From assembly GCF_017355915.2 (NCBI RefSeq), contig NZ_JAFEUV020000026.1, positions 1-35,941 of the forward strand: 35,941 nucleotides of DNA. The letters are read 5' to 3'. This document shows positions 1-35,941 of this stretch, piece after piece; the first letter of the stretch is position 1, and each line of letters opens with the position of its first letter. Under the pieces are notes generated by a model. The model worked only from the letters and a program-made list of their open reading frames with translations, was not told the DNA's origin and made no database searches. The stretch is from Telluribacter roseus (lineage in GTDB: Bacteria > Bacteroidota > Bacteroidia > Cytophagales > Spirosomataceae). Position numbers and translations under genes: made by a program.

Positions 1-51
1 GACACAGCGCCGGCGTAGCACTTCGTACTCGGTTTGTTTATAGCTTGCCAT
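1..51 (-). CDS. 5' end of an unidentified gene, cut by the window edge
   Basis: An ATG at 51-49 opens a minus-strand frame that stays open to base 1, reading MASYKQTEYEVLRRRCV. It lies 61 nt downstream of the acetyltransferase gene and in the same direction, so it would be the next gene of the polysaccharide operon. Only 17 residues are visible, too few to assign a family. The call rests on position, orientation and a plausible amino-acid composition. Confidence 0.35.
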   Translation of the reverse strand, partial: MASYKQTEYEVLRRRCV

Positions 52-112
52 AATAAGTACAAGGTTTGACTATTACGGATCTACTCACGCATTAATAAGT
101 AAGCGAAGGGTA

Positions 113-652
113 TTATACGGCAGGATTGCCTTTTACGGTTCTGAAAGCCTGTACATCTTTGGTTACTACACTGCATGCGCCAACTATGGCATGCTCGCCG
201 ATGGTAACTCCAGGCATAATGAATGCCTTTGCGCCAACAAAGGCATGGGCACCAACCTTGATTGGAGCTGTCACCAGATTCTTGGCCGGTTGGTCAAATG
301 CATGTGTACCTGTGCATAGGTATGCCTCCTGCGCTACAGTAGCATGTTCGAAGATTTCGATCATGCCTAATGAATAGGCATTGGCTCCGTCACCCAGAGC
401 CGCATGATCATGTAAGATAATATTCCAGGGAATCTGTATGCGTGCACGCTGGTGTACAAACGGACGGCCGTATATCTTGGCTCCGAACAGCTTGAGCCAC
501 GCGATCCGCCACCGGTTGGCAGGTTTGGGGGTCCAGGAGCAAAAAAGTGTCCAGCAGTATTCCCACAGTAGCATTTTGATCCGCTGCTTCAGTGACCATG
601 GGCTATCGTAGGGGCTACTCTGACTATACTTTATTTGTTCTTTTGTTTTCAT
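113..652 (-). CDS. WcaF-like hexapeptide-repeat O-acetyltransferase
   Basis: 179 residues. It probably moves an acetyl group from acetyl-CoA to a sugar of the polysaccharide repeat unit in the cytoplasm. The second half has left-handed beta-helix hexapeptide character (about 75-165, with GVTIGEHAIVGACSVV at 148-163). The CTGTHAFD segment at 113-120 places H117 where WcaF/NodL-type enzymes carry the catalytic histidine. The N-terminal part, with the basic-aromatic stretch NRWRIAWLKLFGAKI, resembles the WcaF colanic-acid acetyltransferase group. The protein ends at KGNPAV, a few residues short of the usual GNPAKxIK-type tail, so the C-terminus may be slightly clipped. Its ATG overlaps the stop of the upstream glycosyltransferase gene (ATGA at 652-649), which suggests translational coupling. 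Family is clear; the acceptor is unknown. Confidence 0.85.
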   Translation of the reverse strand: MKTKEQIKYSQSSPYDSPWSLKQRIKMLLWEYCWTLFCSWTPKPANRWRIAWLKLFGAKIYGRPFVHQRARIQIPWNIILHDHAALGDGANAYSLGMIEIFEHATVAQEAYLCTGTHAFDQPAKNLVTAPIKVGAHAFVGAKAFIMPGVTIGEHAIVGACSVVTKDVQAFRTVKGNPAV

Positions 653-1758
653 TTAGATTGTATTCGTTCGAACTCTGCTAGAAATTGGTCCGCTATATAG
701 CTGACTGAGTGGGTTACGCGAACCTTTATGGCTTCAGTTGCCAGGTTGTAGCGGTACACTTGATCAGCTAATAATGTATGTAGTATTTCTGAAAGCTGAG
801 AAATGGCTGTGTCAGACCTGTGATCAAAGGTTAATCCATTTTTTTCGGCTATGATAAAGTCTTTGAAGCATGCCAAGTCAGACACTATAGGTACGCATCC
901 CCAGGCCATTGCTTCCAAAGGTGCCAATCCAAATGTTTCCCCTTTCTCAGCTACGGAAGGATACACAAATAGAGATGCCTCTCTATAGAACTGGTTCAAT
1001 TGGTTAGTATCGTAAACAGGACCTATAAACTCAACATTTGCTCCCGCTGAAAGCTTTTTTAATCTATCCAGGTACTCCTTACCACCCCCACCGGCAGCCA
1101 CTTCCCATGGACCTACAAGCTCCAGCTTGGTATCAGGATGCAGTAGCTTATGTGCTCTGATCAATAGATCCAAGCCCTTTTCTTGATGAATTCTACCAAC
1201 GTAAAGGATCTTATCTTTTTTTATGGAGAAGTCCACCTCTTCCGACGGCACAAAAGGCAGCGGGTTTGGAATCATCACCACTTTATTGCCTGATACGTCA
1301 GGTAGTTCTTTTTTGATGGCTTCTACTATGACATTTGAGTTGGCTCTTAGTACGGCTGCCTGTTTGTAGAGCGGCATCTGGCCTTTCGGAAAACGGGCTA
1401 CATCTACCATACACACTTTTTTCTTGGCCTGCGGCAAAAGAATAGGAGCCCAGAACGTATTACTGATTATTACATCAAAGTCATCCTTGAGGTACTTCTG
1501 AGCCCGAATGGTATACAATAAGTCCAGGTACTTTAATTTGATTCCGGATGCGGGTGTATCATACCCTTTGATACGAATATGCTGAATGTTTCCTTCAATT
1601 TCCCGTTCGGAAAGTTCAGGTACCTTTCTGGAAATGTAGGTTACCTCATGTCCCTTTATGCCGAACATCTTACTCATGGCATACCATCTTTTCTCCACGG
1701 CTCCTCCCATAAGCGCGGGAACCGGTAAGAAGGCACCTTGTAGAATAGCTATTCGCAT
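649..1758 (-). CDS. GT4 family glycosyltransferase
   Basis: 369 residues with the two-Rossmann GT-B architecture. The N-terminal acceptor domain has a glycine-rich loop (GGAVEKRWY, 18-26). The C-terminal nucleotide-sugar domain begins near KILYVGRIHQEKGLDLL (183-199) and has the GT4 E-x7-E signature at E274 and E282 (ETFGLAPLE). It would add one sugar to the lipid-linked repeat unit at the inner face of the cytoplasmic membrane. It lies 25 nt after the preceding glycosyltransferase gene and overlaps the acetyltransferase gene by 4 nt, so it is inside the operon. No signal peptide or membrane segment is apparent. Donor and acceptor sugars cannot be read from the sequence. Confidence 0.9.
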   Translation of the reverse strand: MRIAILQGAFLPVPALMGGAVEKRWYAMSKMFGIKGHEVTYISRKVPELSEREIEGNIQHIRIKGYDTPASGIKLKYLDLLYTIRAQKYLKDDFDVIISNTFWAPILLPQAKKKVCMVDVARFPKGQMPLYKQAAVLRANSNVIVEAIKKELPDVSGNKVVMIPNPLPFVPSEEVDFSIKKDKILYVGRIHQEKGLDLLIRAHKLLHPDTKLELVGPWEVAAGGGGKEYLDRLKKLSAGANVEFIGPVYDTNQLNQFYREASLFVYPSVAEKGETFGLAPLEAMAWGCVPIVSDLACFKDFIIAEKNGLTFDHRSDTAISQLSEILHTLLADQVYRYNLATEAIKVRVTHSVSYIADQFLAEFERIQSK

Positions 1759-1783
1759 AATAGTACTTTGAATTAGGTTATAA

Positions 1784-3073
1784 TCAGATTTGGTCGGATT
1801 TCAGAAGTACCACCAACTCGTTAATGGCTGAGTTGACAGCAAACTTCGTATCATACAGATGCTTTGCTTTTGTACCTGCGAGCTTTTTTTTCTCCGGGGA
1901 TAGCCCAGCCCAATTAGTTAACAACCTGAGTGTTCCTTGTACAGTATCCTTATCTACAAGTCCGCTCTTTCCTTCTTCGATTTCACGCCAGATATTAACC
2001 TGATCCGAAATCAGTACTGGTTTTCCACACGCCAGTGCCTCCACTACTGCTATACCAAAGTTTTCCTGATGGCTAGGCAGTACAAAGGCCTCACAGCCAT
2101 AGAAAGCCCCCCACTTGGCGTCTCCGGTGAGCATACCCGGAAAGAAAATAAAGTCCTTGCGAGCCCCCGACTCTGCAGCCAATTGCTGTATACGTATTCC
2201 ATAGGGAGTATCCAGTCCGGGGCCTGCAATAACAAGTTTAGGCAGTTCTAGATCAGGAAATTCATCTGTATTAGACTCCTCCTGCGCTATTACAGATACC
2301 GGGAGTTCCTCAGCCTTGGCCTCAGCTACTGAATGAACTAGTTTAGCATACGCTTCTATGAGCAGATCCACCCCTTTTTTTTCATGGATTCGGCTCAGAA
2401 AAAGGAAATAAGGCTGGTTATGCAGCTCAGGGCATTTCTCAGCAAATGCATCACGCATTACAGGGGTATAGGTCGGGGGAGCGGCAACACCATATCCAAT
2501 ATTAATTTCCCTTTTGGGACGATAAGGTCGGAAGGGCTCGCGGGCGAGTCTTAGTTCAGCCTCACATGTAAATAGTACCCCATCTGCCTCGTTCACTACA
2601 TTGGCTTCCAGTAATTTCCAGTAAGCCCAGTTTCTGACCGCCTTCAACTTTCTGCCATCGGTTCTCTGAAACCAGGGGTCCAGCATGCCGTGTGGCATGA
2701 CAAACAGCTTAGGTACTTTCTGTTGGGCCTGGCCTTTTTGTAGCTTTTTATATTTAACTAGCGCTTTATGTACAGCATAGCTATGGTAAAGCCAGAGACC
2801 ATGTACTATGATGTAGTCAAATCGGCCGAAGTTTTCTAATAGCCAGGAGATAAGCTTAGTGTTGTACTTCCACGAGTTGCGGGTAGGCCCTAGGGTATGA
2901 ATCGGAAAGGCATCGTTGCTTAGAAAAGAAGCCGCAGGATCATCAAAACACAGTACTTCATTATGGATTCCCATCTTTTCCAACTCAGGAATAGAGTTGC
3001 GGATACCCTGGCAGGGACCTCCACCAGAAGGTTTCATGCTACCAATGACGCGTAGAACATTTATAACTCCCAT
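1784..3073 (-). CDS. GT4 family glycosyltransferase with an inserted linker
   Basis: 429 residues, GT-B fold. The N-terminal glycine-rich loop is PSGGGPCQGI (15-24). HGMLDPWF (128-135) is a segment common in group-1 glycosyltransferases of capsule and O-antigen loci. The donor domain starts near FLFLSRIHEKKGVDLLIEAY (223-242) and carries the E-x7-E pair E337/E345 (ENFGIAVVE). Between about 245 and 278 lies an acidic, probably disordered insertion (EAKAEELP, EESNTDEFPDLE), which explains why it is longer than a typical 370-residue GT4. It sits 24 nt from the GT9 gene upstream and 25 nt from the GT4 gene downstream. Sugar specificity is unknown. Confidence 0.9.
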   Translation of the reverse strand: MGVINVLRVIGSMKPSGGGPCQGIRNSIPELEKMGIHNEVLCFDDPAASFLSNDAFPIHTLGPTRNSWKYNTKLISWLLENFGRFDYIIVHGLWLYHSYAVHKALVKYKKLQKGQAQQKVPKLFVMPHGMLDPWFQRTDGRKLKAVRNWAYWKLLEANVVNEADGVLFTCEAELRLAREPFRPYRPKREINIGYGVAAPPTYTPVMRDAFAEKCPELHNQPYFLFLSRIHEKKGVDLLIEAYAKLVHSVAEAKAEELPVSVIAQEESNTDEFPDLELPKLVIAGPGLDTPYGIRIQQLAAESGARKDFIFFPGMLTGDAKWGAFYGCEAFVLPSHQENFGIAVVEALACGKPVLISDQVNIWREIEEGKSGLVDKDTVQGTLRLLTNWAGLSPEKKKLAGTKAKHLYDTKFAVNSAINELVVLLKSDQI

Positions 3074-3097
3074 TAGTCCTTAACTATTAGTAAAATA

Positions 3098-4174
3098 TCA
3101 GGCTAGTGCTTTGGCACCGATTTTGATGGTTTGTATAACCGCACTATGTACCTCATCAACAGTAATGGATGAAATACACTTCTTATTCTGGACGATGCAT
3201 TCTTCCAGTCCACATCCAGCGCAATCTACTCGGTGGTAGATTATCTTGTTATTCTCACCTCGTGGGTACCAGCGGCCAGGAAGATTCCTGGCAGAGAATA
3301 CGCCCACGCAAGGTGTGCCTACACCACTAGCCAAATGCATGGGACCACTGTCATGGCCAAGAAAGAGCTTTGCTTTTTGTAAAATCGCTGCGGATACCCT
3401 GGGAGATGATTTCCCACATAAGTTTAAGGATGATCCTCCCCATGCTGCCAAACATTGTTCAGCTAATTGAAACTCTTCTTCGGCGCCTATGGCCAGTAAA
3501 GTCCATCCACTCAAATCTGTTCTGAGCTTTTCAAGCAGATTAACCCAGTTGTTTAGTCCCCAGTCATTAGCTGGCCTTTTAGTACCTATGCTGATGGCCA
3601 CGATCTTCGAGTCGAGAGGCACCTGCTTCAGGAGTTCTCTGGCCTTACCTCGTTCCTCATCGGTAAGCCTTAGGTTCCAATAGGATTCCTGTTTTAAGTC
3701 AATCTTTCCTATGCTCTCTATTCGTCTGCTTAATCGTCTGGCTTCCCATTCGCATTCACCAGTTGCAGGGTCTTCTACTACTTTGAAATCTTCCTTTGTT
3801 TCAGGAAAGCCAATCATTTCTTTGATACCGGCCAGCCGGAAAAATAGCTTATCTCGAGCTGCTGATTTTTCTGATCTTGCTGCTGTAATGTTGATAACCG
3901 TAGATATGCCTAGTCTTCTAATCTGTACTATCAAGGAAAGTAGTAAAAGTGGGTTTCGGGTACCAATAGGGTAGTTGATAGCCTTATCGAAAAAAAAGCT
4001 GTTTATACTTCCTAATACTGCCTCTATCGGGGCCGCCTTGGAGGCTACGGGTTTATTGGTCAGGAGTATTATTTCTGCATCGGCAAATTTCTCCTTTACT
4101 AAGTGAAAACAGGGTAAAGCCATTACTGTATCACCCAGGCTTCCCAATCGATAGATAAGTATTCTTTGCTTCAC
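3098..4174 (-). CDS. GT9 family, heptosyltransferase-like glycosyltransferase
   Basis: 358 residues. Family 9 enzymes transfer heptose from ADP-heptose to a growing glycan. Family marks are the N-terminal RLGSLGDTV loop (9-17) and the C-terminal donor-site motif GHDSGPMHLA (273-282). A cysteine cluster near the C-terminus (C318, C321, C326, C333) recurs in many GT9 members of O-antigen and capsule loci. The gene ends a run with gmhA and hldA-like genes (11 nt from the kinase gene), so an activated heptose is the natural donor; this pairing is the best functional clue here. Alternative: GT9 proteins in Bacteroidota also act on other sugars, so heptose is inferred rather than shown. Confidence 0.88.
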   Translation of the reverse strand: MKQRILIYRLGSLGDTVMALPCFHLVKEKFADAEIILLTNKPVASKAAPIEAVLGSINSFFFDKAINYPIGTRNPLLLLSLIVQIRRLGISTVINITAARSEKSAARDKLFFRLAGIKEMIGFPETKEDFKVVEDPATGECEWEARRLSRRIESIGKIDLKQESYWNLRLTDEERGKARELLKQVPLDSKIVAISIGTKRPANDWGLNNWVNLLEKLRTDLSGWTLLAIGAEEEFQLAEQCLAAWGGSSLNLCGKSSPRVSAAILQKAKLFLGHDSGPMHLASGVGTPCVGVFSARNLPGRWYPRGENNKIIYHRVDCAGCGLEECIVQNKKCISSITVDEVHSAVIQTIKIGAKALA

Positions 4175-4185
4175 GATGTATATGT

Positions 4186-5208
4186 TTACAGGGGTTGAAC
4201 AGCATAGTTCTCAGCCAACCTTTTTGCTAGCTTTTCCTCTAGTTCGTTTAATACCACAGGGACAGTTCCTACATGGGAAACAACGCAGGCAGCGGCAACA
4301 TTGGCCAATTGTGCGGCTTCAATGATATCAACACCGGCTGACATAGCTGCTGTAATAGTAGCTATAACAGTATCACCGGCTCCGGATACGTCAAAAACCT
4401 CTTTTGCCTCTGTAGGTATATGCTTCAGGACTTTCCCTTCCTGGCATACAGCCATGCCATCAGCCCCTAGTGTAATAACCAGAATGTTCGGCGAGTATTT
4501 TTCGTGAATCCGGCTACATACTTCGGCAAGTGGATATTCATGGTCGGGATAAGGCTCAGGAATACCGGCTAGTAATAGAGCCTCGTTGCGATTAGGTGTT
4601 AAAAGTCCGGCTCCCCGGTAGGAAAGTTGACGTGTTGGCTTTGGGTCGACGGTTATCAGTATATGAGGGTTCTCCTCAGAAAAGGCCTGCAGCTTATCAA
4701 TCAGGCTCTGGGTAATCACTCCCTTCGCATAGTCTGAAATAATAACTGCATCAGCCGATTGCAGAGCTGCATATAGTATATCATCAAACCTTGGTGCAGT
4801 TTCGATACAATAGGATGACTGTTTGGCCTCACGATCTAAACGACACAGCTGCTGATTGCGTACAATTACTCTAGTTTTGATTATGGTTGGAATATCCTCC
4901 GTTTCATTCTTACAAAGAACATTGACCTGATGCTTGTTCAGAATCGCATGCAATTTTCTTCCGGCTTCATCTTTTCCACAATAGCCTAGGATGGAAGTAG
5001 ATACTCCCAGATTCGCAAGATTAAGAGATACATTAGCTGCACCACCGGCTGTATAGGTATCCCGCTCAGCATATACAACCGGAACTGGAGCCTCGGGTGA
5101 AATGCGATGTACATCTCCCCATATGTAGTGATCCAACATCATGTCTCCTATGACAAGGACTCTTACACCAGAGATCTTATCCAGAATGGTAGGTGAGAGG
5201 GAGGCCAT
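4186..5208 (-). CDS. hldA: D-glycero-beta-D-manno-heptose-7-phosphate kinase (HldA / RfaE domain I)
   Basis: 340 residues, PfkB/ribokinase fold. It would phosphorylate C1 of D-glycero-D-manno-heptose 7-phosphate using ATP, giving the 1,7-bisphosphate. The start GDMMLDHYIWGDV (21-33) with RISPEAPVPVV (35-45) is typical of the RfaE kinase domain. GGAANVSLNLANLG (55-68) is the first PfkB signature and DVSGAGDTVIAT (273-284) the second, with D279 as the likely catalytic base. The adenylyltransferase domain of bifunctional HldE (about 130 extra residues) is absent, so this is the HldA form and needs a separate HldC, not seen here. Only 2 nt separate it from gmhA, so the two are surely co-translated. 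Confidence 0.92.
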   Translation of the reverse strand: MASLSPTILDKISGVRVLVIGDMMLDHYIWGDVHRISPEAPVPVVYAERDTYTAGGAANVSLNLANLGVSTSILGYCGKDEAGRKLHAILNKHQVNVLCKNETEDIPTIIKTRVIVRNQQLCRLDREAKQSSYCIETAPRFDDILYAALQSADAVIISDYAKGVITQSLIDKLQAFSEENPHILITVDPKPTRQLSYRGAGLLTPNRNEALLLAGIPEPYPDHEYPLAEVCSRIHEKYSPNILVITLGADGMAVCQEGKVLKHIPTEAKEVFDVSGAGDTVIATITAAMSAGVDIIEAAQLANVAAACVVSHVGTVPVVLNELEEKLAKRLAENYAVQPL

Positions 5209-5210
5209 AG

Positions 5211-5813
5211 TTAGAAAGCTAGTTGGTTAACAGATTTATTCAGAAAGCTCCAGTCAGTAGCATCAATGTACTCCAGCCACTGGTGCAGTATTAGTGTGTG
5301 TACCTCCTGAATACGGGCTGTAGTAGTGCTAGGTACTATCAATTCATAATCACATAAGCCCTTGATGAGCCCTCCATCCTTACCACCCAGGAAAACTGTA
5401 ACCAATCCAGCCTCTTTTGCTTTACGGAAGGCCGAGAACACATTAGCGCTGTTTCCGCTGGTACTGAACCCTACCAGTACGTCTCCGGGATTACCTAGGG
5501 CTTCTACCTGTCTGGAAAAGATATCATTATAACCATAGTCATTGCCAATGCAGGTAATGGCTGTGACATCAGCATTCAGACAAATAGCCGGCAGAGCTCG
5601 TCTTTCTACCTTGTACCTGCCTACCAGCTCCTCAGAAAGGTGCAGGGCATCCGCTGCGCTGCCACCATTGCCACAAGTAAGCAGCTTACCTCCGTTTTTA
5701 ATAGATTGTAGAATGGCCTCACCAGACTCCTTTACGTGATCCTGAAGGAGAAGGCTTTTTTGTAAAACCTCTATGAGCTCCAGGGCTGAGGTTTCGAATG
5801 TAGGTTTACTCAT
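5211..5813 (-). CDS. gmhA: Sedoheptulose-7-phosphate isomerase
   Basis: 200 residues, SIS-domain isomerase. It converts sedoheptulose 7-phosphate to D-glycero-D-manno-heptose 7-phosphate, the first committed step to activated heptose. The phosphate-binding stretch CGNGGSAADALH (47-58) and FSTSGNSANV (116-125) are both present. By alignment from memory with E. coli GmhA, H58, E62, Q169 and H177 match its zinc-binding and catalytic residues (H61, E65, Q172, H180). Length is normal for the family. The product is the substrate of the adjacent kinase. GmhB phosphatase and HldC are not in the window. Confidence 0.94.
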   Translation of the reverse strand: MSKPTFETSALELIEVLQKSLLLQDHVKESGEAILQSIKNGGKLLTCGNGGSAADALHLSEELVGRYKVERRALPAICLNADVTAITCIGNDYGYNDIFSRQVEALGNPGDVLVGFSTSGNSANVFSAFRKAKEAGLVTVFLGGKDGGLIKGLCDYELIVPSTTTARIQEVHTLILHQWLEYIDATDWSFLNKSVNQLAF

Positions 5814-5868
5814 GTTGTAGTGTGGATGTATGGATTAGTGTGGATAAAGTGAAAGTTCTATTCGAGCA

Positions 5869-6927
5869 TTATAAAGCCATTTGGTAGGTTGTCTGAACAG
5901 CATTTAAAATCTTTCGGCATACATCTTCATTGCCAACCCCTAATGCCCTTACCTTTTTCATGCCGGCAAAGCGGATGCTCTCCCGAAGCTTATTATTGGC
6001 AAGTAGTTTCTTGCAGAGCATGGCACATTCATTAGCATCAGACCAGAATACAGCTTCAAGGCCCTCTACATACATATTTTGATGCTCAGTAGTACGTTCA
6101 GCACATAATAACCCACCTGCATACGGAACTTCTAATGTACGTTGAGTATGTAGGTCACGATTCCCCTTAGATAGCATGCCAATACATACTTTGGACCCTT
6201 GTATGGCTGCTACATAATCACGTCCTCCTAAAGCACCACCACGGTAGTTGTCTTTCAGAAGGTTCCAGTATGGCGACTTCTGCCATCTACTTCCCCAAAT
6301 ACTTACGGGAACTCCCTGCCTCAGCAGCTCAATTAAAAATTTATCCCTTTTCTCGTGCCGCATCCAAGTACCAATAAAAGCCACCTCTGAACGAAATTGA
6401 GCTGGTATCACTTCATAACTTTCAAAGGGTTGATGGGCTACCTCATCATAAGACATTGTAAGACTAATTACTTTTTTCGCACCTAAAGATTTATATTCAG
6501 GAACATTAATTTCCCTCATCACGACACATAAATCATAATCTGAGATTGTATCCAGCAGGGAGTTGAATCTACTTCCATCTCTGCCACCAGTTGGATCATC
6601 ATTATTATAAAGTATAATGGGGCATTCTTTTCGCTTCAGGATTTGTATACATTCTTTCCCTAAAAGTTCGCCACCGTTAATCCAGATCAAATCAACTTTG
6701 TTAATGTTCTCTATATTGTATAACAACCATGCTCTAACATTTCTTTGAATAAGTTTATATCCAGTATGGAAATGTAACTTGCTTATTATTGGGCCTTCTA
6801 AGCCTCTGACCGCATTCTTAGGATTTAATGATATAACAGAATGGCCTAGCCTTTTTAACGCAGATGCGCGATGATACGAAGTGCTAAACGGGTTATCATC
6901 ACCAATATATAATATATTAATACTCAT
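5869..6927 (-). CDS. CgeB-like glycosyltransferase family protein
   Basis: 352 residues from the chosen start (MSINILYIGDDNPF). An in-frame ATG at 6951 would add eight residues (MIHTSTDN), but the family normally begins directly with the first beta strand. The bases before 6927 also resemble the leader of gmhA, both ending in ACAACATGAG, so 6927 is preferred. The C-terminal half carries the CgeB/Glyco_trans_1_2 pattern: a conserved Arg and Glu in TQRTLEVPYAGGLLCAE, then a Glu-x-x-x-Phe-Trp stretch (EGLEAVFWSD). The N-terminal half has YNNDDPTGGRD, a candidate metal- or nucleotide-binding acidic loop. It is probably a GT-B transferase acting on the repeat unit. The substrate cannot be predicted. 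Confidence 0.75.
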   Translation of the reverse strand: MSINILYIGDDNPFSTSYHRASALKRLGHSVISLNPKNAVRGLEGPIISKLHFHTGYKLIQRNVRAWLLYNIENINKVDLIWINGGELLGKECIQILKRKECPIILYNNDDPTGGRDGSRFNSLLDTISDYDLCVVMREINVPEYKSLGAKKVISLTMSYDEVAHQPFESYEVIPAQFRSEVAFIGTWMRHEKRDKFLIELLRQGVPVSIWGSRWQKSPYWNLLKDNYRGGALGGRDYVAAIQGSKVCIGMLSKGNRDLHTQRTLEVPYAGGLLCAERTTEHQNMYVEGLEAVFWSDANECAMLCKKLLANNKLRESIRFAGMKKVRALGVGNEDVCRKILNAVQTTYQMAL

Positions 6928-6983
6928 GTTGTCAGTAGATGTATGTATCATTAGTGTTGGTTAACCGGTTTTTATTTTAGCTA

Positions 6984-8627
6984 TTACTTTTTTCCAATTA
7001 ACATATAACTGATGAAACGGGATGTAGCAGCAACAATTAAATAAAGCACTACTAGCTGAATCCACCCTCTAATTATGAATGAAAATAAATTAACAACGCT
7101 TTCAGATAGAGAAGATAGTGATAAAAGTGTAAAAGTAGAGGTGATGGAAACGAGTCCAGCGAGACTTATGAGCGTTTTGCCAGTTTTTGCACTGTAGGTG
7201 ACGAACAAGTCTAACAAGAAGTAAACAGGTATGATGCCAGCTGCTAATATCAATAAGTACCACCAGCCAAAAGAAGTCATTCCCGTTCCTGCAAATTGCC
7301 CCAATCGGAATCCTCCTAGCCCCCCTCCACTCGCTCGGTAGTATAGATAGTCGCCGAAGGATGATGAATTAACAACCTTCTTATCCACGTTTATCTGAAG
7401 TGCAGATAGAATTGGCTGGGGAAAAGTTGTAAATATTCTATCAATTGAGTATTCCTGCATTTTATCATCTACGCTACCAATTTTGTTAGCCATACCTAAG
7501 CTAAGATCATTATATTTTAGATTACTAAATCTAGATAAAAATATATTATCGAAGTAATGCTCATCCCATAGTCGTACCCTTCCACGAGCTAGCTCTCTGT
7601 ATTTGGTTAATGCCTCTTTGTTTTGAAAGGTAGTTAGCGTTTGAGAGACCAATTCGGAACCGGACATACTGGAACGTTGGCCCCGTACTATTACCATGGC
7701 AGTACCTAGATCTACAAGCGGCCCTGTAAGTAGCCATAACCCAACTAACGCCCAACTGATGTTTTTAGGAGTAAAAATTTTATAGCTTACTTTTCCTAAT
7801 AATAAACCGACGAGGTAGGCTATAGCAAAAGCAGTTATACCTGCCATAAACGTGCCTCTACTATTACTAGCCATACCAATGGTCATAAGTAGTAACGTGT
7901 ATAAAACTATACCTTTAGTACTTGTTCTATAGCTTTCTGCTTTCTTCAAATTGTATAGCTCCTTTATTAACAGGAAGTAGGGGGCGTAAGAGAAGACTTT
8001 AAATCCAATAATGAATTTAGTTAAACTGTCACCTCCACTTTCAGCTACATTATCATCTGAATACCCTAAAATAGCCTTAGCGGTTAAACCAACGGTTCCT
8101 ATAAAGCCCATTAACCAAACCTGTAGGTCTGTTTTAGGGCTGTAAAGTTCAGTCTTGTTGAGTATTCTTTGACACCAGTTAAACAAAGCCAAGCCCGTGT
8201 CTTTCCGCCAGCTTTTATATAATATATGAGCAATCAAAAGAGTAATTAATGATAGTAGCGAGTGTATAAATACATCGTAGGAATAATCAAGATTGAATAC
8301 CAAGGGCTTTCCTTCGATTAGCGTAAATGATATAGGAATAAAAAATTGAGTTAATGAAAATCCTAATATTACAACTGTCGATAGGGTATATTTAGATATA
8401 TTTATATTTGTTAAAAGTAGCTTATCTGTTAATGCCCAAGCACTAACAACGCATCCTACTGCGAATACTGTTTCTGTACTTGTAAAGAAAATGCATTGAG
8501 CAAAAGTTGAAGAAAGTACCACTATCCACATCCAACGCTTGAACATGGATAGAAATACCGGAGCGGTAGACCTATAATGCCTGTTCAGGGAATAATCGTC
8601 TATTCGGTAGGGAATGCCATGATCCAT
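6984..8627 (-). CDS. Wzy-like polysaccharide polymerase, multi-spanning membrane protein
   Basis: 547 residues with about 11-12 strongly hydrophobic segments. A large hydrophilic loop of roughly 120 residues (between TAMVIVRGQRSSM and the GWWYLLILAAG segment) fits the big periplasmic loop of Wzy-type polymerases. It would join lipid-linked repeat units in the periplasm after flipping. Identification rests on topology and context (a locus with Wzx and many glycosyltransferases), because Wzy proteins share almost no sequence motif. The loop contains SNSRGTFMAG-like and arginine-rich stretches. It lies 77 nt after the GT4 gene. Alternative: an O-antigen ligase-like protein, which has similar topology. 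Confidence 0.72.
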   Translation of the reverse strand: MDHGIPYRIDDYSLNRHYRSTAPVFLSMFKRWMWIVVLSSTFAQCIFFTSTETVFAVGCVVSAWALTDKLLLTNINISKYTLSTVVILGFSLTQFFIPISFTLIEGKPLVFNLDYSYDVFIHSLLSLITLLIAHILYKSWRKDTGLALFNWCQRILNKTELYSPKTDLQVWLMGFIGTVGLTAKAILGYSDDNVAESGGDSLTKFIIGFKVFSYAPYFLLIKELYNLKKAESYRTSTKGIVLYTLLLMTIGMASNSRGTFMAGITAFAIAYLVGLLLGKVSYKIFTPKNISWALVGLWLLTGPLVDLGTAMVIVRGQRSSMSGSELVSQTLTTFQNKEALTKYRELARGRVRLWDEHYFDNIFLSRFSNLKYNDLSLGMANKIGSVDDKMQEYSIDRIFTTFPQPILSALQINVDKKVVNSSSFGDYLYYRASGGGLGGFRLGQFAGTGMTSFGWWYLLILAAGIIPVYFLLDLFVTYSAKTGKTLISLAGLVSITSTFTLLSLSSLSESVVNLFSFIIRGWIQLVVLYLIVAATSRFISYMLIGKK

Positions 8628-8704
8628 GTGCTAATATCTTTTATAGTAGTGGATATATACTAAGATTTGCTATGAAGCTAAGAGAATATACATCTTGGAT
8701 GTAC

Positions 8705-9862
8705 TTATCGGCGCAACGATCTTATCAAATGGTCAAAATTGTTTCCATAAGCGTCCCACCCACCAATGCTTTTAACTTTTTGAGTTGCTGCCTCAGACAT
8801 CATACCTCTAAGCTCATGATCCTGTACCAGCATTTCTAACTTTTCCAGAATAGCCTGTGAAGATCTGATTGGTACTATAAAGCCTTCTTTTCTATCTGTT
8901 ATCAAGTCTGACGCGCCGGTATTTGTTGTTGCTATAATTGGGCAGCCACAGGCTAATGCTTCCCCTTGTACCATGGCTAGGCCTTCTTCCAGACTTGCCA
9001 ATAGAAATACATGGGCTGTACTGTAAATCCCGGGTAGTTCTGTATTGGAGACATTCCCTTTAAAAGTTATTCCGTCAAGGTCTTGTCCTTTCATTAGCTG
9101 TTTTACTTGATCTTCAACTGTGCCTATTACTAAGAATTCCTTTTTAGGATGATCAAGCTTTTGAAATGCTTCTAGCGCGTACATGAATCCTTTTCGGATA
9201 CTTACGCCTCCTACCCATAGTACTCGGAAAACATCTTTGGGGGGATCAGCTACTTTCCTAAACCTGTCCAGACGGGCGCCATAAGTGATCTTCACTAACT
9301 TTGCTTCGGGTACACCCATTCTGAGAAAGGACTGCTTAACAAATTCGGAGGGTACGGTTATTCTGTCCGCTAGTTCATATTCATTTTCTTCCTTTTCAAT
9401 GACCCGCGGATCAACCCCTTTGAACTGTAATCCCCATTTTGTATATTCTTCGTCCAGTATTCTGTCCTGAAATCTGATATGAGATGAACCTCGGTCACAT
9501 ATATAGATACCACCCTGTTGTCTTGTTTTTCTACCGGCATGCAACCCACTACCCGACAAGGAAATCAGTACGGTAGGAGTGGAAATGTTAGACGCAACAT
9601 ATTTATCCAAAGATTCTTTAGCTAACCATTCCCATTCTCTATTCAACCATTTAGACCTATTTAATCCGAATCTTCCCCTTTGCATATAAGGGGCCTGTAC
9701 CCAGGGGAAGGATCTGATCTTCTCTCTGGGGATACCCTGCTCATCCTTCAACTTGAATAGTGGATACCCTGTCCAGATATAGTCTAACAGGCCAAACTTT
9801 TCCATTTGGCGAGCCAGATGGAAATGGTGGAATCTGCCTAATGTGATCTGTGATACTTTCAA
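8705..9862 (-). CDS. GT4 family glycosyltransferase
   Basis: 385 residues. The donor domain begins near FRVLWVGGVSIRKGF (212-226) and includes the E-x7-E pair E293/E301 (EGLAMVQGE) followed by ALACGCPIIATTNTGASDLI, a typical GT4 nucleotide-sugar pocket. The N-terminal half carries ICDRGSSHIRFQ (121-132), a segment seen in group-1 transferases of Bacteroidota capsule loci. It starts 12 nt after the flippase gene, so the two are probably translated together. It would act at the cytoplasmic face of the inner membrane. Sugar specificity is unknown. Confidence 0.9.
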   Translation of the reverse strand: MKVSQITLGRFHHFHLARQMEKFGLLDYIWTGYPLFKLKDEQGIPREKIRSFPWVQAPYMQRGRFGLNRSKWLNREWEWLAKESLDKYVASNISTPTVLISLSGSGLHAGRKTRQQGGIYICDRGSSHIRFQDRILDEEYTKWGLQFKGVDPRVIEKEENEYELADRITVPSEFVKQSFLRMGVPEAKLVKITYGARLDRFRKVADPPKDVFRVLWVGGVSIRKGFMYALEAFQKLDHPKKEFLVIGTVEDQVKQLMKGQDLDGITFKGNVSNTELPGIYSTAHVFLLASLEEGLAMVQGEALACGCPIIATTNTGASDLITDRKEGFIVPIRSSQAILEKLEMLVQDHELRGMMSEAATQKVKSIGGWDAYGNNFDHLIRSLRR

Positions 9863-9874
9863 TTTGCATCAAGT

Positions 9875-11242
9875 TTATCTGGCACGTTCTATTGCAACCC
9901 TAGTTTTGGTTAGTGCCAGAATGTCACCGAATAATTTTCTTGGGATTGTTAAGATTCTCTCACCAATTAACCTGCAACTGACTGGTAATACATAAAGGGC
10001 CATGATAATATCCAGTCCTATACTACCTAATGCAGCACCTGATAAGCCGTACTTCTGAGAGAGGAAATAGGATGAAACAACCGATATCGCAGCACTGATA
10101 ACACCGGCAATAGCCATACCGTATGGCTTATTGACAGCGCGGAATACAACTCCGGACGTCCACCACATAGCATTAAATACGATACCAATCAGGAAGATAT
10201 TCCACATGGCATCCGGAGGATTTAGAAGATTCTTGGTCCAGGCATTGTATAGAGGCTGGCCAAACAGGTAAAGGAAAATGACTCCTCCTGTTGCGGTCAT
10301 TAAAGTAACTCCTATCGCAATTCTGAAAAGTTTTCTGGCCTTAGCCAGGTTGCCTGCGCCAATTTCGTACTGGAGCTCAGGGAAAATAGAGCTGTTAATC
10401 ATGCTATAGGCCTGGTTAGCTGAACGGGAAAGAGTCCTCACTGTATTGAATATGGTGACAGCCTGTGGCCCCAGCACGAGTCTTACAACGAAAGTTGTAC
10501 CCTGAAAATAAAGGGCTTGCCACACAGGGGACATCAGGTATCCCAAGCCTTTCTTGAAGATATCCTTTACCTGACTGTATGTTACTTCACCCTTATATTC
10601 TTTATGAAGATTAAGAATACTTCTGGCTTTCCAACTATAAATCACATAGAACATAGCTGAAACCACCAAAGTGTTTAGCGACAGTTCAATCACGTTTGCA
10701 CCAAATGATAGCAACAAGGCACTCATGGAGAGGTTGCAAAACGACTGAGCTGTCACTAAGTTGATACTTAGTGAAGCCTTTCTCGCAGCTCGGTAATATG
10801 CTTCGAATAGCTGCTGATAAAAGCTTAGCGTACGAGCCAGCATCATGAGTGATACTGCTATTATAGCATCTTTTTTATGTATAATTAGTTTATCAAAGAA
10901 CCCAAAGTGATTAAGCGCCACCAAAGCTATTGAACTTACAACCATACCAAAGACGATAAGGCCGGTTATGGTAAAGATGGCACTTTTACTTACATCGGCA
11001 GCACTTTGTTTCTGATCCGAGGCATACTTAAGTACAAACGTATTAGCAGCAGCAGAGCCAAAGCCAAAATCGGAAAAGGAAAGCATGGATGGTATAATGG
11101 TCAGGGTAATCCATTCTCCATAATAATCTGCTCCCCAAGCTGTAATATAGAATGGTATCAACAGCAGCTGATCCAATATCCGAACAGACTTTTGTGCTGC
11201 TGTTGCTATACCATTCTTCAATACGTTTATTCTAAGAGACAT
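9875..11242 (-). CDS. Wzx-type oligosaccharide flippase (MOP superfamily)
   Basis: 455 residues with about 12 hydrophobic segments spread evenly through the protein, the normal size and layout for polysaccharide transport (RfbX/Wzx) proteins. The N-terminus MSLRINVLKNGIATAAQKSVRILDQ has the amphipathic opening helix of this family. A charged segment follows the MLARTLSFYQQLFEAYYRAARKAS stretch, with several Arg/Lys that could contact the lipid-linked glycan. It would move undecaprenyl-pyrophosphate-linked repeat units across the inner membrane for the Wzy-like polymerase two genes downstream. It sits 97 nt from the pyruvyltransferase-like gene upstream. Confidence 0.88.
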   Translation of the reverse strand: MSLRINVLKNGIATAAQKSVRILDQLLLIPFYITAWGADYYGEWITLTIIPSMLSFSDFGFGSAAANTFVLKYASDQKQSAADVSKSAIFTITGLIVFGMVVSSIALVALNHFGFFDKLIIHKKDAIIAVSLMMLARTLSFYQQLFEAYYRAARKASLSINLVTAQSFCNLSMSALLLSFGANVIELSLNTLVVSAMFYVIYSWKARSILNLHKEYKGEVTYSQVKDIFKKGLGYLMSPVWQALYFQGTTFVVRLVLGPQAVTIFNTVRTLSRSANQAYSMINSSIFPELQYEIGAGNLAKARKLFRIAIGVTLMTATGGVIFLYLFGQPLYNAWTKNLLNPPDAMWNIFLIGIVFNAMWWTSGVVFRAVNKPYGMAIAGVISAAISVVSSYFLSQKYGLSGAALGSIGLDIIMALYVLPVSCRLIGERILTIPRKLFGDILALTKTRVAIERAR

Positions 11243-11339
11243 GTGTATAGCTGCTTAAAAAGCCTCTGATAATATTCTTGGACTTATGCTTTCTACCTAA
11301 TTACTATGGCTACTAAATAGTAGCTGTTAATTTTTAGTA

Positions 11340-12362
11340 CTATGCAATACAGTTGACCGATGCTTCTATTGCTTTCGATAAGTTTGCTACCTCTCTGTTG
11401 ATAATACCATTATCAATCGGATATATAATCCGGCTATTCCTATCAATTTTGTAACCAAGCCTATCGAAAATACCTGCTCTTGGACTATTGGTGAAAAGCA
11501 TGGCAGGTTTGCCAAAGGATAGAGCAACTGCGCAGGAATGTACCCGGTCAGAAATTGTGAAATCAGCTGACTTATACAAGGATAAGTAAGAAAGAGGATT
11601 GAAGCTCATAAAAGAGTTAGGGTGTGAAAACTTCACATGGTAGAAATGTGTCGATAGATCCTGATGTACCCTAACTATCTTATGAGACAACAAAGTATCT
11701 TGCTGAGGTCTCAAAAAGTTTAGGTGGCGTGAAATACTGTGGCTGAGGCCTAAAAAAGTTGCTTTTCTTTCTACCTTTATATTTTCTATCTCAACCTCGC
11801 CGCTCTGTAATTTGTAAACAGGCTCAAGTTCATTATAAAAACTGCTTATAAAGAATCTGCTATGGCCACTAAATCCCAGAACCGGGAGCATTTTATTTAC
11901 TAAAAATGCTGTACATATCCCGTTATAAACGTTTATTTGAAATTCTTTGAAATTAGTATAAGTTTCCTCATCCCTGGTGGCTAAGATCATCGGTGGATAT
12001 TTTTCCAAGAACTTACCGGTCGCAACTCTTTCCTCTTCTGTTATATGGGCCGATGATACACTAACAAGTAAATAATTGCCGCCTCTTTTCTTAATTTCTT
12101 TGATTTTTTCTGAATAGGTTGGGAGAATTGCTCTGAGCATAGGGCCAGAGAAAACGTGAATATCTGCTTGCTGATAGTCCATCAGTTTAAATCCGTTTTC
12201 TAATTGCCATTTAGGCCTGGGACGAAAGGCGCGCTGAAATGGCCCTTCGCCCATATAGATTTCCTCTTGAGGGAACAACTTTGTAAATAACGCATATAAA
12301 GTGCTCTGATAAAAACCGTCGCCTATGTTGTTCCACGTAGAATTTTCAACCAGTATTTTCAT
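11340..12362 (-). CDS. Polysaccharide pyruvyltransferase family protein
   Basis: 340 residues, CsaB/PS_pyruv_trans type. Family marks are the N-terminal NNIGDGFYQSTLYALF stretch (11-26, the IGDxxxxxxL glycine loop) and the C-terminal SDRVHSCAVALSFGKPAML stretch beginning at 271, whose Arg-x-His is characteristic of the fold. Members add pyruvate ketals from phosphoenolpyruvate to exopolysaccharide sugars, giving an acidic polymer; some relatives are glycosyltransferases or have unknown acceptors. Spacing to the GT2 gene upstream is 222 nt, so it may have its own promoter, although none could be recognised. Specific activity is inferred from family only. Confidence 0.82.
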   Translation of the reverse strand: MKILVENSTWNNIGDGFYQSTLYALFTKLFPQEEIYMGEGPFQRAFRPRPKWQLENGFKLMDYQQADIHVFSGPMLRAILPTYSEKIKEIKKRGGNYLLVSVSSAHITEEERVATGKFLEKYPPMILATRDEETYTNFKEFQINVYNGICTAFLVNKMLPVLGFSGHSRFFISSFYNELEPVYKLQSGEVEIENIKVERKATFLGLSHSISRHLNFLRPQQDTLLSHKIVRVHQDLSTHFYHVKFSHPNSFMSFNPLSYLSLYKSADFTISDRVHSCAVALSFGKPAMLFTNSPRAGIFDRLGYKIDRNSRIIYPIDNGIINREVANLSKAIEASVNCIA

Positions 12363-12584
12363 GTTTTTTTTAATCTTAATACAACTACAAGTTAAGCTTT
12401 ATGTATCGGTGTGACTATTAGAAGCAATTTGATACATCATAAATCTTTATTGGTCGATAGTCATGTTACAAATGACAGTATCGTATGATACACGTATGCA
12501 TTTAGTTGATAACTATTATTATTATCAATCATTGTATGGAGTGAACGTGTGTATTATTATTTGAATGATATTTGCAATTATAAT

Positions 12585-13565
12585 TCAGCCCAAACTTTTT
12601 ATAAGTTTTTGCGCTATGAATACTCTACCAAGCCTGGCTCCGGCCGTTAAAGTAAATAGTATCCACAAAATAGGTAGAGAGTGTAGGTAGCTGGCTTCCT
12701 TTGCTACTCGATTCAGTTCTGACATATAATTCATCTTTCCTTTTAGCAAATACCTAAAAGCCACATATCGCTGTAATCCATCATAGTTAATACTTGCATG
12801 TAGTTTAAGCAGAAGGTCTAAACTTGGATTTTTAAGTGTGAGGTTCTTATAAATCTGATTCATTATAAACATATTTTGCCTGAGTAGCTCTCCCTTCCTG
12901 TTTAAGTGAATGGATGCTACGCCAGGATGCCTCCTTACATGTGTAATCATCGTTTCTTCAACTCCCATTGCATATTTACTGGCAGCTCGGCTCCAGAATT
13001 CACAATCACCCGCGTATGGTAAGTCATTTCTAAACTTGCCTAAATTATTAACAATGTTTGTACGTAAACTTACATTTGATAGATTGCCAGGGATGTTGCC
13101 GAAGATAAAAAAGAGTAGCTCTGACTTATTAGGAGGCACTACCTTTGGGACTACCTTCATTTGGTAATTTCTTAACTTACATCTTTCAGGAGTACTATGA
13201 TTAAATCGGACGAATCCAATATCATATGGTGCCTTTTCAAAATATTGGATAATCGTTGTTATAGATGAGGGAGATATAAAGTAATCATCCTGGCAAAGGA
13301 TATGGGAGATAGGTGCTGACGCTCGTTCGAAAAGCCAGTTTAGATTGCCAAATATACCTCTATTCTGTTCCTGTTTATATATTTTAATTCTTGAATCGGT
13401 GAGTGAATCAAGATAGATTCTTGATTCGTCGGTTGAGCCATCATCACTAATAAGCATTTCCCATGCTTGGAAGCTTTGAGATAGCACTGATTCAACGCAT
13501 TCTCTAAGGAACGGCATCCCATTCCATACAGGTGTTATAATTGATATTTTTGGAATTAGGTTCAT
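12585..13565 (-). CDS. GT2 family glycosyltransferase
   Basis: 326 residues, GT-A fold. The start KISIITPVWNGMPFLRECVESVL is the usual GT2 opening. DDGSTD at 41-46 binds the nucleotide, and QDD at 92-94 (ILCQDDYF) is the metal-binding DxD equivalent. ETMITHVRRHPG-like sequence later in the protein is in the acceptor region. A weakly hydrophobic C-terminal stretch (LPILWILFTLTAGA) may anchor it at the membrane. It would transfer one sugar to the repeat unit. The gene lies 190 nt downstream of gmd, a gap in which no clear promoter was found. Confidence 0.9.
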   Translation of the reverse strand: MNLIPKISIITPVWNGMPFLRECVESVLSQSFQAWEMLISDDGSTDESRIYLDSLTDSRIKIYKQEQNRGIFGNLNWLFERASAPISHILCQDDYFISPSSITTIIQYFEKAPYDIGFVRFNHSTPERCKLRNYQMKVVPKVVPPNKSELLFFIFGNIPGNLSNVSLRTNIVNNLGKFRNDLPYAGDCEFWSRAASKYAMGVEETMITHVRRHPGVASIHLNRKGELLRQNMFIMNQIYKNLTLKNPSLDLLLKLHASINYDGLQRYVAFRYLLKGKMNYMSELNRVAKEASYLHSLPILWILFTLTAGARLGRVFIAQKLIKSLG

Positions 13566-13755
13566 GAGTGGCTGTGTATTGAATATTACGGGTCCTTAAC
13601 TCTTGCATATTTTTTTTCTCTTCCTGTGGTAGTTATTCTTTGGAACCAGTTTGCTGTAATAATCTATCACAAAATACCTATTGATGCATGTGCTATTTCT
13701 ATAACTTGCCTTCAGGCTACTCAAAAGAGGTTTCCAGGCTTGAAAAAGTCCCAAA

Positions 13756-14901
13756 TCACTCAAAGTAATTTAGTACTTCAAAACCTTTGTTGAGCAGCAG
13801 CCTATCCTTCTGGAACAGCCTTAGATCGGCTAGGGCCATATCTTCTATAAGCGTTTCCAGCGTGTGCTTGGGCTTCCATCCCAGCTTCGCCTGTGACTTA
13901 GTCAGGTCTCCAATAAGTAGTTCTACTTCGGTTGGGCGGTAATAGCGGGGATCAATACGCATTACTACAGTACCCGCCGCTAAGTGCTCACCATAGGGGA
14001 TACCCAACTCTTCTAGTCGGTCATTATCTACGGCTACGATGGTACCTACTTCATCTTCGGCATTCCCTGTAAATTCTACGGTTACACCCAGGTAGGCGAA
14101 AGTCTTGCGAATAAATTCACGTACTCGGGTAGTCACTCCAGTCGCAATGACAAAGTCCTCTGGTCTTTCCTGTTGCAGGATCAGGTACATGGCTTCTACG
14201 TAGTCTTTGGCATGACCCCAGTCCCGCTGGGCATCAATATTGCCCATATAGAGGCAATCCTGTAAGCCTAATGCAATCTTGGCAGCAGCCCTGGTAATCT
14301 TGCGGGTTACGAATGTCTCTCCGCGCAGGGGCGATTCGTGGTTGAACAGGATGCCGTTGCAGGCGTACATTTCGTAGGCTTCGCGGTAGTTGACCGTAAT
14401 CCAGTAGGCGTACAGCTTGGCTATGGCGTAGGGGGAGCGGGGATAAAAGGGGGTCGTTTCCGATTGGGGTACCGCCTGTACTAGTCCGTATAGTTCTGAC
14501 GTAGAAGCTTGGTAAATACGGGTCTTTGTGCTGAGGCCTAGCAGCCTAACGGCCTCTAATATACGTAGTGTGCCTATACCATCCGCATTGGCGGTATATT
14601 CTGGCTCATCAAAGCTCACCTTCACGTGGCTCATGGCGGCCAGGTTATAGATCTCATCGGGTTGTACCTCCTGAATGATGCGGGTGAGGTTCATCGAGTC
14701 GGTTAGGTCGCCGTAGTGGAGGATAAAGCGCGGATCCTGCACGTGGGGGTCCTGGTAGAGGTGGTCGATGCGATCCGTATTAAACAGAGAACTACGGCGT
14801 TTTATGCCGTGGACGGTGTAGCCTTTACTAAGGAGTAATTCACTCAGATAGGCTCCGTCCTGTCCGGTTATACCTGTAATGAGGGCTACTTTGCTTTTCA
14901 T
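13756..14901 (-). CDS. gmd: GDP-mannose 4,6-dehydratase
   Basis: 381 residues, extended short-chain dehydrogenase. It converts GDP-D-mannose to GDP-4-keto-6-deoxy-D-mannose with NADP(H), the precursor of GDP-fucose, GDP-rhamnose, GDP-perosamine and others. The nucleotide-binding [10 protein letters not shown] motif is at 10-19, [11 protein letters not shown] (35-45) is the family's NADP-phosphate loop, and the catalytic set is T134/E136 with Y158-x3-K162 (SPYAIAK). Length matches the family. It is first in the minus-strand polysaccharide run and is preceded by a 555-nt gap, so the operon promoter probably lies there. No GDP-fucose synthase, RMD or perosamine synthase gene is in the window, so the final sugar cannot be told. 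Confidence 0.96.
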
Positions 14902-15456
14902 AAGTAATAAAATAGTGTGTATAGTGTGTGTATAGTTTATTGAAATTGCTGCTGGCCCTGCCTTTAAATCATTTCTGATCTACCAGCCAATGCGAGCTGT
15001 ATATTACACTATATTCATAGTAAGGCTAAATCTCACATTACTTAAATATATTGATTCATTCCTGTGCATGTAAAATGCGAGCTTCGTTATTGTACTTATA
15101 AAACAAATATAACTTTTAAAAATGTAGGCCTATTAAAAAGTTATCTAGTGGTCAAAGTATTGTGTATCTGATCAAAGAACTTTCTAAAATTTGCAATTAG
15201 GACTAATAATAAATGATTTAGACTGGAAGTCAATAGGTAGCCTTGCTTTCTGATATCACAATGCAGTACGTTAACCTTCGCATGTAACTCTTTGTTATAT
15301 AAGGTTTTTGTATAAATTTTTTAATATTTGTTATTTGATTAGTTCAGGATGTTCTACTTCTTATCATGTGTCTTTTATGTATCCTAAAACTTATTATTCA
15401 GCACCAGGATTATGCCTATTGTTTCTACTAATACTTGTTCGTCTACCCCAGAAATC
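14902..15456. other. 555-nt AT-rich intergenic region upstream of gmd
   Basis: No convincing coding frame is present. The gmd-proximal part contains a GT-repeat stretch (14921-14935). One match to the Bacteroidota -7 box lies at 15104-15111 on the minus strand. It probably carries the promoter and a leader of about 200 nt for the polysaccharide operon. A 61-codon plus-strand frame at 15308-15493 is cysteine- and hydrophobic-rich but matches nothing. Confidence 0.6.
15104..15111 (-). promoter_or_regulatory. Possible -7 promoter element for the gmd operon
   Basis: On the minus strand this reads TATATTTG, an exact match to the Bacteroidota -7 consensus TAnnTTTG. It lies about 200 nt upstream of the gmd start. 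No matching -33 TTTG was found at the usual distance, so this is a weak call from a short motif in AT-rich DNA. Confidence 0.3.
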
Positions 15457-15678
15457 TTACATGTCTGATTGTACCCAGACCATATTACTCTGAATTAAGT
15501 GATGCTGCTTGTGCAAGTACTCCCATTTTGAATCAAAGGAACTGAATTCAGACAAGCCAAAATGTGCTTTTACAACCCGCATCTTCTCAGAACGCTCCAT
15601 CAATGCATAGTCGACGCTAGCTGAGACAATTTCCACGGTAGCTTCTTTGGGAGGAATGATCCTTAGTGGTTCTGCCAT
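15457..15678 (-). CDS. Hypothetical protein, 73 residues
   Basis: Frame from ATG 15678 to stop at 15457, MAEPLRIIPPKEATVEI and onward, rich in charged residues (YALMERSEKMRVVKAHFG). It has no signal peptide or membrane segment. I do not recognise the family. It stands alone in a 1.46-kb gap between wzc and gmd, on the same strand as both. It could be a real small gene, the surviving start of a decayed gene, or chance. Confidence 0.35.
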   Translation of the reverse strand: MAEPLRIIPPKEATVEIVSASVDYALMERSEKMRVVKAHFGLSEFSSFDSKWEYLHKQHHLIQSNMVWVQSDM

Positions 15679-16363
15679 GTATGTAGAGAAGCAACATAAA
15701 TGGCAGGAACTTACTATTACAGTTCATATAGGAAGGAACTGCTTTAAGGAAGAACATGCTGCTGTATCATAATTACTCCCTAATTGGTGAAGTTTTGATT
15801 AGAAGCAGCATCAGTTTTTTTGTAGAAGGACATAACCTGACATCTGCTAATGTTCAATATAGTCGTCGCTCAGGTTTGTAAAACGGCCTCTTCATAGGCA
15901 GAAGTATCAGTTGGATATCATCAGTAATCGCAGTGAAGTAACCGAACGCAATACTGGCGGCTATATTGCTGTGCCCACCTCAATGATCTCTGTATAGTTG
16001 GCTAGTTCTGCTTTAATTAAGTCAGCCTAGGAAGAGCAAGTAGTTATCACGACTACCTATTATTAATGTATGAGCAGCTAATGATTTATTTCACTCGGCG
16101 GGGGGGAGTTGGAAAAGGCTCCTGGTACTGAACAGAGGGATATACTGCTTGGGTGTAAATTTGCGAGAGATGCGCTATAGGAGACTGCTTACTCCTCCAG
16201 AGTAGTAGATTAGTTAAGCTTTGCCATACTATCTTGAACCTTGTAATATCTAGATTGTAATAATATGCTTCGATGATAGGGGAATGTACATTTGTTTCCT
16301 ATTCCACTACTATGATGTTAATAGTAGTGGAATAGGAAACAAAATTTATCAGAATTTTAGCCA
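15679..16363. other. 685-nt region without a recognisable gene
   Basis: All six frames are broken by stops at short intervals. A minus-strand stretch near 15960-16030 reads NYTEIIEVGTAI before a stop, which might be a scrap of a decayed gene but matches no family I know. The only clear structure is the inverted repeat at 16291-16343. Confidence 0.5.
16291..16343. terminator. Perfect 23-bp inverted repeat downstream of wzc
   Basis: Arms 16291-16313 and 16321-16343 are exactly complementary, with a 7-nt loop. It lies 20 nt past the wzc stop, where a terminator is expected. Neither strand has a clean run of T after the hairpin, so intrinsic termination is not certain; it could instead protect the 3' end of the mRNA. 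Confidence 0.6.
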
Positions 16364-18724
16364 CTAACTGACTAGCTGTTTGAGACGATGCTGCCAAGTG
16401 CGTACCTTGCTTTCTTCGCCATCGTAGTAGCCGTAGCCGTAGCCGCCGTAACCGTATCCGTATCCGTAGCCCGCCCCGTAGTTGACCCCGTTGAAGATAA
16501 CGCTCAGGTTGTTGAACCGCTTGGTGCGGCTCAGCTCGCCGATGTGGCGCAGGTGGTCGCGCAGGGTATAGTTGAAGCGCACCAGGTACAGCGTAGCGTC
16601 GGTATACTCCGCGATCAGGGCCGCGTCGGTCACCAGGCCGAAGGGGGGGCAGTCGATCAGAATGTAGTCGTACTGCTCGCGCAGCTCGGCCAGCAACTGG
16701 GGCAGGCGCCCATTGCTCAGCAACTCCGACGGATTGGGCGGGATGGGGCCACAGGTAATGACATCAAACTTGGGGTGCACGCCTGTGGGTTGGATCAACT
16801 CCGACAGCGGACTCTGCCCGATGAGGTAGTTGGTGACGCCCCGGTCGTTGGGTACCTGCAGACGCTCCTGCAGGGAGGGCTTGCGCAGGTCCATGCCGAG
16901 CAGGATCACGCGCTTATCGGCGTAGGCCAGGCTGGCGGCCAGGTTGATGCTGACGAAGCTCTTGCCCTCGCCTCCGATGGAGGAGGTAAGCATGATCGTA
17001 CGGCAGCTGCCGTCGCCTAGGTACTGCAAGTTGGTACGCAGGGCCCGGAACTGCTCGGCCACCGCCGAGCGGGAGGCCATCTTAATAATTGACTCGGGAT
17101 TATTTTCTTTCTTGAGTAGGCCGATCTCCCCCAGGATGGACACGCGGCCGATCTGCTCAATGTCGTCGCGAGTCTGGATGGTGTTGTTGAGCATGAACAG
17201 CAGGTTGATCAGCAGCAGCGGGATGGCTACGCCCGCACCGAAGGCGCCCAGCCAGATGATGGATCTCTTGGGTGCAATGGGAGCAAGAGAAGCCACAGGT
17301 GCATCCACCAGGCGGCTGTCGGTGACGGTAGAGGCGTAGGCCAGGGCGGTTTCCTCCCGCTTCTGCAGCAGGTACAGGTATAGGCCCTCCTTGATGGTTT
17401 GCTGGCGCTTGATGCCTACGTACTCGCGCTCCTTCTGCGGAATAGAGCGTAGCCCGGCCGAGAAGCGGTGGTTAACCGACTCCAGATTCTGACGGCTCAG
17501 GTCGAGGCCGCGCTTGAGGTTCTGCACGTTTTCGCGGATGGCCTGGCGGGTATTAGCCAGCTGGGTATTGACAGTTTCGAGCAGGGGGTTGCTAGCCGTG
17601 GTGGTGCGGGCGTAGCGCTCGCGCTGGATGGCCAGCTCGTTGAAGCGGGTGAGCAGCGACACCAGTACGGGATCGTTGATCATGTAGGTGGCAGGAGCTA
17701 CGGAGTTGTCGGCGTTCTGGATGTAGCTTTCGATGCTCTCCAGGATGCGGAGCTGGACGTTGACCTCGTTGAGCTTGGTGTCGTTTTCCTTGATGTTTTC
17801 CAGGAACAGCTGCGACTCGGCGCTGATGTCAGTGAGGCCCTGCTCGCGCTTGTACGACTCCACGTCACGCTCCACGTCGCCCAGCTCTCCGGTGATGAGG
17901 CCGAGGCGGTCTTCGATGAACTTGAGGGTGTTGGAGGCTTCGCGGTTCTTGTCGTTGAGCGACGACTGGATGTAGACGTCCAGCAGCTTGTTGAGTACGT
18001 CCTTGCTGCGCTGTATGGATACATCGTCGTAGGTCAGGCTCAGTACGGTACTCTTGACGTTGGGCTGCTGTACTGATAGACGGCCTTTCATGCTACCCAT
18101 TAGGGCTGCCGGGTCTTTGAAAGCTATTGTTATATCTTTGATAGAAGATGGAGTATTCTTGATTACGATGAATTCTCCCCATTTATTACGTAGCCTTCGA
18201 CCATAGGATAACAATTGATTTTCATTACCAATGCGGAATTTATCCCCTTTTTCCAGGTGGATGACCAGCGGCTCCTGGTAGGCATATTCGGTGAGTACTT
18301 TAGGCTCCACGAGGACGGGGCTCTGCTTGTAGAGGTCGCGGGTAGCCAAACCGTCTTTAGCTTGATAAACCACCTGTAGATTCAATTCGGTAATTACCTG
18401 GCTCATAAGAGTCTGAGACTTTAGGATTTCAATCTCGTTTTCAACTAGTTTATTGCCACTGAACTGAGTTAACTCCTCCAGAATTTCTCCCTGCGCCGAG
18501 CCTACACCTTTCTTTTCATCCTTAATGAGCAGGGTAGCGGTAGCCTGATAAACTGGCTGGGTGATCTGCAAATAAAAAAAGGCAGCGGTAATCGTAAGAC
18601 ACACAAATAGAGGAAACAGGTACCAGTAACGCAGGTAGCGATGGAGATACTCTTGTAAGTTGAACTCCTGCTCTTCGGGCTGGGCATGTTCTACAGGTAT
18701 AGCAAAATGTGTGCGATCATTCAT
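16364..18724 (-). CDS. wzc: Polysaccharide co-polymerase / BY-kinase (Wzc-like)
   Basis: 786 residues. Inner-membrane protein that controls chain length and export by tyrosine autophosphorylation. The Wzz domain is bounded by TM1 (about 34-52) and TM2 (about 489-511), with a long periplasmic coiled-coil region (about 265-465). The cytoplasmic kinase has Walker A SIGGEGKS (582-589, K588), Walker A' VILLGMDLRKP (607-617, D612) and Walker B YILIDCPP (687-694, D691). The tail holds nine tyrosines between 749 and 767 alternating with glycine, the autophosphorylation cluster. It is 81 nt downstream of wza. Base composition is uneven: codons for roughly the first 215 residues are AT-richer than the rest, and the change near 18075 is sharp, which suggests a mosaic gene. 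Confidence 0.95.
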   Translation of the reverse strand: MNDRTHFAIPVEHAQPEEQEFNLQEYLHRYLRYWYLFPLFVCLTITAAFFYLQITQPVYQATATLLIKDEKKGVGSAQGEILEELTQFSGNKLVENEIEILKSQTLMSQVITELNLQVVYQAKDGLATRDLYKQSPVLVEPKVLTEYAYQEPLVIHLEKGDKFRIGNENQLLSYGRRLRNKWGEFIVIKNTPSSIKDITIAFKDPAALMGSMKGRLSVQQPNVKSTVLSLTYDDVSIQRSKDVLNKLLDVYIQSSLNDKNREASNTLKFIEDRLGLITGELGDVERDVESYKREQGLTDISAESQLFLENIKENDTKLNEVNVQLRILESIESYIQNADNSVAPATYMINDPVLVSLLTRFNELAIQRERYARTTTASNPLLETVNTQLANTRQAIRENVQNLKRGLDLSRQNLESVNHRFSAGLRSIPQKEREYVGIKRQQTIKEGLYLYLLQKREETALAYASTVTDSRLVDAPVASLAPIAPKRSIIWLGAFGAGVAIPLLLINLLFMLNNTIQTRDDIEQIGRVSILGEIGLLKKENNPESIIKMASRSAVAEQFRALRTNLQYLGDGSCRTIMLTSSIGGEGKSFVSINLAASLAYADKRVILLGMDLRKPSLQERLQVPNDRGVTNYLIGQSPLSELIQPTGVHPKFDVITCGPIPPNPSELLSNGRLPQLLAELREQYDYILIDCPPFGLVTDAALIAEYTDATLYLVRFNYTLRDHLRHIGELSRTKRFNNLSVIFNGVNYGAGYGYGYGYGGYGYGYYDGEESKVRTWQHRLKQLVS

Positions 18725-18805
18725 AGCATAATGAGTTGGTGTGGATATACTTAGGAATACATATTTTTCTTGGCAGAAAAATTACATCATTTGGGTGATG
18801 CAACG

Positions 18806-19627
18806 TCAGAGCCTGACAAAATTAAAGATCAGGACAGTGACAGTGGTGATGGTACTAAGTACCAGAGGCAGTACCTGCATGGTGCGGTCGGTGGAGGTCA
18901 GACGGGCATTGACCGGCTCCACGTAGATCACGTCGTTCTTGTGCAGGTAGTAGTAGGGCGAACGGAAAATATCGCGGCTGGTAAAGTCCACCCGGGCGTA
19001 CTCGCGCTTGCCGTCTTCCTCGCGGATGATGAGCACGTTGTCGCGCTTGCCGTAGATGGTCATGTCACCGGCCAGGCTCAGCACTTCGGGCAGGGTGATC
19101 TTCTCGTCGGGTATCACGTAGACGGCCGGACGGTTGACCTCCCCCATGACGGATACCTTGAAGTTGAGCGTGCGGATGCTGACAGTGGGCTCACGCAGGT
19201 AGGCCATCAGGCGCTTGCGTACGGTATCAGATGCTGCCCAGGCGGGCATTCCCAGCAGGTTGATCTTACCCACCAGGGGCATCTCCACATTTCCTTCATG
19301 ATCCACCAGATAGCCAATGGTTTGGGAGCGCGATCCTCCACCGGTGGTGGCATAGTTCATGTTGGCGACGGTGAACTGGTTGGGCATGTTGAAGAGCTCG
19401 TTGGACTCGGCACTAAGGCTACCGACATAGATGGAGAGCAGGTCGTTGGGTTGGATAGTGGGTACGTAGTTCTGGGTGATGCTGTCGGAGGTGTAGCGCA
19501 GTTCTTCTCCCTGAAAGTAGACGACGGTCTTGGGAGATACACACGAGCTAAGGCCGCCCAAACTCAGAGCTACAATAAGTGCTAAGAACGAATAGAAACG
19601 TTTTAATCTGGCTAAAGGTAACATCAT
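18806..19627 (-). CDS. wza: Polysaccharide export lipoprotein (Wza-like)
   Basis: 273 residues. Outer-membrane export component with a Poly_export domain followed by SLBB-like sequence. A lipoprotein signal is clear: basic start, hydrophobic 11-25, lipobox GLSSC with C29. The poly-export domain covers about 53-150 (IQPNDLLSIYV, 58-68; GYLVDHEGNVEMPLVGKINL, 105-124). The SLBB part, with KVSVMGEVNRPAVYVI (157-172), follows. The C-terminus is a hydrophobic stretch (LPLVLSTITTVTVLIFNF, 253-270), as in Bacteroidota Wza. Two ATGs are adjacent (19627 and 19624); either could start. It precedes wzc, and the upstream region has four 20-bp direct repeats (19794 onward), so transcription is probably activator controlled. 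Confidence 0.94.
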   Translation of the reverse strand: MMLPLARLKRFYSFLALIVALSLGGLSSCVSPKTVVYFQGEELRYTSDSITQNYVPTIQPNDLLSIYVGSLSAESNELFNMPNQFTVANMNYATTGGGSRSQTIGYLVDHEGNVEMPLVGKINLLGMPAWAASDTVRKRLMAYLREPTVSIRTLNFKVSVMGEVNRPAVYVIPDEKITLPEVLSLAGDMTIYGKRDNVLIIREEDGKREYARVDFTSRDIFRSPYYYLHKNDVIYVEPVNARLTSTDRTMQVLPLVLSTITTVTVLIFNFVRL

Positions 19628-20091
19628 GAGGATACTGTCGCTTATAAGAAATGAATGGATTGCTGAAATGGAATGTAAAACTTAGGTAGATTTCATGGGA
19701 TAGATCGGAGGGCTCTTTTCAATATTCCATAGGACGTATTGAATATATAACAACGGTTATGCAAGTATAAGGAAAGGTATTTTAGTTTGATCTACCACTT
19801 GATAATATGACCTACCACTTGATAATTCTTAAGACCATTTAATAATAAGACATACCGTTTACTCACAATCAATGAACATGTACAACTAAAAAATATAATT
19901 TTATATATACCGCACATCAATTCTTATTCGCCTCCTCGCTAAAGCAAGTTTATAATCAGAATCAGATATATACCTGCCTATTCCAACGCTACTGATTGTC
20001 AGATAACAGGAGCGACATCCGGTTGTAACACTTTTACTTCTAAGACCCCGTTAAAGTTTGTTTTATATACCATCACTAATTTGTTTGATTT
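19628..20091. other. 464-nt divergent intergenic region between wza and the methyltransferase gene
   Basis: No coding frame. It holds a four-copy direct repeat array (19794-19873) and presumably the promoters of both divergent genes. A one-mismatch -7 box for wza is present at 19762-19769 (minus strand TATACTTG), about 25 nt from the array. No good promoter was recognised for the plus-strand gene. Confidence 0.6.
19794..19873 (+). promoter_or_regulatory. Four 20-bp direct repeats, LytTR-like operator array
   Basis: ACC cores start at 19794, 19814, 19834 and 19854, an exact 20-bp period. The core reads ACCACTTGATAAT twice, then ACCATTTAATAAT, then ACCGTTTACTCAC. The pattern of direct repeats about two helical turns apart, with an ACCRTTTA-like core, resembles sites of LytTR-domain response regulators (AgrA/ComE class). 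Seen: the repeat and its period. Inferred: the protein that binds it. It starts 167 nt upstream of the wza start codon. Confidence 0.6.
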
Positions 20092-20976
20092 ATGATTGAT
20101 CTACAAATCAAGTCAGCTCTCTCGGAATTTTTATTACCAGGTGTTGAATTGAAGAAATCCGGAAGCTATCTGGAGCATCCAATCTCCTGCTTGTCAGAAG
20201 CCATCAAGGCAAATGCCTACTACTTTGGTAATGCGGAATGGGCAGAGGAATATCTTACATACTGCCACCGGGATGAGAGTTTTAGGAGCAGATGGCTGGC
20301 CGCTGGCGGCGATTGGACAGATAAGGTAGTAGTGGATATTGGCTGTGGGCCAGGCAATCTAATGGCTACTTTAAAAGGAAAGCCTAAAATTGTAATTGGC
20401 GTGGATGTGGCTCCTACATCCTTAGAATTTGCGGCAAAACTTGGTTATGTTCCGGTACTTGCTGATGCGCATAAGCTTCCCTTCCAATCCGGATTTGCGG
20501 ATATCGTGGCCCTGAATGCCGCTTTACACCATTGTGAGAATATGGCTGCTGTTCTTAAAGAAGCCGCTCGTTTGGTAAAGCCCGGAGGCATTCTTATCAC
20601 AGATCATGACCCACAACACTCCGCCTGGAACTACAAGGGGCTGGCCAAACTCCTGTGGAATGGCAGACTTGTTTACTACCGGCTCATTGGACATAGCTTT
20701 CATAAGTCAGGCAATCAGCAAAGTTGGGCCCTGGCTTCCGAAATACACCATAAGCCCGGACATGGTGTTACCAACGAAATGTTCATGAAAGTGTTAAAGC
20801 CACTAGGGTTTGAGGTTAGCGTCTATCCTCATAATCATGTGCTGGGGGCCGAGATCATGCAGGGGAATGTAGGTAGGGCCGCTTTCAAATACCGGCTGGG
20901 TAACTTGTTATCGGGACGTCATCCTGATGCTAAAACAAGTGCTTTAAGTCTGATGTGTGTTGCCAGAAAGAAGTAA
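20092..20976 (+). CDS. Class I SAM-dependent methyltransferase
   Basis: 294 residues, the only plus-strand gene supported here. Motif I VVDIGCGPGN is at 80-89, with an acidic residue at the end of strand two (IGVDVAP, D105). ADAHKLPF (124-131), LNAALHH (141-147) and LVKPGGILITDHDP (161-174) follow the UbiE/Methyltransf_11 pattern. The C-terminal third is specific to this protein and would hold the acceptor site. There is no signal peptide, so it is cytoplasmic. It could methylate a polysaccharide sugar or lipid carrier given its place next to wza, but nothing in the sequence fixes the substrate. It ends 87 nt before a shared bidirectional terminator. Confidence 0.88.
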   Translation: MIDLQIKSALSEFLLPGVELKKSGSYLEHPISCLSEAIKANAYYFGNAEWAEEYLTYCHRDESFRSRWLAAGGDWTDKVVVDIGCGPGNLMATLKGKPKIVIGVDVAPTSLEFAAKLGYVPVLADAHKLPFQSGFADIVALNAALHHCENMAAVLKEAARLVKPGGILITDHDPQHSAWNYKGLAKLLWNGRLVYYRLIGHSFHKSGNQQSWALASEIHHKPGHGVTNEMFMKVLKPLGFEVSVYPHNHVLGAEIMQGNVGRAAFKYRLGNLLSGRHPDAKTSALSLMCVARKK

Positions 20977-21063
20977 TGCCAAAATTGTTAAGAACGACAG
21001 GCTTATTAGACGCAAACCGCACCAGGAGGTTTCCGCCAATAAGGGTCCGGTGGTTAGTCAATA

Positions 21064-21107
21064 AAAAAGGCGGGCTATTCTGATGTTTCAGAATAGCCCG
21101 CCTTTTT
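21064..21107. terminator. Bidirectional rho-independent terminator
   Basis: Perfect 20-bp stem (21064-21083 with 21088-21107) and 4-nt loop. The stem has a GGCGGGC core and runs of A and T at its base, giving U-tracts on both strands. It lies between the convergent methyltransferase gene and the 1,249-residue secreted-protein gene. Confidence 0.9.
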
Positions 21108-21133
21108 AAGTACTTATAGTCATCATCTGGTAA

Positions 21134-24100
21134 TCATCGTACAATAAGTAGCTTGTGCGAAGAAACTTTACCGTATTGCTTTACCTGTATGATGTAGGTT
21201 CCGGGACTCATGCCATCAACAGCTATTCGCACGCTACCTGAGGCTATTACCTCGTATTTGGGATAATGCACTAGTACACCATTCGTAATTCCAAGGTTAA
21301 AGTCATCGGCTTCTGGATAAACTCCGTCAATCGTAACAACATCAGCTGTTGGGTTCGGGTATAGAGTAATTTTCGGTGTTCTCTCAACAGTGGTTTCGGT
21401 ACTTGCACTAACTCTTGCCGCGGAAGTATTTGTGATCTTGAAGGTGATGGAAAAGGGAGTACCGGCCGTACCCGTAGCACTTCTTTCAGTGTAAGGGGTA
21501 CCTGTTAGTCGGTAATCCCCCACCGCCGGTGTCCAGGCGTTATAGTTGCCTGCCTCGTCTCCGAACAGCGAGTAGGGGAAGCCCGTCTCTATCTGGGTCC
21601 GGCTCTGCTGACCACTGAGGATCATCTTTACACTGCCCACCCGGTCAGGATTGGTGTTGGCGCGGATGCTCAGGTTGCGGGTCGGTAAACTGGCCAGATC
21701 AAGTACATCACCAGCTGTCAGCTCCCGGATGGGCTGCTCGTTATCAGCATTCATCAACGTGAAGCTTACTACCTGCTGGCCGGCTGGCGCAGGAGCCGGA
21801 GTAGTCTCAGCCTGCTCTACCACTTTGAAGGTGATGGAAAGGGGAGTACCGGCCGTACCCGTAGCACTTCTTTCAGTGTAAGGGGTACCTGTTAGTCGGT
21901 AATCCCCCACGGCCGGTGTCCAGGCGTTGTAGTTGCCTGCCTCGTCGCCGAATAGGGAATAAGGAAAGCCCGTCTCTGTCTGAGTCCGGTTCTCCTGGCC
22001 ACTGAGGATCATCTTTACACTGCCCACCCGGTCAGGATTGGTGTTGGCACGGATGCTCAGGTTCTTTGTAGGGAGTGTAGCCAGGTTCAGCACGTCATTA
22101 GCTGTCAGCTCCCGGATGGGCTGCTCGTTGTCAGCATTCATCAACGTGAAGCTTACTACCTGCTGGGTGGAAGTGGCAGGCTCAGGATTGACCTTTACCG
22201 AAGCATCGTTCGTAGCGGTGGCTCCCTGATTATCTTTTACCGTCAGACGGAAGACATACGTACCCGCAACCAGATTACCAGCTGTCAGGTTGGCCGTGCC
22301 GACATTGGACAGGCTGGCCTGGCTGGGACCGCTCTGCTGGTTCCATTGGTAGGAGGCAATGCTGCCGTCGGAGTCGCTGCCCGAGCCGTTGAGGATTACG
22401 CTGTTGGTGGGAAGTGCAATGGTCTTATCTGCACCGGCATTGGCCGTAGGCGCCTGATTGCTGGCTACTACCTCTCCGGTACATGTAGTCTCTGGGTTGG
22501 TCAGGGCCAGCGCCGTGGTGGTTGAGACTGATGAGTGGTGCATCACCAGGCGGTCGATCAGGTGCCCGTCCGAGCGAGCCGAGATCTGGATCCTGTAGAC
22601 TCCCGGCGAGTTGAACTCAGCCACGATCAGCAGGTTTTCGTGGTCACTGGTAACAGTAGCCCAGTTCCATTTGAGCCCCCCGTTGGTGAAGATCTTGAAC
22701 CAGCCACCTGAACCAGCTCCTTTAGGATTGGGTGTTTTACCACTACCATGCGGATAAACAACGTATGTGCCTTTCTCGGCATAGAAGTTACTGGCGTCAG
22801 GCAGGCGCAGCCAGGAGTCGTTGTGCTCGCTGCCGGAGGTACCTTTGCCGACTCTGTTATGCCAGCGGAAGTAGTACTTGCCTGTCTTGTTGATTTTGAC
22901 GGTAGTCTCGATCAGACCTACGCCTGGCTTGGAGAAGCTTGACGCACCGGTCCACTCAATGTAGCCGCTGCCGGTGTAGCCACTGGTGGCGCTTTTTTTC
23001 TGCCAGCCCGAGGGCAGGTTCAGGTTCTCGGCTTCGATGACTACCAGGCCATTGCGCTCTTCATGAGGAGCATCACAGGTCATTAAAGCTGCTGTTGTTC
23101 TTGCCGCGGAAGTATTTGTGATCTTGAAGGTGATGGAAAAGGGAGTACCGGCCGTACCCGTAGCACTTCTTTCAGTGTAAGGAGTACCTGTTAGTCGGTA
23201 ATCCCCCACCGCCGGTGTCCAGGCGTTATAGTTGCCTGCCTCGTCTCCGAACAGCGAGTAGGGGAAGCCCGTCTCTATCTGGGTCCGGCTCTGCTGACCA
23301 CTGAGGATCATCTTTACACTGCCCACCCGGTCAGGATTGGTGTTGGCGCGGATGCTCAGGTTGCGGGTCGGTAAACTGGCCAGATCAAGTACATCACCAG
23401 CTGTCAGCTCCCGGATGGGCTGCTCGTTATCAGCATTCATCAACGTGAAGCTTACTACCTGCTGGCCGGCTGGCGCAGGAGCCGGAGTAGTCTCAGCCTG
23501 CTCTACCACTTTGAAGGTGATGGAAAGGGGAGTACCGGCCGTACCCGTAGCACTTCTTTCAGTGTAAGGGGTACCTGTTAGTCGGTAATCCCCCACGGCC
23601 GGTGTCCAGGCGTTGTAGTTGCCTGCCTCGTCGCCGAATAGGGAATAAGGAAAGCCCGTCTCTGTCTGAGTCCGGTTCTCCTGGCCACTGAGGATCATCT
23701 TTACACTGCCCACCCGGTCAGGATTGGTGTTGGCACGGATGCTCAGGTTCTTTGTAGGGAGTGTAGCCAGGTTCAGCACGTCATTAGCTGTCAGCTCCCG
23801 GATGGGCTGCTCGTTGTCAGCATTCATCAACGTGAAGCTTACTACCTGCTGGGTGGAAGTGGCAGGCTCAGGATTGACCTTTACCGAAGCATCGTTCGTA
23901 GCGGTGGCTCCCTGATTATCTTTTACCGTCAGACGGAAGACATACGTACCCGCAACCAGATTACCAGCTGTCAGGTTGGCCGTGCCGACATTGGACAGGC
24001 TGGCCTGGCTGGGACCGCTCTGCTGGTTCCATTGGTAGGAGGCAATGCTGCCGTCGGAGTCGCTGCCCGAGCCGTTGAGGATTACGCTGTTGGTGGGAAG

Positions 24101-24883
24101 TGCAATGGTCTTATCTGCACCGGCATTGGCCGTAGGCGCCTGATTGCTGGCTACTACCTCTCCGGTACATGTAGTCTCTGGGTTGGTCAGGGCCAGCGCC
24201 GTGGTGGTTGAGACTGATGAGTGGTGCATCACCAGGCGGTCGATCAGGTGCCCGTCCGAGCGAGCCGAGATCTGGATCCTGTAGACTCCCGGCGAGTTGA
24301 ACTCAGCCACGATCAGCAGGTTTTCGTGGTCACTGGTAACAGTAGCCCAGTTCCATTTGAGCCCCCCGTTGGTGAAGATCTTGAACCAGCCACCTGAACC
24401 AGCTCCTTTAGGATTGGGTGTTTTACCACTACCATGCGGATAAACAACGTATGTGCCTTTCTCGGCATAGAAGTTACTGGCGTCAGGCAGGCGCAGCCAG
24501 GAGTCGTTGTGCTCGCTGCCGGAGGTACCTTTGCCGACTCTGTTATGCCAGCGGAAGTAGTACTTGCCTGTCTTGTTGATTTTGACGGTAGTCTCGATCA
24601 GACCTACGCCTGGCTTGGAGAAGCTTGACGCACCGGTCCACTCAATGTAGCCGCTGCCGGTGTAGCCACTGGTGGCGCTTTTTTTCTGCCAGCCCGAGGG
24701 CAGGTTCAGGTTCTCGGCTTCGATGACTACCAGGCCATTGCGCTCTTCATGAGGAGCATCACAGGTCATTAAAGCTGCTGTTGTTATACCTCCTGCATGC
24801 ATATCAGGGGATAGTGTCAGCAGCGGAATGGAGCAGCAAGCTAACAGATAAGAGTGTTTAACTCTTTGTAAAAAATTCAACAT
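21134..24883 (-). CDS. Secreted modular carbohydrate-binding protein with internal 562-residue duplication, T9SS substrate
   Basis: 1,249 residues. Signal peptide 1-30 (cut after MHA). Residues 34-595 and 596-1157 are two copies of the same block, encoded by a 1,686-bp tandem duplication in which one silent base difference was noticed. Each block has a jelly-roll carbohydrate-binding-like domain (first copy about 40-240; GLVVIEAENLNLPSGWQ, SGYIEWTG, HNDSWLRLPDASNFY), a PKD-like domain (about 247-337) and two INADxxQPIR modules (about 346-460 and 475-588). Residues about 1170-1249 are a T9SS type-A sorting domain (ITLYPNPTADVV to KLLIVR). No catalytic domain was recognised. It is probably a cell-surface or matrix protein that binds glycan; the ligand is unknown. 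A strong terminator lies 27 nt beyond the stop. Confidence 0.9.
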   Translation of the reverse strand: MLNFLQRVKHSYLLACCSIPLLTLSPDMHAGGITTAALMTCDAPHEERNGLVVIEAENLNLPSGWQKKSATSGYTGSGYIEWTGASSFSKPGVGLIETTVKINKTGKYYFRWHNRVGKGTSGSEHNDSWLRLPDASNFYAEKGTYVVYPHGSGKTPNPKGAGSGGWFKIFTNGGLKWNWATVTSDHENLLIVAEFNSPGVYRIQISARSDGHLIDRLVMHHSSVSTTTALALTNPETTCTGEVVASNQAPTANAGADKTIALPTNSVILNGSGSDSDGSIASYQWNQQSGPSQASLSNVGTANLTAGNLVAGTYVFRLTVKDNQGATATNDASVKVNPEPATSTQQVVSFTLMNADNEQPIRELTANDVLNLATLPTKNLSIRANTNPDRVGSVKMILSGQENRTQTETGFPYSLFGDEAGNYNAWTPAVGDYRLTGTPYTERSATGTAGTPLSITFKVVEQAETTPAPAPAGQQVVSFTLMNADNEQPIRELTAGDVLDLASLPTRNLSIRANTNPDRVGSVKMILSGQQSRTQIETGFPYSLFGDEAGNYNAWTPAVGDYRLTGTPYTERSATGTAGTPFSITFKITNTSAARTTAALMTCDAPHEERNGLVVIEAENLNLPSGWQKKSATSGYTGSGYIEWTGASSFSKPGVGLIETTVKINKTGKYYFRWHNRVGKGTSGSEHNDSWLRLPDASNFYAEKGTYVVYPHGSGKTPNPKGAGSGGWFKIFTNGGLKWNWATVTSDHENLLIVAEFNSPGVYRIQISARSDGHLIDRLVMHHSSVSTTTALALTNPETTCTGEVVASNQAPTANAGADKTIALPTNSVILNGSGSDSDGSIASYQWNQQSGPSQASLSNVGTANLTAGNLVAGTYVFRLTVKDNQGATATNDASVKVNPEPATSTQQVVSFTLMNADNEQPIRELTANDVLNLATLPTKNLSIRANTNPDRVGSVKMILSGQENRTQTETGFPYSLFGDEAGNYNAWTPAVGDYRLTGTPYTERSATGTAGTPLSITFKVVEQAETTPAPAPAGQQVVSFTLMNADNEQPIRELTAGDVLDLASLPTRNLSIRANTNPDRVGSVKMILSGQQSRTQIETGFPYSLFGDEAGNYNAWTPAVGDYRLTGTPYTERSATGTAGTPFSITFKITNTSAARVSASTETTVERTPKITLYPNPTADVVTIDGVYPEADDFNLGITNGVLVHYPKYEVIASGSVRIAVDGMSPGTYIIQVKQYGKVSSHKLLIVR
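21413..24784 (-). repeat. Tandem direct duplication, two units of 1,686 bp
   Basis: Units 21413-23098 and 23099-24784. Bases flanking the units diverge at once (21412 vs 23098; 23100 vs 24786), so the edges are sharp. One difference was noticed, g at 21497 against a at 23183, and it is silent. The period is an exact multiple of three (562 codons), keeping the frame open. Confidence 0.95.
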
Positions 24884-25212
24884 AATCCAGTTTATAAGAA
24901 TAAAAGGTACAATTGATTTGATCCATTGGATTAATCAATAGTGTGTGTGATAGGCACATAGGTTCGTTGGCTATACCAAAAAGTATAGTCGTAAACTCAG
25001 TGGCAATACCTGTAAGTTTTAGCTTTTATAGTGGGGTTATATCCTGGACTAGTGTCTGACTTGTCACTTTTGGTGATGGTCATTAGTCCGTATTCTACTA
25101 AATGTTCTAATAGTCACCAGCAGAATATACATAGTGTGTAGTAGTGGTAAAAAATGGAATTTAAACCATTGGTAAAACGAACAATTGAGACGATGAGTAC
25201 CAGATGTTGCTT

Positions 25213-25252
25213 ACCGTTAGATGTAATTCTCTTTGCTAAATAAATAAATAAA
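25213..25252 (+). promoter_or_regulatory. 20-bp-spaced repeat pair, putative regulator site
   Basis: ACCGTTAGAT at 25213 and TTTGCTAAAT at 25233. They align with the pair at 30511/30531, including the shared ATTCTCT spacer and following AAATAAATAAA. The second copy has lost the ACC. Distance to the start codon is 330 nt, close to the 336 nt at the paralogous gene. Confidence 0.45.
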
Positions 25253-25365
25253 GGTGGGAGTCAAGAGGTTCATTTAGTAAAAAGTCCGGATAAGTGTTAT
25301 TTTATTAGATACGTCATAAATTTTGATAGAAAAGTCAAATATCGATATTTAAAATACCTCATTAA

Positions 25366-25380
25366 TTGACTGTAAATCAA
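25366..25380. promoter_or_regulatory. TTGACT-N3-AATCAA dyad
   Basis: TTGACTGTAAATCAA, preceded by ATTAA. Same motif as 34156-34170 with one change in the right arm. It is 133 nt from the nearest 20-bp repeat. Confidence 0.45.
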
Positions 25381-25527
25381 CAGGTTCGTGCGTGTTGCCT
25401 AACGGTCAATTACGATAATGAGAAGATATTTGATCGGCTGTGTCAGGTTACAAATGGGAGGTGGGAAGGTAAGCACAAAGTATGAGTTAGATAACCTTTT
25501 AGTCTATGAGTATTTGTTAGAATATTC

Positions 25528-25590
25528 TATAGTACCTAATTGAGAAAAAGCCTGCTATCATAGCAGGCTTTTTCTCAATTAGGTACTATA
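25528..25590. terminator. Terminator hairpin with 30-bp perfect stem
   Basis: Arms 25528-25557 and 25561-25590, 3-nt loop TCA. The core GCCTGCTA/TAGCAGGC is flanked by A5/T5. It lies 17 nt beyond the stop of the 1,522-residue protein gene. Confidence 0.9.
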
Positions 25591-25606
25591 AAACGGAATA
25601 AGGGTG

Positions 25607-28600
25607 TTACTCAGCCTTGATCAGCTTATAGGTTTTTAATTTTCTACCAGCTCCTATGTGTAGTATGTACATACCCGGTGCTACCTCTTTCCCTAGGGTG
25701 ATAGTCTGTTCGGCTTGTAGATCTTCCAGTTGCATCACTACCCGCCCATTGACATCAAAGAGAATAGCTGGTAGCTTACCACTTCCTTTCCCTTGCACCT
25801 GCAGGGTGATGGTTTCGGCGAATGGATTAGGATAGTACTTCACCTGTAGGCCCTCAGGTTCTGACAAACTCTCAAAGCTAATTCTAGCTGCAGATGTATT
25901 TGTAATCTTGAAGCTGATGGAGAGGGGAGTACCGGCCGTACCCGTAGCACCTCTTTCGGTGTAGGGTGTACCTGTTAGTCGGTAATCCCCCACCGCCGGT
26001 GTCCAAGCGTTATAGTTGCCTCCTTCGTCTCCGAACAGCGAGTAGGGGAAGCCAGTCTCTATCTGAGTCCGGCTCTGCTGACCACTGAGGACCATCTTTA
26101 CACTGCCCACCCGGTCAGGATTGGTGTTGGCGCGGATGCTCAGGTTACGGGTCGGTAAACTGGCCAGATCAAGTACATCACTAGCTGTCAGCTCCCGGAT
26201 GGGCTGCTCGTTATCGGCATTCATTAACGTGAAGCTTACTACGGCACCGGCATCCTCCACGGTTCGGGAAGCTGATGCATAATTCAGCGCTACTATTTCA
26301 AGGGCGGATACCTTGGGGTTATTTTCAGATCCTTTTTTGAAATCGATATTCAGAGTACCATCATTAACGTTTACATCAAAGGACTCCTGAATAGCTTTGA
26401 GAGGGCCGCCGGCTTTGGCAGCGATATCATATTCTGATAGTTTTCGTTGCCCCTCTACATCAACGTTGAACTTCCGCGTGCCAGAGCCTTTAACTCCCAG
26501 GTAAGTTTCAGCAAAGTGCAAAATCACTCTGTAGTTGCCGTTATTCACAGGGAAGTTATAGGAGAAATTACCATAGCGTTCGGTCCGGTATAGAGGATCG
26601 TCGTTGGTATTTATAATATCAGCATTACCAGCATTATAGGTGTTTCCACTACTGTGATGGGCATCCGCGATAAATTGTTTTTCATCGGAAGTGATATAGC
26701 TGCTTCCTCCCGCATTTATTCGGTATACTACCACCGGATTAACCTCAGGCTCATCTATTACACTGAAGTTAATGGACAGTGCAGCTCCTGAGGAACCGGT
26801 AGCACCGGGACCGGTATAAGGAGTAGCCGTCAGAGTATAATCTCCTAGTGATGGTGTCCAGGCGTTGTAGTCACCATCTTTATCGCCAGTCAATGCATAG
26901 GGGAAATCTGTTTCAGTCCGAACATTAGTTTCCTTCCCATTGAGCACAAACTTTACACTTCCTACACGAGTGGGATCTGAATTGGCACGGATGTTCAGGT
27001 TCCTGGTTGGTAGTGTTGTCAGGTTTAGTACATCATTAGCTGTCAGCTCACGTATCGGCTGATCTGTATCAGCATTGATAAGTGTGAAACTTGCTACTGA
27101 TTCAGCTAGAGAAGGGTCAGGATTTACTCTTACTGAGACTTCATCATGTGCAGTGGCACCCTGATTATCTGTTACTGTCAGGCGGAATACATAGCTACCA
27201 ACAATTAATTCACTTGCGGTAAGGCTGGCGGAACTCGCGTCGTTTAGCTTTGCTTGGCTAGGGCCACTCTGTTGACTCCATTCATAGGAAGCGATACTAC
27301 CGTCATGATCACTGGCCGAACCCGTCAGAGTGATACTGGAGGTAGGATGGGTAATAGTTTTATCTTCGCCGGCATCGGCACTTGGCGCCTGGTTCGCAGC
27401 AGGCTTTACGGTAACGACTGTTTCATCGAATACTGTTGCACCCTGGTTGTCGGTCACCGTCAGGCGGAAGACGTAGGTACCCGCTACCAGATTACTAGCA
27501 GTCAGCGAGGATGTGTTAGCTCCGTTTAGGTTAGCTGTGTTAGGGCCACTCTGCTGACTCCACTCATAGGAAGCGATACTACCATCATGATCACTGGCCG
27601 AACCCGTCAGAGTAATACTATTGGTAGGTAAGGTGATAGCCTTATCCGAGCCGGCGCTAACTGTAGGAGACTGATTCGATGAACTACCTACAACATCAAA
27701 ACTAATGGTAAGAGAAGCCCCTGCGGTACCCTTAGCATCTTCGCCAGTATAGGGAGTAGAAGTGATTACATAGCTGCCCTGATCTGGCGTCCAGGCATTG
27801 TAATTACCATTTTTATCACCAAACAATGAGTACGGAGAACCGGTTTCTATTTGAGTCTTTCTTTGCTTTCCACTTAGTACAAATTTAACGCTACCTACTG
27901 TAGATGGATCAGTATTAGCACGAATGTTCAGGTTTCTGGTCGGTAGGGTAGATAAGTCAAGAACATCCTTATCTGCTAAGTCGCGGATTGGCTGCTCGTT
28001 GTCAGCATTGATCAGAGTTAAGGTTACTACACGCTGATCAGCCACTACCTTAACAGCTACATCATCATAATCGGAGGCACCCTGGTTGTCTTTCACCGTC
28101 AGGCGGAAGACGTACGTACCAGCTACTAGTTCACTGGCGGTTAATTGGGCGGTGTTGACTCCACTTAATTTAGCTGTGTTAGGGCCGCTTTGCTGACTCC
28201 ACTGCCAGGAGGCAATGCTGCCATCAGAGTCACTGGCTGTGCCATTTAATGTAACGCTGCTAGCTGGCAGAGTAATGTTCTGATCAACTCCTGCATTAGA
28301 AGTTGGGGGCTTATTAACAGTTGTTTGGGAGTTTCTCTGAACCAGTACAACCCAATCCTCACTTGACTCGGCTGGTGGATTTCCCAACGGTTTGGAACCA
28401 TTACCTACAAAAGAAGTAACTGATCCGTTCTGTAGAGCACCTGTACGCGGATTGTACCACTTTACTGTATAGGTTGCATTGGTATTGATGGTAATATTGG
28501 CAGTGCCTCCGGCTTTAAGATACACAACATACACATGTCCATCTTTACCTAGCATAATCCCTTTGCTAACATTAGTCAGTAGAGTTACTTCACCCATTGG

Positions 28601-30175
28601 CACGTAGGTACGAAAGAAGTTCAGGGCATGTCTGGTATAGCGCCACATCTTAGCACGTGAGCGGAAATCCTGAGCGGTGAGGTCAGTCTCGCCAGTGTTG
28701 TATCCAAAGTAGTACTCTACGCCGGCTCCCAAAGCCATGATATTTCCCCAGAGTGCGTTTTTTCTTATATCATTTTGGTTATCAGCTATGGTTCCTCTGT
28801 TCCCCGGGTAATCTTCATCAGCTGCTACACCTTTTTCTCCAGGCGTTTGTTCATCATTAGCTACTACCCATTTTTTTCCGGCTTTGGCAGATTGCTCTAC
28901 CCATTTTTTTGTTTCCTGGTATACACTTCCTACGGCTACTTGAAGTGCAGCGCCTGTATATTTAGAGCTATTGCCTAACAAAGGGGTGTATACTTCATCC
29001 TGCTCTCCGGGGTATGTATGAATAACGACATGATGCTTGTAGGGGTCATTGCGGGAGAAGTACTCTGCCATGTCTTTGCGCTGCTGTGTGGCTTGTTGGT
29101 TCTCCTCCCCCATGTTCCAGTTCAGAGCCAGGTGGTGACCGAAGCGCGCGATCAGCTCCCGGTAGTAGAGCTTGCGCAGAGTGCCCAGGTCTCCTCCGTC
29201 CAGCATTCTGTCGTTTTCCTTTTCCTGAAACTTAAAGTTCATGTACATGCCTTTGGTGTCGGCATGCTCAAACACCTTCTCCCACTGCTCGAGCTTGGAG
29301 CAGTCAAAGCGGGTGTAGTCGCTGGTATTCAGGTAAGGGTATACATTTCGGTCATCCCCGTTGATGTTCATGGTCAGGAAGGAGAAGGCATTGAGCCCCT
29401 GACCGGACAGATAGTTGATGGCGCCGATGATGCCCTTGCCCTTGCCGTCCTTCCAGGTCGGATCACCCGACTGCCAGTCCTGCAGGTGAGGGCGGTATGT
29501 TTTCCTTCTACTACCATTATTAGGAGTATTATCAAAGTCTTCGTAGGCCAGGAAGTTCTCGGGAGAGTCTACCCCTCCCTTGAGGAAGTACTCGCCCGTC
29601 TCGGCAAACTGCAGGTAGTGCTGTCCTACGTAGCGCAGGCGGCCTTTGCCCCTAAGGTCCACTCCTCCCTTATCAGTAGGGGCAATGGTGAAGGAGCCGC
29701 TCTGGCCATCCACCGGACTGACGGCACTGCCGGCATTCGGATCTTCGCTCACGGCAAGGTCAGGTCCTGTTCTCATGGATACAGAGTAGGTCCAGGTGCC
29801 TACTTCATCGGGGGCGAAGTGCACCTTCCACACGTTACCGGCCGAAGCGCTGGTCTGGGCAGCATTACCATCGGCGGCAAAGTAGCCGGGCACCAGGTAG
29901 GATTTGGAGCCGTTGGAGAAGGTGACGTTGAGGCGGTAGTTGAGGAATGGGTTGTCGGAAGCGGTTTCAGAGGAAGCCGGTCCGTCGATGAGCAGCGTGA
30001 TCTTGTGCCATTTTTTTAGCTCCCCCTGTACGGTCACCTGGCCGGTGCCATTGTTGACAAGGGTGGGAAAGGGTATACCAGCGGCCTTTCCGGTTGTAGG
30101 TAATACTACTAGTAGAATCAAAAAATGAACTAACAGCTTGATCTGTTTAGCCTTTCTTACTACATACTCCTCCAT
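25607..30175 (-). CDS. Secreted DUF5060/GH-like glycoside hydrolase with PKD, malectin and T9SS sorting domains
   Basis: 1,522 residues. Signal peptide about 1-32. A DUF5060-type N-terminal domain (about 44-165; WHKITLLIDGP) leads into a TIM-barrel of the DUF4038/GH140-like group (about 180-525). NWNMGEEN (352-359) gives E357 or E358 as likely acid/base and VVANDEQ (437-443) gives E442 as likely nucleophile. A collagen-binding-like beta domain follows (about 528-613). Then PKD (621-711), INAD module (716-828), two PKDs (about 834-1018), INAD module (1027-1140), malectin domain (about 1149-1297, YRINAGGSSYITSD) and a third INAD module (1312-1424). Residues 1447-1522 form the T9SS sorting domain. 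Probably cleaves an extracellular polysaccharide; substrate unknown. Confidence 0.9.
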   Translation of the reverse strand: MEEYVVRKAKQIKLLVHFLILLVVLPTTGKAAGIPFPTLVNNGTGQVTVQGELKKWHKITLLIDGPASSETASDNPFLNYRLNVTFSNGSKSYLVPGYFAADGNAAQTSASAGNVWKVHFAPDEVGTWTYSVSMRTGPDLAVSEDPNAGSAVSPVDGQSGSFTIAPTDKGGVDLRGKGRLRYVGQHYLQFAETGEYFLKGGVDSPENFLAYEDFDNTPNNGSRRKTYRPHLQDWQSGDPTWKDGKGKGIIGAINYLSGQGLNAFSFLTMNINGDDRNVYPYLNTSDYTRFDCSKLEQWEKVFEHADTKGMYMNFKFQEKENDRMLDGGDLGTLRKLYYRELIARFGHHLALNWNMGEENQQATQQRKDMAEYFSRNDPYKHHVVIHTYPGEQDEVYTPLLGNSSKYTGAALQVAVGSVYQETKKWVEQSAKAGKKWVVANDEQTPGEKGVAADEDYPGNRGTIADNQNDIRKNALWGNIMALGAGVEYYFGYNTGETDLTAQDFRSRAKMWRYTRHALNFFRTYVPMGEVTLLTNVSKGIMLGKDGHVYVVYLKAGGTANITINTNATYTVKWYNPRTGALQNGSVTSFVGNGSKPLGNPPAESSEDWVVLVQRNSQTTVNKPPTSNAGVDQNITLPASSVTLNGTASDSDGSIASWQWSQQSGPNTAKLSGVNTAQLTASELVAGTYVFRLTVKDNQGASDYDDVAVKVVADQRVVTLTLINADNEQPIRDLADKDVLDLSTLPTRNLNIRANTDPSTVGSVKFVLSGKQRKTQIETGSPYSLFGDKNGNYNAWTPDQGSYVITSTPYTGEDAKGTAGASLTISFDVVGSSSNQSPTVSAGSDKAITLPTNSITLTGSASDHDGSIASYEWSQQSGPNTANLNGANTSSLTASNLVAGTYVFRLTVTDNQGATVFDETVVTVKPAANQAPSADAGEDKTITHPTSSITLTGSASDHDGSIASYEWSQQSGPSQAKLNDASSASLTASELIVGSYVFRLTVTDNQGATAHDEVSVRVNPDPSLAESVASFTLINADTDQPIRELTANDVLNLTTLPTRNLNIRANSDPTRVGSVKFVLNGKETNVRTETDFPYALTGDKDGDYNAWTPSLGDYTLTATPYTGPGATGSSGAALSINFSVIDEPEVNPVVVYRINAGGSSYITSDEKQFIADAHHSSGNTYNAGNADIINTNDDPLYRTERYGNFSYNFPVNNGNYRVILHFAETYLGVKGSGTRKFNVDVEGQRKLSEYDIAAKAGGPLKAIQESFDVNVNDGTLNIDFKKGSENNPKVSALEIVALNYASASRTVEDAGAVVSFTLMNADNEQPIRELTASDVLDLASLPTRNLSIRANTNPDRVGSVKMVLSGQQSRTQIETGFPYSLFGDEGGNYNAWTPAVGDYRLTGTPYTERGATGTAGTPLSISFKITNTSAARISFESLSEPEGLQVKYYPNPFAETITLQVQGKGSGKLPAILFDVNGRVVMQLEDLQAEQTITLGKEVAPGMYILHIGAGRKLKTYKLIKAE

Positions 30176-30510
30176 TTCAGATGATTTAAAATATAAAAAA
30201 CGATTGATTTAATTCATTCAGTTAAATATTAATGTGTGAGATGGGTATGGATATAGTTTTCTTATCTGGGTAGTGGTGTCCTATCCATTATTTTAAATTT
30301 AATTCATGTAAGACATTTTAGCAGGTATTGACAACAGTGGTCAATCATGCCTGCTTTTATCAAAGATGCAAGTATTTAGTCCGCATAGGGTATTGACTTG
30401 TAGTCTTTAACGATATTGTGTCAATCAATTTCCGGAATAAACTACCTGCGTAAAGAGGGATCTGTCTTGACGGGTTAGATAGGGTCGAGCAGTACAATAA
30501 AATGTTACGT

Positions 30511-30550
30511 ACCGATAAATAAAATTCTCTACCGCTAAATAAATAAATGA
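30511..30550 (+). promoter_or_regulatory. 20-bp-spaced repeat pair, putative regulator site
   Basis: ACCGATAAAT at 30511 and ACCGCTAAAT at 30531, exactly 20 bp apart, 336 nt upstream of the start codon. It is the clearest pair among the three secreted-protein genes and matches the core of the wza array. Confidence 0.5.
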
Positions 30551-30667
30551 AAGTTGAAGGGGTGAAATATAATTTAGTAAACGGTCATAAAGTATAAAAA
30601 TTTAGTAAATATGTTATAATAAAAGTCATTAAATTCATATAGTTATGTAAATGTGAAAATCGCCTAA

Positions 30668-30682
30668 TTGACTAATAGTCAA
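30668..30682. promoter_or_regulatory. Perfect TTGACT-N3-AGTCAA dyad
   Basis: TTGACTAATAGTCAA, six-base arms with no mismatch, preceded by CTAA. It is 137 nt from the nearest 20-bp repeat, on the side away from the start codon. Confidence 0.5.
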
Positions 30683-30930
30683 CACATAAAATAGCGATTC
30701 TAGGCATATTTTATCAAATATCATACCATAGTGAAAGAGTCATGGAGAATATAAAATGAATTATTTTGTAACTGATTGTATAGCTAAATACTTTCGTAGT
30801 AGGCTTATTAATTATTACAATAATATTACTATTGGTTACAAATTTGATTTTAGAAAAAAGTAAAGTTATGTATTTACCACGCTGGAATTCGATAGTAACT
30901 GGTAGTATATTTACTAGTAACTAGTAGTAA

Positions 30931-30992
30931 ATCAACAAGCTGAAAGAAATAGCCTGCTACACTTAGCAGGCTATTTCTTTCAGCTTGTTGAT
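30931..30992. terminator. Terminator hairpin with 29-bp perfect stem
   Basis: Arms 30931-30959 and 30964-30992, loop CACT. It shares the GCCTGCTA/TAGCAGGC core with the hairpins at 25528 and 34271. It begins 8 nt beyond the stop of the 938-residue protein gene. Confidence 0.9.
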
Positions 30993-30999
30993 GATTTTT

Positions 31000-33816
31000 C
31001 TACTGCGTTTTGATTAATTTATAAGCTTTTACTTTGCTACCAATACCAACATGTAAAATATATACTCCAGGTACTAATTCTTTACCCAGTTTTATATTTT
31101 GCCTGGTTGGTAAATCATCCAGTTGCATGACTACCTGGCCCCTTGTATCGAAAAGTACAGCAGGTATTTTGCCTGATTCTGCTCCGTTAACCTTTAGAGT
31201 AAAGGATTCGGTAAATGGATTAGGATAATACAGAACCTCCGGATGCTCTACTTCATCGACCGCTTCGGCTGCTATACGGGATGCGGATTGGTTGGTTACT
31301 CTGAAACTGATGGTTAATGGAGCTCCTGCGGTGCCCCTGCCCCCCCCTTCGGTATAGGGGGTACCGATTAGGGTGTAGTCACCTACTGCCGGGGTCCAGG
31401 CGTTGTAGTTGCCTCCCTCGTCGCCAAACAGCGAGTAGGGAAAGCCCGTCTCGGTCTGCGTGTGTCTCTGCTGACCACTCAGGACAAGCTTCACGCTACC
31501 TACCCGATTAGGATTGGTATTGGCCCGAATGCTGAGGTTACGGGTTGGCAAACTGGACAGGTTAATTACTTCATTGTGCATCAGATCACGAATAGGCTGA
31601 TCAGTATCTGCATTCATCAGGGTAAAACTTATTACCTGCTGGCCTGTAGCAGGGTCGGGCGACACGGGCTGATCTACAACGGAGAAATTAAGCGTGAGAG
31701 GAGTACCAGCGGTACCTGTTGCGCTTCTTTCAGTATAAGGTGTACCAATCAACGTGTAGTTACCTACAGGCGGTGTCCAGGCGTTGTAGTTGCCTCCCTC
31801 GTCGCCAAATAGCGAGTAGGGGAAGCCCGTCTCGGTCTGCGTCCGGTTCTCCTGACCACTCAGGACAAGCTTTACGCTACCTACCTGCTCGGGATTGGTA
31901 TTGGCCCGAATACTCAGATTGCGGGTCGGCAGCGTTGATAGATTTAGCACATCATTAGGAACCAGATCGCGCAGCGGCTGGTCAGTATCCGCATTAATGA
32001 GTGTGAAGCTTACCAGTTGCTGCCCTGTTGAACCTGGTGGATTATTCACAGGCTGTTCTACTACCCGGAAACTGATCGTCAGCGGAACGCCTGCGGTACC
32101 GTTGCTCCCCCCTTCGGTATAAGGAGTAGCTGCAAGAGTATAGTCGCCTACTGCCGGGGTCCAGCTGTTGTAGTTACCTCCCTCGTCGCCATACAGTGAA
32201 TAAGGAAATCCGGTCTCTACCTGGGTCCTGCTCTCCCTACCACTCAGGACAAATTTTACGCTACCTACCCGATCAGGATTGGTATTGGCCCGGATGCTCA
32301 GGTTGCGGGTCGGTAAGCTGGACAGGTCAATTACGTCATTGTGAACTAGATTGCGGATAGGTTGTTCGGTATCTGCATTGATTAGTGTGAAGCTTGTGAC
32401 CTTATGATTTTCATCTGGAACAGGCGCTACAGGCTGATCAATAACGGAGAAGTTCACCGTGAGAGGAGTACCTGCAGTACCATTGCCTCCGCCCTCGGGA
32501 AAGGGAGTACCTGCAAGGGTGTAATCGCCCGGTGCCGGTGTCCAGGCGTTGTAGTTACCTCCCTCGTCGCCGAACAGGGAGTAAGGAAATCCGGTCTCTA
32601 CCTGGGTCCTGCTCTCCCTGCCACTCAGGACAAATCTCACGCTGCCTACTCGTTCAGGATCTGTGTTAGCACGGATGTTCAGGTTCCTGGTCGGCAGTCT
32701 GGCCAGGTTAATTACATCATTGGGGACCAGATCACGAATGGGCTGTTCGGTATCAGCATTGATCAGCGTGAAGCTTGTGACCTTTTGATCAGCAATACTG
32801 GGGGCAGAGTCTACCCTAACCGTGACATCATCAGTAGCTGTACCCCCTTGATTATCGGTGACGGTCAGTCGAAAAACATAGGTACCAACTACCAGATTAC
32901 TCGCGGTTAATTTTGCCGTGTTGGCGTTGGTAAGCATCGCCTGGCTAGGTCCGCTCTGCTGGCGCCACTGGTAGGAAATACTACTGCCTTCGGGGTCGCT
33001 GCCTGAACCGGTCAAAGTAATACTGCTGGCAGGTTGAGTGATGGTTTGATCCGATCCGGCGTTAGCGGTAGGCGGCTTGTTAGTTACTACATCTCCGGTA
33101 CATCTGGTTTCTGGATTAGACAGGCTCAGAGCGGTAGAAGTGGATACAGAAGAATGGTATAGCACCAGCCGGTCGATCAGGTGACCGTCCGAGCGGGCCG
33201 AGATCTGGATCTTGTAGACGCCCGGCGCGTTGAATTCGGCCACGATCTGCAGGTTCTCCCTATCACTGGTAAAAGAGTTCCAGTTCCAGTTAAGGCCACC
33301 ATTAGTAAACACCTTAAACCAGCCTCCTGATCCGGCTCCGTTGGGATTAGGGGTTTTACCACTTCCGTACGGATAAACGGTACGCGCGCCCGTGGCGTAG
33401 AAATTACTGGCGTCGGGCATGCGCAGCCAGGAGTCGTTATGCTCGCTGCCCAAGTCACCTTTGCCGACTTTGTTATACCAGCGGAAATAATACCTACCCG
33501 TTTTAGTGATCCTTACAGTAGTCTCGATCAAACCGACGCCCGGCGTAGAGAAGCTGGGCGCGCCAGTCCACTCGATGTAGCCGCTGCCCGTATAGCCACT
33601 AGTGGAAGTCCTTTTTTGCCAGCCTGAAGGCAGGTTCAGACTTTCGGCTTGTATTACGACCAATCCGTTTCGCTCCACAAAAGGAGCATCGCAGGTTTCT
33701 ACAGCTTTGATGGATACATTTTCAGCATAGGCTATTGGGAATAGGGCTGCCAGAAATATGAAATAGTAGGTATATAGCCTGAATGGGTTGAGCTTTTGTA
33801 ATAGTTCCTTTTTCAT
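31000..33816 (-). CDS. Secreted modular carbohydrate-binding protein, T9SS substrate
   Basis: 938 residues. Signal peptide about 1-31 (cut after AYA). The jelly-roll carbohydrate-binding-like domain (about 41-240; GLVVIQAESLNLPSGWQ, SGYIEWTG, HNDSWLRMPDASNFY) is a close paralogue of the one in the 1,249-residue protein. One PKD-like domain (about 247-336) follows, then four INADxxQPIR modules (about 346-459, 472-585, 600-714, 727-841) joined by Pro-rich linkers, and a T9SS sorting domain (about 863-938, YYPNPFTESF to YKLIKTQ). There is no recognised catalytic domain. Its overall plan equals one repeat block of the 1,249-residue protein plus two more modules. Likely a surface glycan-binding or matrix protein; the ligand is unknown. 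Confidence 0.9.
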   Translation of the reverse strand: MKKELLQKLNPFRLYTYYFIFLAALFPIAYAENVSIKAVETCDAPFVERNGLVVIQAESLNLPSGWQKRTSTSGYTGSGYIEWTGAPSFSTPGVGLIETTVRITKTGRYYFRWYNKVGKGDLGSEHNDSWLRMPDASNFYATGARTVYPYGSGKTPNPNGAGSGGWFKVFTNGGLNWNWNSFTSDRENLQIVAEFNAPGVYKIQISARSDGHLIDRLVLYHSSVSTSTALSLSNPETRCTGDVVTNKPPTANAGSDQTITQPASSITLTGSGSDPEGSSISYQWRQQSGPSQAMLTNANTAKLTASNLVVGTYVFRLTVTDNQGGTATDDVTVRVDSAPSIADQKVTSFTLINADTEQPIRDLVPNDVINLARLPTRNLNIRANTDPERVGSVRFVLSGRESRTQVETGFPYSLFGDEGGNYNAWTPAPGDYTLAGTPFPEGGGNGTAGTPLTVNFSVIDQPVAPVPDENHKVTSFTLINADTEQPIRNLVHNDVIDLSSLPTRNLSIRANTNPDRVGSVKFVLSGRESRTQVETGFPYSLYGDEGGNYNSWTPAVGDYTLAATPYTEGGSNGTAGVPLTISFRVVEQPVNNPPGSTGQQLVSFTLINADTDQPLRDLVPNDVLNLSTLPTRNLSIRANTNPEQVGSVKLVLSGQENRTQTETGFPYSLFGDEGGNYNAWTPPVGNYTLIGTPYTERSATGTAGTPLTLNFSVVDQPVSPDPATGQQVISFTLMNADTDQPIRDLMHNEVINLSSLPTRNLSIRANTNPNRVGSVKLVLSGQQRHTQTETGFPYSLFGDEGGNYNAWTPAVGDYTLIGTPYTEGGGRGTAGAPLTISFRVTNQSASRIAAEAVDEVEHPEVLYYPNPFTESFTLKVNGAESGKIPAVLFDTRGQVVMQLDDLPTRQNIKLGKELVPGVYILHVGIGSKVKAYKLIKTQ

Positions 33817-34013
33817 AAAAGTCCTTTTAACAGTTATACAATTAATTCAACCGATTGATGGATCAATAGTGGATAGTGGAGGTAGAGAAATGCCTATGTC
33901 TGTTTGCAGAGCATTTATCAAGTTCCACTTCGTACTTTGGGGGACACCTGATACTACCCGGGACGTACCTTATGACAGGTTGAAAAGAGCTGAAAAAAAA
34001 CGAAGCGCCACAT

Positions 34014-34053
34014 ACCATTACAGAAAAGTTTTAACCTGTAATAATGATACACG
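34014..34053 (+). promoter_or_regulatory. 20-bp-spaced repeat pair, putative regulator site (weak)
   Basis: ACCATTACAG at 34014 and ACCTGTAATA at 34034. The ACC spacing is exactly 20 bp, but the rest of the core is less conserved than at the other loci. It lies 198 nt upstream of the start codon. Confidence 0.35.
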
Positions 34054-34155
34054 TTGCTTTGTTTGGCGAAGCTTAGAAAAAGTATTATTTTAATTTAAAT
34101 GTTTATATTCTTTGTTGGATTAATTATATTTATATCCTTGGGCAGTGTTTATTAA

Positions 34156-34170
34156 TTGACTGTAAGTCAA
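34156..34170. promoter_or_regulatory. Perfect TTGACT-N3-AGTCAA dyad
   Basis: TTGACTGTAAGTCAA preceded by ATTAA, the same flank as at 25366. It is 122 nt from the nearest 20-bp repeat. Confidence 0.5.
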
Positions 34171-34270
34171 TACGTTGTGTTTTAAAATTCTCTTGTATGA
34201 TACCGGTAGACACAAATGCAAGAGCCTATTAAAAAGGAATCCATCTACTTATTATGAGTTGCCCAGCAAA

Positions 34271-34301
34271 AAAAGAGCCTGCTATCATAGCAGGCTCTTT
34301 T
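34271..34301. terminator. Terminator hairpin with 14-bp stem
   Basis: Arms 34271-34284 and 34288-34301, loop TCA, with the same GCCTGCTA/TAGCAGGC core. A second 9-bp hairpin lies nearer the gene (34304-34312 with 34319-34327). The pair follows the stop of the partial secreted-protein gene at 34336. Confidence 0.88.
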
Positions 34302-34335
34302 AAATCAATTTAGCTCTTTAAATTGATCAGGCGTA

Positions 34336-35941
34336 TTATTCGGTCTTAATCAGTTTGTAAGTTTTGACTTTTCTGCCGGCTCCTACATGCAGGAAGTATG
34401 TGCCCGGGGCTACTTCTTTACCTAAGGTAATAGTTTGCTCAGCTTGCAGGTCTTCCAGTTGCATTACTACTCGGCCAGTGACATCAAAGAGAATAGCTGG
34501 TAGCTTACCACTTCCTTTGCCCTGCACCTGCAGGGTGATGGTTTCAGCAAAGGGATTAGGATAGTACTTCACCTGCAAACTCTCGGGTTCTAACGGATAT
34601 TCAAAGCCAAGCCGGGCTATGGATTGATTAATTACGCTGAAATTAATAATAAGGGGTGTACCAGCCGTACCTTTGGCGCTTGCCTCGGTGTAAGGAGTAG
34701 CCGTCAGGCTGTAGTTGCCCAGTGCGGGTGTCCAGTTGCGGTAGTTACCATTATCATCACCAAACAGAGCGTAGGGGGCGCCCGTCTCGGTCTGGGTACG
34801 ATTCTGTTTGCCACTCATGACAAACTTCACACTGCCCACCGGATAAGGTTCTGTATTAGCCCGGATGTTCAGGTTGCGGGTCGGCAAGGTAGCCATGTCA
34901 ATCACATCGTTAGGCACCAGGTCACGGATAGGCTGTTCTGTATCAGCGTTTATCAGTGTGAAGCTCACTACCTGCTGAACAGTTGGTGCGGCATTCACTT
35001 GTACGCTTACCTCATCATGAGCGGTGGCACCCTGGTTGTCGGTGACCGTCAGGCGGAAGGTATAGGTGCCTGCTACCAGATCATTAGCTGTCAGCGAGGC
35101 TGTGTTAGCGTTGACCAGGGTGGCTGTATTAGGTCCACTCTGCTGCGTCCACTGGTGAGCAGCGATGCTGCCGTCGGGATCATTACCTGAGCCAGCCAGC
35201 GTGACCGTGTTGGTAGGTAGGGTGATGGTCTGGTCTGCTCCTGCGTTAGCCGTTGGTGCCTGATTGGCCGGTGCGGCATTCACTTGTACGCTTACCTCAT
35301 CAAAGCCAGTAGCACCCTGGTTGTCGGTGACCGTCAGGCGGAAGGTATAGGTACCTGCTACCAGATCATTAGCCGTCAGCGAGGCTGTGTTGGCGTTGAC
35401 CAGGGTGGCTGTATTAGGTCCACTCTGCTGCGTCCACTGGTGAGCAGCGATGCTGCCGTCGGGATCATTACCTGAGCCAGCCAGCGTGACCGTGTTGGTA
35501 GGCAGGGTGATGGTCTGGTCTGCTCCTGCGTTAGCCGTTGGTGCCTGGTTGGCAGCCAGATCTGTTACGCTGAAATTAATAGTAAGAGGTGTACCGGCGG
35601 TACCTTTGGCGCTTGCCTCGGTGTAAGGAGTAGCCGTCAGGCTGTAGTTGCCCAGTGCGGGTGTCCAGTTGCGGTAGTTACCATTATCATCACCAAACAG
35701 AGCGTAGGGGGCGCCCGTCTCGGTCTGGGTACGATTCTGTTTGCCACTCATGACAAACTTCACACTGCCCACCGGATAAGGTTCTGTATTAGCCCGGATG
35801 TTCAGGTTGCGGGTCGGCAAGGTAGCCATGTCAATCACATCGTTAGGCACCAGGTCACGGATAGGCTGTTCTGTATCGGCATTAATTAGTGTGAAGCTCA
35901 CTACCTGTTGGGTAGTTGGTGCGGCCGGATGTACAAGTACG
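34336..35941 (-). CDS. Secreted modular protein, C-terminal part (5' end beyond window), T9SS substrate
   Basis: The frame is open from the stop at 34336 to the right edge, 535 codons visible. A GTG at 35901 is internal to a module, so it is not the start. Numbering residues from that GTG, the order is: INAD module (2-114), two nearly identical 95-residue PKD-like domains (118-212, 213-307), another INAD module (313-425) and a T9SS sorting domain (446-521). Both INAD modules are almost identical to each other, 933 bp apart. The sorting domain is very close to that of the 1,522-residue enzyme (YYPNPFAETITLQVQGKG in both), so the two genes are recent paralogues at their 3' ends. What lies N-terminal, enzyme or binding domain, cannot be seen. 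Confidence 0.88.
   Translation of the reverse strand, partial: VLVHPAAPTTQQVVSFTLINADTEQPIRDLVPNDVIDMATLPTRNLNIRANTEPYPVGSVKFVMSGKQNRTQTETGAPYALFGDDNGNYRNWTPALGNYSLTATPYTEASAKGTAGTPLTINFSVTDLAANQAPTANAGADQTITLPTNTVTLAGSGNDPDGSIAAHQWTQQSGPNTATLVNANTASLTANDLVAGTYTFRLTVTDNQGATGFDEVSVQVNAAPANQAPTANAGADQTITLPTNTVTLAGSGNDPDGSIAAHQWTQQSGPNTATLVNANTASLTANDLVAGTYTFRLTVTDNQGATAHDEVSVQVNAAPTVQQVVSFTLINADTEQPIRDLVPNDVIDMATLPTRNLNIRANTEPYPVGSVKFVMSGKQNRTQTETGAPYALFGDDNGNYRNWTPALGNYSLTATPYTEASAKGTAGTPLIINFSVINQSIARLGFEYPLEPESLQVKYYPNPFAETITLQVQGKGSGKLPAILFDVTGRVVMQLEDLQAEQTITLGKEVAPGTYFLHVGAGRKVKTYKLIKTE
34981..35550 (-). repeat. Tandem 285-bp duplication encoding PKD-like domains
   Basis: Units 35266-35550 and 34981-35265, period 285 bp (95 codons). 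The proteins differ only near the end of the unit (GFDEVS against AHDEVS and the junction residues). Confidence 0.88.

What the first reader, a model, noticed from the sequence alone, without database searches (positions are those of the whole stretch)
19794..19873. Four direct repeats with an exact 20-bp period upstream of wza-wzc
ACC cores fall at 19794, 19814, 19834 and 19854. The first two units share a 13-base core (ACCACTTGATAAT) and the others keep ACC-R/Y-TTT-A. A 20-bp period puts all sites on one face of the helix. The form resembles LytTR-domain regulator sites, but four copies are more than the usual two. It would place polysaccharide export under a dedicated, possibly cooperative, regulator.
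Basis: partly seen in the sequence, partly recalled or inferred. Interest (0 to 1): 0.72.

Follow-up and report, generated by a model that had tools for sequence, protein, structure and literature searches.

The report
Four-copy LytTR-type operator before wza
Four regularly spaced copies of a regulator-binding sequence lie in front of a sugar-polymer export gene of a soil bacterium, a sister species keeps the same arrangement, and single copies lie before dozens of other genes, so the array looks like the densest docking site of a wide gene-control network.

Summary
The array is real: units at 19794, 19814, 19834 and 19854, exact 20-bp period, beyond chance (0 of 1000 shuffles for three or four units). 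The one other genome of the genus held, Telluribacter humicola, has four units at the same period before wza in the matching gene order. No such pair was found in wza-homologue loci of 28 other genera (at least one lacks upstream DNA).

The units match published LytTR half-sites: a matrix built only from the literature finds this array and no other triple in the window. The unit is one form of a motif found 50 and 47 times in the two Telluribacter genomes (controls 7 and 14). 82 of 95 scanned copies are intergenic, 68 of 73 non-array copies read towards the next gene, and promoter -7 boxes lie at preferred distances, supported on held-out genera.

Best reading: a cooperative LytTR/AlgR-like operator at the wza promoter. 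'Dedicated regulator' is not supported. The array is reversed relative to most copies, so it may drive the divergent methyltransferase gene instead. The regulator among 33 LytTR proteins is unknown; binding and function are inferred.

The parts
19794..19806 (+). unit 1, ACCACTTGATAAT
19814..19826 (+). unit 2, ACCACTTGATAAT
19834..19846 (+). unit 3, ACCATTTAATAAT
19854..19866 (+). unit 4, weak, ACCGTTTACTCAC
19762..19769 (-). candidate -7 box of wza, TATACTTG (5 of 6 to TAnnTTTG); T. humicola has TAAACTTG at the same distance of 25 from the array
   Evidence: chosen after the fact, other 5-of-6 matches exist nearby
18806..19627 (-). wza (Poly_export, SLBB), likely target
16364..18724 (-). wzc (Wzz, GNVR, AAA_31)
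15141..15153 (-). single copy GACCACTAGATAA before GDP-mannose dehydratase, conserved in T. humicola
15104..15111 (-). -7 box TATATTTG, 41 nt after ACC of that copy, conserved
13756..14901 (-). GDP-mannose 4,6-dehydratase gene
19896..19903 (+). possible -7 box TAATTTTA towards the methyltransferase gene, 42 nt after ACC of unit 4; no clear counterpart in T. humicola
   Evidence: read by eye
20092..20976 (+). SAM-methyltransferase gene, rival target

Best explanation
The four repeats are a homotypic operator for a LytTR-domain transcription factor. Each 9-base ACCNNTTNN core would bind one LytTR domain; with 11-bp spacers the four domains sit nearly on one face of the helix and can bind cooperatively. 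The array lies just upstream of the likely wza promoter (-7 box 25 nt away) and most likely serves as an activator site for export of the polysaccharide whose genes follow, together with the single copy before GDP-mannose dehydratase. It is the densest known site of a genome-wide motif. Shown by computation: the array, its period, its presence in both genomes of the genus, the match to published LytTR half-sites, the genome-wide motif, its position and orientation before genes, and preferred distances to -7 boxes. Inferred: that a LytTR protein binds, that it activates, that wza is the target, and cooperativity.
For: (1) Matrix from 43 published LytTR half-sites: 8, 8, 21 and 24 of 71,866 window 9-mers score at least as high as units 1-4; the only triples at periods 19-22 start at 19794 and 19814. 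(2) Four units at the same period before wza in T. humicola, in the same order array-wza-wzc-dehydratase. (3) KACCRYTDGMTAA: 50 hits against 7 for the reversed control in the own genome, 47 against 14 in T. humicola; 82 of 95 scanned sites intergenic; 68 of 73 non-array sites read towards a right-hand gene on the same strand. (4) Held-out genera: 36 near-matches to the -7 box over 66 positions in 27 flanks, 12 in 9 preset offsets (4.9 expected), 7 of them at offset 51. (5) With spacers free from 4 to 30, all 7 tandem hits in 222 family genomes have period 20 or 21; one of the 2 outside the genus lies between two LytTR genes. (6) AlgR, a LytTR regulator of alginate, binds single asymmetric CCGTTCGTC/CCGTTTGTC sites, one reversed at -45 of algD, and algC-ABS1 works reversed (PMC4064291 passages); the canonical form here is ACCGTTNGATAA. 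(7) -7-like box at the same distance from the array in both species.
Against: The units read away from wza, unlike 68 of 73 other copies. None of the 33 own LytTR genes has a clear self-site; the best near-copy (L209) lies inside the neighbouring upstream gene. LytTR genes lie in 1 of 83 motif loci of the genus, no more than a rough chance estimate, against 4 of 30 (3 independent) in other genera and 0 of 29 wza loci. G139, with the pair between two LytTR genes, has 65 LytTR domains and a third close by, so chance adjacency is not negligible; the other non-genus pair (L197, before recA) has its first unit inside the end of a gene. Order-wide, the short pair ACCGTTNGA at period 20-21 is not above control: 6 hits in 5 of 390 genomes against 9 control hits. 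The canonical form ACCGTTTGA ranks 165 and the dehydratase form 529 on the literature matrix. The two published Bacteroides operons have 11-base repeats unlike these. Most copies are single; the average signal for a second copy at +21 is weak (z 2.2, lower than at 42, 23 and 33). The array is absent outside the genus.
Confidence: 0.58

Rival explanations
1. Same LytTR-type operator, but its output is the divergent + strand methyltransferase gene; wza merely lies next to it.
For: Units read towards that gene, as 68 of 73 other copies do; a 5-of-6 -7 box lies 42 nt after unit 4, a preferred offset.
Against: T. humicola keeps four near-perfect units although no + strand ORF over 60 aa lies in the roughly 700 bp to the right and no methyltransferase homologue was found in that 12-kb locus (the rest of its genome was not searched); no clear -7 box on that side there.
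Confidence: 0.17
2. Same operator, but a repressor site that blocks the wza promoter, as CoxC does at PcoxB.
For: The array edge lies about where a -33 element would sit, 25 nt from the -7 box; CoxC represses from three repeats over the -35 box (PMC11347149, passages).
Against: At the other copies the motif lies upstream, at activator-like distances of about 41 and 51 nt before the -7 box.
Confidence: 0.1
3. Operator of another regulator class that binds asymmetric direct repeats, such as an AraC-family protein.
For: AraC-type sites can be asymmetric repeats about 21 bp apart (recalled); an AraC-family gene lies to the right of the array in T. humicola.
Against: Its own-genome counterpart (86% identity) is on contig C7, away from the arrays on C26 and C14; the match to LytTR half-sites.
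Confidence: 0.1
4. Chance or recent local duplication of DNA without regulatory meaning.
For: The array is limited to one genus.
Against: Shuffles, kept in both species while the flanks differ, genome-wide motif.
Confidence: 0.05

Closest known systems
AlgR sites at algD and algC, Pseudomonas aeruginosa (PMC4064291, passages seen)
   Same: LytTR regulator; asymmetric CCGTTNG core; several sites at exopolysaccharide promoters; single sites; a reversed site at -45 of algD; algC-ABS1 works reversed.
   Different: Scattered sites, no 20-bp array; tail GTC rather than ATAA; other phylum; regulator here not identified.
LytTR Regulatory Systems, HdrR, BrsR and relatives (PMC6193735, passages and tables seen)
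   Same: Half-sites such as ACCACTTAC, ACCACTTGC, ACCACTTAT with 11-13 bp spacers; here ACCACTTGA with 11.
   Different: Two repeats, autoregulating an operon with a membrane inhibitor; here four repeats, no LytTR gene in the window, no evident membrane partner beside five small LytTR genes.
RcoM1 and CoxC operators (PMC11347149, passages seen)
   Same: More than two direct repeats for a LytTR protein, 12-13 bp spacers.
   Different: Three repeats, other motif (TTCNNGCA, TTNNNGCN); CoxC is a repressor.
AgrA sites of Staphylococcus aureus (PMC4227749, passages seen)
   Same: LytTR activator on direct repeats, promoter-proximal ones centred near -60.
   Different: Two repeats; other targets and motif.

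Membership tests
LytTR-type operator | 9-bp half-sites fitting published LytTR half-sites | tested here: met
   matrix of 43 of the 50 half-sites seen; met for the array units, weaker for the canonical single form (rank 165) and the dehydratase form (rank 529)
LytTR-type operator | direct repeats with 10-13 bp spacers | tested here: met
   11-bp spacers; range from PMC11347149 and PMC6193735 passages
LytTR-type operator | link of the motif to LytTR genes | tested here: inconclusive
   pair between two LytTR genes in G139; 4 of 30 loci in g47/g4/g39, 1 of 83 in the genus, 0 of 29 wza loci
LytTR-type operator | repeats upstream of a promoter and read towards it | tested here: inconclusive
   68 of 73 single copies yes; array upstream of wza but reversed
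LytTR-type operator | bound by a LytTR protein | not testable with these tools
   needs EMSA or footprinting
LytTR Regulatory System (LRS) | LytTR gene with membrane-inhibitor gene, autoregulated by the repeats | tested here: not met
   no LytTR gene in the window; no clear self-site before 33 LytTR genes; no evident partner beside five small ones, by a crude hydropathy count
AraC-type operator | conserved linkage to an AraC gene | tested here: not met
   adjacent in T. humicola; own counterpart unlinked on C7

The most novel reading that the evidence does not exclude
Telluribacter and some relatives run an AlgR-like LytTR regulon built on single asymmetric sites at helically phased distances from -7 boxes; at wza the site has been multiplied into a reversed four-copy cluster that makes polysaccharide export a switch-like output. 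It would be the first defined LytTR motif with a regulon in this order, as far as the searches in one open library show.
Probability: 0.38. Interest if true: 0.62.

Novelty: new variant of a known kind. Interest (0 to 1): 0.5.

Why it matters
The two Telluribacter genomes carry 33 and 35 LytTR domains and some relatives up to 74, yet the literature searches here listed no defined binding site for them in this group. A motif with target lists in two species, conserved promoters and one four-copy site makes direct bench tests possible, and would tie polysaccharide export to the control of surface and secreted proteins.

Tried and rejected
Named-genome scan with the tandem pattern: one T. humicola record and one 7.8-kb Flavobacteriales contig, the latter not followed. 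Tandem pattern with up to 2 mismatches in 222 family genomes: 14 hits outside the genus, all with 2 mismatches, against 10 control hits; read as chance. Order-wide short pairs: 6 hits against 9 control hits, so no excess; besides L197 and L198 the cases (L219, L222, and L220/L223 from one genome) hold no LytTR gene. Sigma-70-like sites over the units: 3 found, 3.5 expected. Literature matrix over all 49 wza-type loci fetched: 12 listed pairs, 4 of them Telluribacter arrays; the other 8 rows (one a duplicate locus) are not at matching places I could interpret, the best (L057) lies in a short simple repeat. Second half-site beside single copies: weak at +21; single cases L129, L169, L181. Self-sites before own LytTR genes: none clear. 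Naming the regulator by likeness to the L198 proteins: best own hits 31-39% identity, none unique. BldC-like head-to-tail binding (PMC5859096 passages): its 9-bp repeats do not fit a 20-bp period. Counts: the 95 sites are 97 hits less the two at the second wza-wzc loci (L054, L057), which I had not put into that scan; 'intergenic' means outside ORFs of 100 aa or more, sites overlapping a gene's end counted as intergenic. Offsets (6 of 7 exact boxes) were chosen, so only one search is a test; it used 30 of the 79 sites listed, not filtered for coding, 34 flanks reduced to 27. Pfam was run on 30 of 71 downstream-ORF entries, chosen with preference for orthologous pairs; 15 of 30 had a match. The chance estimate for LytTR neighbours (about 1.4 of 83 and 0.75 of 30) is my arithmetic from the counts, not a tool result.

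Full report
OBSERVATION. The four repeats exist as described. On the + strand ACC starts at 19794, 19814, 19834 and 19854; the first two units agree over 13 bases, the third differs by two, the fourth is weak beyond ACC-N-TT. In the 464-bp gap, dinucleotide shuffles with 13-base windows reached the score of two units in 3 of 1000, and of three or four units in 0 of 1000; with 9-base windows 6 of 1000 (three) and 1 of 1000 (four).

SURROUNDINGS. The window is one whole contig (C26) of a 6.3-Mb genome. Left of the array, on the minus strand, lie wza, wzc, a GDP-mannose dehydratase gene and a run of glycosyltransferase and related genes. Right of it, on the plus strand, is a SAM-methyltransferase gene (20092-20976), then minus-strand genes for proteins with PKD repeats and type IX secretion tails.

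CONSERVATION. T. humicola has four units (TACCACTTGATAAT twice, TACCACTTGCTAAT twice) at exact 20-bp period before a wza gene followed by wzc and GDP-mannose dehydratase. This wza is the counterpart by gene order; by sequence it is 78% identical to the window wza, while a second T. humicola copy on C18, without an array, is 84% identical. In wza-homologue loci of 28 other genera no such pair was seen; in at least one of them (L038) the contig ends before the upstream region. In 222 family genomes the strict tandem pattern with at most one mismatch occurs only in the two Telluribacter genomes. The own genome has another tandem pair at C14:3600 before a run of glycosyltransferase genes that ends in a sugar transferase, and a looser pair at C14:382 before a GT61 gene. 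The own wza paralogue on C25 (95% identity) has no array upstream, but it and the T. humicola C18 copy both have a canonical single copy between wza and wzc.

A GENOME-WIDE MOTIF. KACCRYTDGMTAA has 50 hits in the own genome against 7 for the reversed control, and 47 against 14 in T. humicola. Of 95 scanned sites 82 are intergenic. Of 73 non-array intergenic sites, 68 have the right-hand gene on the same strand. The core extends to [TG]ACC[GA][TC]TNG[AC]TAAAATT (positions named in the search pattern are fixed by it, the last four letters are not). KACCGTTNGATAAWW has 24 against 1 and 25 against 0 in the two Telluribacter genomes, 9 against 0 in G004, 5-10 against 0-2 in each of 13 genomes of genus g47, and 22 against 2 over 8 genomes of g39; elsewhere counts are low and I did not total them. 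Ten pairs of orthologous downstream genes have a copy in both species, among them GDP-mannose dehydratase, a glycosyltransferase, a PhyH-family protein and a DUF4412 protein. Among 30 downstream proteins scanned, 15 had a Pfam match, including CotH, PKD and Ig-like proteins, a DNA/RNA non-specific endonuclease, thioredoxin-like proteins and fructose-bisphosphatase.

PROMOTER POSITION. Flavobacterial promoters have a -7 box TAnnTTTG (PMC9723704, passages). In 60 de-duplicated Telluribacter flanks 6 of 7 exact boxes lie at offsets 33, 34, 41, 42, 52 and 53 from ACC, but these offsets were picked. On held-out sites of g47, g4 and g39, 27 flanks hold 36 near-matches over 66 positions; 12 lie in the nine preset offsets (4.9 expected), 7 of them at offset 51. 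This places the motif where activators sit. Before GDP-mannose dehydratase, GACCACTAGATAA and TATATTTG about 41 nt later are conserved in both species. Before wza, TATACTTG and in T. humicola TAAACTTG lie 25 nt from the array edge; other 5-of-6 matches exist nearby, so this is a choice, not a mapped start.

WHICH REGULATOR. Published LytTR half-sites include ACCACTTAC, ACCACTTGC and ACCACTTAT with 11-13 bp spacers (PMC6193735). With a matrix of 43 of the 50 half-sites seen there, 8, 8, 21 and 24 of 71,866 window 9-mers score at least as high as units 1 to 4, and there is no other triple at periods 19-22. The canonical single form resembles AlgR sites CCGTTCGTC and CCGTTTGTC (PMC4064291) but ranks 165 on that matrix, and the dehydratase form 529. 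With spacers free from 4 to 30, the seven tandem hits in the family all have period 20 or 21; in G139 such a pair lies between a 146-aa LytTR gene and a GAF-LytTR gene. Against this, order-wide the short 20-21 bp pair is no commoner than its control (6 against 9 hits), the other non-genus pair (L197) overlaps a gene end, and LytTR genes lie in only 1 of 83 motif loci of the genus, against 4 of 30 (3 independent) in g47/g4/g39 and 0 of 29 wza loci. The link is good for the form of the sites and moderate at best for neighbourhood. No own LytTR gene stands out.

DIRECTION. The units read away from wza; this is the main weakness of the wza reading. In its favour: T. humicola keeps the array although no + strand ORF over 60 aa lies within about 700 bp on the other side, the -7-like box on the wza side keeps its distance, and AlgR sites can work reversed.

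VERDICT. A real operator-like array of LytTR form, present in both genomes of the genus, and the densest site of a genome-wide motif. Its kind is known; four copies at an exact 20-bp period and a defined LytTR-type motif with many targets in this order are new as far as the listed searches show. Binding, activation, target and cooperativity are inferred. After checking, confidence was lowered slightly (0.60 to 0.58; novel case 0.40 to 0.38) because the order-wide control showed no excess.

Noticed in passing
G000 and G001 genome-wide; window 15141-15153 (-): The motif KACCRYTDGMTAA occurs about 50 times per Telluribacter genome, mostly intergenic, and looks like the mark of a whole regulon.
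   Followed up: partly
L054 1230 (-), L057 12225 (+): The second wza-wzc locus of both species has a canonical copy ACCGTT[TA]GATAA between wza and wzc instead of an array before wza.
   Followed up: partly
window 17562-19560 against L054: The window wza is 95% identical to the own C25 paralogue and 99% over the first 160 bp compared, more alike than to either T. humicola copy; recent duplication or gene conversion is possible.
   Followed up: no
L055 382-414 and 3600-3632 (contig C14): Two further pairs at 20 bp lie before glycosyltransferase genes; a transposase-like HTH gene lies beside the second.
   Followed up: partly
G180:C1:1042668 and 1042749, counterparts in G181 and G184: Two outward-facing copies about 80 bp apart recur in three species of genus g47.
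   Followed up: no
L247: In G181 (genus g47) a copy TACCGTTTGATAAAT lies 109 nt before an ORF that starts like GDP-mannose dehydratase (judged by eye).
   Followed up: no
window 25529-25590: Long inverted repeat with A and T runs, like a two-way terminator, beside a gene with a type IX secretion tail.
   Followed up: no
window 16294-16340: Strong inverted repeat just after wzc, followed by about 1.4 kb with no ORF of 90 aa or more before GDP-mannose dehydratase.
   Followed up: no
window 21134-35901: Four large proteins in a row with K319L-like PKD repeats and Por_Secre_tail domains, one with a malectin domain, adjoin the polysaccharide cluster.
   Followed up: no
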